DNA from: Dicyema japonicum | Lineage: Eukaryota; Dicyemida; Rhombozoa; Dicyemidae | Direction: 5' to 3' | Assembly: GCA_011109175.1 (NCBI GenBank) | Contig: RDEW01000040.1 | Location: forward strand, 62,001-126,000 | DNA length: 64,000 nt | Shown here: in pieces, positions 1 through 64,000 of the stretch | Layout of the letters: every line of letters begins with the position of its first letter | Numbering within the stretch: the stretch's first letter is position 1 | The notes under the pieces: model-generated | The model's database searches: none | What the model was told of the DNA's origin: nothing | The model's input: the letters and a program-made list of their open reading frames with translations, nothing else | Position numbers and translations under genes: made by a program

Positions 1-150
1 CTGGTGAAAGAAAATTAAGGCGAGAAAATGGTCTTTAATAAAATCGATCTCCCGCTATTAAGGGGATACTTTAACTTCTCTTATTCGTGACAGATTGACT
101 AATTTTATTAAAAAGTAAGAAAGATTTGGAGACAAATTTAAATAAAAAAG

Positions 151-893
151 TCACTTGGAGGAACACCTCACACAGAACCACTTCCCACGTGGTTTTGTAG
201 TGAGACCAACACAGGAGAAATGGAACCATTCAATAGGACACTGTATTTCTCACAAACACCAACCTCAGGATTGTCACACCCAATCATCTCTCCGTACGAG
301 ACCTGATGACACGTGCAGTATGTCGGTTCGTTCGGATCCACGGGCATGTCCAAGTACTCCGAACTCGTCAATTTGGATGAGAGTGATACCGAAGGTGGGG
401 TCATCTCACTAAAATTAGTAAATCAGTAAATACGTAGATTCGTTTACATTCTCCTTTTTGACCGACTTCCTTGATCCCTTTTTATCTCCATCTCCATCCA
501 AAAACTGCTCAAAGTGACCCAAGTCCTTGTCAAGCTTGATTATGCTTATCAACCAGAAATATTATTAAGGCAAACTTTCTCGTACATTTTCTTTGAAATC
601 AAAACTTTTTTATTGGATATTTTCTCGGCAGTTTTGTATTTTTCATTTATTTTATCGATAAACTTGTTTTTCTCAGATTCAGAGAGTTCTTTGATTTTAT
701 CCAGCAGTTCTTTGGTATCCTTGTGAATTTCGGCCATAATTTTTTCAACGTGCTCATCCAATTCAGCTATTTTCATCAAATTTGTTTTGAGCATAAAAGG
801 AACACTTTCAAGGCCTATTGAATTTATTTTTAAAGGCAAACCATCAATTGAATTGTCAAAATAAAAAGATTTCAGATTGTTAGATGGTTGCAT
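151..893 (-). CDS. ING: ING-family PHD-finger chromatin reader (ING4/5-like), 4 exons
   Basis: ING proteins read trimethylated H3K4 and recruit histone acetyltransferase or deacetylase complexes in the nucleus (family knowledge). Exon model: 576-893, 448-534, 264-404, 151-240; total 636 nt, 211 aa, in frame. Residues about 10-105 match the N-terminal ING helical domain. Residues about 153-209 form a PHD finger: the [12 protein letters not shown] lead-in, [18 protein letters not shown], then C, W-F-H-F, C and a final C-x2-C. The last intron (241-263) is 23 nt. The other two introns in this model are 41 and 43 nt, unusually long here, so those junctions are uncertain. The start is the first ATG in the ING frame (891-893). 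Confidence 0.85.
241..263 (-). other. 23-nt intron inside the ING PHD finger
   Basis: GT..AG bounds. Removing it joins CDNPE to CPIEWFHF exactly as in the family, restoring the zinc ligands. A clear example of the intron size class in this window. Confidence 0.9.
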
Positions 894-1021
894 CACGTCA
901 ACACAACTCAAACACTAAAATTATTTTATTAAGTAATTATTAAATAATTCGATTTTAATTAGAAAACCAGAAATTAATAATCTAAAAAAAGTTCAAATTT
1001 TATATGTTTTTTATTTATTTT
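894..1021. other. AT-rich intergenic DNA upstream of ING
   Basis: Low-complexity A/T sequence between the ING start and the first SINE. It would hold the ING promoter; no specific element can be named. Confidence 0.5.
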
Positions 1022-1300
1022 TTTAAAAAGCCTTTTCACGAGAGCCATAATATTTATAGCTCCGCATAGGCAGGACACACACTTTATTTAAGTAAAGAAC
1101 AGTTAATTTTAACTAATCATAGAACCAAGGAATGATCTTCACTTCTTTTTTTTCTTTTTCTTGTGTGTGGGTCCTTTCTAGACAATCCAGTTCCGCAGTG
1201 AGTATCCACTGATGACGGCGTCGTAGATGCGTGGAATTTTCCACCAGGTGAACAGCAGCGAGAATCGAACCCGTAACCTAAGTCACTTTACTCTGGCTTT
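1022..1300 (-). repeat. SINE-D copy (tRNA-headed, RTE-like 3' end)
   Basis: Read on the minus strand, a tRNA B-box-like GGGTTCGATTCTC lies near 1265-1285. The 3' part (1040-1170) matches 59120-59275 on the opposite strand. It ends in a GAGCTAT / ATGGCTC-type hairpin with CTCTCGTGAAAAGGCTT, closely resembling the 3' end of the RTE-like LINE at 24010-24059. Related copies: 27745, 31595 and 48085. Confidence 0.65.
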
Positions 1301-1460
1301 CTAACTTCCTCAATAGAAGATCCCGGGTATACATGGATGGAACCAAATAGGTTTCAAGATTATAACCCAATGGTGTTCCACAAAGTTCTTTTTTATTACT
1401 CGCTTTGTACTTACAGAAAGTACGTCGGTTTTCGGGAAGAACATCGAGAAAGATTATTAT

Positions 1461-2037
1461 TAACCCAAGAACACCAATAGTTAATGTAATATATCATTGA
1501 GGCAGATTCTAAAAGAAGCAGGGATCACCTGACGGTCAAGTAACTTTTTAATATGTCTGTGGTTCTTAGTTTTAAATAATTTTTGGTGCATAAAGACCAT
1601 TTTCCAGATTTGAAATTACTGTACAAACAGTTAATTGAGTCATAAGTCAGCTATTCCTATGCGTCCTGAGGAATCAATCTGCACTTGACGAAAAAACATA
1701 AAACCAGCGACATTCAGTCCCTGAAAGCCACTACTATTAGTATTCTCGGGAAACTAGAAAAGCTACTCCCCATCACTTGATGACCTTATCCAACAAAATG
1801 TAAAGGGATTTGCTTTTCTGTACAGGCAGTCCAACTCATAATAGTGCACAGCCAGGACGTGTCTTACGAAAAGGGTATACATTATCCCTCTCCAATTTGT
1901 ATTCTCACAATCATCCCACTCACAGAGAACTAAGTTGGATCCCAGAAGGGGCACAAGGAGAGAATGAGAAATCTGATTGAGGCTGTAGAGATTACTTAAT
2001 TAATGTAATTAAATTAACTATTGGTGTTCTTGGGTTA
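1461..2037. repeat. 580-bp segment bounded by 30-bp inverted repeats
   Basis: Arms at 1461-1490 and 2008-2037 are reverse complements at 29 of 30 positions. Outside each arm lies an AT tail (TTAATAAT-like to the left, TTAAAAAATAAA to the right), so each arm looks like the 3' end of a retroelement pointing outward. Interior identity is unknown. Confidence 0.5.
1763..1954 (-). CDS. Possible exon(s) with a C2H2-like zinc finger
   Basis: Reading from the codon for L in LVLCEWDDCENTNW, the frame has C-x4-C-x15-H-x4-H, the shape of a C2H2 finger of the C-x-W-x2-C class. There is no ATG start and no neighbouring exon I can prove. Short introns may be hidden: candidate GT..AG pairs exist on both sides. 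It lies inside the inverted-repeat segment, so it could equally belong to a mobile element. Treat as a lead only. Confidence 0.22.
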   Translation of the reverse strand: MPLLGSNLVLCEWDDCENTNWRGIMYTLFVRHVLAVHYYELDCLYRKANPFTFCWIRSSSDGE

Positions 2038-2044
2038 AAAAATA

Positions 2045-2200
2045 AATGGCCTCCCAGACTGCGTGGCCATTCACTTTCAATTTGGCAAGCGAGATACGTT
2101 CAAATAGACAGCAGCGTTCACAGGGATCTCTTGTTCTGTAGAAATCCGATTCCCTAGATACTCAGGAATTCCAGAGTCGTAAGCTAAGGGAATCAGACTT
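2045..2200 (-). repeat. 3' end of RT-linked nuclease-type retroelement (decayed)
   Basis: Similar to 28110-28290 and 60925-61045. It corresponds to the last coding stretch and tail of the element at 46170-47120. Heavily mutated. Confidence 0.4.
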
Positions 2201-2274
2201 TTCAACCGTGAGAGGAACAAACAAAATTCCTCGATAGGACTGCGTTTACATTTTCAATTAATGTTCCTATAAAA

Positions 2275-3190
2275 CAGAGGTTGTCAAACGGTGTGCCGCC
2301 TGCCAAATACAAATTTGAATAAATTTATATACATTTTTGACCTAATTAATTTAAAAAGATAAACGAATTAAAATAATTACTAAAATTAAAATAATCATTT
2401 TTTTATTATACATTAAATGACATTTACATTGGTTAACCATTATTTATTAATTTTTTAATAACGTGCGCATCAACGTGATTATGTGTAAATCAGTTCGTCG
2501 TTCTTTTAAAGATTCTTATTTGTCATTTGGATTTATATGCAAAGATAAAAATAAACTACCTCAATGTTTAATTTGCATGGATTTTTGACAAGTGATGCTA
2601 TGGTTCCTAGCAAACTAAAGAGACATTTTACTTCCAAGCATCCGGACTATTCCGAAAAATCTGTAAATTATTTTATCCATTTGAAAAAACAACTTAAGTA
2701 TTATTTGGTTTTTACTATGAATCGTAGATCTAGTCAAATGATGTTCAGTGAAACTTTTTTAAACACAAAGGAATCATTGAAATGTTCATACCTGATCTCA
2801 GAAGTGATAGCAAAACAACTAAAAGCTCACAATATTGGAGAAAACTTGATAATCCCTGCTTGTCGTATTATTGCTCGGACTATGTTTGGTCATAAATATG
2901 AACAAAAAATAATGAAGATACCTTTGTCAGATAACACTGTTTCTCGTCGGATTTGTGCTGAAATGCGAGTGCCTTTGTTAACCATTCGACCTGATATTGA
3001 TGATATATGCAAAAACAATAATAATTAAGAATTCATTATTTGATTAATAAAAATTTGGGAATTAAATAACCAATTTTTGTACTTAGTTTTACACATCTTA
3101 AAAAATTAATTTTTTTATTTTTTAATGTGTGCCGTGGATTATTTTTTTACGATTAGTGTGCCGCGAGAATTATTTTTTGAAAAGCTCTGC
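2275..3190 (+). mobile_element. hAT transposon copy 1, internally deleted
   Basis: Flanked by a perfect 8-bp duplication, CTATAAAA (2267-2274 and 3191-3198), diagnostic of hAT elements. Ends carry the terminal inverted repeat CAGAGGTTGTCAAA / CAGAGCTTTTCAAA (the right end read as reverse complement). Compared with copy 2 (49508-51212) it lacks the middle of the transposase. The break lies at TGCT, which occurs at both edges of the missing segment in copy 2, giving a 4-bp microhomology junction. Confidence 0.92.
2564..3028 (+). pseudogene. hAT transposase remnant (BED finger and C-terminal end)
   Basis: A BED-type finger start (CLIC then KLKRHFTSKH) is followed by the next linker region. At the deletion junction the frame jumps to the family's C-terminal tail (EMRVPLLTIRPDIDDIC). 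Catalytic DDE regions are absent, so this copy cannot encode a working transposase; it could only move if another copy supplied the enzyme. Confidence 0.85.
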
Positions 3191-3202
3191 TATAAAAGTT
3201 TC

Positions 3203-3566
3203 ATGGGCCTTCTTGGCTGAACTTAACGTCTGATGACATTGGATCTGACAATCGTGGGTTCGAATCCGAAAGATGGACTTTTCAGGTCAAATCTCGTCAA
3301 ACAGATCACACCCATGAGGCGACGAGTCCTTCTGGCACAACACAGTAGTTGAAAAGGATCTTCTACCTTTCCCCTGGCCAACTTCATTAGGGAAGATCAC
3401 CATTATGAGAACTCTTCCGCCTAAGAATGAAGTGATGTCCGGGAAGATAGACTTGAGATGAAAATGGAAGAGGGTGGACCATTTCCCTTCGGAAGCGGAA
3501 GACTGTAATGGACTATTGGAGAATGGATTTGGTCGATAAAAACAGGATGTGGAAGGGTGACGCAAG
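3203..3566 (+). repeat. SINE-A copy (tRNA-headed), 3' end replaced
   Basis: The head resembles a tRNA: TTGGCTGAACTTAACG (A-box-like) and GGGTTCGAATCC (perfect B box, about 3256-3270). The body matches the full-length copy at 7146-7573. At about 3566 it is joined directly to an RTE fragment. Confidence 0.75.
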
Positions 3567-3770
3567 ATCCTACATAACTGGACAACTTTTACTCTGACTT
3601 TACCTGCAAACCATAACTCTGTAAATTACGAAATCTGGCTGGGACTGTTTGACCATATCTTGAGGATGGATCTGATCTCCAAAGTAAATAAAGCCATGGA
3701 AAAATGTTATGTTTCCCAGGAGAACCGCTTTCGTTGAAGGCAAAGAGTAACTCTGCCAATCACCTGAAAC
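3567..3770 (+). pseudogene. RTE-like LINE C-terminal fragment
   Basis: Translates, with stops, to the LxDHILRMDL ... NKAMEK segment found near the C terminus of the RTE-like elements at 10203 and 21007. 5'-truncated and decayed. Confidence 0.55.
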
Positions 3771-4080
3771 CAATGAAAAAGGAGTAAAATCTGCAGATTA
3801 CCTATACTTATGATTTCCCTAGCTAATGATCGGGGAGCGTGAAAGAGATTGACATCCAAAATAGCGTATTTTGCTGCACAGGCTATAAGTATCATGGGTC
3901 ACGTGAAATTTCTTATAATAAATTAGTTGGTTTTTCTCCGTCAGTTTATCCATTATTTTTCAAGCAAATAAGATCTCATAGCCAAACAAGACTCGCAACG
4001 TTCCCATATTATTAGCGCAGTTTGAGAAATAACTGTACTAATGTTCCTCGTCCCAGATCTAGTTCTATTCATGTTCCTAT
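3771..4080. other. No gene recognised
   Basis: No open frame or repeat I can assign. Confidence 0.4.
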
Positions 4081-4235
4081 TTTCTGCACATTCTTGGTCA
4101 TTCGGCCGATGCGTGCTTGTGTTGTGTCGAGGAGGATCATTGAACCAAGTTTAGGTTTCAGCTAGAGCGTGCTGGGACCACGTGATTAGTTAATTTAGTG
4201 TAACCGTGGTCTTTGGTATTATTATTAATAATCAA
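4081..4235 (+). repeat. LINE 3' end with terminal stem-loop
   Basis: Stem GACCACG (4176-4182) pairs with CGTGGTC (4205-4211), followed by a TTTGGTATTATTATTAATAA tail. Same design as the jockey-like element ending near 34985. Confidence 0.6.
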
Positions 4236-4259
4236 TAAGTGATCAATACAGATAACTAA

Positions 4260-4425
4260 ACTGATAATGTCGACACAGCTGGAACGAAGAGAAAGAAATC
4301 TATGTCTTTCCTTAAGATGGGCTCGAGGGAGGAACATCGTGCCGAGTTGAAGTCTCTTTTGGAACGTGCCGGGATCACGTGAGTAGTTAGTTTGGTGTTA
4401 CCGTGGTCTTTGGAATTTTTAATTT
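4260..4425 (+). repeat. Second LINE 3' end with the same stem-loop
   Basis: GATCACG pairs with CGTGGTC (one wobble), followed by TTTGGAATTTTTAATTTC. Adjacent to and in the same orientation as the preceding copy. Confidence 0.55.
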
Positions 4426-4649
4426 CATTCATTTTCAAGAGAATGGAACGTCTGGCCACACACAAAAAGTTGTTAAATCTAATGACTCCCCCGGATGATC
4501 TATTGTTATCGTGAAAAGCAATACTGTGTCAATTATTTTGGCAGGGACAAATAGTTAGAACTTGGGAAATTACCACAAATCAATAATTTTGCAATTTATA
4601 CCCACAAAATGCTGTTTTAATTATAGAAATTATATTTTGCCGCGTGGCG

Positions 4650-4958
4650 CCATGTGGAGCTGCGTGGTTAATTGGTTTAAATTTTCTGCTTGCTTGTCTG
4701 TTCCTCCTGTCTCTTCTTAATAAAGTGGCGTCATTTGATCCACCTGTCTAGGTGACGCCCAGTGCCAGGCCGACATGAAAAAGGATCATTTGTTTTTCCC
4801 CACTACACTGGAGGGGTTTCCACAACTGCATGTAATGGACGTCTTACCTTTATGCTGATTCCGGATGGACTCTGTTTCTGTAGAAGTGGAAACTGGATAC
4901 ACTTAATTAGTTGTTTACTTTAACTTCTTTCTCGGTGTATCCGGGGTTAATAAATAAA
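4650..4958 (+). repeat. SINE-B copy, full length
   Basis: About 310 bp, near-identical in layout to the reverse copy at 30165-30475. Head contains GTGGTTAATTGGTTTAA. It ends in an 8-bp perfect stem GGATACAC (4895-4902) / GTGTATCC (4935-4942), then GGGGTTAATAAATAAA. Confidence 0.75.
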
Positions 4959-5731
4959 ATGCTGTTTTAATAACATGGAAATCACTTTAAATTTTTCCAA
5001 GCAAATTAGAGAGAGTCTGGATGAGAAGAGTATGTCTTTCCGTACTAATGCCTTTCGCTTGCCTACATATATTTAGCTTACTATGGATTAAACTAATTGA
5101 GGAGGGACCTCAGTGAAGACTCCAGTTACTCCAAGGCAAGATCCCTGATATATTAACTGTCCCTCATGGTAAAATTCATTTATCCTAAGAAAACTATGAT
5201 TATATGTACTAAAGGAGATGACGCCACTAAGCATACCAAAGCTACGTCATGAGCTAAACTTTCAGACCAACTCACAAATAGGCTAACTGATGCTAACGTC
5301 AGTCGAATAAGTCACTTTAATCTATGCCATTAATTTATAATAATTTTCCGACTTAATTTATCTCAAATAAAAATCAACTTGAGCAGTCTTAAAGTTAGTA
5401 ATCCTTTTAACGCAATTAATTAAATTTAACGCAAGGCCCTAACGTAGAGGTGCATGATCTCGAGACCCATCTGATGAACTTCTGACAGTCGAGTATGTTA
5501 ATAACTTGAACACTCTTAAAATTATGAATTTCTAGAAAAAGTGTTGCTATTCAGTAATTTTCTTATGAATTTTCGAATTTTGCGACTTTAATGGAAGATT
5601 CGAGAGGGTTTAAATTTTTTGTTAAATTCACTATAGGGAATGTAACAAAAAATTTTCAAAATCAATATAAAATCGAAAAATTCAATCAATAACTCAAAAA
5701 TATTATATTTCCGTAACATATTAGTTAATAT
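4959..5731. other. AT-rich intergenic DNA
   Basis: No coding region or repeat recognised. It includes the 3' flank of the PITP gene. Confidence 0.5.
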
Positions 5732-6704
5732 TTACTCTCTCTGTTTTTCTCGCAGCTAAAAATCGCCAAATCACTTACAGTAGTGAGTTCTTCCATCGTC
5801 TTAGATTCAATATTTCGAATATCCTCGATGGATAGCTCGAACCAGTCGTCCATATGACACACCAATTGGCGATGAAAGCGAAGAAATAGAGACCGTTGAT
5901 ACTACTAAATAACCCAAATAACAACATCATGCACACATTTCTCCACCACGGATTGCAGTCCGAACCATTCAAATTGGACCTTCACTAGCTTATAGCAGCA
6001 CATCATGGGTTCACAGTTTGTCTACCACATAACAACAATTCACAGAACTTTCCAGTCTACCCCGTTTAAAGGCCCCCGACCAGTCTTCTTAGAATTCCAA
6101 GCAGATGGAGGATACTTGGTTTCCTAAAAAAGACTTCAATTCTACTTTGTCAATGTCATTAACAATGTCGATGTACTCCACCACGCGCATTTTCAGCAAC
6201 TCAGGAGTCAGTTCGTGGGCATTATGCGTAGTCCCAGAATCTGGAAGGTGAATAGTCTCGATGGAAATGAAAAATTTGTCCTTCATATAGTCAGGATTCT
6301 AAAATGAGAGGGGGAAAACCGATATAACAGTTCTGCAGTAGGGGTAGCAGTTCCAAGCATTCTCATGAAGCTTAAGAGATCCTTTAGGCGCAATTGTTCG
6401 CACAACTCGAGGAACCCGACTGAAATAATAGGGGGAAAACTGGCTTAGATGGTAGATCTTATTTGTGTACTGTCCTTCGCAAAAATTACCAAATATAGGT
6501 TTTTCAGGATTACTGAAAGGTTCATTTTGGAGAATTTCCACTCCCTCACCGCTATGAGTCTCCTTTTTGCTCATCTCAGAGACCTCGTAGAGCTGAGCCA
6601 CTTGGTACTAAAGACTTAGCCTAAAATGCACCTCTTCGACGGTCAAAGGTAGCGCAATACGGCTAGCAACTATAAAAAATGAAAAACTATTCCTTGATCA
6701 ACAT
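5732..6704 (-). CDS. PITPNA: Class I phosphatidylinositol transfer protein (PITP alpha/beta type), 9 exons
   Basis: Moves phosphatidylinositol and phosphatidylcholine between membranes in the cytosol and supports phosphoinositide signalling (family knowledge). Exons: 6688-6704, 6632-6662, 6441-6607, 6320-6419, 6146-6298, 6049-6123, 5926-6021, 5779-5901, 5732-5755. Their sum, 786 nt, gives 261 aa against about 270 in vertebrates. The eight introns are 25, 24, 21, 21, 22, 27, 24 and 23 nt. Diagnostic stretches: [19 protein letters not shown] at the N terminus, [40 protein letters not shown] and [14 protein letters not shown] short extra loop ([13 protein letters not shown]) sits after NEPF. It looks intact. 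Confidence 0.95.
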
Positions 6705-6868
6705 GACGAATATCTACTAAGAATATGTGAATTGTTTTTTATTTTTTCAAATAAAATTAATTATTTTTTACTTTTAATATCATATTAAAATTTAAAAAAG
6801 CTTTAAGTTTAAGAATAGTTTTTTGTGAAACATAAAATTAGCGTGGCGTTTTGTGGTTCACCAATTTT
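6705..6868. other. AT-rich promoter-proximal region of PITP
   Basis: A/T-rich sequence upstream of the PITP start, likely carrying its promoter; no specific motif is supportable. Confidence 0.35.
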
Positions 6869-7102
6869 TTATGCTCTGATAAGGCCTGGAGGGCCCCTAA
6901 TGTTCCTCCAAAGAGAACCATTAATCATTGCCTTTCCCCCGTGATGCGCGCTTTTCTGAAAACATGATAATTTAGTTAACCGAGGACTTTCTTTGTAATC
7001 AAGTGATTCAAAAATAATACCAACATAATTTTCAAGCGGAATCGTGGTAAATGGCCATTTTGAATAGCATACTGGTTCCTCAATTTGATTTGATGACATC
7101 AT
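6869..7102 (-). CDS. Small uncharacterised open frame, 77 aa
   Basis: Starts at a tandem ATG ATG and is open to TAA; the product begins MMSSNQIEEPVCYSKW and ends in a basic, proline-containing tail. I do not recognise the family. A candidate 25-nt GT..AG intron around GTTAAC..TTTTCAG would shift the frame, so the single-exon reading is preferred. It sits about 165 bp upstream of PITP on the same strand and could be an independent small gene or chance. Confidence 0.3.
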   Translation of the reverse strand: MMSSNQIEEPVCYSKWPFTTIPLENYVGIIFESLDYKESPRLTKLSCFQKSAHHGGKAMINGSLWRNIRGPPGLIRA

Positions 7103-7145
7103 ACTTTAAATATTTATCTTTGTACATTATTTATTTAATAACCAA

Positions 7146-7573
7146 AGGCTTATAATCTTTAATAACCAAAGCACAGTCACAACTAATTAATCCAAGGAAG
7201 GAACCCATGGGAGAACATCAACTTGTGTCGACCAAATTGTCCATTACAGACTTCCGTTTCAGAAGAGAGGTGGAGAAGTAGGTCCTCGTCCACTTCTATT
7301 TTCATCCCACGTCCTGACTTAATTCTTCGGGGGAAGATTTTTCATACTGGTAATCTTCACTAGTGGAGTTGGCAAGAGGAAAGGTAGAAGTTTCCTTTCA
7401 ACAACTGTGTCGCGTCAAAAGACTCGTGTCGCCTCACGAGTGGGATCTGTTTGACGAGAATTGACCTTTGCTGAAAAGTTCATCTTTCGAATTCGAACCC
7501 ACGATTGTCAGATCCGATGTCATCATACGTTACGCTCAGCAGAGAAGCCCTCGTTACATTTTGATCAGCAGGC
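7146..7573 (-). repeat. SINE-A copy, full length (about 430 bp)
   Basis: Read on minus: a tRNA-like head with GGGTTCGAATTC B box near 7495-7510, a unique body, and a 3' end containing ATTAGTTGTGACTGTGCTTTGG, a TAAGCC-type stem arm and an AT tail. It serves as reference for copies at 3203, 29440, 41655, 52575 and 62735. Confidence 0.75.
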
Positions 7574-8413
7574 TAACTCGATCATTCAGGTGATTATTTG
7601 TAATCTATTTAACCCTAATTTCTGAAGAAATATATTTCAAAGGTTGAGTTGGGAATGGAGCCTATCTCGATAAATATCACAGACGTAACCCTTCGTATCC
7701 TTGCGTGCATTTGTGTAATGATAAACTATGCATACATTTGGTACTTAAAATCCTGAACTGGAGAATCATCTTATTCCGTTTTCTCTTTGGCCAAAATTTT
7801 GGAAGAACACTTGTGAAAATGTAGATTTGGCAATTTTATCGAGCGAATTGAAATAATTATTCAATCATAAAAAATAATCATGGATAAGAACCCTTTCTCT
7901 TTTTAAAAAAGTTACCGGCCTAGTAATTCACCTCCCCTGTTCTCTACTTGTTCAAATCAATTCGATCCTACCAAGCGTCGTCAGCTAGAAAAGGCTGTCG
8001 CAAGTAAAAAATGATTTTTTCTTCCTAGTTTTAATGCCTAATGTCATTGAATGTCTCTTTATTAAGACAACATATTAAACAGATGATCAATCGATAATCT
8101 CCTAAAAGATGCCAGCTGGAGAACCACTCAAATGGAATGGGGAAGAATCATATGATGCCACTGTAGATTAAACAAGTAACAGATTAAGGAAAGAGAAACC
8201 ATGTAGTCAGTGGAGGGAATAGTCAGTGAAATATATAATCATATTAACTCTGCAGCTTCAAACAGGTGATCCCCTAATTTTTGGGATTTGAATCTAAATT
8301 ATACATGCCTCTGACACTTCCTTTTTGAGTAGAGATAAAAGTTAGACTATTTTAACTATAATTTTCTACAAAATAAAGAGCAAAAACAGTTAACATTCAC
8401 TGAATAAACTAAG
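7574..8413. other. Unassigned region between SINE-A and Beclin-1
   Basis: Contains suggestive short open stretches (an ATG frame at 7655, and one ending near 8012 with DPTKRRQLEKAVASKK) but no exon chain that stays open. Nothing else recognised. Confidence 0.3.
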
Positions 8414-10045
8414 TCATAAATCCCTCGAGGACCAAACCATGGCGAGTTTCAAGGAAGAAAGGAAATACTTCATCGATGTAGTCCACATCACATCGTCAGT
8501 TCCCTTAAAGCTAACCTCAGTCAGTAACACAACCAAATCGGATATTTAACACTATCGACCAGAATATGATCATCCATAATAGTACCAGGAAACTCATAAG
8601 ACGAATCACTTTGAGTAATATGATTTACCAACTGCACAATCAAAAAATCCAACAAACCACTTCCAAACATCGAAGCAGTCCGACCAACCCTTCATTGAAC
8701 CTAAAATAAGTCATAAAACAACGGAGAACTGTCCGAGAGTTTTTTTACTTCAGAAAGATATCTAAACTAAGATATCAATGTCAACAAAGGGTAGACACGA
8801 GTCTTCGTTCCTCTATATTTTATTGAAGAGGAGGAACCCAAAGGCAACATTTCATAGCTAACACTTACTCATACACAAAACTGAGGATGGTCAAGACTTT
8901 GCAGTCGAAAAAGGACTTTTATGACGAATACTGTCTGTCCCAGGGCTGCATTAAGCTCAGACAGAGGGATCTGCAAACTTAAAGATAATAACGGTTACTT
9001 GAGATGAAGGAATAAAGCCCAGTCTGAAACCGTTAACGGTCCCACAGTGACCATCAAAGGATATCGAGAATGCCAAGTCAAGGGGATTTGTTGAACTCAG
9101 ATACTTGATCTCATTCTTGCAGTAATGGATCCCGTAATCTAGGTCCTGGCCTTCCATTTCCAAAGAATGCAACTCCTCTTGAATATCAATTGTCCGTTTT
9201 TGGTACCTTTTATAGAATAAACGTACAAACTTGTTAATCTCTTTTTCAGAGACAGCAATCTCCTGGGAATAACTCTCAATTTCCGCCAAAACACGGCAAC
9301 GTTCTTCATCCACTCTGTTAAGTTCTTCTTCGAGTCTAGTCTCTTCCTCCAAAAGCTAAAAATAGGTCAGTCTGTACTTTGGAAAGCTGTTCTACCTCGT
9401 CATCACAAATCTGTGTTTGGTTCTCCTTGGAGTCAAATTTCTGATGGAGGAACTGATTTAGTTTACTAAAATGAGAGAAATAAATACTAGAACTCTTCGT
9501 ATTCCTTCTCTATTTTCTCAGTTACTTTGTCAAAATGTCTGATGACTTTGTCAGCGCATGACTAACTAGACAAATCAGAAATACTTGGCAAATAGGATGA
9601 TCTATTCCAAGTTCGGTGGAAAGTTGATTAAAAAGCTCCCCCAAAGCCTTATCAGAATCTGAAATGTTAACTTCATCTTTCTCACTATTATTTAAATAAA
9701 ATTAAATAAATATTTAAGTTTGGTTAAATAATTTTATAATTATTAAAAATTAAAAAAATAAAATATTCAAAATATAAAATTACTTTGTGAGTAGGTTGGA
9801 ATAATCGTATTTAAGCAATCCAAGCTTAATTTCGAGTTCCTTTTCCTAAAGATAAGAATAAATCATTACATTTAATGTACTGACAGTGTTCTTTTGATGA
9901 CTACAATATAAATAATAAATAACCCAATCATGTCTCGAGGAGAAGTTCTATAACTTGTAATTAATTTATCTTTATTTCCCTCGAAGCTCTCATCTATTTT
10001 CAATGGAAAACCACATCCTTGGCAAGCAAAACATACCTCGGTCAT
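8414..10045 (-). CDS. BECN1: Beclin-1 / Atg6, 12 exons
   Basis: Scaffold of the class III PI3-kinase (Vps34) complex that starts autophagosome formation (family knowledge). Exons: 9924-10045, 9870-9900, 9784-9845, 9585-9684, 9494-9561, 9378-9465, 8999-9355, 8898-8970, 8797-8867, 8720-8766, 8534-8689, 8414-8510; total 1272 nt, 423 aa (human 450). Introns are 22-30 nt except one AT-rich intron of 99 nt (9685-9783). Landmarks: N-terminal CFACQGCGFPLKID (C-x2-C pair), IDHPICQ, a central Glu-rich coiled coil, then the evolutionarily conserved domain with CGTVNGFRLGFIPS and ELNAALGQTV, and the C-terminal WTTSMKYFLSSLKLAMVW. The BH3 region is weakly conserved. The two junctions near 8690-8796 are the least certain. 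Confidence 0.92.
9685..9783 (-). other. 99-nt AT-rich intron of BECN1
   Basis: GT at 9783, AG at 9685, phase 2. It joins LLTN to EKDEVNISD in frame. About four times longer than its neighbours. Confidence 0.75.
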
Positions 10046-10190
10046 TTATTACACACAATATTATATAATTTATTTAAATTTAATTTTAAAATATTCAATA
10101 TATTTTTAATTATGAAAATTGAGAAATTAAATTTAGTTTTTATTAAAGTTTTTATTAATTCTAATTATTGAATCATATTTGATCCGATCT

Positions 10191-13100
10191 ATGAAAGAGA
10201 CCTGAGTTAGTGACGTATATTGGCTGAGTTAGTGACGTGGCTCTTTAAATGCAGTCTGAAAAATACAAGATTCAATGGGATGGCCTCAACCTACTCTCGT
10301 TTAATGTCAGGGGGATCTCGAAGACATGGATGAGGAAAACACTGTGCGATGATTTAGACAAGTACCGCGTCTCTATCGGATGTCTGCAAGAAACGAAGGT
10401 CTCTGATGGATGCTGTGAACACTATGGAACCTATAAACTTATTCTCTTCCCTAGTGAGTCTAAACATTACGGACAAGGTTTCGCAGTCCATGAACATCTT
10501 GTACCACGGATACATCAATTTTGGAAAGTCAACGACAGGATTAGTGTTCTGCAAATTAGGATGAATGACATGTGCCCTTCCAAAAGCTACATGACAGTCA
10601 TTAACGTGTATGCTCCACATAGTGGCAGATTTTTGAAAAATCCTGAGGAACTGGATGACTTCTACTGTCAACTATTGAGGACGTACTCGGAATACGAATC
10701 TTCGTCGTTGATATTTATTGCCGGGGACTTTAACGCTAAAGTTGGGATGCGACGCAGTGGAGAGGAATCGTTCATCGGCAGGCATGGACGGGGGTGGAGA
10801 AACACCCCGGGAACACTACTGGCCAATTTCTGTCAAGCGAATGATCTTTTCATAGGAAACACTGCCTTTATGCACCCAGCTCGCCACAGGAGCACATGGA
10901 CTGGCCATAGAACGAACTCGGAAAACAAAAGTGTCAATATTTATAATCAAATTGATTACATCATTTGTCGGACCAAGGACAAACACCTACTGAATGATGC
11001 CCGTTCTTATGGAGGGTCGATGATAAATAGTGACCATAAAATGGTTATTGGCAAGTTCTCCTTGAAGAAATACTACATTGGAAGGAAGAACCTGAGTCTA
11101 AGCAAAACGCTACCACCTTACCATACCCATGTATATATGACTGAGAAGCTCTGGTCTCAGCCGCTGCTGGTGACAAACTACCAAAAACATATAGAGAACC
11201 ACCTATATACATTACCAGCTAATATGACTATACAAGACCTATGGGATCAGACCAAAAGCATTATTTGCCTTGCCGCAAACACCCACCTTGGAGTGAGACG
11301 GCAGACAACCGGAAATATGTCACTTGGCCATCCAGACTCCTTATTACTGGCAAAACAACAACGAGAAATATGGATACAGAGTCTAAACACGACGGATATA
11401 CATATCAAAAACAAACTACGAACTGAACGAAATATTATCAAGAGAAGAATCATGAAGCTTAATAATGAACACTCGAAGGATGTCTTCCTATCACATCTTA
11501 GAGAGCTGGAGCAACTAAAGGACAATGCACAAATGTTCGCTGCAGTCCGACTAATGCGAGGAAAGAAAAAAGCGACAGTACATGTTATGGATGGGAAGGG
11601 GAAACTTATCTTAAAACCAGACGAACAGATCGAATTGATTGCTGCCCATTTTGAAAAACTGTTCAATGCGAACGGCCAAGAACTGGCCCCTTTCATCGGA
11701 GAACCGCGGATGCTGGAAACAATTATCACATCTAAGGAAGTTCAGAGTGCGTGCAGTAAGCTAAAGAATCACAGGAGCGCTGGACCAGACAACATCCCTC
11801 CCGAACTGCTGAAATATGGACCTATGCGTCTATTCGAAACCATTGCGACATTGTTAAATGGAATGTTTACATCCAACTCTGTCCTACCACTGGGGAAAGG
11901 GACATTGATACCTATACAAAAGCCTAACAAACCAAAGGGACCACTAGAAAGCCTACGCCCAGTCATATTGTTAAACACATTACGAAAAGTTCTTGCATCT
12001 GTTGCTTTGGACCGCTTAAAACATCCTGCAGGAAAATTACCTATCAGCATGCCATAGTGGATTTCGTGAAGGAAGGTCGACAGCGGACATTCTGTGGAGC
12101 CACAGGTGGCGGTGTGCAACGGCTCAAAGATACAAAAATGCCACGACCATCCTGGGGATCGATATGTCAAGAGCTTTCGACACCATTAGCCGACACAAGC
12201 TAATGGTTGTCCTTCATCAATTTGTGGACCAATCATTGCTACGGATAATCAGAGTACTTCTCTCAAGTACTGAACTGTCAGTCCGAATTGGGAGAACTCT
12301 ATCCCGACCATTCAAAACTACAATCGGCACTCCTCAGGGAGACTCCCTCTCCCCCTTACTATTTGTGATATATCTCGAAGCTGCACTAAAGGATCTAAGA
12401 ACTTGCTATGAAGGAAAAATAAACGAAGTCGTATACGCGGATGATGTGGATTTTATATCCGAGGATACAGAAGCTCTCACACATCTGCTGGAAAATGCAC
12501 CGGACAAACTGGGGAATGGTTCCTCATCGTTAACCGGGCCAAAACGGAAATCACGGAAATCAAAAGAATGGACAACATCCTTAATGAACGTTGGCGACAT
12601 GTTAATAAGCTTGGATCCCTACTGGGGGACACAGAAGACATCATCAAAAGGAAAACACTTGCAGGAGTAGCAATGCGAAAACTCAAAAAGGGATGGCTGA
12701 AAGGACTAGATGTCAATCTGCGGATACGCATGTACAATGCATTTGTGAAACCGATACTGACATACAATGCTGGTACTTGGGCCTGTACAGGTGCGGAATC
12801 AATGGCTCTCGATGGGTTCCACAGAAAACAGCTTAGAGTATTATTTGGCATGCAGTGGCCAGCCAGAATCTCGAATACCGGTATTTACAAAAAATGCAAG
12901 AGTAGGCCTCTAAGCCTGGAAATCACTGACGCCCGGTGGAGACTGTTTGGTCACGTACTACGCATGGATCTTGCTGCCCCGGCTAATGTGGCGATGGAGG
13001 ACCATTTCATGTTCGAGGGCAAATGCTTCCGTGGCAGACCAAGGATGACCCTACCTATCATGCTGCACGAAGACCTCCAAAGGATAAAGAAATGCCTAAA

Positions 13101-13252
13101 GACGGGAGACGATCTGGACATGCTGAGATCGACTGCGTGTAACCGTGGAGGATGGAAGAGGCTAACTAATAACATTGTTTCTTGTATTGCACATGCTTTG
13201 CTATAACTATTATGGCAAGGCGATAAGTGCTGTAATAATAATGAAAGAGACC
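10191..13252 (+). mobile_element. Full-length RTE-like LINE copy 1 with 12-bp TSD
   Basis: The target-site duplication ATGAAAGAGACC occurs at 10191-10202 and 13241-13252; the element proper is 10203-13240 (3038 bp). It has one long coding region and no ORF1, a very short 3' UTR, a small terminal hairpin (TTGC / GCAA), then GCGATAAGTGCTGTAATAATAAT. Compact size, single ORF and TAA-rich tail suggest the RTE group; clade assignment is inference. Confidence 0.9.
10249..13206 (+). pseudogene. RTE-like endonuclease-reverse transcriptase, frameshifted
   Basis: APE-type endonuclease in residues about 10-270: CLQETK, NVYAPHSG, AGDFNAK, NQIDYI and SDHKMV. Reverse transcriptase follows: GPDNIPPELLK, LIPIQKPNK, IDMSRAFDT, GTPQGDSLSPLLF and YADDVDF (motif C intact). 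The C-terminal region contains FGHVLRMDL and a GRPRMTLP stretch. The frame is open for 602 codons from the ATG at 10249, then breaks near 12030-12060 and again near 12510-12570. Only two lesions imply a recent insertion. The product would nick target DNA and copy its RNA at the nick (family knowledge). Confidence 0.88.
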
Positions 13253-13254
13253 GA

Positions 13255-13545
13255 CATTTGCTGCGTCCTACTTAATAGTCGCTGGTCTCCTACAAGTTAG
13301 TGAGGCCAGGGTTACTAACTAACTAATTCGATCTTTGGGATCGAATTTTGTTTCCATAAGAGTTATACGAAGACTCGATTATACCAAAATACTACTGAGG
13401 GGTTCCCGTAGTGGCCGATATGGATTGACGTAGTGATTGGAAAGGATGCTTTCCATTCATTACGTGGGAACTGGATATATCCTAATTATAGGTTAATTAA
13501 TTCTTAACTTCCTTCGGGTATATCCGAGGTTATTAGACAAATAAA
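13255..13545 (+). repeat. SINE-like element with stem-loop tail
   Basis: Ends with GGATATA (13473-13479) / TATATCC (13519-13525), then GAGGTTATTAGACAAATAA, the same tail layout as SINE-B. An upstream GGGATCGAATTTTG is B-box-like. Family assignment uncertain. Confidence 0.45.
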
Positions 13546-13563
13546 CTCTAAACTGGACCACCA

Positions 13564-13603
13564 GAAGTCGATCTAAAAGTGAGGAAGTCGATCTAAAAGT
13601 GAG
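13564..13603 (+). repeat. Perfect 20-bp tandem duplication
   Basis: GAAGTCGATCTAAAAGTGAG occurs twice back to back. Confidence 0.9.
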
Positions 13604-13604
13604 G

Positions 13605-14639
13605 ATTTCTAGGAGCTACTTGACTTGACGGGGGATTCTAATAACCACCAGCTTCTTAATGTTAACGAAGCTGGTGTTAACGATTTTAAAATTAAATTCC
13701 TTCTGAGTCTATATCAGTTCCTTACTTGAAGTTTTGTGACTTTACAGCTGAAGGATCTTAATTAGTAAATTTAGTGAAAAGGTATATGGCTTGGTTTTCT
13801 TCACAAAAGATTTTATTTTTTGAGGATCAACAAGTTATTTAATAATTTTCATGTCATTTCAAGACACGATTCACACTTATATTCCCCCAAACCTTGAGCT
13901 GGATACGAATTTTAAGTTTTGAATTTCTGATGAGTCTTTAGTCGTTATTTACTCTGCGGATTTTTGTCGATTAACAAAAAATTATTTTTATTAAAATTTG
14001 TTAAATCGAGTTTGGGGACAAAAGTATGCGCGCTCATCTTAACTAGTTGGGTGGTTGAGGTGGTGACGGACCTCCATTGCACAGAATTTCTAATATGCTT
14101 CATGATGAATGAAAGCTCTTGTCTTCTTTATTTCCGTGAGTATAGACGAGATGACGGAAACACAACGTTCTGAACAAAGGAACTTATGATTCAGCTACGA
14201 ATCACGTTTATAGTTGATATCGAATAAAGGCAGATATGTGGTATTTGTTGGATAAATGTTGAAAGTTTAAATAATCTCTCAAACGTCGTCTAAATATCAG
14301 GTGTTATTATTAGCATCTATCTCATTATTCACCCAGTTTGCTTCGTATTCGTAAGGTTGAGTTGATAACGTGGCTCTGATGTACTATGGATAGTGCACTT
14401 AACATTTTTATCCTCCCAGGATAGATATGACCCTCATCCTCTTCTTGGTTGACTTAAATACCACGGATATGGAAAATTTCGGAAATATTGAAGCCACGGA
14501 TGCACCTATGTCTGGAGTAGAATCTCATCCTTATCAAAAACTAGTGAAGAAAAGAGAAATTCCCTCTATCCACTGCTGTAATCCTAACCACGTGAGGAAG
14601 TTGACTTGAAATTGCCGATTATTTTTTCTAAAAATTATT
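13605..14639. other. Unassigned region with candidate short exons
   Basis: Several GT..AG pairs 25-30 nt apart (for example 13834-13863) bracket open stretches on the plus strand, but different splice choices give different proteins and none is recognised. A GGTTGAGGTGGTGACG motif near 14050 resembles the 5' end of RTE copy 2. Confidence 0.25.
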
Positions 14640-15060
14640 ATTTTCCACATCCTTAACTAGAAGAAAGTTATGATCTTCTCGTCGCTTGTGCAATACTACA
14701 TGAATCAAATCACCCAGATATTTCCACCTTGAGGATGCGATTTCGCGGAGAGCATCTTGGTCGTCTAAGTCTTTTAGCTTCACTTTTCAAGTCCTTGGGT
14801 CATCTTGAATTTATGGAATTGTATTGTTGTCGTCCTCAATATCCAGGAGTGCACTCAAAGGTACGCCTCCATCGCATCGTTCGCAAATACCGTTAAATCC
14901 ACTTAGAAGATATGTAAAAATAGCCCTCATCTCTCCCTTTTCATTGCAATTGTGGAGTTGGGAAACACAAACGCATGCGTTTTCCTTGAAATGCTTCTGG
15001 AATCTCACGGCATCTGACTATTCTCGATATTTCATATTTGAATAATACTACTGGGAGATT
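14640..15060 (-). pseudogene. RTE-like LINE 3' fragment, decayed
   Basis: Minus-strand reading recovers GLFLHIF-VDLTVFANDAME and LDDQDALREIASSRW, matching the C-terminal RTE segment, then the CACAAGCGACGAGAAGAT 3' region shared with 34130-34500. Many stops and indels. An apparent open frame over this interval is explained by this repeat. Confidence 0.55.
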
Positions 15061-15740
15061 AAATGCATTGTAGATTTCGTTTATGCAAAGAAAGCAAGTG
15101 AGGGTTTGAAAATATATACTTTTTATTAACAATTTTTTTAAATTATTAAAAATTGTGGAATGTTTTGATAATTGATCAAAATTGAAAAAGTCAAATGGCC
15201 GCATACCTAACTGCATGGTTATTCTCTCTCTGGATTGCGAGGGGAATCGGATCGAATAACTAGATTCGTTCTTAAAGGTCCCCAGAGGTAGCTGAGATTA
15301 GGTTTCCGAGTTTTTTGGAAGAAATCGTACATCGATAGTACGAGGGCTCAGAAGTATCCATTATGATAGGAACGAATACCACATCACATGAGAGGCAATA
15401 ATATGGGAGGCAATTTTATGCATGTTGCTAATAAAATAATAAACTACTGTGAACAGCTGTCCATTTCAAACTCTGAATTTAAGCCCTAAAGAACATCAAG
15501 AAAGTGCCTAAACCCAACAAATTAAGTGACCCCTGCATCCCCTGAAACAGGAGCAAAGAGCATTCAGTGTTCTTTCAAAATTCACACCGTTTTTCCGTAT
15601 CTACGTGGCTTTTATTTTAAAATTTAAATGAACATAATTTTCCATATTTGGGGAACTTTGAGCGCTTCCCGTAGTTCGACAGAAAAGAAAAGGTCACTGA
15701 GTCAATGTAAACAGTCCTTTTTCTGGAAATAAATCTGAAA
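15061..15740. other. No gene recognised
   Basis: Contains a small fragment (about 15215-15290) resembling the 3' end of the RT-linked nuclease retroelement; otherwise unassigned. Confidence 0.35.
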
Positions 15741-15747
15741 TCACCCT

Positions 15748-16050
15748 ATTTATTAACCTCTGATACACCGAGAAGGAAGTATATCCGGGATCCACCACAT
15801 ACCACGTTCACAGAAGCAGAGGTCTTCTCTTATCACACAAGTCTATCTAGAACCAGCGGAAAAAGAAGTAAACGTCCAGTCTTTGAAGTTGTGAGAACAC
15901 CCTCAACGGAGTGGGAGATTACAAATGATTCCTTTTCGTGCCATCCTTGCACTAGAAGTCACCTGAGACAGGTAGATCACTTAACGTCACTAGTCGAAAA
16001 AAAGGAGGAAAGAAATCTATAACCAAGTAGACAGACGACAGCATCACTGT
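15748..16050 (-). repeat. SINE-B copy, diverged
   Basis: Same order of blocks as 30165-30475: tail TTATTAACCTCTGATACACC, then the GATTCCTTTTCGTGCC, GTAGATCACTTAACGTC and head blocks. More diverged than the other full-length copies. Confidence 0.65.
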
Positions 16051-16136
16051 GGAAAAAAGGCATCAGTTAATTATTTTATTTTACTTAATTAGGCATCAGT
16101 TTATTTAACAAACAATAAAAAAGTTAATATATTTAA

Positions 16137-18125
16137 TCAACAACCTTCCTCGCCTGCTTGTTCGACAGCCTCCTCAGGCAGGTTCGATTCTGGTTGCTGA
16201 AACAACTCCGAGAGCGCCTTGTCTAATTGAACCCTCTGCCCATATGGCATCTCAGGGCTCTGCCTCCTATACTCCAGTGTCAGGCTCTCTAGGGTCCGCT
16301 TTAACACAGTGGACTGTAGATAGGCCTGGAGCTTCCTATCTACCCCCAACTGCTTCAGATAACCCTTGTGGTACTTTGTTGCAATTCCTTCCCACGTCAT
16401 TACTATAGGAATAACGAGGACCTTGCAACCAAGCATCTGCCCCATCTCGTTTGCAAGAAAGTCATACTTCCTTTTTTTCTCCACCTCCACAGTCTGCAAA
16501 CGGTCTTGAGACGTGATGCCAACCTCTATGATAAGGACTTGGCCAGACTCCTTATCGTGTACCACAATGTCCGGTTTATTGTGCTTGACTAGCACCGAGG
16601 TACGGATAACACTGTCTACCTTAATTTGGACCCTGGTGTTCTCTACTACAGATTGCACCTTATGAGTCCGCAACTTTCTGGTGTGGCGAATACCATACTT
16701 ATTGCATAGTAGAAGATGAAGACTCCTTACTACCTCGTTGTGCCTCCACACATAGTCGTGGCAGAGCATGGATCCACATCGAGTGGCTAAATGATCAACC
16801 GACATGCTCCTTGACTTACAGTGGGGACATGTATTTGTTGATCGACCCCAAAAAATATTGCGGTCTTGCATATACGTGTACAACGCCTCCGATCGAGGTG
16901 AGTTGTCACCGTATTTTAGCCATATTGTCGACGACTTAAGGTCGACATGTGGGTTGTCCAATGCTCTGAAGAGGACCTTATGAAGGCTTTTTAAGTTGAT
17001 CTTTTCCATCAAATTATTATATTGTAATTCGATCAACGCCTTCACATTTACTAGCCCACCATCATCAACACCATACTTAGCAGACAAAAAAGGTCTGATA
17101 GTGCCTAGGTGGGTTGCCCGTGTTTTCTCGGTCGTTATTATGGCGTGCTTCCTAGCAGACACACTTGACCCAGCTATCAGGGTGTCGTGCATTCGCATTA
17201 GGATACGCTCACTTAGTTGGACTACTCCACACAGTCCACGGCCGAATTTATCACGGGGTAAATATAGTCTCTCCTTATTGGCTGCCAGCACATGGACATG
17301 GTTCTCTCTGAGTACTCCACGGATCATAACATCCATCTCATCATACTCTTTGTGCTCAAACTCCACAACACCTATGTAGTAGTTTAACAGCGAGACAGCA
17401 TACTCATTTAATGCTAGGAACAAATTCCTTGCATTTAGAGACGTCTTACACAATAACGCTGCTCTTTTACGGATGCCTTCAGTAATTTGTCGCTTTGTCT
17501 CAGGCATTATAAGGGACTTTGGAGATTCGGTAACACCCAGATACTTATATCCTTCGTGTTCCTCTAGGACTCTTACTAACTCGCTACATACTTGCGTGTT
17601 AGTCGCAGACTTTGAATAATTCAAATCTAGCCCTATACTCTCAAAGAATTCCCTGGCACAGACCCCCATGGAGTAGAGCTCCTCGGCTGTTCGAGCATAC
17701 ATCTTCAGGTCATCGATAAAAAGAAGGTGATTTGTACTGAAACAGACCCCTTCACAATGAACTGGTATTTGCTCAAACCGGTCATTGAGGCGGCGACTCA
17801 ATGGCTCCAAACAGAGAACAAAGAGTAGCGGAGACATGCTATCCCCCTGAAGGATCCCCCTCTTGAGTTTTACCTCGCCTATCCGGTGCCTATTATAGTT
17901 CAGATGAATACTCCACCTATTCATCACAGCCACTACAAAGCTGATGAACCACACAGGCATACACAGACTGTGTAGGCACTCGACAAGGTAAGAATGATCA
18001 ACTGAATCGTAAGCCTTCTTCACATCCACCCACATGGACAAAAGTGAGTTTCCGTGAGACACAGAAAGGCATTTGTTGATCAAAGCCTGCTTTTTTGCCC
18101 CCTGACAATTTCGCACAGTTCCCAA
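16137..18125 (-). CDS. RLE-type non-LTR retrotransposon RT-endonuclease (R2/NeSL-like), 5'-truncated
   Basis: Open for about 660 codons with no lesion. The upstream in-frame TAG near 18131 and lack of an ATG show that the N-terminal part is missing. Order: RT motif A MWVDVKKAYDSVDH, motif B GILQGDSMSPLLFVLCLEP, motif C as LLFIDDLKMYA (FIDD, not YADD), thumb, then a CCHC-like knuckle CPHC...VDHLATRC, then a restriction-like endonuclease core NKPDIVVHD ... IIEVGITSQ. RLE-type elements insert by target-primed reverse transcription, often at specific sites (family knowledge). A sister copy at 54148-55321 is nearly identical but broken. Confidence 0.9.
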   Translation of the reverse strand: MGTVRNCQGAKKQALINKCLSVSHGNSLLSMWVDVKKAYDSVDHSYLVECLHSLCMPVWFISFVVAVMNRWSIHLNYNRHRIGEVKLKRGILQGDSMSPLLFVLCLEPLSRRLNDRFEQIPVHCEGVCFSTNHLLFIDDLKMYARTAEELYSMGVCAREFFESIGLDLNYSKSATNTQVCSELVRVLEEHEGYKYLGVTESPKSLIMPETKRQITEGIRKRAALLCKTSLNARNLFLALNEYAVSLLNYYIGVVEFEHKEYDEMDVMIRGVLRENHVHVLAANKERLYLPRDKFGRGLCGVVQLSERILMRMHDTLIAGSSVSARKHAIITTEKTRATHLGTIRPFLSAKYGVDDGGLVNVKALIELQYNNLMEKINLKSLHKVLFRALDNPHVDLKSSTIWLKYGDNSPRSEALYTYMQDRNIFWGRSTNTCPHCKSRSMSVDHLATRCGSMLCHDYVWRHNEVVRSLHLLLCNKYGIRHTRKLRTHKVQSVVENTRVQIKVDSVIRTSVLVKHNKPDIVVHDKESGQVLIIEVGITSQDRLQTVEVEKKRKYDFLANEMGQMLGCKVLVIPIVMTWEGIATKYHKGYLKQLGVDRKLQAYLQSTVLKRTLESLTLEYRRQSPEMPYGQRVQLDKALSELFQQPESNLPEEAVEQAGEEGC

Positions 18126-18238
18126 CTGATTCTAGGAGAGAATCCCATTTGCGGCATCAGTTATGTAAAAAAGTTATTACAATTGTGGTAGAAAAATTTA
18201 AATAATTTTTTAAATTTAATAAATAAACATTTTAAATA

Positions 18239-19254
18239 ATGACCGATCTTGTGGTACTGTTTGATGTGACCCCATGTTGTTTATGTAATGTTTCCAACCA
18301 GGATGTCGATTTTGATGAAGTAAAGTAATAAATAACATTAGATATCGATACTGGACTACTTTACTGCCATATTACGATATATAGAGTTCTATTTTTCAAT
18401 AACAAATAAACCATCAATTTCGGCAATAGCCTTTGGTTGCTCTGGAAGATCAGAGTTTGTCTTCTCAACCGGGGACCTGTCCCATGCCTCGTCAAAATCT
18501 ACGATCTATTGTTCTGGCCAACTAGAGCTTCTTCATGCCCTGGAGGAGTCTTTTACATCAAAATTGACGGAAGTACTCAAAAAAAGTATACAACCAGTAA
18601 AACAGTAGATGAGGACACTTCTGAGGGGGCAAATCTCTTAAATGGGGTCATATCCACTCTTTGCTGTAATAATAAGACTTATTTAAGACATCAACAAGGA
18701 GAGGGTTGGTTCAAAGAAATCTCGTATACTGATAATTAAGGGATCCCCCGATGATGACAAGCAGTTCATGAAACTGGCCGCTATTTGCTACAAGAACAGT
18801 TCTCTGGTCTGATCATTCAGTTATTTGGCAGAATTTTACGATTGACACGTGTAGTATTGGTTATTCCGAGTCCTCGATTTTAAAGCACGTTGATTTGTTG
18901 GTCCAATTTAGTTGTCCTCGATTTCTGGTGGGAATTACTGTCACGTGGACGACGTCACAAACTTACTGACTGATTTGATAGTATTATTATTTTTTATAGT
19001 AGACTCTGTTTTGTGGAAGAAGGTATGGAAGCAGCGAGAGTTCCTTTGACATGAGATCTGTATGTTTTTGCCACGGGGTCAAGGTCAGTAATGCTTTTGT
19101 GTGCTCGTTTTGTCTGGCAGGTGAGTTTTTGTTATCAATTTAGTGTTTTGTCATTATATTCCAGTTTGTTTTGTATGCAGGTTGACTTTTGGCTTATTTT
19201 AGAGCCAAATTTGATATTCCACAACTTTACATGTGGGTTAGTAATAAAAAATGA
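18239..19254 (+). CDS. GTF2H3: TFIIH subunit p34 (GTF2H3 / Tfb4), 9 exons
   Basis: Core subunit of TFIIH, used in RNA polymerase II initiation and nucleotide excision repair; pairs with p44 (family knowledge). Exons: 18239-18319, 18342-18585, 18606-18665, 18688-18798, 18821-18888, 18912-18980, 19003-19120, 19144-19180, 19203-19254; total 840 nt, 279 aa (human 308). Introns are 22, 20, 22, 22, 23, 22, 23 and 22 nt. Landmarks: the VWA-like start MTDLVVLFDVTP, then GANLLNGVISTLCYINK, KSRILIIKG and ISGGNY. The C-terminal zinc module is SVCFCHG, VCSFCLAVFC, then C-x2-C, matching the family's spacing. Upstream is the 5'-truncated end of the RLE element. Confidence 0.95.
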
Positions 19255-20371
19255 TTATCTGTGTTTCTATAAAATATATATGATGTGTTTATGTTTGTTT
19301 TGTCGGACTCTGGTTTTGGTATCGACTTTTTAAAAAATTCGAAAAAGTTATGGTGTTTTAAACGTGGTTTGATATCATTGAGTGTGATTTTAACTTAGGT
19401 TATATTTACTCATGGGTGGGAGATACCTGTTCTATGATGCTCTTTTTATATGCGACTTCTCATTCTCCAACAGCTACTCACCCAGGATAGATGCTAGCCA
19501 AAACCAAAATTTCAAAGAAAAAAATACCCGACCTTAGGAAAACAGTTCGTTTTCATGCCTGCCGCTGCCAAAACCCCGGAGATTCTAGAATTTACTTATT
19601 ACATGCCACTGCATCGTCGTCAGTGGTCTTTACTTGTGATCTTTTGGAATAAATTCATTACTATGTTTATCATTGGAAAAATTGTTAAACATTTTTTGAA
19701 CAACTGTGATTTGATCTCCGTTATGGGGGTTCAAATTTATGCGGGGTAAGTCAGAAAAGGTTGAGACTTAAAAAATAAACACTAAAGCCTTGGTGACTTT
19801 TGACAGTTCATTCCAGAACCGGTTGCTGTTGTAACCTCTGTGATCATTAAGTAAGTAGATCATTAGCTATGTTAAACCGCATCGAGGCGCTTATTGCGAG
19901 GAGGAAAAATAAGGGAGAAAGTAGCTATTGAACACATTTTCTTACAAATCAGATGATGAGGGGAAACTGCATTTTCAATTGTGAGAGCAACCGCCTTCAA
20001 TTGAATGAGTTTTTAGCTAATGAATTATCGTTTTAAAATGGGAATACCATCGACATCTATTAACGCGTGGATGAATTTCTCCATAAATTTTACTTCGAAT
20101 TTCCCTATCAGTTTTCCACTTCGGTAATCGTTCAGATAATTTTGCTATAGATCGTAAAGAAGCTGTTAAATACATTCAGAAATTGCATTTCGGGGACGAT
20201 TTATGTGGAATCTGGAAGTACTAGAATTAAGATTAATTGTCAATCAAGTGCTTTCTATCACAAAAGTGGAAAAACAACACGTGTATAAAACTATTTGAAA
20301 AAATGTCCTTCCACATCATTATAAGCTGAGAGTTTTTCTTTATTGGAAAATTACTATCTAAAAACCGAAAT
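19255..20371. other. Unassigned region, probably containing broken or unrecognised exons
   Basis: Open stretches on plus near 19490-19760 and 20040-20235 (for example DRKEAVKYIQKLHFGDDL) are bordered by GT and AG at 20-30 nt distances. I could not chain them into one protein or name a family. Confidence 0.3.
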
Positions 20372-20735
20372 ATTATTATTATAAGAACTTATCGCTATGT
20401 CATAGGACTTGACAAAGCATGTGCAACACGAGTTAGCAAATCACTGGTTAGTTTCATCCACTTCCTCCTATTCATAGCCGCAGTGCGCAACCAGTCCAGA
20501 TCCTCTCCACTTGCAAGATGCCGTCCCATTTCTTTAAGGTACTCGTCGAGAACGACTGGCAGTGTCGTCCTTGGGCGACCACGGAAACGGGGGACCTCCA
20601 ACATGAAGTAATCCTACATGGCTACGTTCGCGGGGGCATCTAGGTCAGTCGCAGAATATGGCCGAAAAGCCTCCATCGTGTATCCAGAATCTAATTAGAA
20701 ATTTCTGAGGTCTTCGTCCTCTTATAGAGAAGATT
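20372..20735 (-). pseudogene. RTE-like LINE 3' fragment
   Basis: Minus-strand frame contains FRGRPRTTLPVVLDEYLK and LTRVAHALSS. It ends in a TGTCA / TGACA hairpin, AGCGATAAGTTC and a (TAA)n tail. Close relative of the fragment at 59276-59985. 5'-truncated. Confidence 0.75.
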
Positions 20736-20779
20736 AGATGACAAAACCGAAATATTAAACCCGAAAACGTTATGAATTA

Positions 20780-21006
20780 CATTATTCTGTAATTTAATAA
20801 AGAATTTGATTAGTTTTTTTATATTAAAAAAATTTTTTATAGATAAATTTATCATAAAGTCTAAACTTTCTCCAAAGAATTCAACACCAGTATTTTCAGG
20901 ATTCACAGTAATTCGCCGTGACAGAATTGGCAAACTTGGTGGGGGTCTTCTCACAGTTATCCGCAACGGCATTCCGTTTGAGGACTTACAGTGCTTTACA
21001 CTATGC
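20780..21006 (+). pseudogene. Jockey-like LINE, 5' part of endonuclease domain
   Basis: The plus frame includes VIRRDRIGKLGGGLLTVIRN, an APE-endonuclease segment of the jockey type. It stops at TACACTATGC, where RTE copy 2 is inserted, and resumes in frame at 24060. Confidence 0.75.
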
Positions 21007-24000
21007 ATTTTGGTGAGGTGGTGACGTGCCTCGTTTCTTGATTGGATCGCAATTGAGGAAAATGTCTAAAAGGCAATGGATACAAAGGATGCATCTCGTC
21101 TAAAAGTCCTTACGTTCAATGCTAGAGGATTATCTACGACCTGGTCGAGGAAGATTCTCTGTGATGACCTGGAGAGATACGACGTTTCTATTGGGTGTCT
21201 ACAAGAGACGAAAGTTACTTGTAGCCTTGATGAAAACTTTGGCGAATATCAAATTATATGTCAGCCGAGCGACTCAAGACATTATGGACTTGGATTTGCC
21301 ATCCACTCAAAGCTGACAAGTGCAGTCCACCGTATATGGAGTGTGAATGACAGGATCTGTGTTATACAAATCCGGCTAAACGACTTACCTCCTTCGAAGA
21401 GCTTTCTGACAATTGTAAATGTTTATGCGCCACACTGCGGGAGAGTAGCGAAAGATCCGACAGAACTAGACGACTTCTATTCAACACTGTTACGGACGTA
21501 CAACGAATATGAGTCGTCATCACTAATACTCATTGCTGGTGATTTGAATGCAAAAGTCGGGATGAAGAATAACCCGGATGATGTTTTCTTGGGAGAACAT
21601 GGACGTGGAATAAGAAATTTACCCGGGACAATACTTGGTCACTTTTGTATGGCAAACAACCTTTTCCTATGCAATACTGCATTTACGCATCCTGCCTGCC
21701 ACAAAACTACGTGGATGGGGAAGCGAAGGAACTCAGAAGGAAAGCTGGTTCCAATATACAACCAAATCGATTATGTCATATGCCGGGCTAAAGACAAACA
21801 CCTACTAGTAAACGCACGTTCATATGAAGGTTCGACGACTGTCAGCGACCACAAGATGGTTATTGCGACCTTCACCCTGAAAAAACATGCCACTAAATAC
21901 AGGAATGCAAAAAATCACGAATTTGAAAAATCAGAGGCGACTACGCGACTGAAAGGCTGATTTCTCAACCGGAGACTACTGAGAGATATCAACAATACAT
22001 TCAGACTAATTTGCAGGACGTATTGGTGGATACCACGCTAGAAGACGCCTGGAAACGCACAAAGGACACCATCAACGAAGCTGCTGAAGCATGTCTTGGC
22101 AAAAGGGAGAATAGTAAAATGCACCTGAAGGCTATTCATCCAGATGTTCCTGAGCTTGCGAAAAGTCTAAAAGAAATAAATATGAGAAAATCAAATGCCA
22201 CTGACACTAATGCGATAAAAGCCCTTCAAGGCGAAAGACAACGTGTCAGAAGAAAAATAAAGGGTCTGAACAAGAAGCTTTTCATAGAAGAAATAGCCTC
22301 CTGTATAGAAGAAGTAAACAAAGTGAAAGACAACGCACAGGTGTACGTCGCTGCCCGTTTGCTGCGGCGAACAAACCGAAGTCGACTAACCATAAAAGAC
22401 GAGAACGGTAAGCTGATACTGAACACCAAAGAACAAACTGAAGCCATCGCGGCTCACTTTGAGAAGCTTTTCAACATCAAAACCATAGAAATCCACCCAT
22501 TTGATGGAAGGCCAAGACCCCTTAAGATACCAATCACGGCCGAGGAAATCAAAACGGCCTGCCGAAAACTCAAGAATAACAGAAGCCCCGGACCAGATGC
22601 GATAAACCCAGAACTACTGAAATACGGCCCTGACCTCCTTTTTGAAAAAATCGCTACACTACTAAATGAAATGTTTTCAACTAACTCAACTCTACCTCTG
22701 GGTACGGGACTACTAATCCCCATACAAAAAACTAACAAAAACAGAGGACCGCTCGAAAATTTGCGACCCATCATACTACTAAATTCATTACGCAAAGTCT
22801 TGGCAAACATTGTGCTTGAACGAATAAAAGGACCTGCTTACAAATACCTACCAGATAGTCAAAGTGGTTTTCGAGAAGGGAGATCCACAGCTGATGCGGT
22901 CTGGAGTCACAGATGGAGGTGTGCAACATATCAAAGATACCGTAACGCCACCAATATTTTGGGAATTGACCTATCAAGAGCTTTTGATACGGTTAACAGG
23001 AACAAATTAATGGGGGTACTGGGCGGATTTCTTGATGAATCGAGTCTAAGGATGATCCGAATTCTACTTTCTAACACTGAGCTCCTTGTGAGAGTCGGAA
23101 AACCTATTCAAGAAAATTTGAAACAAATACGGGCACTCCACAAGGAGACTCTCTTTCTCCTCTACTATTCACAATTTATTTGGAAGCCGCTATGAGGGAA
23201 CTTAGACCGTCATACCAAGGAAAGACGGAAGAAGTAATCTACGCGGACGATGTAGACCTAATTTCTGAAGACAAAGAGGTCCTGGAAAACCTATTAGAAA
23301 AAGCACCAGATGTACTAGGGAAATGGTTTCTTACTGTGAACAGAGAAAAACAGAACTCACAGAGATAAGAAGGATGAGTAACGTCCTAGAAGAGAAGTGG
23401 CGACAAGTAAAGAAACTCGGTTCACTTATGGGAGATAGCGAAGATATTTTACGTAGGAAAACTCTAGCCAATGCTGCGTTATATAAACTGAAGAATTTAT
23501 GGCTCAATCAAAAAGGCATCGACACAAAAATGAGAATCCTACTATACGACTCATTCATAAAACCCGTACTTTTATATAACGCTGGAACTTGGGCGACCTC
23601 ATCAGCGGATATGAAAAAACTAGACTCGTTCCACAGAGGTCAGCTGAGAAAAATAACAGGAACTACTTGGCCTACGAGAATATCTAGGAATGCTTTATAT
23701 AAGAGATGCAGCACTAGACCTATCAGCTTAGAAGTACTGGAATCCCGATGGAGGCTCTTCGGACACGTGCTGAGGATGGAATTAACTTCCCCACCGAACA
23801 TATCTATGGAAACATACTATGTTAGTAAGAAGGCCGCTATCGGGAAGACCAAGAACAACACTGCCAATAGTCTTACAAAAAGACCTGGTCAGTATAAAAA
23901 AAAACCTAACAAATGCCGACGACCTGGACAGCATGAGAGCCTTGGCTAGGAACAGGGGAGCATGGAAAAGGATGACATCTAACCTTGTTTCTTTTGCTGC

Positions 24001-24069
24001 ACATGCGGGGCTATAATTAGTATGGCTCTTGTGAAGTGCTTAAATAATAATAATAATAATACACTATGC
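20997..24069 (+). mobile_element. Full-length RTE-like LINE copy 2 with 10-bp TSD, nested in a jockey-like LINE
   Basis: The target-site duplication TACACTATGC lies at 20997-21006 and 24060-24069; element 21007-24059 (3053 bp). The 5' end has GGTGAGGTGGTGACG. The 3' end has GGGCTAT / ATGGCTC, then TTGTGAAGTGCTTAAATAATAATAAT. Removing it joins the flanking jockey reading frame without a shift, so the insertion is precise. Confidence 0.92.
21076..24016 (+). pseudogene. RTE-like endonuclease-reverse transcriptase, multiply frameshifted
   Basis: Same domain order as copy 1: CLQETKV, AGDLNAKVG, NQIDYVI and SDHKMV; then GPDAINPELLK, LIPIQK, IDLSRAFDT and YADDVDLI; then the C-terminal FGHVLRM and SGRPRTTLP. 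Breaks occur near 21955-22010, 23120-23180, 23340-23370 and 23820-23900. Older or less constrained than copy 1. Confidence 0.85.
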
Positions 24070-26045
24070 TTAAAGTATATGGAAATCTCGAACTTTTGGT
24101 TACCAAAATACGATTCCCAAGGACTATCAATAATAATTGTCAACGCATATCTCCCACCGCTGAGTTCCTGCTCATCCAGTGCTCCCAGACTCACTCCTCT
24201 CGCGTCACTAAAGGATGTGATTATCTGTGGTGACTTCAATGCGAAGCACCCACTGTGGCTGACAGGACAAACCTACGACAAAAGAGGGAAGATGATAATT
24301 GAGGACCTACACAGCCTATGTATACTCAACGATCCTGCATCCCACACAAGAACACCTACTCGACGTAATAATAAACCTTCTTCTATCGGCATTTCATTGT
24401 CATCACCGTCCTTGGCCCCACTTATTGACTGGTCAGTGAAGTATGACACCAGGAGTAACCACAACCCAATATTTTTGGAGGTCAAAACGAGGTCACGGAT
24501 AAATGGACAATGTCCAACAATAACTAACTACAGCCTTGCAAATTGTAGAGGATTCAATAAATACGTCGATAATTGTATTGGACTATTAAATTTCCCCACT
24601 TTTTCCTCCGTCGAACAATTAGTGAAATGGTTCAACTCCATTATAAACGATGCGAAAAAGAAGTACATTCCTATGGGGAGACAACCTACGTCATCAAAAC
24701 GTTTCAACACAACGACGAAACATCTGATCAGAACGAAAAAAATCTAAAGATGGTAAAATCGCCAACAGAAGAGAACATCAGAAAAATACGAGAATTGAAC
24801 AGAGAGATCGACAACAACATAAAGACAGAAAATGCAAATAGATGGACGAGACTATCGAAGGCTCTCTACAAGAACCCACAATGCAGAGAGTGTGGAAATG
24901 GATCAAGAACATCAAAAGATCTTCCCCAGAGAGAAAAGTCTACATAAAACCAGACACTCTGATAAAATATTATACGTCCATATCCTACAATAAGCTATTA
25001 AAAGAACACCAAGTATTCCTGAAAAGATTGAACCGAAACGCTCCGATGACTGGATCCTATTTACTAGTCAGGATGTATTAGCCCATATCTTCAACCTATC
25101 CATTAACACAAATACAATCCCTGAAATATGGAAGAAGTCTCTAATCAAACCTATCCGAAAACCCAACAAACCAATAGATGAACCATCTTCCTATCGACCA
25201 ATATCTATTCTATGTCCGGTCTCAAGGATCCTTGAAAGGCTTGTTTTGGAAAAAATACAGACTCAATCTCAATACATCCAACCCAACACGGATTCCGGGA
25301 TAACCATTCGACGACAACACACCTTACAACCCTCACACAATTCATTGCGGAAGGATTTAACTCCCCAAACCCCATCAGGGACAGTACTTATATCCGTGGA
25401 CATCACAAAAGCGTTCGACTCTGTCCCTAGGAAACTTTTAACAAAGAAAATATTTGAACCACATCCATTCGAACCTGAAACTTTGGCTTGGAAACTTCCT
25501 AAATGGAAGACGAGCACAAGTACTCTGCAACAACATCAAATCAAACTCTCGCACTTCCCAAATGGAGTCCCTCAAGGCTCCCCACTATCACCCCAACTCT
25601 TCAATCTCTACATAAACGACATGCCACAAACCTGTTATGAAAACTGTCTAATCCTCTCCTATGCCCACATATCATTCTTGCTTTCAAGAACAGAAGCATT
25701 CAATCAGCGACTCAGTTGGCTCAACAAATGCTTGACAAACTGGAACTATGGCTCTTGAAGCGGAGACTCGACACATCAGCAACAAAGTCCTCTGTCACGC
25801 TGTTTACCACTTACAAAAGACAGCTCTGTATCGAACCAAAAATCTTTATGAAGAACGAAGCTATTCCTATTAACAAAACACCGAACAGAAATTTTGAACC
25901 GATGCCATGTCCAATGAGAAGAGCTGTTCAGCATTCTCGACGCCGCCGGACTCGTCCTATCCTTTGTCGGTCTGGGATCACTTAGTTAGATGAGAACTTT
26001 TATTTCTTTCTCTTACCCAGTGATCCTGGGGGTAATAATAATGAG
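24060..26045 (+). pseudogene. Jockey-like LINE, rest of endonuclease, dead reverse transcriptase and 3' end
   Basis: Endonuclease continues with INVNAYLPP-like VNAYLPPLS, CGDFNAKHPLW and RSNHNPI. RT shows SYRPISIL, VDITKAFDSVPR and NGVPQGSPLSPQLF. The catalytic YADD position reads YAHI, so the enzyme is inactive. Several frameshifts. The 3' end has an 8-bp perfect stem GGATCACT (25975-25982) / AGTGATCC (26019-26026), then GGGGGTAATAATAATG. Confidence 0.8.
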
Positions 26046-26084
26046 TGAATTACTCAAGTTTTAAAGGTTGAGACATTACCTCCG

Positions 26085-26410
26085 TGTTATTTCATGACTG
26101 TCTATCAAAGCATCACGCATTACGAAGTCGTTTCAGCTTTGGGTAAGCTCAAGAATGGCAGACCCCCTGGACCGGACAACGTGAATGTAGAATTATTGAA
26201 ATACGCGTCAGACAGGGTGGCTGAGTTAATCTGCACAGTCCTGAATAGAACGTTCAAATGTCACAGTCTATTTGATGCAAGGAATGGCATCTTGATCCCA
26301 ATTCAGAAACCTGGAAAGAAAAGAGGAAATCTAAACAGCCTACTCCCGACTACACTAATGAATACGATAAGGAAAATACTCTCCCTGTTTGTGATGGATC
26401 GTATTTAGAT
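26085..26410 (+). pseudogene. RTE-like reverse transcriptase N-terminal fragment
   Basis: Open stretch with KLKNGRPPGPDNVNVELLKYA and LIPIQKPGKK, matching the same block in the RTE-like copies. Truncated at both ends. Confidence 0.75.
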
Positions 26411-26429
26411 CTTTTCCACTCACGTGGCC

Positions 26430-27660
26430 AAATACCAGTTTCCCAAATTTTTTGAATTTTTTGCAGTGTAACCTCCAGTAGTCTTCTTTATCCTTCCTGG
26501 CTGCCTTTTTGAATCCAGAGTTAAGTTTTCTTATCTCGTCTATATTCCAGAGACTTTAGCAGCTTTACGAGCCTCAGCAATGTTTAGGGTGTTGGCAGAG
26601 AGCCACTCAGAGCACTTGGCCGGCGTTTTGTATTTGACATGTTTTATTGCAGCGTTCCTGTTAACCAACTGCACATCATTCCACAATTCATCAGGCACCC
26701 TTCCGTTCAAATCCAGTAATCCAATATTGTGCTTAACTTCCATTGCATATTCTGGTGGTATGTTTGAGACATCGAATTTCTTTACTCGGGGTATTCCAAG
26801 TGTTACTGAATTTCGTCCTAATTTTTGCAAACAAGTAGCTGATGGTCTGTTCCACAGTCTGCCCCTGGATATGTTTTGACGGCTGTTATAGAGCTTTTCC
26901 AACGTTTGGCGCACAAAATATAATCAATCTGGTTCCTAGACATTCCATTAGGCGACGTCCAAGTGTATAATCGTCGTTTGTGCTGTTTGAATTATGTGTT
27001 AGTTATCTGAAATCCATTTCCTGACAGAATTGGACCAGTCGATCCCAGCATCATTTCTTTTCCCCAAACTAAAACTTCCCACAATATCCGTATGTGGCAT
27101 ACACCCAACTTTTGAATTGAAATCCCCCATTATGTAGGTTATGTCCTTTTTGGGTATTAGTTTTAGTCCCTCTTGAAATTCATAATAAAATTGATCAATT
27201 TCGTCATCCTTGCAATAGATGTTGGGGCATACACTTGCATGACTGTAATATTCAATGGTCGTCCACGGACGTGGATTAGTATTATCCGATCATTAAATAT
27301 TCTATGAATTTCAATAGCACGTGCAATTTTCTTTGAAGCAATGAAGGTCACTCCGTTTCTTTCGCATTAATGTTACCAGAATTATATATGACGAAATCAT
27401 CGAAAAAACCACTGTCATCGAGTGAAGTTCACTTACTTCCAATCAAGCCTTCTCATTTCTTTTTTTACGACTCTAGTTTTCCTTCGTTTAAGCCTTTTAC
27501 GTTCCATGTTGCGAAATTGTGAGATTCTGTGTGATGAAGACTCGAGATTTGATGTTTTGCAGTAACGTTGCTTCCAATTAGATCGTAGGAGAGTTTGCTC
27601 ATAAAATTTTCTTGGCATTTAAATACAGGGTAGGTTGCCAGGTCTTTCCCCATCAACAGT
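26430..27660 (-). pseudogene. BovB/CR1-like LINE endonuclease region, decayed
   Basis: Minus-strand translation gives MGDFNSKVG and RNQIDYI, two hallmark APE-endonuclease motifs, and downstream linker sequence (to about 26540) before the reverse transcriptase. Several stops. It differs from the 3-kb RTE-like elements of this window, so it is a separate lineage. Confidence 0.6.
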
Positions 27661-27744
27661 TCTTATATTGGAAGTTTCAGAGAATGTATAAACACCACAA
27701 CAACACGTTGTAACAACAATAAAATTCAAAAAAGTTAATATGGT

Positions 27745-27935
27745 ACTATTATTATTAAGGCACTTTCACAAAAGCTATAATGTTTATAGCTTCTCATGTG
27801 CAACACTCAAGTGTCCTATATAGACGATCTGGTTCCACAGTGAAATGTTCACTGATGACGGCGTCACTCGTCAAACCAAAACCTTCAAACGAAATGTACA
27901 GTATCGGGATTCAAACTCGCAACCTTCTATGTATG
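27745..27935 (-). repeat. SINE-D copy
   Basis: Minus strand: GAGTTTGAATCCCG B box near 27905-27920; 3' hairpin AAGCTATA / TATAGCTT, then TTTGTGAAAGTGCC and (TAA)n. This 3' end parallels the RTE-like LINE end. Confidence 0.65.
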
Positions 27936-28109
27936 TTCCTAATAATAATTCCTATAGGTAAACCTTTTTGTCTGGGACGTCACCTGCACCGACACGTTTG
28001 CCTCTTGCAACCTATTCCAGAGTGCCTTGGACTCTGCTCTGCCGCTGAGAAGGCCGAGAAGTTGAAACGGGAAAAGTACGCGGTCCTACCCAAGGATTTT
28101 TTTGTTTGT

Positions 28110-28290
28110 CCCACTCGCCGTTGAGAAGTCTGCTTCCCTTGCGCCTGCGACGGTGAAATTCTTGAGTCCTCTAGGAATCGGATCGCTACGCGATCAGGAG
28201 ACCCTCATGAGCGCTGCTGGTTATTGAGCGAATCTCGCTCGCCATCCTAAGAGGGAATAGCCACGCAGTCAGGGCATCCGCTATATGACT
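28110..28290 (+). repeat. 3' end of RT-linked nuclease-type retroelement
   Basis: FLSPLGIGSLRD and the RHPKRE-like end correspond to the last coding block of the element at 46170-47120. 5'-truncated. Confidence 0.5.
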
Positions 28291-28399
28291 ATTTACTTTT
28301 TTTTTTTACCAAATAATTTATTTATTTAAAAAAACCAGAGGTTAACTGCACGTTTGCTTCTCACACTAATCAGATTTGCGAACAAGCGAAATACACAAG

Positions 28400-29235
28400 G
28401 CGAGATAGTTTCGAGAATATATTTCAAACGGAGATCCCAAGAAGCTCAAACTTTGGATCACCAACTTTTTAAAGTAGACGAAGGGGACGTGTATGCCTCG
28501 GAGGACTGAAATCCATCTCACGTCTCCTCCCCAACGGAGTCCTGCTAGGATCTCCTTTATCTCTTCTCCTGTTAACCTCTTTCTAGCCGATCTCACGACT
28601 CTAGAGTCTTATAATAATGTTTTTATGCGGATGATATTGTTTTGGCTTCGTGAGATCGGGACTTCCAGAAGACCAAAAAAATATCAATTAACCTGGACCG
28701 GCTTAACGTTTTGATAATGAAAAACCAGATCATGGTGAATGCAAAAAAGTTATCTACGTCTCTTTTTTACTTCGGACAAAAGATTTGGAAGGAAGACAGT
28801 CACCCTTAAGTTAAACAAGGTCGACATCCTTTTCAACAGATGTCAAAGGTTCTTGGGTGTCTTAATGGACGTATACAGACAGTACATCGAGCCATGTTTC
28901 TCATATGCATGCGCATCGTGGGACGGTCAATATCTTGTACAAATAACAGGAAGACCGAGGAAATGCAAAAAAGGACTTTCAGAGTAATGGAACGTTGGAT
29001 TTTTGGAGATTACCGAACCAGACCGACGCCTCTGGAAGCCCTTATGAGACTAGACTCCAGATTACGGGTATGCGGTCCATAAAATCAGTCCTTTGAGAGG
29101 AATCCACGAGGAATCATAACAGTGGTTTCATTTGTTTCTGCAAAGAACAAGGAAACCCATCGGGCGATACGATGAGGAGCGTCGATCTTTTATGGACATT
29201 CTACAGAAGACTGCATAAGAAGAGCCCGGAATTGT
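28400..29235 (+). pseudogene. Jockey-like LINE reverse transcriptase fragment
   Basis: Fragments align with the element at 34985-35949: a GDVYASED-like stretch, PNGVLLGSPLSL, a degenerate YADDIVL and LNGRIQTVH. Stops and frameshifts throughout. Confidence 0.65.
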
Positions 29236-29439
29236 GCTAGGATCACTTATTAATAGTTTTAACATACTTCTTGGTGATCTTTAGGTTCCTACAAATCCAC
29301 TTATAAGACTTTTTCCTCGATTTTTTCCATCCCACAGACGATTTTCCTAGCTTTGACATACTCATCATTCATTTTCAATTTAGAAGTTTTTTTGTCAGAA
29401 AACGTTTTTTTTCAATTTAGAAGAAAAGTACGTGAACAA

Positions 29440-29605
29440 CATTTATTTAACCCAAGCTTCAATATTTGGTAATCAAGCACAAACAGTCACAACCATTAGT
29501 CCAAGTGAAACATCTGCTTGTGTCGATCCAATAGTCCATTACAACTTCCATTCGAAGGCAGGTGGAAGAGTCTCCTTCTACATGGACAGCATCAAGAAAT
29601 ATATA
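29440..29605 (-). repeat. SINE-A 3' portion
   Basis: Matches the 3' half of the 7146-7573 copy in the same orientation (ACACAAGCAGATGT and GACTGTTTGTGC blocks when read on minus). Confidence 0.6.
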
Positions 29606-29689
29606 TTTTTCCATAAATGATCTTTTTAATAACAAGAACAACTAAATTAACACATCTAATTTAATTTTCCCATTCAATGGGCAACAAAG

Positions 29690-29930
29690 TACACCACTAA
29701 CAGTCCCCTCATGCATTTCTTCATAGTCATTTGCACTCCTCCGTTCCACTTGGGGTTTACACATCAACGAGGAATTGACGTCTTCTACTTTTTAAGGAGG
29801 TTCTGGATAGACTTGTATCACATTGGAAAGATTCTGTTTCTGTGACAGTGGGAACTGGACATACTTTATTAATTTTTAACTGCTAACTTATTTTTTGTGT
29901 ATCCGGGGTTAATAATAATAATTTTTTCAT
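29690..29930 (+). repeat. SINE-B copy
   Basis: CTGTTTCTGTGACAGTGGGAACTGG, then GTGTATCCGGGGTTAATAATAATAAT. The 5' stem arm is mutated (GGACATAC). Confidence 0.65.
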
Positions 29931-30164
29931 AGTCAAAAAATGGAAATATCCACAATCTTTCATTTAGTATATTGACAATTTTATTTACAAAAAGGAGTAT
30001 TTAATTTCCTTAATATGCCAAAAAATAATGACTGACTTTATTTCCTTTTTAAACAAAAGTTATAACCACAGAATTATGGATATTTACTATTAGACTGACT
30101 GGAGTCTTCTCGTTCTTTTGTGGTTTTTGATAAAGGTGTCGTAGAACATCCTCCTATTATTATT

Positions 30165-30475
30165 ATTTATTTATTAACCCCGGATACACCGAGAAAGTTA
30201 AAGTAAACAACTAATTAAGTGTATCCAGTTTCCACTTCTACAGAAACAGAGTCCATCCGGAATCAGCATAAAGGTAAGACGTCCATTACATGCAGTTGTG
30301 GAACCCCTCCAGTGGAGTGGGGAAAAGCAAATGATCCTTTTCGTGCCGGCCTGGCACTGGGCGTCACCTAGACAAGTAGATCACATGACGCCACTCTAAT
30401 AGGAAGAGAGAGGAGGAACAGACAAGCAAGCAGAAAACTTCAACCAATTGACCACGCAGCACCTCCTAAAGTAGA
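30165..30475 (-). repeat. SINE-B copy, full length
   Basis: Reverse complement of the 4650-4958 copy along its length, with the intact 8-bp terminal stem and a TTATTATTATT..AACCCC tail (tail at the left end). Lies just upstream of eIF3j. Confidence 0.8.
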
Positions 30476-30580
30476 TAATTAATTGAATTACTTTCTGCTT
30501 TGAATTAAAAATTTTTTATATTCACTTTAAATTAATAATTTAATTTTTTTAATTAATTATCAATAATTTTAGCCATACGG

Positions 30581-31280
30581 ATGGGTATTTCTTTAGTGTG
30601 ACAATTTTAGACAATCATTTTTTCGTTGCTGCGGTCTCTTCTAATGAAGATGATGATTCATTTGATTGGCTGGTAAGATTTATTTTTGAATTACTAAGGG
30701 TGATTGTCAACAAGAACTTACAGAAACAAAATACTCCTAATTCACGGAAGCAGTAGTAAAGCCTAAGCCAAAAAAACCCTCAAACGCCTTCACAGCTTGT
30801 CCAGAGATTATAGAAACTGCAGAAGAAGCTCAGATTCGTATTAATGCTGAACAACTTACATCCGAATTGTCTCTAATCGAAGACTTGGCCGTCTCTAAAA
30901 ACAATATCTCAAGCTCTGACATTTCCTCTCTCCTTAAAACCAAATCCTATAAACAGGTGGTCGCAGAAATGGTGACAGAAATCAAGAATGCTACTAAAAA
31001 TCCTATATTTGATGCTTTTCTTGAGACTCTGATAATATCACTGTGTAACATTGGTATATTGTTAGTCATATTTTAGCTAAACACAAAGCCTTACGAAAAT
31101 TGCTAGAAATGTGGCTAATTTAAATGAAAAAGTGGAGGTTTATTTAATATCTTACAATAGGTCACCAAAACGACGAAGGCAACTAAGAAGAAGTCAAAGC
31201 CGAAAGTAAATATGAAGGTTGACGACATGACTTTGATGGAAGATGAAATGAGAGATGATTTGGATGATGATTTTATGTGA
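30581..31280 (+). CDS. EIF3J: Translation initiation factor eIF3 subunit J
   Basis: eIF3j loosely binds the 40S decoding centre and helps eIF3 recruitment and recycling (family knowledge). Start: ATG at 30581, G, then a 26-nt intron (30585-30610), giving an acidic N terminus with SSNEDDDSFDW. The central exon encodes VVKPKPKKPSNAF, PEIIETAEEAQIRINAEQL and a TKNPIFDAFLETLIISL helix. A 23-nt intron (gtttat..caatag) precedes the C-terminal exon KKKSKPKVNMKVDDM, ending MRDDLDDDFM-stop; the family also ends in an acidic D-F-M. The splice choices around 30672-30755 and 31045-31095 are unresolved. Confidence 0.85.
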
Positions 31281-31594
31281 TTGTTTGATGATTATAGGTT
31301 TTATTTGTCTTTTTTAAATATTAATTTAGTATTTTTTAACATTATTTCGATAAATTTTTCGCATAAATGACATTAATGATTATTAAATTAAGACGCAAAA
31401 GGAATCTATTTATAGTCAATCTTTCGTGATTGAGAGTACATTGCCTATAATTATTTGTAATATAAATGCTATCAATCAGTCACCCCTCTTCTGGCTGTCC
31501 CTCCCCTTTTGCTGTCAAGGGGAGCGATTTGGGTCTTGTGATCTCATAAGGTTTCGTCGACTATTAAAAGAACACTTGAAAATTCATCTTTCGT
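31281..31594. other. AT-rich 3' flank of EIF3J
   Basis: No gene or repeat recognised. Confidence 0.4.
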
Positions 31595-31770
31595 ATCTTA
31601 TAGTTTCGCATGGGCAGGACAAACGCCTTATTTTACATTAAAGAATAGTGGATTAACTGATCTTGAAGAGGGTTAAGGCTGCTCTTAACTTTTAGTTGCG
31701 TGTGAGTCCCTGAGGTAACTTGTTTTAGTAGTGAGGATTAATAGGCATAATAAATTCACTGTCAATAATT
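31595..31770 (-). repeat. SINE-D fragment
   Basis: CGCATGGGCAGGACAAACGC and AAAGAATAGTGGATTAACT match the corresponding blocks at 1065-1115 in the same orientation. Confidence 0.5.
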
Positions 31771-31969
31771 GTGCTGCATGAAATATCAAATTATGTTTAT
31801 CCGAATGTATATCTCACATTTGAACAGTTTATTTTCATAACGCAAAATTATGACGCTATCGTTAAAATATCTTTACTGTCTTTGTTTTCAAAGAATAAAG
31901 TTTTTTTCGAAATCCTATGATGCTATTTTTTCTTTATAATTGCAAAAGGTTCCCTACGTAATAGCAAAA

Positions 31970-32460
31970 AAGTAAGAAACCTCATTTTCATGCGAACTTT
32001 TAATAAACCACTTTGTTGTCTCCATGGCAGAAATTCAACCTGAAGTTGATTTTGCATCTAAATTTAGAGAGGTTCCTTTCTCGAATGATGCAATATCTGA
32101 AAAAGTTCAAGATGGCGATATTTTGTTACAAGGCAATGAAGCGTATTAAAAAAAATCCATGCCCTATAAGTCTCCAGTTTGATGAATCGACTAATGTGAC
32201 ATCAATTTTCCAACTGGTTTTATAAGTAGGCTTTGTCGAAAATGACATTATAATTGAGGATTTTTTTTGTCTTGAACTTTCTAGCAGGACGCTTTGTCAA
32301 GATTTATTTGATATCGTGGATAGCTTCATGAAATCAAATGGAGTAAATTCAGTTCAATTTGTACCCCTGAGTTCTTTTCATGTCTGGTTATCAGTCAGGA
32401 TTTGTTGCTCACTTCAAAAAAGTTAATCCTCCGTCCGATCAAATCATTGTGTACCCCATA
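31970..32460 (+). pseudogene. hAT-type transposase fragment (different family from the paired hAT)
   Basis: Contains LQFDESTNVTSIFQLVL, the D-E-S-T block typical of ZBED/SCAND-like hAT transposases, followed by FFCLELSSRTLCQDLFDIVDS with a frameshift. N and C termini are gone. Confidence 0.6.
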
Positions 32461-33004
32461 GATATCCTTCACGATTCGATCATAAATTTATGTCGAGGAA
32501 TCCTTGAGTGAACTGTAAAGTTCACAGCAGGCACTCAAAAAAAATTTTGGTGTAATTTAATAATCATCTTTCCATCTATAAACTGCATTTCACTAGAAAA
32601 GTTAACACCTTCCCACAAAACTTAAGGTTGAAGACTACACGTGCAGGTCTCCTTTACCAAACATACCAAACTTTTTAATAAATTTGCAGGACTAAAAGTC
32701 ATGTTGATTTTTTATTTTAAAAATAAAATTCAATAAAAAATTAGTTGTCCCAGAAAAACGAATGAGAAACGTTATTTAACCTTTTTTAAAGTAATTTCTT
32801 CATCTTTAGGGTCTCAGCCTTCTCCGAAGCAGAGCCTGTGTTAGTTTCTGTCATAACAAGGTTGGAGGGCGTGAGGCTATCCACACAGGTGGCATCCTAG
32901 GCAAGGTATCTGCCGCTTTCCCATGAGAAGAGAGTTGTTCCGCCAGGTCTTTTGTTGGCTGGGCCATTAACTATTCGTTAAAAAGAGGCTGCGCCATCCA
33001 CCAT
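32461..33004. other. No gene recognised
   Basis: No supported coding region or repeat. Confidence 0.35.
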
Positions 33005-33480
33005 TTATACAAGACTCATCTAAGGTCCCCTCTTTTCGCAAGTTCTCTTAATTCATCGAGATCATCGACCGTTATTAGTTTTCTACCGACACCCTTTAAC
33101 TCTATATTTAACACGGTAGGTAGAGTCGAAGTACATATTCCACATCCCCAAGAGTGATCCGACTTTCTTATGTCTTTTCTGAGAATTGTCAGATATCCTC
33201 TTGCACGAGTGAATGAAATAAACTCCGTTTTGTCATCGTTTATCTTCAATAACCATTTTTTGAATATATATGAAGACCGTGTACGTATTTGAGCCATTCA
33301 ACGTCTTCAAAATAAAATCCAAATCATCTGCATAGATCAGTTCATAATATTTCCCTTTAATTGACGATCTGAAGTTTCTCAACGCAACCCCAAGATAAAT
33401 AACGGAAAGAATAGGGAAAAGGAGTCGCCTTGTGGAACTCCCCGCGTGGTTTAAAAAAGTTCTTTTAAAATTTTAGTCAA
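33005..33480 (-). pseudogene. RTE-like LINE fragment spanning RT motif C to C-terminal region
   Basis: Minus strand has a degenerate catalytic D-D region, KWLLKINDDKTEFI (the K-T-E block after motif C), KVGSLLG-like sequence and DDLDELRELAKRG. Stops and indels. Confidence 0.55.
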
Positions 33481-34129
33481 TATGTCTCTGTGGACAAAAT
33501 CGGTTATAGTAAGCAGCATTGTCAACAACATTAACTCATTTTTTTATTTTCAATCGAACGTCTTTGAAATATTTCTCGCCAGAGTCTGATTGAATCCCTC
33601 CACAATAACTTTGATTAAAAATTTATGCTTACGGAAATTTGTATATGTAATAAAATCTCGCCTAGAACGCCACTTGTGTGAATATTTTTTCTCACTCCAA
33701 CCTTGCTATGACTACAACTAACCCAGGTTCAGGCTGAGGCCCTAAAAATGAAGAACTATGAATGTCTCGGTGGACAGTTTATTTTTAAACCAGTCGCTAT
33801 GGAAACGTCAGGAATCATAGAAAGCAAGTCACTGATCCTGCTAAACATGATTGGATGCTAATCATAAAGAGAAATGTGTTCTCAATTATGAGGGTAGCCA
33901 ATAATTGTTAACTGTTTGTTTTTTTAAATAAATTTATTTGGTCAAAAAAACCAAATTGCTAAAAAACCTGATATCGATGACGGTAAAGAGCCATTTAATG
34001 ACAATTCAGACGACAAACACAACATATTCTTATGAATTAAAAATAATCTTTCCCTACTGGAATCTCTACTGGAGCGAAGCAACCGCCAAATTTCAAATCT
34101 TCAACTTCTAAGCATTATTATTAAGTAAA
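33481..34129. other. No gene recognised
   Basis: AT-rich, no supported feature. Confidence 0.35.
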
Positions 34130-34500
34130 ACGTAACTAAAAGAAAGTTATCTTCTCGTCGCTTCTGCAACACCGTGGACAATCTTTCATGTTAGATTCCT
34201 CCACGCTCTCTTTGAGAAGGTGATTTTTCGATGGACATCTAAGTCGTCTGCATTTTCGAGTTTCTTTACAGTCCCATGATCTTCATGAATTGCAATAAGG
34301 AGAGATTAGCGAAGACGTCCGCGATATCCACAACTGCTTTGAAAGTAAGGTTCAATAGCATTTTTTCGGAACTGCTGTCCATTCATAAGAGATGCTGCCC
34401 TACAGAAGTCATCAAATGCATCTCCATTGGCATTTCTTTTGCCTCTGCTGTGACTTCCACCATTAAACCGTCTTCTAACTTTTAAGTTCCAATCTTCAGT
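34130..34500 (-). pseudogene. RTE-like LINE 3' fragment
   Basis: Minus strand recovers IHEDHGTVKKLENADDLDV and FSKRAWRNLT, the RTE C terminus, then the CAGAAGCGACGAGAAGATAA 3' UTR shared with 14640-14720 and a TAATAATAATGC tail. Confidence 0.6.
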
Positions 34501-34539
34501 AATAAGAACATAAGGTCATGATACCATCAAGAGTTGGAA

Positions 34540-34925
34540 ACAGTGGTGTGTACAATATGTCAATTTGATCTGGATTTTTTCAAATTATACCCACGGTGGG
34601 AGTCTAAAAATTTATGATTGTTGGTAATTTATTGCTAGATTATGCAAATCCTGTCATTGATTTTTCAATACTTTTTTATTGTAATGCTTTGATGCAATGA
34701 TTCCTGATAGGTCCCCCAAGCCCATTCTATTATGACTACCGTCCAGTTCCAGAAATCTGTATTCACCATTGTCTACATTCGGTTCAGTGGATACTTTAGT
34801 TTCCTGAAAACATACAAGTCATTCTGTAATGCTGAATGTTTTGGCAAAGCTGAATTTATGTATTTTAGAACATATTGTTCTCGCATTAAAAGTCATTGAG
34901 CTAAAATTCTTTCTTCCACGGTGTT
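34540..34925 (-). pseudogene. LINE APE-endonuclease 5' fragment
   Basis: Minus strand: MTFNARTICSKIHK and VCFQETKVSTEP, the start of an APE endonuclease (N-A-R and Q-E-T-K motifs). Decayed. Confidence 0.5.
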
Positions 34926-34984
34926 TTTAAAACATTATTAGCACTAAGTGCTAGAAGACGTCACCACCTCAACCAAAACTCGAG

Positions 34985-35949
34985 ATATTTATTTAACACC
35001 CAAGACCACGGTAAAACCAAAACTAACTGTCACGTGATCCCGATGCACTCCGCCAAAATCCTCATTCTTTCCCGGTGCTCCTCCCTCGTACCCACACAAC
35101 CTCGTACTGGGCGGCTGACTGTATTTGCAGGGCCACTTTCCCGCATGCCGGAGTTTTGTTTAATGAGGGCCTCCAGAGTAGTCGGTCCGGTTTTGTGTCT
35201 CCCACAAGACCACCCCTCCGTCATTCTGAAAGCCTTCTTTTGAACGTCCTCGATTTTCTTAGTGTTCGTCCATGATAATGAAGGTCCCACGAAGCACACG
35301 CGTACGAAAAGCCTGGTTCGATGTATTGCTTGTAAATGTTCATAAAGACCGGGTGGGTATTTGTCTTCCATATTCCAGATAAACATTTTTATACATTGAT
35401 CCTTTTCTCGCACTTCAGAACAATGTTTGCCACGTGTGGTGACAAACATAAGTGTGTATCCAGTGTCACGCCCAGGATCTTCTGACATTTGGTGAAGGGG
35501 ATTTCAATGTTGTCCAATTTTAACTTGACAGTCATCTTCCCCAACCTTTTGTCCGAAGTAAACATAGACGTGACCGACTTTCTGGAATTTATCGTGATTC
35601 GGTCCATGTTAATTTGTAATCTTTCTGTAGCATTTTGGATATTCCGATCACGCGAGGCCAAAACAATGTCGTCCGCATATGAGAGTAGAACATCGTTATT
35701 GGATTCCGGTGTCGGGAGGTCTGTCAGGTATAAATTGAATAAGGCGGGAGATAAAGGAGATCCTTGGGGGACACCGTTTGGGAGAAGACGTGAGACTGAT
35801 TTCAGTCCTCCGAGGCATACACGTCCCCTTAAGAAATTTGTTATCCAAAGTTTAAGCTTCCCCGGGATCTCGGACTGGAAAATTTTCTTTGATAATATTT
35901 TTCTCGAAATAGAATCAAAGGCCTTGTTAATATCATTGAACAAAGACAT
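34985..35949 (-). pseudogene. Jockey-like LINE reverse transcriptase and 3' end, 5'-truncated
   Basis: Open frame: DINKAFDSISRKIL, NGVPQGSPLSPALFNLYL, SYADDIVLASRD (motif C intact) and KCQKILGVTLDTH. A frameshift near 35389-35490 leads to the C-terminal WKTNTHPVF region. The tail has GATCACG / CGTGGTC and TTGGGTGTTAAATAAAT. Truncated at 35949, in the middle of RT. Confidence 0.78.
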
Positions 35950-36341
35950 AATAACAAAATTACATTCATTTATTATTAGTGAGAATCGTACTAACTCTCA
36001 ACCGACCCACGTATATTTAACGAAACTCCACCCTAGGAGATACAATATTCCATCTCTTAAGTAACTATAGGAGCTACACTGCTCCCTTTCAGGTTTTTTC
36101 TCGGACACTGCCAGACAGACTCGGATTCATGGAAAGCTTATCCAACTTATAACTGCTCTGGATTGGAATTTCTCTTCCTTAGGCCTACCGTTTTCGTTTA
36201 AGGAATTATGAGAACATCCGGCAGTATTGGTTGGTAATTCGAAGGAAACCAGTCGTTTATCAACAAACTAACAATTTTAAACATCAAAATAATTCTCTTA
36301 ATACTGTTAATAACATTAAATATAAAATTTACATAATATAA
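35950..36341. other. Short intergenic region
   Basis: No feature supported; holds the GTF3C1 3' flank. Confidence 0.4.
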
Positions 36342-39300
36342 TCAAAGAGGATAATCAATAAATTGTCCACATTTTATAAAGCAATCTAGAGTCGCAATAA
36401 TACTGAGATTAGACATGTTCATATAAATATACAACTCCGTAACATCATTACAGACCCGTACATCAACCTCATCATACTCATTTTCAAACAGAGCAGACTT
36501 TCCACATGAATTCACATACATTAACTCAATGCATCCAATTTTGTATAAAACCTGCAAATAACCCCCATTTATTACCATAATCAAATCAACGATATCTCCC
36601 ACACTTAGACAAGGATCAAACATTTTAAAGACAGACTCCAACGAACAGACACCCACTTGTGCAAGTCGAGTAACAAGTCCTTCCACACAATGACGTAGAG
36701 GAGGAAGCATCAATGAGCCTGTTAATGACTTCCATGGGCGAGGAGTAAAATACGAGTCATCTACACTCATCATCCACGTGCTTATCCACGAACTGTCCAC
36801 CAATCGGCATTCCTGATAGGTCCCACAGACAACCTAACATAAATTACCAAGAAAACAAGATTTTCATTAATCATTTCCTCCAAAAACAGAGAAGGCCACC
36901 TCATCCTTCTTTATATCCATCAAAGGAAGCCCAACTACTCCACACGAAGAAATCTTCTTCCAGAGATCTTCGAACACATGAGACGAGGGAGATTTATCCT
37001 TCATAAAGCGATCAAATGACATCAAATCAACTTTTTTCACGGTTTTCTAAGTTTTTTACGAAAATCTATTACCATTAGATATTTATACGAGTCGATAATG
37101 GCTGTTGATTCTGTCAGCGGGGGAATCCCCGGCTTTGAAGATTTAAAGTCAACTTTAAATGGGATGATTTTAAAGAAATCGTAGGTGTCATCAGTGTTGG
37201 TCGTAAACCGGGTCACACTCTCATTGATCGGTCGGTCAGCTATTTGTTAGAACAACCACCACCATCAATCTCAATGTTTAATAGTGAGAGACTTGTATAA
37301 AGGTCATGTGGTGGAGCTTCGAATCCATAGTTCAACTCCATTGAAGGTTTCTGGTTTACATTTTCATCAAATGTGATGACATAATCACCCTCCGTCACGT
37401 TTTGATGAATTGGGGGAACACGTGACTTTTCCACAATCTCATCCAGACAGATTGGAGACTCCATCATCAATTCAAATGAGTTTGGGTTGTCATATAGTTC
37501 AAAATCATCATCATTCTCCTGTTCTGTCCTTCCCTGTTTATATAGTAGGTCTGGGACCCTTACTTCAAAGCGAATCTCAAGTAATTATCAGCCAATACAG
37601 AGTTGTTAGCCATAAGAACAGTCACTGTGTCCAGACACATCCGCGAATAGTCTATTCCATTCAAAAGACGTTCATTTCTAGGGTAATCATTCAGTTTATT
37701 GTAAAAGTAGAACGAATGTTGGCACATCCATGTGGAGTACTCGCATGAGAAGAAGGATAAATAACTAAATAGTGAGAACACATCTACTTTGGAGTAAAAT
37801 AACTATAGGGTTTATTTGAAACCCCAAACAGACTCTACAAATTAGATAAAATAGTACATTGGTTTTGAAGAGAATCCCAAATTCTATTAGTAGGTTATTA
37901 CAGTCTATCAGCTTGTCCTTTAGTTGCGAGGCTAAATCAACACAACCAGCGACTTCCAGATTCATTCCCCGCTCATAAATCCAACCCTGTCGTGTTAAAC
38001 AATATTTACCTGAAGAAACTCGACAATCTTCATCTTCTCAACGTCTTCCGCAGAAAAATTACGGATTAACCGTTTTTTGGAGCTAAAAAATTTCGATCGG
38101 TCACTCAAATGGGGGATGTCGTTCAATTGTTCGTTAAAGTTGGTCTTGGAAAGATTACATGACCTATCAATACAGAGTAAAAGATAACTTTTCCATGATG
38201 ATCTCAGCCAACTGATTGAAGGCAGAGTACAGCCGTCTCTGATGAGATATCTTCATAGTAAAAGGGACCTTGGCCATATTTTTAACGTCTCTCTTTATCA
38301 ATTTTTTTACAAAAGAAAAGACACGCTGTTTCAGTACCACGTGATGTCTCCTCAATATGGCGTACCTTCTGTCACAAGCATTGTACCCCTTCTTGTATCG
38401 AATTTTCTGTTATAATCGTAAAAAACATACAGGACAATATTTAACAATTATTCTGCGTATACTCTGCCAAGACAGCTTGATTTGTCGTTTACTGGCGTTG
38501 GTCATTGATTCCTCAATTGCCTTACAAATCAACAACTACCATAATCAGCCATATTCAACCAAGACATCCTCCCGTTTGGTCCAAACTTGCCTTAGATCGT
38601 TGTTTAAAGAGGGATCCTCATCACTACTTTCTTCATAATAAGACCAATCATCTCCCAAGGATGACCGTTTGGGAGTCGAATTGATCGGTTTTTGTTTCCG
38701 TTTGACTTACGTAAAATCAGAATGCAACCACTCCGCCTCGCCTTCTTCCTCAAATGATAGGATTCGTTCTACAATAAAGACACGTGACACCTGAGGGAAG
38801 AAATACAAGGAAATTTCATCCGGAGTCAACCAATATTTCTCCAAATGCCTGGAATCCAAATTAACCGATACATCATCATTTCAGAAGGGGTCCCCAACGT
38901 TCCAAGTCCATCCCCAGGTATTCTGTCCATCTCTTTAACCTCTTCAGTCTTCATGAGACTCAGCGAGGCACACAAACGGACAATAGCCTTATTAGTATCA
39001 TCACTGTTCAGTTTATTCGGGATTTCTATAATAACATGTCATTTCCAACCGTCAACAAACTTTCCAGGAGTTTTCAGACATAAAACTTTTAATTCTTCCC
39101 AAAACTTAGACACTTCTTCCAAAGTCCTCAAATCAAACGCTTTGATATCCCAATCTCCATCTTCGATGTTATTAACAAGTTTCACAGAGTCGTGGAGAAA
39201 ATAGTGCATCTCCCATTATTACAAACCTCACCTTATTTAAACACACAATGTCAGGGGATTTGAGGACAGAGATTAGCCCAAATATGATCATGTACTTCAG

Positions 39301-41470
39301 GTGATGTCGCAAAGAATTTAGAAACCTCTGTCGAGAAGTGACAAATTTCACAATTTGAGGAGGCTGAAGTAAAAGGGGATCCACATGGTCATTTCGTCAG
39401 CTTCCATTATCTCAGTAATCTCCCCTGGCTACAATCAAACATAAAATTACAATTTCAGTAACTCTCATCAAATCTATAACAATCTCCAAAGGAATATGGT
39501 AGACAATATCAATCCCCATAAACCATCCATTTGCCATGTCTCTAATAAGTAACCTATCACCAACCTGGCATATAATTGTCAATTTTTGGGAGAAAACGAC
39601 GCCAGTCCTTCACGTCTAAATAAACGGGAACATTCACAGAATCCATAAATTCTAAGTTATGAAGAAAAACGAACTATAAACATCAATCTGGTCTGTATTT
39701 TCCCTTCTTTTGAGAATGTACACCAAATACTCGTGGAGAAGTGATATCCTAATGTTTCTGGGCTTAACAGAATAGCTGATAGTCTTCTAAGCATTAGAGA
39801 ACAAAAGACTTTTGATAGCTCAGCTTTCACTGCTGGGGACAGAACTGATATAGAGGAAATCATGGTAGCGTATTCTCCGAGCTTTCTGTGGGCATTTAAC
39901 AAACCAGGAGAAGAGATTTTTTTCTTTGGGGATTCCACGTAGGGTTTTTCTTCAGGGATAGGCAAGATGGGTTCAATGTAGGAGGACTTGTGGGGTGGTT
40001 TGTACTTTTCCGTGAGTCGGTATTTACTGGAAAATAAAAAAACGGAAAACAGATCGTCCTTGATTTCTATTTTCTCCAATATATTCTCAGATACGAGAAA
40101 TCTGAGATGTGAACGTAATTCGTACCAACGAATGGTCGTTTGGTCACGTAGATTGATAATTGTACAATATTCTGGGTACCACAGTCTCAGGAGGTTCAAA
40201 ATCTGCTCAATGTTTAACAATCCAACATCAAAAGACTTATTTTCAAAAGAATAATCTAGAATTAAAAAGACCCTTACTTGAATTGTTGTGAGACTCATGG
40301 ACGTCCTCAGAATCATTAGTCACCAGTCTATAACCGTACATGATTTTACAAAGGCTTGGATGAATACAAATATTACGATTTCTTATTATTTCTCTTCCGA
40401 GGAATCTGTTTGGTGAACCGTTCAATGACTTGAGATCCTTCGATCCGTTCAATAGAGTGTTTGGAGCTGATTTTGTCAGATTAAATTTTTCTTCCTATCA
40501 TGAGCACGTGAGCATACAATGAAGGCGATCAGATCTTTCTGGAGGCACTGATGGTTTTTCCGCGATTTCATAAAGTCGACAACGGTTTCCGTTAATATTT
40601 CTCGCTTAAACTCCTGGAATCCAAAGAATCGACTCAGGAACAACACACGTGTGTTGGTCAGATTTGAGAACTTGACATGGAACGATGCAATTCCGACCAA
40701 TGACGTTTGCTAAGGATTAGAGGAAACTAACCTTCTCACGAATTAGCTTCTTGGCGGACAACATCTTCTTGAATCGGTAAATGTTCTTTGGCTCATTATT
40801 GACAATATTTAGCAGAACTGTATTCGATACGGTGCAGACACCCACGTGCCGAGATCTAGGCATGATATATTTATTCGACCTCCCAATCCTCTCCAATATG
40901 CAGTAAAGAGTTGGGGATACTCTCCCTCCAACCTCTCCAAACAGAAATCGATTCCTTTGTTCCTGAGACGCCACGACAACTAATCTGTCTCCGAATCTAC
41001 CAAAATGAGGCTTTCAATACTTATTGACGACGTTCTCGTAATCCTTTAGATCCTCAGGGAGGATTGGATCACGATTATAAAAGGACGAACAAGATCCACG
41101 AACGTTTTCAGTGATGACTTGGTTGAATGGATACATCTCATCTTCCTAAAAATAATTCACAAGAAGATACCTCGAAATTCCGTCTAAAATTTATCAGCGA
41201 ATTCTCATTTTTATTTTCACGTGGGATAAGAAAACTGAAGGTCGGTCGGGGAACTTCTAGCGAGAACATTTTTAAGTCTTCGTGTGACACAAGAAGAGAC
41301 CAGATTTGCTTTTGTATTGGTTTTTCAAAATCGTTATTTTCGCATAAATTTCTTTCTTTTAACCTTAACCAAAGTGTATTTAATGTTATCCCTAAAAATA
41401 GAGAAAGTTTTGAACCATCAAGCCCTTCCAGGGCGATTTCTTCGAGAATTGCTTGCTGCTCAACCTCCAT
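36342..41470 (-). CDS. GTF3C1: TFIIIC largest subunit (GTF3C1, B-box-binding), many exons
   Basis: Largest subunit of TFIIIC, which binds tRNA-gene B boxes and recruits TFIIIB for RNA polymerase III (family knowledge). The start ATG at 41468-41470 gives EEIALEGLDG, the family's N-terminal signature. Introns verified by frame and homology: 41392-41415 (24 nt), 41146-41170 (25), 40997-41020 (24), 40710-40731 (22), 40495-40517 (23), 40256-40277 (22) and a 24-nt intron near 40025-40050. Landmarks: EDEMYPFNQVITENVRGSC, DRLVVVASQEQR, LYCILERIGRSN, the block FLSRFFGFQEFK and a second winged-helix KYRLTEKY. The C-terminal exon (36342-36803) has TPRPWKSLTGSL and ends IDYPL-stop. About 1,550 aa expected against roughly 2,100 in human. 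The middle (36800-39600) consists of minus-strand open segments consistent with one gene, but I did not resolve every junction. Confidence 0.88.
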
Positions 41471-41654
41471 TACTTCCTAGTTTTGAAATTTAAATATTTT
41501 ATTTATTTTTATTAACATCAAATAAAATTTAATATTTATTTGATGAATTTTTAATTTATTATTTTTCTATTCATTATTTTTTGAAAAATGAATACAAGTA
41601 AAGTCTTTTAGTTAAGAGACCAAGATTGCGAAAGCGTTCCCATTGATCACCGCC

Positions 41655-41816
41655 ATTTTGAGCCTCTTCCGGAAGCGGAAGTTTGTAATGAAGTATTGGA
41701 AGATGGATTTGGTCGGCACAAGCAGATGTTCTCCCTTTGGTTCCTTCCTGGATTAGTTAGTTATGACTGTTTGTGTTGGGCTTACAATAAGCCTGGGGTT
41801 AATAATAATAATCTAG
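41655..41816 (+). repeat. SINE-A 3' portion with perfect terminal hairpin
   Basis: Ends GGCTTA (41779-41784), loop CAA, TAAGCC (41788-41793), then TGGGGTTAATAATAATAAT. 5'-truncated. Confidence 0.75.
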
Positions 41817-41819
41817 AGT

Positions 41820-42470
41820 CTCCATCACACGATTAGTTGTGAAATGAAGGGAATAAATTTTTTGTCGGCAGAGCTCGATAGCGAAAAAATGTACAAAAAA
41901 GTCGTTGAATAATCGTTCAGTTTCGTTTTTATAAAAATCCCACTTTCCACGTTAATAGTTTGTATACGTCTTCGTGATCCTCCTTTTCATAGGTTGATGA
42001 TTGAAGTTATAAAAGTATGTTAGGCGTGTAGTTAGGAAGACATGAAGAAATCAGTGGGATGTATATATTGACAATAATGAAACAAGCATTGTTGATATTG
42101 ACATGGATAGACGCAATTTCCATATGAGGATCGTCCATAGGGAGGGAGTTAATAGAAGAGGTCGAATCGGCATCCCCAGTTGTAGAAAAAAGGCGGTCCG
42201 GGCGAATGATGAAATAGTATTTAAAACAAGGGTTTTTAGACTTCGGAGTTAACTTCGACTCTTGGATAAGACCAATGTCTACGGAATTCTTGTAAATAAA
42301 GTACTTCAGATCATTGCATTTCTTGGAATGTTCAGTTCGAGGATTTCAGCCTTCAAACAGTGAAAGCGGGTCCAGGGTTTTGCTCACGTCTTTTGAGAGG
42401 ATCAATAGAAGGAACTGGAGACGTCAGCTTGGCGCTCGCCTCGTAGCCACTATCAGGCATAAACTCGACC
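41820..42470 (-). pseudogene. Jockey-like LINE endonuclease 5' fragment
   Basis: Minus strand reads an APE-endonuclease N-terminal half with GLIQESKL-like and ISVIVNIYIP-like blocks (Q-E-S and V-N-x-Y motifs), interrupted by stops. Confidence 0.45.
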
Positions 42471-42599
42471 CTCGCAAATTGGCCATTTTTGGTTCCTTAG
42501 AATATTATGGCCAATTTGAAAAAAATAAAATCAATAATTTTGAAGAACAACGAACGGAGAATTTAAAAAATAACTTAAATGACCAAAAAAAGATATTTA

Positions 42600-43640
42600 A
42601 GTTTTATTAAACTAAAAAATAATTCCTAACTGATTTTCTTTGCTTCAATAATACTTGCTTTGTACTTTCGATTGAAGAAATTAAAGAAACTTCATGTTCA
42701 TTCTCAACATTAGCTATGAGTTCCCTCTCTATTGCAGTCAATCTCACTGCAGTGTCCATTTTGGCTACATGTTTAATTTTTCAGATTCTTTTTCACTGTT
42801 TTAGAATCTTCTAAATAATTTTCATTAATTTCAAAAAATGCTGCCTTAGTTTCATTTAGAAAACCACCTTGAAAATTGATTTTTCTAAAAATACCTTTAG
42901 ACCCTATTACCTCCATCCATTCTACCAACTTCTCTTCAAGCTTTGAAAACTTTGGTTTATGTGGAGCTTTAATTACAGTTGATTTGTTTAAAATCTTTTA
43001 AAATAGTGTCTACAGTAAAAGATTATTTATTGTTTTTCTCGATATCGTCTTTTAATACAAGTGCGAAAATCTATCAGCTAACTCCTGGCACGAAATAACA
43101 TCAATTTAACAAAGGAAAATTAATTTTTTGAAAAACCAATTATCAAGTGTGTTGTTAAACCCCTTCAACGTTTTGATTTAACTCTCCATTCCATTTAAAT
43201 TAAACACTTCAGGCTGTTTATAATAATTTTCAATACTTGAAGATCCGAATAAAATTCTTTACCACATTAACATCTTCTCTTCAACCTCTCCTACAATATT
43301 TAAAGAATTATCAAGTATTTCAGGGCACATATTAAATTCATTGCTTTAGTCAATTCAGCCGTTTTTATTTCATTTTTTGTCAAAGAAAATCTTCCCTAAA
43401 TTCGATGTTCAAAAAATCCTCTTCTACCATGGTATCTCATAAATCGGACCTTAAAACAAAGTCATTACAATTTTCAAAATTGTTCTTATGGGTCTGTTCT
43501 TTATTGTACCATTTGACATTAAAACTTTTAAAATGGTACTTGGGCAGATTTCATTCCAAGCAAAGCTCAAATATATCATGGCTTCATAATGTTCAGATTT
43601 ATGCTTTAAATGTGTGTTTGCCAGATTCAATTTGTTAAAT
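42600..43640 (-). pseudogene. Possible pogo/Tigger-like DNA-transposon remnant
   Basis: Minus strand contains FAWNEICPSTIL (like the pogo C-terminal A-W block) and KPKFSKLEEKLVEWM (like a CENP-B helix-turn-helix), but in the reverse of the expected order and with many stops. It may be two fragments or a wrong call. Confidence 0.25.
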
Positions 43641-43929
43641 TATATCATCGTTTTCTGCTAGTAAACTGCGTTTAAAAATGTAAATTTCTTAATTCTAAAA
43701 TACTTTTCTAGCCTAGTAACCTCCGTGTTATGAATATCAACTGCATGTCGTCCATAAATATTAATTTAATATAAATTTGTAAAAATTTGAACTTTGAAAC
43801 CACTTATGAGTAAATAATTTCATACATTTTATCTGTTAGCTGGTTCGAGATAAATAAATAAAATTGTTCCAAAGACCAAGAGTAAAACAGACTTACTAAT
43901 TTCTTTATCTTGACGCATTCCATGAGTAC

Positions 43930-44130
43930 CCTCACCCAAGAACATTGGTTCAGAGGAGCTGGGGTCGATTACAAAACTCGTCGACAGGAAACGAAATTTC
44001 TCCCGGTGGAATGAATAATTGGATCCTATTGGCCAGGCATTGGACGTCTACAATAAGGTTGATCCAATGACGCCATCAGAATAAGGAAGATAAAATTTAA
44101 CCAATTAGTCAAATAGTACCACACGCTGCT
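43930..44130 (-). repeat. SINE-B copy, 5' half
   Basis: Minus strand: GACTAATTGGTTAAATTTT, GATGGCGTCATTGGATC and CCAATGCCTGGCC match the SINE-B head. Confidence 0.6.
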
Positions 44131-45240
44131 TGCAAAATGGTAAAGTCACGTGACTTTCTGATTGAAAGATAACAACTGTCATCGGTTCTGTTACAGATTG
44201 AGTGGTAAACGGAATGGCTACGATTCTTGAATCTGGTCGGAGAAGGTCTTGAAGACTTCCTGAGAATTCTGCAAAAAGGGAAATTAAATTGTAGATCTAG
44301 GGCAATTGTCAATATCTCAGGAGTCAGGCTCGTCTTCACAACATTACCTCCAGTGCTTCCTGATAGATGACTTGCATTCGTTCAACGCCACTGTCAAGAA
44401 TCTTGATGAATAATTTTTCACGTTCGAAAAAGATTTATTCCAACGAGCAGATCCAAAAACTCTTCCCAACCTAACGTTCTATTCTTTCCAAAATCTTCGA
44501 TACCACCAAGGTAATAGAAATTGGTCTGTGGGAGGAAGACAAGAAGAATCATTATTTTTGAGTACAGTGATAACCATAACAGGAATAAAATATGAGTTGA
44601 TTGAAAATTAATAAATTGCCTTGAGGACACAAAGTCTGTTAGGTTCAAGGTGTTTCAAGTGGAGGATTGATACTCCATGAGGGCTTTTGACAGGCGAGTT
44701 GGGCGTATTTTAGATCAAGTCATGGATCAGAGTTATGGTAACTTGGATATGATTCCTCGGGCCTCGTGGTGGTTGGACTCTCTTAGGTCAAATATCTTTG
44801 GACTTTGGAATGCAGGACATCAAGTCGTCTGCCTGACAATAAAATTCTTTAGTTCGGTTGTTTTCATCAAGTGCCCCAACATGAGAGGAGCTGGATTCAA
44901 TTTGACTCACCTGAACACTGAATCTCTAGAATTTTTGAGGTATTGAATTTTGGTTAAGATGGGAGATATTTCAGTCCATTTTTTATTCTTGACTTTAGAA
45001 ATAAATGTGTTTATTTCCTTATTCAATGAGGATAGCTCTGTTTGATGACTGATCCTCGATCTTTTTAAGCGTATCCATTCACGAACGAGGTGGTGGATCT
45101 CACTATTAAAGTAGGGTTCGTATCCAATTTCGTTTTCCTGTCGTTTGCGAAGGTCCGGCAGAATCTTTACCGACATCAAGAAAATCAACGAAACAAAAAA
45201 TATTCACTTAAAAGACATTTTCCGACCCTCATGTCAGTCA
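44131..45240 (-). CDS. Unrecognised multi-exon host gene
   Basis: Minus-strand open stretches with no retroelement similarity: a basic/helical segment (LPDLRKRQENEIGYEPYF, VREWIRLKRSRI, ELSSLNKEINTFISKV) followed by YYLGGIEDFGKN and further short exons toward 44130. Candidate introns of 19-20 nt (for example GTGAAAAATTATTCATCAAG) allow more than one chain. I cannot name the family. The Lys/Glu-rich heptad-like portion suggests coiled coil. Confidence 0.4.
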
Positions 45241-45411
45241 AATATACCGGAGAAGACTTGAAAGAGGTTCAGCCCCCCTGTCACGTTTTAGCTAGTCGAG
45301 AGCTATAAGAGGTCCCTTAACTTTTTGCTTGTCGACAGGAGTTGAACGTCCTGATTATCTATAGCCCGTTAGGTTTGCAGCAGGTTGGCTTTTTTATCGC
45401 GTTTTTTAGCA

Positions 45412-45945
45412 TAGTGATTATTAACCTTTTTTAAGTCAGCGCCCCTTTTCGATACAATTTTGAAGCTTCAAAATTTCAGCGCCCCTCAAGATTTAATTTA
45501 ATTTTTTTCAATTGCGGATTTATTTGGTCATTTTTTCAAATTGTAAGTCGAAACTGTTTTGCCATAATTAGAGTGCAATGCCAACTGACCAAATTTTAAT
45601 ATTATTAAATATTACTAATTATTTTTTAAATTAAAAAGTTTATTCAAAAACAAAACTTTCTTTTGTTATATAAAAACAAATTTAGTGACTGCCTCGTGCT
45701 TGATGAGAATTTGTCAATCTCCTCTAATCACAATTTGTAAATTATTTCTTTTTTGGGCAAAATACAGACAAGAAAAAAGAATTAATTAGAAAGGCACGTG
45801 ATAGAAGTACACACAAGAAAGTAGGACTAATTAGAAAAGCACGTGATAAATGATTTATAAAACCTAATGAAAATATTTATAATAATTAAAAAATTAAAAT
45901 TCCAGCACCCCTAATATGTTCCAGCGCCCTCGTTAAGAACCACTG
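45412..45945. mobile_element. Non-autonomous hAT-like MITE, 534 bp
   Basis: Ends are TAGTGATTATTAACC at left and the complement of CAGTGGTTCTTAACG at right, a hAT-style terminal inverted repeat followed by subterminal CAGCGCCCC repeats. Flanking 8-mers TTTTAGCA and GTTTATCA match at 6 of 8, a degenerate duplication. No coding capacity. Confidence 0.65.
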
Positions 45946-46169
45946 GTTTATCATACCTCCTACGTGTCACGAGAAACACATATGGAATCGAAGATTACTC
46001 CCATGATTTTTTTCCATTTCTTAAATATTAGTTTTTCTCATCCACTTCATTTTCATTTGACTTGTTTGACATTTCCTTGTCCGAGGTGAATATGGATGTA
46101 ACGGATTTCTAAATATTTTTTTTAAATTATTTATTTTATTATAAGGAAAAAGAATAGTTAATTTTAATT
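45946..46169. other. AT-rich spacer
   Basis: No feature recognised. Confidence 0.4.
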
Positions 46170-47120
46170 ATTCAGCTGTTGGGAGATGCATAAGCTATTC
46201 CCACGGACAACAGCCAACGAGAGCCTCTCCTTGAGCCATCTCGTCTCACGAAGATCACCAGTTTTGTCGGATAGTAGTTATCCAAGATGATTCAGGAACT
46301 TCAGCGTTTTAGGGCCAAAGTTCCCCGAAGTTTCAATCGCGACAGGTGCGAAAATGTACCTGTCGCTGATATCCGAATACTTAGCATTTTTCATTTCCTC
46401 TGCTTGAGAAAAAGGTCTGCCCGGTGAATTATTTTTTTTGCTTGGGGCGAAAGAGCAGACACAGGTCACATCTCATACAAGGTTTCGCCCTCGCTCGAAA
46501 GGAAAGGAGGTCATGCCGTCAGGGCGTCTTCCGTTGTCAAATAGACCAGTCGGTTCGATCCGGCAACGGAATCCAGCCGATTCTAATGCCCTCTTAATGA
46601 TACCGTTCATTGCCGAATGTCGAGAAGATCTGCCAATTCCGCTCCGGCATGAGAGGAGGTGGAGACCCAGTTCGTCCGATAGACAGCCACATTTGCACTT
46701 CGATTTGGTGCAAACAGGCAATCCGAAGTGTAGACATACAGCTGTACGAAGGGAGTCATCATCCAACAATCCACCAACTTCTTGACATGGGTAAACCCCA
46801 AGCCAAGATCCATCAACCGCCTCCCTCGAATTTTGGAAACAGTCCAGGCGATGTCCAGAGAGCCGGCTGACTAGGTTGGATGCCAGAGCATTCCATCTAT
46901 GGATCATCCAAGACGATTGTTGGTCTGGATTACGCGGCTCGCTAAGCCCTTCACTCCGCCACACGTCCATGTATTCAACCAAGTCATTGGACAGTTTCCG
47001 AGATGGAAGTTTTGAAAGAATTAAGTCCACTTGGTTTTTGCATGAAAGTTTTGAGGCAAAATACGCCGGACCAGCAATTTGGCAGGGAGTAGTAAGACCG
47101 ATTCCACGATTCCACCCAAT
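46170..47120 (-). pseudogene. C-terminal part of an RT-linked retroelement with nuclease-like domain
   Basis: Minus-strand frame: GSWLGVYPCQEVGGLLDDD, a CKCGC cluster, ELGLHLLSCRSG, RRPDGMTSFPFERG, then DVTCVCSFAPS, YIFAPVAIETSGNFGPK and a TRWLKERLSLAVVRGNS tail. R-x-P-D-G with W-D-V-T resembles a PD-(D/E)XK core of the kind linked to some retroelement RTs. The Trp codon before D-V-T is a TGA stop (46473-46475), so this copy is inactivated. 5'-truncated. Confidence 0.6.
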
Positions 47121-47219
47121 GATATTTTTAAATTATAAAATTACTAATTTTTTAATATTATAAAATATTAATTTTTAAATATTAAAATAAATTTTACTTT
47201 TTGGGAATTATTATTACTA

Positions 47220-48029
47220 ATGTGTGAGAACAAACATTATTCAAATTCTGACACTTCTAGTGATACTTTTTATACAGCACTTTCTTATTTTTCAAATTCT
47301 GACATTTCTGATGGTACTTTTTATACAGCTCCCACTCATTTTTCAAATTCTGACATTTCTGATGATACTTTTTACACAGTTCCCACTCATTTTTCAAAAT
47401 TCTGACAAATTTGCAAGCATTGACTCTACTAGCAAGTCTGAAAATGAAGAAGTACCCTCTCCAAAATCAGCGTCCTTTATCAATGATGTGAAAATCCGAA
47501 AGCCAAAGCAATCTTCTAAGAGAAATACCAAAGTAATCTTAAATTTAAATTTTAGTGTAAAATCAAGTTTGGATGCATTTCCTCAGGCGACCAAAAAGAT
47601 CACTAGAAAACCCAAATTGACTCAAAAACAAATTCCATTGATCATTTCTTGCATAATTTGTAAATAATTATATTGACTTTAGTGGCAATTTTGGCCATTT
47701 CATTTCCTATTTTGTCGATAAAAGTCGCCAAAAATAAACTTGTGCGACATTGTACGAAATACTACGTAAAGTCAGAGTTACTAAATATTGTTGATGAGTT
47801 TGATGTCACTTTGATTGTCAAAAATGGATGGTCGAGATATCAGGGAAACACTAGCATGAGGAAACTTTATTACGGGGGGCCTGAAGAAGAGATAGGGAGA
47901 TTCGGATATGGCCTTTATATTATTAATAAAAATAATAAAGACTGTCTGTATGGACTACACGGTGATTCCCCTCGTGTTGATTTCAACGTCACTGTGGAAT
48001 GCAAACAGTTTTATTCTAAACTAATTTGA
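47220..48029 (+). CDS. Predicted single-pass membrane protein with 51-bp coding repeat, novel
   Basis: From the ATG at 47220 the product opens with three 17-residue repeats (SNSD..SDxTFYTxxxxF). A fourth partial repeat at 47394 has one extra A, and reading continues in the next frame: NSDKFASIDSTSKSENEEV, then a Lys-rich stretch. A 23-nt intron (47660-47682) joins IPLIISCII to LAILAISFPILSI, making a clear hydrophobic transmembrane segment. About 105 residues follow with three Cys and two N-glycosylation sequons (NTS, NVT). The positive residues before the segment suggest type II topology. No family recognised. The extra A may be an assembly error or a real frameshift. Confidence 0.6.
47241..47393 (+). 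repeat. Three tandem 51-bp repeats (plus a partial fourth)
   Basis: Units at 47241-47291, 47292-47342 and 47343-47393, each beginning TCAAATTCTGACA and containing TACTTTTTA. The length is a multiple of three. A fourth partial unit begins TCAAAATTCTGACA. Confidence 0.92.
47660..47682 (+). other. 23-nt intron within the transmembrane segment codons
   Basis: GT..AG, phase 1. Removal gives one uninterrupted hydrophobic helix. Confidence 0.75.
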
Positions 48030-48084
48030 ATTTTTGGAAACTATAATTAATTTTTAAATTTGTTTTATTTTTTTGTGTACAGTA

Positions 48085-48250
48085 AATCTTTCACTGGTAG
48101 TGCATAGGCTTGACGAGTGTCGTCTTCAGTGAACATTTCACTGCGGAAACGGATCGTCTACAAAAGGACTCACACCAACAAAAAGAAAAAAGAGGTGTAG
48201 AGTATCCTTGGTTCTCCCTCATCCATCAGTTATGATAACTGCCAAAATGT
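48085..48250 (-). repeat. SINE-D-like fragment
   Basis: Shares the TGCATAGGCTTGACGAGTG and GTGAACATTTCACTG blocks with 27790-27860. Confidence 0.45.
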
Positions 48251-49499
48251 CGTATAATAATGTACCATTGTAGGGTGTGACAAAGAACAACCGAGTCGTA
48301 TCGTAATTTAGTGGAATAATTGAAGTTGCATAAAAAATTAATAACACTGTAACAACATTATATTTAATAAAAGATGAAATTTGAAAATTTAAATGACGAT
48401 AGTTTAATTATATTTTAACAGAACAAACACTTTGTATACTTAAGTAAAAGAAAAATAATTAGAATTTAAAATATTTGTTTTCTTTGAATCAAATAATATA
48501 TTTCAAATTGCTTGGGAATTAACATTGATTTCCCATCATGCAGATACTTTAACTTCTAAAATTTCAAATAACGGTTTTTATAACTGCAGTGAAATAGTTG
48601 TAACTATTCCTAATGGAACTATAAAAATATGAAAATGCAACTCACAAAAACAGATAATAATACAATATTTACTGGAAATGGTAACTTATAATAATAACCG
48701 ACATTTAGCACTCGGATGTGACTTAGAAAGACTCAAATCAACAAAAAATACTTGAATACAAGATTAAAGACAACTACAACTCGAAGTTACATAACAACTC
48801 TTGGTACTAGAAATACAACATACTACCATGCAACCAGTAATATTAATTTAAATTAAAAAAAACAAATATATAATATCAATTTGTGTAATAAGCAATATTG
48901 TGATCTTCTCTGTCGTTTACTTAAAAAAATATAAAAGAACACGTTATTACCCACTACAGATTGGCGTATTCAACTATTAATATTATTCTCTTTTAGTTAT
49001 GACTTAATTCATTGGTCGATTATATTTAGTTAAGAATTTATTAAGTTTTGATTGACGCTGAGTTCTTTCTAAAGATATCCAAGGAGATCAACTGAAGCAG
49101 ATTATGTTCGGGGCGTCATAGCTTCTGAGTGTACCTAGACGTCCAACACTATTGACTTCCATATACCTGATAATCGATAAGTTAGGCGTAAAAGACAACG
49201 AGTGTCTCAATATTAAAATGTTTTATTTTGTTCAGAAATTAAGCATCCTTAATTTTGTGGAAATCTCTGACATTTTGTTGTTACGTATTCCTGTTATAAT
49301 TGACTACCCAGGAGGATCAACTTAAGGTTAAAAAGACAAACTTTATAGTTACTTCTAGCTGAGATTTTTATATCCATATACCAGCGCCTTATATGCTCTT
49401 TATGAAAATTGGTTTATTCACAATTCAATCATAGCAATCAATTTAATTAAAATTACTGAAATTAGAATGACTAAGAAGTAAAGCGTGTACTAATCAATA
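48251..49499. other. Gene-free AT-rich intergenic DNA
   Basis: No open frame, repeat or exon chain recognised over 1.2 kb. With 51221-52560 it forms a long AT-rich gap interrupted only by the hAT element. Confidence 0.5.
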
Positions 49500-49661
49500 T
49501 TTTAAAGCAGAGGTTGTCAAATGGTGTGGCGCATGCCAAATACAAATTTGAATAAATTTATATACATTTTTTGACCTAATTAATTTATAAAGAAAAACAA
49601 ATTAAAATAATTACTAAAATTAAAATAATCATTTTTTTATTATACATTAAATGACATTTAC

Positions 49662-49986
49662 ATTGGTTAACCATTATCTCAACACGGGCCATTAGGACAC
49701 TTCAATATAACAAAGTCTTGGAGCGCTTCCCCCGGATATCAGTCCAACGGAACAATCGCTCCCGAGGAAGATCAGAATCGGACTGGCTCGCCTACGGTGT
49801 GGACACCACCCTTTTCTGGCTGGCAGAGTAGTTCGAGACCTTTTTCCCTGCCCTGGACCACCGGATGCAAAAAGTCGAGATCTCTGGAGCGGCCTGTCCG
49901 GACTGGCACGCTCTTTGATGGTCGCCGGCTTCCCACTTGCTGGCGAAGCCGGGGTTAATAATTTAATTTAATTGGTTAACCATTAT
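49662..49986 (+). mobile_element. GC-rich 293-bp retroposed element with 16-bp TSD, nested in hAT copy 2
   Basis: ATTGGTTAACCATTAT is duplicated at 49662-49677 and 49971-49986; the empty site is visible in hAT copy 1. The insert (49678-49970) is far more GC-rich than its surroundings and ends CCGGCTTC (49925-49932) / GAAGCCGG (49945-49952), then GGTTAATAATTTAATTTA. No coding frame identified. Either a SINE or a 5'-truncated LINE. Confidence 0.88.
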
Positions 49987-50117
49987 TTATTAATTTTTTA
50001 ATAACGTGCGCATCAACGTGCTAATGGGTAAATCAGTTTGTCGTTTTTATAAAATTCTTATTTGTCATTTGGATTTATATGCAAAGATAAAAAAAACTAC
50101 CTCAATGTCTAAGTTGC

Positions 50118-51092
50118 ATGGAAGTCTTGGCAAATGATGCTATGGTTCCTAGCAAACTAAAGAGACATTTTACTTCCAAGCATTCGGACTATTCCGAAAA
50201 ATCTGTGGATTATTTTATCCATTTGAAAAAACAACTCAAGTATTATTCAGTTTTTACTATGAATCGTAGATCTAGTCAAATGATGTTCAGTGAAACTTTT
50301 GTAAACACAAAGGAATCATTGAAATGTTCATACCTGATCTCAGAATTGATAGCAAAACTACTAAAACCTCACACTATTGGCGAAAACTTGATAATCCCTG
50401 CTTGTTGTATTATTGCTCGGACTATGTTTGGTCATAAATATGAACAAAAATAATGAAGATACCTTTGTCAGATAACACTGTTTCTCGTCGGATTTATGCT
50501 TTGTCGGAGAATATTGAAAATAATGTCTCATTTTCTATTAAAGAAACTCGGTTTTCATTACAACTTGATGAATCCACGGATATTGGTTTATTTTATATTT
50601 TAAGTATAATAAGGATATAATGGTGAATCGATACAGGGACTGATTCATGAACATTTAATAATTTTGGAAAACAAAATGGATGCTTATTTTCCAGACTTAG
50701 AAATTGAAAAATTCGATTGGGTTATTATTTTTAAATATTTTTTAGATACGAAATCCTTTTCTTGTGTCAGAATCAAAACACTTATCTGTTAAAGAAAATG
50801 AAAACTTATTGCACTGTTTAATGATCGATCCTTAAAATTAATGATGACGGAGTTAGACATTGGAGAATTCTGGATATATATTCGAAACATATATCCCAGT
50901 TTATCAAAACAAGCACTGACCATAATTTTACAGTTTTCAACGACCTATTTATGCGAAACAGGTTTTTCTACGCTGCATAATATGAAATATAACAAACGTG
51001 AAAGTTTGAGAAACATTGATGCTGAAATGCGGGTGGCTTTGTCAACCATTCGACCTGATATTGATGATATATGCAAAAACAATAATAATTAA
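50118..51092 (+). pseudogene. hAT transposase, broken
   Basis: BED-finger half KLKRHFTSKHSDYSEKSVDYF, then an early stop after MFGHKYEQK; degraded centre with LQLDESTDIGLFYI; C-terminal dimerisation (hATC) block FSTTYLCETGFSTLHNMKYNKR and ending IDDICKNNNN. Several frameshifts and deletions. Confidence 0.85.
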
Positions 51093-51220
51093 GATTTTTT
51101 TTTTATTAATAAAAATTTGGGCATTAAATTACCAATTTTAGTACTTAGTTTTACACATCTTAAAAATTTTATTTTTTAATGTGTGCCGTGGATTATTTTT
51201 TGAAAAGCTCTGTTTTAAAG

Positions 51221-52560
51221 ATTATAATTATATTGTGACGTAAACTACCTACAACCGCAGTTTACAGTTCCTACGTATTTTCCATAATTAACTTAATACA
51301 GGTAATGGAATCATCTACTTTTCATGACTTGTATGAATAAATAATAAAGTATGTACAAGATCATGATGAATAAAATAATATTATTATTAGAATCCACAAA
51401 TATCGAGTATTCTTCAACTAATTAAAAGTTTGGATTTGAAACAAATTGTATGAATGTAGGAAGAAAACGACAAGAGAAATTGGTGAGGAAATAATTATGC
51501 GAACTAAATATATAGGGTATTTAAATAAAAAGATAATTATACCAACACAAGGTAATAAATGGAAAACTCAAAATAAAAAATAAAATAACAAAAATATGTA
51601 TTCATGTAACGATATGTAATTTGCAATTATAGAGTAATTTGTGACCATCATTATATCGTAATAATATCGCCTTTTGATACAACAGTATTTCATGCTGTTG
51701 ATGAGGGCTGTCATAAATATAATAAAGCATGCATTAAAATTGGTTATTTAAAGTAAAATATAAATTTACAAATATATGTTTTGATGTAACGATCGATTGA
51801 AAGAAGACTGATTTCTTTTGTATACCAGGTTTATTAGCTCAACTAACACTAATGCCTTTGTTATATTTATAAATACCAAAAAGATTTAACATTAAAATAT
51901 CGACACATGTTTATATATGTAAATTCTAAACAATTTGTATTTATAGTATCACTTACATAACATATTCACGTAATTAATGTAATCTCTATAGTATCTTAAT
52001 TATAGAGAAAACTAACTCATATGCTGAAGAAGGGACAAGGATGATTTGGTGGTTAATTATCAAAGAGGAGTGTGACTCCTATCGATTACGAGTAGCAAGA
52101 GTTATTAAATTATGATTTTTTTGTTCGTTTTTTAATAAATTCTCTTTACATATAGCAAGATTTGAGTGACCCATAACTAATATTCTCTTGATCGTGGGGT
52201 TAACTAGTATTCTCTTTACTCAAATATATTTTACTTACAAGAATATATAATGTAACATAGAAAACCTTTGTATCATATAATCCAGCTTTCAGATGAATCC
52301 CGTTGCTGGTTCATTCTCTCTCCTACACTTCAAGATCATCAGTTGATTAATGTTCATCCTCGTCGACATTTGTCTTTCCTCGTCTGTCTTTGATCATTTA
52401 TATAACTGAGGACATTCTTTTTCACATTTTAACCATGTGAGCTGAAATCTGGTCTAACTTTATAAGTTTTCCATATGCTAATGCGGAGTCCAAAGAATAA
52501 CCAAAAGCTTATATAATCTTGGACCAACATAAAACAATAATATGTGACGCAGGGGTTTTA
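51221..52560. other. Gene-free AT-rich intergenic DNA
   Basis: No gene or repeat recognised over 1.3 kb; lies upstream of the homeodomain-like gene. Confidence 0.5.
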
Positions 52561-52574
52561 TTGGGGCAAGGATG

Positions 52575-52915
52575 TACTGTTCCTTCTGGATAACGCAACG
52601 TCTGATGACATCTGATCTGAAGGTTTTGTGATCGAATCCGATAAATGGAGTTTTCTGGGAAGATCAAATTTAGTCAAGCAGATCCCACCCGTGAGGCGAC
52701 GAGTTCCTCTGTCATGATCAGTAGTTGAAAAGGATCTTCCTACAATCTCCTTGACAAAATCCTCTTGTGAAGATAATCCATTATGAAAAGTCTTCCGCTG
52801 AAGTATAAAGTGATGTCGGATCATCTTTCCTGACATAAAACGAGCAAAAGTATTCATGCAACAATTGAGTCTTATTAGATATTTCAAATTCCTCAAACTC
52901 CCTTTGGCAGCGAAT
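52575..52915 (+). repeat. SINE-A copy, diverged, 3' end missing
   Basis: ACGTCTGATGACATCTGATC, a degenerate B box (GTGATCGAATCC), and body blocks GAGGCGACGAG and TAGTTGAAAAGGATCTTCC match the SINE-A order. Confidence 0.65.
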
Positions 52916-52928
52916 TATTTCTGATTCT

Positions 52929-53277
52929 ATGGTAGAAGAAATATATGACTCAACACAACATGATTTCTACACAACAGGTTAAGAAAATATGTTTAAATCA
53001 GAAATAATGTGTTCAAAAGTGAACGATTCAAAAAAGTCTTTCTCAACTAAACAAATTTTGCAGTGATAGACATTGTTTTGAATAAGGTTAAGAAAAGAAA
53101 ACAGCTTAATTGAACATACAAAAACTATTTGGAAAATATGTTTTGTGAGAAAAGTTTCCTAAAAAAGAATTAGAAGATATGTCAAATGGAAATAATATGC
53201 CAGAAAAAGTTGTGAAAAATTGGTTCGGCAATCGTAGACAAAAAGATCGTCGTGATAATGATTTCCTAATTTCTTGA
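52929..53277 (+). CDS. Homeodomain-like gene (POU/SIX-like recognition helix), partial model
   Basis: The C-terminal exon encodes MPEKVVKNWFGNRRQKDRR, the third helix of a homeodomain, followed by RDNDFLIS-stop. Position 50 (after WF) is Gly, whereas POU proteins have Cys and SIX proteins Lys. Upstream, ATG at 52929 gives MVEEIYDSTQHDFYTT. A 24-nt intron (52978-53001) joins EIMCSKVNDSKKSF, and another 24-nt candidate (53063-53086) follows. Helices 1-2 (around YKNYLENMF and ELEDMSNGNN) fit only with a frame change near 53155 and a stop near 53110. The gene is therefore either spliced in a way I could not solve or decayed. Confidence 0.5.
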
Positions 53278-54120
53278 CCTTTTGTTTGTTGTGTTTTTAT
53301 TGGGTTTTCACTTAATTTGAACTTTACCCTTTTTTAAATTTACTGTAATAATGTTAATTGAATCTAAAACGTTGATATTTTCGTTTGATGTTAAAAAATT
53401 TGGGTCATAAAATTCCTACCAAAATGTTATTTGTAATTAAGCATTTGAAAATGAGGGATTCGATGTGTTCGGATATTAATCATTACTCTTCGAAATTAAA
53501 GACATACTTGGAATCCTTATTGTCTCGTCACACATAACGTTTGTAGAATACCCAGTTGTTTTAGATGATATTGGGACTCATATATGGAAAAGGCTGAATA
53601 TTAAGATGGAGAGAACTGCTTGTTTTCCTCAGATATAACATTAATTTGCCAACTTGTTGAAAACGTGCTAGTCTTGTGTGGTTAACGTGTTGTCTTGTGT
53701 CACCCATTTCGGAAAGGAACGAAAAGAGCCAATAACTTCTCCCCACCTCTTGGGGTTCCCGTAAGCCAGCTCGTTCAAATGAAAATATAATTGAGAATAT
53801 TCGCAAAACGTCGTAATCTTTCAAAGATGGACGATGAAGGTAACAATGCCACAGAAATATACTTTAACATAAATAATCAAAATTACAAAAATCCTAAATG
53901 AATAAATACCAATTTACGTTAACATAATTTCTTCAACAAATCTCGCCAGCCATCCTAAGACGGAATAGCATGGCGGCTACAGTATGACCCTTGTGACTCT
54001 GTGTTTCTTCAATCAAATAAAAATACAATTTCTTCATAGTTATAAGTAGCATGATGAAATGGTAAATTAAAGATTTATTTTATAAAAGTTTGATAAATAT
54101 TGCACTGTCAATAATGAAGA
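53278..54120. other. Mostly unassigned
   Basis: A small RT-linked element 3' fragment at about 53935-53985. An open minus-strand stretch at 53561-53824 has no recognised similarity. Confidence 0.3.
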
Positions 54121-54147
54121 AATATTAATATAAGCAAATATAGGGAT

Positions 54148-55321
54148 AGCATGTCTCCGCTGCTCTTTGTTCTCTGTTTGGAGCCATTGAGTCGCCGCCT
54201 CAATGACCGGTTTGAACAAATACCAGTTCATTGTGAGGGGGTTTGTTTCAGTACAAATCACCTCCTTTTTATCGATGACCTGAATATGTATGCTCGAACA
54301 GCCAAGGAGCTTTACTCCATAGAGGTCTGTGCCAAGAAATCTTTGAGAGTATGGGACTAGATTTGAATTATTCAAAGTCTGCGACTGACACGCAAGTATG
54401 TAGCGAGTTAGTAAGAGTCCTAGAGGAACACGAAGGATATAAGTATCTGGGTGTTACCGAATCTCCAAAGTCCCTTATAATGCCTGAGACAAAGCGACAA
54501 ATTACTGAAGGATCCGTAAAATAGCAGCGTTATTATGTAAGACGTCTCTAAATGCAAGGAATTTGTTCCTAGCATTGAATATGCTGTCTCGCTGCTAAAC
54601 TACTACATTGGTGTAGTGGAGTTTGTGCCCAAAGAGTATGATGAGATGGATGTTATGATCCGTGGAGTACTCAGAGAGAACCATGTACATGTGCTGGCAG
54701 CCAATAAGGAGAGACTATATTTACCCCGTGATAAATTCGGCCGTGGACTGTGTGGAGTAGTCCAACTAAGTGAGCGTATCCTAATGCGAATGCACGACAC
54801 CCTGATAGCTGGGTTAAGTGTGTCTGCTTGGAAGCACGCCATAATAACGACCAAGAAAACACGGGCAACCCACCTAGGCACTATCAGACCTTTTTTTGTT
54901 TGCTAAGTATAGTGTTGATGATGGTGGGATAGTAAATGTGAAGGTGTTGATCGAATTACAATATAATAATTTGATGGAAAAGATCAACTTAAAAAGCCTT
55001 CATAAGGTCATCTTCAGAGCATTGGACAACCCACATGTCGACCTTAAGTCGTCGACAATATGGCTAAAATACGGTGACAACTCACCTCCATCGGAGGCGC
55101 TCCACACGTATATGCAAGATCGCAATATTTTTTGGGATCGATCAACAAATACATGTCCCCATTGTAAGTCAAGGAACATGTTGGTTGATCATTTAGCCAC
55201 TCGATGTGGATCCATGTTCTTCCATGACTATGTGTGGAGGCATAACGAGGTAGTAAGGAGTCTTCATCTTCTACTATGCAATAAGTATGGTATTCGCCAC
55301 ACCAGAAAGTTGCGGACTCAG
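54148..55321 (+). pseudogene. RLE-type LINE sister copy, truncated and frameshifted
   Basis: Near-identical to 16137-18125: MSPLLFVLCLEPLSRRLNDR, LLFIDDLNMYA, ERLYLPRDKFGRGL and CPHCKSRNMLVDHLATRC. Starts inside RT motif B and stops abruptly after KLRT, before the endonuclease core. At least four small indels break the frame. Joined at 55321 to an oppositely oriented RTE fragment. Confidence 0.88.
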
Positions 55322-55705
55322 TATTACGAATCATCTTCTCCGTCAGCTTCTACCATGATCTTCTGTTCCAATTTCCATTATAATATCAATGATGTCCACA
55401 CCCTTGTAACGTGGTGAATCAGGTCCTGATGGATTGCAAATCCGAAACCATAATGTCGGCAGGCTGACGGGAAGATAAAAATGTGGAATTTTCCAAACAG
55501 TTATGTACATTGTAGGGTCGTTTTTGTCTCTTGTAGACAGCAGACAGAGACGTCGTATTTGGTTAGATCGCATACCAGTTGGTGTTTCTTGTGAGGTTGT
55601 TTAAGTCCTCTGCAATTAAAAGATCCCAGAGTGAACGGAGAAGTCGGTAAGGAATACAAATAAGACATAGTGTAATAGAGGTGTCGTCACCACCTCGACC
55701 AATTT
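55322..55705 (-). pseudogene. RTE-like LINE 5' fragment (endonuclease start)
   Basis: Minus strand: GGTCGAGGTGGTGACG 5' motif as in copy 2, then GSFNCRGLKQPHKK, YDVSVCCLQETKTT and RHYGFGFAIHQDL. Decayed. Confidence 0.65.
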
Positions 55706-56117
55706 ATTTATTTTATTTTTAATAACCCCGGGAACACCGAGAAAGAAAGACAAAAGAGTCAAACAGTTAGGCGATCCCAGTCCTCGCAATCAATTGTGCC
55801 AATTGACGTCTGTGATCTTCCATCGTCCCCACTACTTTCCGGAAGAGCCTTCTCTCGGTCTTGCAGAGGAATCCGATCGGGGATGGGAATTTCTTATCCA
55901 ATCGGTTTTCTCTTGCCATGGAAAGGATCAGGCGAAGCGGATTTCCATCTTCCTCACAGACGCGAAGAAATCCGGAGCCACGACTACGGATCTTAGCTTC
56001 CATGAGTAGTGGGTCGACTGTTGATCCATTACATGGGCAAAGCATACTGATTGTTTTCTGGTGTATCGAGTTGACTCTTTGGACCATGGACTCCGATAGC
56101 GCGAATCGACTCCGATA
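55706..56117 (-). pseudogene. Jockey-like LINE C-terminal fragment and 3' tail
   Basis: Open minus-strand frame (QRVNSIHQKTISMLCPCNG ... RRQLAQLIARTGIA) similar to LINE C-terminal ends, then GGGATCGCC ... GGTGTTCCCGGGGTTATTAAAAAT. Confidence 0.55.
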
Positions 56118-56265
56118 GCATGTAAAAGGATCATTTTCCTCCCCCACTATACTGGAGTGGTTCCAACAGCTGCACTAAATGAGCACTTTATGCTAGTTCT
56201 TGATAGACTATGTGACATTGGAAAGACTCAGTTTCTGCAACTGTGGTACTTAATTTGTTGTTAAC
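56118..56265 (+). repeat. SINE-B fragment
   Basis: AAAAGGATCATTTTCCTCCC and GGAAAGACTCAGTTTCTGCA match SINE-B internal blocks. Confidence 0.6.
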
Positions 56266-56589
56266 CACCATGTGGAGATCATGACACACAACGTGTTGTA
56301 TTGAAAACAAAGATTATTCTAAATGATTAGTCAGATTTATTTAAGGTAGAAAAACCCGCGATAAAGTCCCTGAACATAGTCCACAAGGTCTCTCTAATGT
56401 TTTTATAGTAAAACTCTGCGTAAAGTCAGATAAAGCCTACCACCTTCTGTCCAGAAAAATCGCTTCCTCAGGCATTCACTGTATCCTGCAGATAATATTA
56501 AGGTTCCTGAGAAATACCGACAAGAATAGAATAATTTATTATATTAATTATTTTTTTAATTAATATAAAATTTATTACTTTGGTAACAA
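56266..56589. other. Upstream region of DNAI7
   Basis: No repeat recognised; would hold the promoter. Confidence 0.35.
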
Positions 56590-59043
56590 ATGGGCAAAAA
56601 GGTAAATATATAAATGAATATTAGAAAACAAATTCTGTAAGAAAATCTTTGGAGGCAGAACGTTTGCGACAACTAAGTATGCTTAAATGCAAAATTAGAA
56701 ATACAAGAAGATGAGGAAGCTGAAAGAAAAATCCAAGAGGAAAATCAACGTAAAATCGAAATGGAAAGGAATATGGAAATACAAAATGTATTGATTAGTT
56801 TTACAATAGAAGTTAGCCCAGTCTTTGGTTGAATTGGGAAAACTTGAAGAAATAAAAAACCATTTCGAACGAGAAAATAAAATTGAGGAAGAAAAGCAGT
56901 TTGAAATGTACAAAGTTAAAGTCACATGAAAATTCCTAGTGGAACAAATACATTTGTTGTGATGGAAATATCAATCCCCTAAGCATTAGCCAAATAAATA
57001 CCTTTATCTCGCTGTGGCTGGAACATGGGTCAAATAAAATGGAGGACATTATGAAGAATTGTGAAAAAATTATCATTGTAGTGGAGTAAACGTAACATTA
57101 GATGCTGAAAGAAATCAATTATGCAAAGAAGTTTATCCAATATGATCAAGAAATAGATTTGGATTTCCTCCAAGAAATAGAAACTAAGCTTTTATTTTCA
57201 ATGCAAGAGAAAGTTGACATGGGACCCTAAGTATCCTTGAAAATGCAGTCGGAGGGGATGTAGACTTTGATACCGGAAACTTGCATCTGATAAACAGAAT
57301 TGACCAGATTGTATATTGTCTGTGGGTCAATCTGAGTAAAGGATTGAAGTAATTTAACTTTAACCTACAAGAACTACAAATCATCAATTTGATGTCTTTG
57401 ACTTTACATTCGATATTCCAAAAACTGTCCAATCTGCGGATGTCGCTATTCGTCTAATTTGGGAGAGTTTTGACTCTTTCACTCAAACTTCCGATTCGTA
57501 TAAAATAAGAAAGATTTCCAAAAAGTTAAACAACGTCCTAGTCGTTCAAAGTACATTGGCTAATAATGGTAACACCATAAATTAAAATTAGGACTTTCTA
57601 GGAAAAGATCGAGTAACTCCCAACCAGAAATTGTATTTATATTACTAAAAGTCAAGGAAAATGAGGTGGAGACCGTAGATGTACCAAAACATGAGGATGA
57701 ACCTACGGAAAATATCAATGGTGTTGAATCAGAGGAGGGTATATTCCAATAAATATTTTTCAGATGTCTCAGAAATTGGAGAGTTTGACATGGACGTTGA
57801 TTTTGTGGACATGCGCTGCTATCGAACAATTGGGGGTCTCTTTCATTTTGAAATTCTTAATCTTCCATTACAGCCAATTAAAATAAACAAGGATTTTATT
57901 CTTAAATTGGGTATTTCCCCAAATAAACCGTTTAGCGGTGGATGACTGTCATTTGAAGAAATTTAATTATTCCACTGAAGATTCGATGGAAAATTTGGAA
58001 TATTTTGACGAAACTGATAAAACTGTGTTTTATGGATCGCCAATTCGAATCAAATTAAAGTTTTTCCGTTTTATTGAGCCAGCAGATTTCCCGGTAACTT
58101 TCTTATCACTGAACAACCTGATATTGCATTTTGGGACACCGAGGAAAGAAATTGGAGGACAAATATTACATTTGATCCTCTTTATGACGAAAGTAACCAC
58201 TTTTATCATTTTGATCTTCGAGAGATAAGCTTCTCAACGAAAACTCTCGGTACCTTTGCCTTGGTTCAAGAACTCCACATTCATATGCCCTACCAGTCAT
58301 GGGAAATAAGACCACGTGCTTATAATCATGTACTTATCACAATGATGACATCAATCGCCGAGTTTGAGATTGAAATAAAGGTTGGTTTAAACTGTGAATA
58401 GGATGACCTTCTTTGCCTGTCCTCTGTGCAGGAATATCATGAATTAGACTTATTGCTTGGAAAGTGGATGTCCTTTGAGATATTTGTTCAGGTTTCGTTA
58501 CTTTCAGTGAAGTAGGCCTTATACGATGCTGGTCTTAATATTTTCCCTAAGGAAGATTCCAATTACTTTTTAAAAATGAACAAGAAAGTTCACTTGATGT
58601 TTATTTCAGACAAAAAAATTGTCCAGAAAAGTTTATCTGGACATTTCAGTTACTTCACCAGTAATGGCTTTTTCCTACTTCCCATTTTAATGAACAAACC
58701 GATAAAAACACATGCATTTTACAGATTGCAAGGCCAACCGGAGATGAGCCAATCAATGAAGTAATAATTTTTTTGATTTAAGAACAATTGGATCGTGACA
58801 ACAAATTCTACTAAATATGTTCAGTGCCTAAAAGTTTCTGAATTTGAAACTGAATTAAATTTCGAACCGTTAAATAGCCAAGATAAGGTTGTAAATTGGT
58901 GTTATTAAAAGTTCCATTCTACACTTTACCAAATGTCTTGTGATAAAATGGATCCGGTATACTCACCCACGGATAATTGGAAGCTGTGCAAAACATTGGA
59001 ATTATTTATCACCAAAGTAGACTTCCTAAATTACAGTGTTTAA
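56590..59043 (+). CDS. DNAI7: Axonemal dynein-associated DNAI7 (CASC1), 18 exons
   Basis: DNAI7/CASC1 is linked to axonemal dynein arms of motile cilia (family knowledge), fitting an animal with ciliated cells. Exon starts-ends: 56590-56601, 56625-56676, 56699-56787, 56810-56914, 56940-57077, 57102-57202, 57232-57348, 57372-57568, 57592-57738, 57764-57910, 57936-58059, 58086-58380, 58402-58491, 58516-58587, 58610-58660, 58725-58760, 58783-58887, 58912-59043; 2010 nt, 669 aa (human about 716). Introns are 21-29 nt except one of 64 nt. Landmarks: an N-terminal Glu/Arg coiled coil, WNKYICCDGNINP, NTFISLWLEHG, DVAIRLIWES, HIHMPYQSWEIRP, YDAGLNIFP and FHSTLYQM near the C terminus. The intron at 57203-57231 appears to use a GC donor. 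The 58588-58760 junctions are the least certain. Confidence 0.93.
57203..57231 (+). other. Candidate GC-AG intron, 29 nt
   Basis: No GT donor restores the frame between LLFS and ILENAVGGD. A GCAAG donor after the AT of an Ile codon does, in phase 2. Confidence 0.5.
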
Positions 59044-59119
59044 ACAAAAATATTAATAACATTTAATTTAACTAATATTTAAATATTAATTATTTTAATT
59101 TATTTATAAACCAGCTGAA

Positions 59120-59275
59120 TTTTTCAAATATCACACAAGAAAAAGAAAAACAAGAAGTGAAGATCATTCCTTGGTTCTACGATTAGTTAAAATTAACTGT
59201 TCTTTACTTAAATAAAGTGTGTGTCCTGCCTATGCGGAGCTATAAATACTATGGCTCTCGTGAAAAGGCTTTATT
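59120..59275 (+). repeat. SINE-D 3' half
   Basis: Inverted match to 1030-1170. Ends GAGCTAT AAATACT ATGGCTC, then TCGTGAAAAGGCTTTATTA. Confidence 0.75.
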
Positions 59276-59985
59276 ATTCTTCAAATATGGACTTGGTGGT
59301 GAAACAAGGACGGAGGAGCACTGACGTCAAGTGCAAAAAGCTTGACTCTCTCTTTGGAGAACATGAAAACATTACAAGAAGGAAAACCTTAGCACAAACT
59401 GTTCTCTCCAGATTGAAGAACACCTGGCTCCACAAAAAGGGCCTTGACACTATATCAAAAACTCGATTATAAAACTCGCTAGTGAAACCCATACTACTGT
59501 ACAACACTGGTACCTGGGCCTGCTTAAGAAATGAACTGAAGAGGCTTAATGCGTTTCATAGAGAACAACTACGGAATTTGATGGTCAAAAGAAGTGATAC
59601 GAGGATCTCATCTAATCTTCTCTATAAAAGGACGAGGACCTCCAAAATTTCAAATGAAATTCTGGATACACGATGGAGGCTTTCCGGCCATATTCTGCGA
59701 CTGGACCTAGATGCCCCCGCGAACGTAGCCATGGAGGATTACTTCTTGTTGGAAGCCCCCCGTATCCGTTGTCGCCCAAGGACGACACTGCCAGTCGTTC
59801 TCGACGATGACCTTAAAGAAATGGGATGGCATCTTGAAAGTGGAGAGGATTTTGACTGGTTACGTAGTGCGGCTTCGAATAGGAGGGAGTGGATGAAATT
59901 AACTAGTGATTTGCTAACTCGTGTTGCACATGCTTTGTCAAGTCTTGTGACATAGCGATAAGTGCTAATAATAATAAACAGGTTG
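59276..59985 (+). pseudogene. RTE-like LINE 3' fragment
   Basis: LDSLFGEHENITRRKTLA, KPILLYNTGTWAC, DAPANVAMEDYF, RPRTTLPVVLDDDLKEMG and VAHALSS; one stop near 59470. Ends TGTCA / TGACA hairpin, AGCGATAAGTGCTAATAATAATAA. Same subfamily as 20372-20735. Confidence 0.8.
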
Positions 59986-60089
59986 TCTCTTCAAGTTAAA
60001 CTTAACTCTTATTTTTGTCCGTAACTTTATGTCCGCCCGCTGGAAGCAGTTCTGATTTGACGATAACAGAAGATGGTGATGGCAGCTAC

Positions 60090-60300
60090 TCTGCCTAATG
60101 GTCCCCTCTATGAAGCCAGGAACAAATACCTTAAAAACCACCCTAGATACAAGATAACCACATGTCCTTTCTGGAAAGCCATCCAGGATTCTTGAACACG
60201 TCTGATAGGACCTCTCCTGTATCGATCTGGGGTCAGTAAGTTGGAAATTTTCTCTCTTTTCCTTTTAACCCGGTAATCCTGGGGTAATAATAACTCCCAT
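60090..60300 (+). repeat. LINE or SINE 3' end with TAA tail
   Basis: Ends ACCCGGTAATCCTGGGGTAATAATAA. Stem partly degenerate. Confidence 0.45.
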
Positions 60301-60610
60301 TCTTGCGTTTTAACAGTCGTTATTTCCTTCGTTCTCATTGGATATGGATTCAATTCTACGCCGCTACTTAAACGGTCGAAATAAATTTTCTCCTCTTTGC
60401 CGTCATATGATTCCCCTGCCCAAGGAGACGTCCTGTACCTGGCCGGCATACAAAAAAAATCTCGGTCATCCTTACCTCATTGGAGGGGTTCCCACAATTG
60501 TGGATGGACGCGATGCGTTTCACCTTGATCGTGAGAACTGGGATCACTTAGTTAATTAAGTACACTCTTTCTCTTTAACCCGGTCATCCTGGGACAATAA
60601 ATAATAACAT
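60301..60610 (+). repeat. Second 3' end of the same type
   Basis: GGGATCACTTAGTTAATT ... CCCGGTCATCCTGGGACAATAAATAATAA; one mismatch in the stem. Nearly head-to-tail with the preceding copy. Confidence 0.5.
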
Positions 60611-60924
60611 AACTGCCGAATATAGAAGCTCCCTAGAATCAGTCAAAATAATCAGAAGAAATTAAAGGCGAGCAAGGCAGAAGACTTATAATTGTCGATG
60701 TTGATTCTAACACATTATTATTGTCCAACATTAATTAAGAGAAATGTAGCCATTAAATGATTTTTGTTGCTAGCTACGACTAACAGAGTTTTCCACTAGC
60801 GATGAAACGACCACAAGGAAAGTCACAACGCTTGAAAGTTTTTGTACTAGTGGCATTTGATTTTCGTGGCAATAATTTATTAAGGAAAAAAATGAGCAAA
60901 TGGTCATATAGTGGATGACCTGAC

Positions 60925-61045
60925 AGTGTGGCTATTCCCTCTCAGGATGGTGAGCGAGATTCGCTCAAATCACCAGCAGAACTCATGGGAGTCTCCTGAT
61001 CGTGTAGAAATCCGATTCCTTAGATGACTCAAGAACTCCAGCGGC
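60925..61045 (-). repeat. 3' end of RT-linked nuclease-type retroelement
   Basis: Minus strand GAGCGAATCTCGCTCACC and CATCCTGAGAGGGAATAGCC match 28200-28270. Confidence 0.5.
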
Positions 61046-62734
61046 ATTTGATTGAAGGTGATTAATTTTTTTCAAGATGCGTTATTTCCAAGTTTGTCCT
61101 CCAAGTGGCGCAAATGTTGGTTGGGTCAGTTATGCAGGGGTCCTAGCGTGAATTGAAGTTCCTTTGCGTTGGTTCAAAAGAGTTTTTACGAAGTTTAATT
61201 TTCCCTTTAGAACCAGTCTTCTAGTATAGTTAGTCAATTTACTATTTGAGGTAAAGAGCATTGTGGACAATTTCTGTTGGTCTCAATTGCCTTTGTTTGT
61301 AAGGATTATGTCATCTGCACAAAATAGTGAATGAACAGATGTTTAGTGTAACATGCCATTATGGTGGTAAAGCAGAGTGTGCAGAGTGTATCTTCAAAAG
61401 CCAGCTCCTTTCTCTAACATTTTTAATCTTCGCGATGAGCGACCCGGATCTGTTTAACAGGATCAGTTATCATTATTATTAATACAAAATAAAATAAAAA
61501 GTTAATAAAGTGGACCTTAAGAAATTAAGTAAGGTTAAATACCACGGGTCTTGCCTTGGAGGGTTTGGACTCTACACTAGGTCTCCCGTCCACTCGTTTA
61601 ATGCATTTAGCTCTGATGACAGGCAACTGGGATTCTTGCTAAAAGATATAGTCTTTACCTTCACTGTCTCTTTAACCGTTTTCTTGGTCCATAGTCAGTA
61701 TCGTACCGGGTCTCGATTAAAGTAAAAATTTAATGGACAATCTCTTCGATTTTTTAAAAGTAAGATGATCCTTTCTTTCCTTGGAGAGAAGAACCACTTT
61801 TCAATTCATAGACAAGTGAGGCAGAATGATTGTTAGAAAGAACTAAGAAAAAAGTGTTTTTACGAATTTAGAAAATAACATTTCCTGTAAGGATTTTATC
61901 CTTTGGACTTCAATATCTCCACCAAAGTCTCTTTTTCGCTCAAACTGGACCTTAAGTAACAAAATACTTGTACATTTTTCATTTCGCGAATGACGAATTC
62001 ACATGCAATCGAATTCACATTTTTGGTGGATAAAGTCACTCATTCCTCTTGCATTAATCGTCGACACATCCCATATCTGCAATCACCATCTTCCATAAAG
62101 TTCATGACACTTCGACATGTCTCAAATAACGGAATCTTCAATAGACTAAGATTGTGACCTCGGACAATTTGACTAAGGATAGTTAGTCATATACGTTGAA
62201 CAGAAGCGGATTCAGAAAGAAATTCTGAAGGACTCTTATTTTCATGGCAATCTCTTCAGATTTACAATCCATGCTTCACAGACGATTTTCTTCTAAATGG
62301 GAAAACTTTGATCCATTCATGTGCTCGCTCGTCGAAGCTGTTCCAATAGGGCATCATACCACGGACTGTCAAAAGCTTTTCAGATATCAAGGAAAATAAC
62401 ATTTAGGCGACACTTGAAGGCACGTGCTTTCCCTATCTCGAAATTGATATAGAAAAGGATGCTTTACTGGGCGGAAGCAACTGATTCTGGCTTAGAAAAT
62501 TCTTCATTCAATCCAGTTTGAAACTTTGAGAATTTGTTTCATTATAATTTGTACACGTTATGTTTATGAATCATACTGGAATGTTCCTTTATCGGTTTCC
62601 CGGTTTAGGAACCATACTGATAACTTCCAGTCTTGTGGCATATATCGAGTCTTAGACTAGCATCGTAAACTCTCTGGAGAGACTCATAGAGTTAAAATCT
62701 TGAATCCGACTTTGTAGATAGGGTTTTCTATTAA
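61046..62734. other. Decayed LINE DNA, no gene
   Basis: Minus strand at 62285-62420 reads FLDI-stop-KAFDSPWYDALLEQL, an RT motif A with a nonsense mutation. The remainder is unassigned AT-rich sequence. Confidence 0.4.
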
Positions 62735-62995
62735 ACCCCAAGCTTACAATCTTTGGTAAGTTCAACACAAACAGTCATAACTAATTAATCCAAGGAAGGA
62801 TCCCAAGTTAGAATGCCTGCTTGTACCATGGTAATCTCCACCAGTTTAGCTGGTTTGGGAAAAAATATAAAGATGCCCTTGAACAACTGTATCGTGCCAA
62901 AAAGGACTTGTCACATCACGGGTAAAATCTGGTCGACGAGAATTGGTGTGAATCTACAGCCAATGAATACAATAAGCTTGTTAAGCGCGATTTAG
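62735..62995 (-). repeat. SINE-A 3' portion
   Basis: Aligns with 7146-7460 (AACTAATTAATCCAAGGAAGG block) in the same orientation. Confidence 0.6.
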
Positions 62996-63069
62996 TCGAT
63001 CTGATAAATTGGGTTTACTGGTAAACATGTGAAAACTCAATTCTTAGATTGTCGGTTTATGAGGCTAAT

Positions 63070-63135
63070 TAATTTAATTTATTAACCCCGGATACACCGA
63101 GAAATAAGTTAAAGTAAACAACTAGTAAAGAGCCA
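63070..63135 (-). repeat. SINE-B tail fragment
   Basis: TTTATTAACCCCGGATACACCGAGAAATAAG with AAAGTAAACAACTAG, the SINE-B terminus; the rest is missing. Confidence 0.6.
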
Positions 63136-63149
63136 AATTTGTCAGTTTT

Positions 63150-64000
63150 GCGCCATGTTTCACTTGATCTGCTTTCCATTCTCCAGATTTCCACAATGTC
63201 ATTTTTTGCGTGTTCATTAAGGAACCATCGGTTCAGCTCAGCAGTGCCACCTCGAAGAGTCGAAGTAGGACCGATTTGTTATCTGACACAAAGTCGACGT
63301 CGTCTGCATGGGCAATTTCGACGATGTTGCCATCATATAACTTCCGAAGATCTCGTAATGCCGCCTCCAGATATATGACAAATAGCAGGGGAGAGGGAAT
63401 CTCCCTGGGGAGTACCAACATTGCACGCAAATTCACGGGAAAACGTCTTACCGACCCGCACTTGAGCTTCGTGTTAGATAGCAACACTCTGATCATACTG
63501 ACAGAATCAGGGTCCAAGAATTGTTTCAGTATCTGAGAAGTGGACCACGACGGTGTTCAAAGGCCCTAGAGAGGTCTATTCCCAGGACTGTTGTTGCACT
63601 TTCAAATCTCTGGTTGATAGCGCAGCGCCACTTGTGGCTGCATGCTACATCTGCAGTGGATCTTCCTGTCCTGAATCCACTGTGACTAGGGGATATATAG
63701 TTTTCCATTTGTTCTCTTATTCGGTTCAGCGTAATTAATGCCAGAAGTTTCCGTAAGGTGTTTAGCAGGATTATTGGACGTAGGTTTTCAACAGGCCCAG
63801 CATGTTTGTTAGGTTTTTGTATTGGTATTAATAGTCCGGATCCAAGAGCGGGTATTTTTTTTATAAACATAGAGTTGAATAGTTTGCCAATTTGTCTGTT
63901 AGTGCAGGTGACCCATATTTGACAAGTTCTGAATTGATTCCATCCGGTCCAGGGGAGCGACCATTCTAAAGTTTGACCATTGCATTTTAGATTTGGCCGA
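63150..64000 (-). pseudogene. RTE-like LINE, reverse transcriptase region, runs off the window
   Basis: Minus strand: RSPGPDGINSEL-like start near 63960, LLIPIQKPNKHAGP, HSGFRTGRSTADVA, LGIDLSRAFEH, SPLLFVIYLEAALRDL and HADDVDFVSD. Motif C is HADD. Frameshift near 63520; internal end near 63150. Confidence 0.8.

Follow-up and report, generated by a model that had tools for sequence, protein, structure and literature searches.

Very probable ultra-short introns in a phosphatidylinositol transfer protein gene and other conserved genes of a dicyemid

The PITP gene

The stretch of DNA analysed here (the window, 64,000 nucleotides in length) carries on its reverse strand a complete gene for a phosphatidylinositol transfer protein (PITP), divided into nine exons (Table 1). 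Removal of eight GT..AG segments (25, 24, 21, 21, 22, 27, 24 and 23 nt; 187 nt in total) leaves 262 codons, being 261 amino acids and a stop. This is exactly the solution that the initial annotation had proposed, an in-frame protein obtained by excising segments of 21 to 27 nt. The alignment along the length of the family that had been claimed for the product was likewise found, with a score of 340.1 bits against Pfam IP_trans over family positions 1 to 245 of 246. The unspliced locus matches the same family in two pieces, of 156.1 and 100 bits.

Introns were placed with a splice-aware protein-to-DNA aligner of the authors' own, in which introns of 12 to 100 nt are allowed at a flat cost. The templates were 117 database proteins, these being the best 120 matches minus three longer than 320 amino acids. 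Introns 1 to 7 have identical borders with 107 to 117 of the 117 templates. For intron 7 a donor 3 nt later, giving an intron of 21 nt, is favoured by 10 of the 117. Intron 3 is called with all 117 templates at an intron cost of 8 and is read through at a cost of 12 (three of three templates). Intron 8 is called with 19 of the 117, with seven further calls at that place having differing borders. Widening the range of the aligner to 4-400 or 12-600 nt left the eight intron lengths unchanged (one template).

As a control for chance, each of the 256 donor/acceptor dinucleotide pairs was substituted for GT..AG in the PITP gene, using one template. GT..AG ranked first with a score of 727 and the runner-up reached 628. 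The mean of the other 255 pairs was 519 (sd 47.5), and alignment with no introns scored 376. From the sequence, the eight segments are very probably genuine introns of a dicyemid.

A second PITP locus on another contig (C117) has three introns, which were added to the intron set described below. A divergent PITP copy (L004, contig C13), in which five segments of 16 to 49 nt fit poorly and GT..AG is outside the top three border pairs, was left out of the counts.

Table 1. Genes, introns and snRNA genes, with window positions unless a contig is given
Feature	Position	Strand	Description
PITP (phosphatidylinositol transfer protein) gene	5732..6704	-	nine exons, start to stop, 261 aa
PITP intron 1	6663..6687	-	25 nt, phase 2; borders agree in 113/117 templates
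PITP intron 2	6608..6631	-	24 nt, phase 0; 117/117 templates
PITP intron 3	6420..6440	-	21 nt (a 3n length), phase 2; no stop in frame
PITP intron 4	6299..6319	-	21 nt, phase 0; 117/117 templates
PITP intron 5	6124..6145	-	22 nt, phase 0; 117/117 templates
PITP intron 6	6022..6048	-	27 nt, phase 0; 117/117 templates
PITP intron 7	5902..5925	-	24 nt, phase 0; 107/117 templates
PITP intron 8	5756..5778	-	23 nt, phase 0; in the variable C-terminus, the least certain of the eight
Beclin-1 (APG6 BARA domain), partial gene	8426..9070	-	six introns of 22-35 nt; Pfam APG6 119.8 bits
GTF2H3 (Tfb4), partial gene	18516..19190	+	six introns of 20-25 nt; Pfam Tfb4 97.7 bits
GTF3C1-like gene, part	38826..40341	-	ab initio model, ten introns of 22-26 nt
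DNAI7-like gene	56590..58664	+	ab initio model of 558 aa with 16 introns (20-38 nt)
U12 snRNA gene (L047)	G000:C68:163471-163599	-	85.4 bits, cut-off 53; one match
U6atac snRNA gene (L055)	G000:C34:237761-237858	-	37 bits, cut-off 33; one match

Other genes in the window

Tiny introns had also been claimed for GTF2H3, Beclin-1 and DNAI7 and for much of GTF3C1. The first two were solved as partial genes whose products match the expected Pfam families (Table 1), in agreement with the claim. Their introns were placed with human template sequences. GT..AG is the best of the 256 border pairs for GTF2H3 and ranks second for Beclin-1, at 174 versus 181 for TT..TT. The 35-nt intron of Beclin-1 is doubtful.

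For DNAI7, the product of the ab initio model matches DNAI7 chain 8j07_k3 (E 1.9e-37) and the family Casc1_N (69.3 bits), which bears out the presence of tiny introns in this gene, those of 36 and 38 nt being doubtful. The claim for GTF3C1 survives in part. One stretch with ten introns was recovered, weakly matching 8cli_A (E 6.5e-5), but the model has no Pfam family at E 0.01 and depends on the length prior.

The two ab initio models come from a gene finder to which splice and length models had been added, and which gave seven gene models. Four of these, including the GTF3C1-like one, are without a Pfam family at that threshold. With the length prior, 41 of the 46 introns are of 20 to 28 nt. 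With a flat prior, 21 of 35 fall in this range; five models are then obtained, DNAI7 being retained with changed introns and GTF3C1 being lost. An earlier version of the gene finder, based on codon usage from three genes, was rejected; it gave three to four genes, and the three in the window lay on retroelement-like frames.

One of the seven models, at window positions 30581-31339 with seven introns, resembles eIF3 subunit J and lies just under the Pfam cut-off (27.2 bits vs 28.9). By eye, long open reading frames at 10249-13206, 16137-18131, 21070-23949 and 54541-55417 have the look of LINE-type reverse transcriptase/endonuclease, and those around 16-18 kb and 54-55 kb are almost alike in parts. 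The stretches at 2555-3028 and 50091-51092, which are alike over long parts, have by eye the look of a hAT/ZBED-type transposase.

Intron lengths at thirteen loci

A set of 105 introns was assembled from 13 loci, a sample of conserved genes, with 36 of the 105 supplied by PRPF8 alone. The 16 introns of DNAI7, which are ab initio, and those of GTF3C1 and of the PITP copy on contig C13 are outside this set. All except two of the 105 (103) are 20 to 28 nt long, the median being 23 nt and the mean 23.5 nt. Long introns could hardly appear in the set, because the aligner maximum was 100 to 120 nt. When this maximum was raised to 600 nt, the introns of PITP and of an aldolase gene (L039) were unchanged, and PRPF8 acquired five additional segments of 161 to 403 nt for 3 score units (10246 vs 10243).

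The 36 introns of PRPF8 are 20 to 26 nt long, and 1932 of the 2310 alignment columns are identical to Lingula. The borders of 35 of these introns agree with five out of five templates and those of the first intron with four out of five. An 11-nt "intron" that was called with all five templates was rejected, as the loss of a single T from a T run accounts for the segment. This T run, at about position 5581 on the reverse strand of locus L056, is one T short, either through an error in sequencing or assembly or through a genuine frameshift. A segment of 102 nt at the start of PRPF8, called with one template of five, was not used.

For six genes encoding CCT subunits, which were aligned with PDB templates, 37 of 39 segments were kept. 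The other two (73 and 17 nt) were discarded for lying in or beside template gaps. GT..AG beats all eight other border pairs tried in each of the six genes.

Splice signals

The introns are AT-rich islands within less AT-rich exons, and a T precedes the AG. When 55 real introns from four genes were compared with 203 exonic GT..AG decoys of 20 to 28 nt, the AT content minus that of the flanks separated the two with an AUC of 0.966. The AUC was 0.917 for AT alone and 0.753 for the match to U1. Donor positions +3 to +6 hold 0.03-0.07 bits beyond intron composition over the 105 introns, with a G at +5 in 17 of them and GTRAGT in four. The spliceosome probably defines each of these introns as a unit, by its length together with its AT contrast.

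The genome sequence (64,672,829 bases in 191 contigs) contains 25 matches to U2 snRNA, 22 of which are over the cut-off, 10 to U6 (nine over the cut-off) and 11 to U1, none of which is over the cut-off (best 69.0 vs 69.5). The pairing stretches were inspected in eight copies of each. The usual 5' end of U1 is present, as ACTTAC in all eight copies and as ACTTACCTGG in seven. The U2 pairing stretch GTGTAGTATCTG and the U6 sequence ACAGAGA are each found in eight out of eight. Homologues of SF1 (SF1-HH, 80.5 bits) and RED (RED_N, 64.3 bits) are also present in the genome. A stretch resembling 18S occurs at 11 places on ten contigs (L033-L038 and five more); at L033, by eye, some hundred bases of the 18S 5' end lie amid unrelated, retroelement-like sequence.

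The canonical 5' end of U1 and the partial separation of real from decoy donors by the U1 match would both be expected if donors were chosen by weak but sufficient pairing with U1, the AT contrast arising only secondarily, from AT-biased mutation of introns free of constraint. This is rather unlikely, given how little information the donors hold at +3 to +6 and how rarely GTRAGT is seen among them.

At the other end of the intron, an adenosine is present 7 nt from the end (-7) in 51 of the 105 introns, and at -7 or -8 in 83. The -7 adenosine has a z of 4.4, and none of 2000 permutations reached the maximum over positions (104 introns of 29 nt or less). Its frequency is 0.56 in PRPF8, 0.51 in the CCT genes and 0.38 in the rest. 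In a smaller set (68 introns plus 14 from DNAI7, 81 being 28 nt or less) the corrected p was 0.08, and significance came once the CCT genes were added. The branch motif yTnAy is not enriched in the 68 introns (41 vs 39.6 +- 4.7 expected). Going by base frequency, the -7 adenosine is likely to be the branch adenosine. A branch adenosine some 7-8 nt from the 3' end would, in an intron of 23 nt, fall at about nucleotide 16-17.

In-frame stops

An in-frame stop is present in 27 of the 30 introns that have a length of 3n, vs 33 of the 75 of other lengths (p 8e-6). The remaining two frames of these 30 introns contain stops in 33 cases out of 60 (p 6e-4). An excess of stops might have another source, the missing of in-frame introns by the aligner, and the intron cost was varied as a control. 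For the five database-templated loci, p was 0.034, 0.0095, 0.0095 and 0.0028 at intron costs of 1, 4, 8 and 12.

In-frame stops in 3n introns are what selection against translatable introns predicts. Such selection was described first in Paramecium and then in intron-rich eukaryotes generally (PMC11334263). Retained introns may be removed by translation-dependent decay, by way of the in-frame stop or of a frameshift. In the literature searched, no earlier report was found of a bias towards in-frame stops in the 3n introns of dicyemids, nor of nonsense-mediated decay in a dicyemid.

The host and the nature of the segments

The aldolase gene L039 has five introns, of 23, 27, 23, 23 and 23 nt, and GT..AG ranks first of the 256 border pairs. 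The spliced product aligns with the aldolase of Dicyema acuticephalum over 361 of 361 residues with no gaps, 269 of the residues being identical. This is also its closest protein (76% identity, 545 bits), the other four listed (E <= 1e-120) having 56-64%. The D. acuticephalum aldolase was fully cloned and its genomic DNA compared with cDNA (PMC2222250), and the alignment of L039 is therefore a cross-species check of intron removal. As only 269 of the 361 residues are identical, the species is probably other than D. acuticephalum. A second aldolase copy, L040 (contig C112), fits less well, with TT..GG tying with GT..AG. At the place of the 27-nt intron of L039 (contig C68), L040 reads through with nine extra residues.

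The initial annotation had named a dicyemid as the likely host, and the nearness of the aldolase to that of D. acuticephalum upholds this. That the DNA comes from some other lineage known for tiny introns (a ciliate, a nucleomorph or an orthonectid) is highly improbable: Paramecium likewise has introns of 20-34 nt (PMC11334263) and the fungus Smittium simulii (44%) is within the best 120 PITP matches, but the aldolase is closer to the dicyemid protein than to the other four listed, the median intron of Intoshia linei is 57 nt (PMC6543705), and those PITP matches listed with an organism name are all from animals except Smittium.

It is scarcely credible that the segments are something other than introns, whether pseudogene insertions (in frame or frameshifting) or errors of assembly: such cases may occur in the genome, the 11-nt one in PRPF8 being better read as one missing T and aldolase L040 reading through an intron place of L039, yet GT..AG outscores the other 255 pairs in PITP by a wide margin, the 13 loci are alike with a narrow length peak, and PRPF8 is open over its 2310 columns but for one indel, with 1932 identical to Lingula. 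The sequence evidence thus favours, with a probability of about 95%, the reading that the segments are U2-type spliceosomal introns of a size typical for dicyemids, with a median of 23 nt here.

A possible minor spliceosome and the size of the substrate

One match each to U12 and U6atac snRNA is over the cut-off in the genome sequence (Table 1). By eye, and against human sequences, their branch-site and donor-pairing stretches look conserved. No U12-type intron, with RTATCCTT as the donor and TCCTTRAY as the branch site, was found within the window and loci L001-L058. No report of U12 in a dicyemid was found in the literature searched.

A minor spliceosome may exist beside the ultra-short U2-type introns. 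A more complete picture, to which slightly less than even odds are given, is that nearly all U2-type introns are of 20 to 28 nt, with donors that hold little beyond GT and a branch adenosine at about -7, and that a minor spliceosome has been kept, its U12-type introns being miniaturised or forming a separate longer class.

In the human spliceosome, a donor-to-branch distance below about 46-50 nt fails (PMC11291888). Some 21 nt of RNA separate the two helices within the human B complex, and short introns depend on Smu1 and RED (PMC6692369). The dicyemid spliceosome would have to tolerate closer spacing than these human distances, because a 23-nt intron leaves about 16 nt. Introns of this size are a natural test of the smallest substrate for an animal spliceosome. 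Gene models of such genomes should permit introns down to about 20 nt.

Comparison with known systems

Dicyemids are minute animals that live as parasites of octopus and cuttlefish. Their tiny introns are known biology that is already in print, and the present ones are ordinary for the group. The additions made here, namely the in-frame stops, the U12 and U6atac genes and the -7 adenosine, are modest and come from the sequence of 13 loci. A paper by Ogino in Gene in 2010 reportedly treated 40 genes and may already contain some of these additions.

The comparison with published dicyemid intron lengths that the initial annotation had suggested gave a match, the median here being 23 nt. The introns of D. 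acuticephalum are 26.2 +- 1.9 nt (n = 16; Aruga 2007, PMC2222250), and a later survey described the donor sites as the weakest known, with the branch-point signature absent (Irimia and Roy 2008, PMC2483917). The short uniform introns with weak donors are thus common to D. acuticephalum and the genome analysed here. The differences lie in the median of 23 nt over 105 introns, in the positional adenosine at -7 and in the species itself, going by the aldolase. In Dicyema sp. the median intron is 27 nt and about two thirds are below 30 nt (Zverkov 2019, PMC6543705). For D. japonicum, a genome of 67.5 Mb with a GC content of 36.7% and a mean intron of 38 nt has been published (Lu 2019, PMC6736024), whereas the mean of 23.5 nt here is from conserved genes with an aligner maximum of 100-120 nt.

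More than 95% of the introns of Paramecium are of 20-34 nt and the translatable ones are counter-selected (PMC11334263). Paramecium avoids 3n lengths, whereas 3n introns are not rare in the dicyemid (30 of 105) but are stop-bearing in 27 cases out of 30.

The introns of the nucleomorph of B. natans are 18-21 nt long (quoted in PMC2222250), and those of Stentor coeruleus are AU-rich and 15-16 nt long, with a fixed position for the branch adenosine and a canonical U1 stretch (PMC9505925). It was fair to place the present introns near the lower limit known for spliceosomal introns, as had been done at the outset, but they do not mark the limit itself. Stentor is like the dicyemid in its tiny AU-rich introns, in having no strong branch consensus and in its canonical U1. 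It differs in that its introns are shorter still and that no minor spliceosome snRNAs were found in it, whereas both U12 and U6atac are present here.
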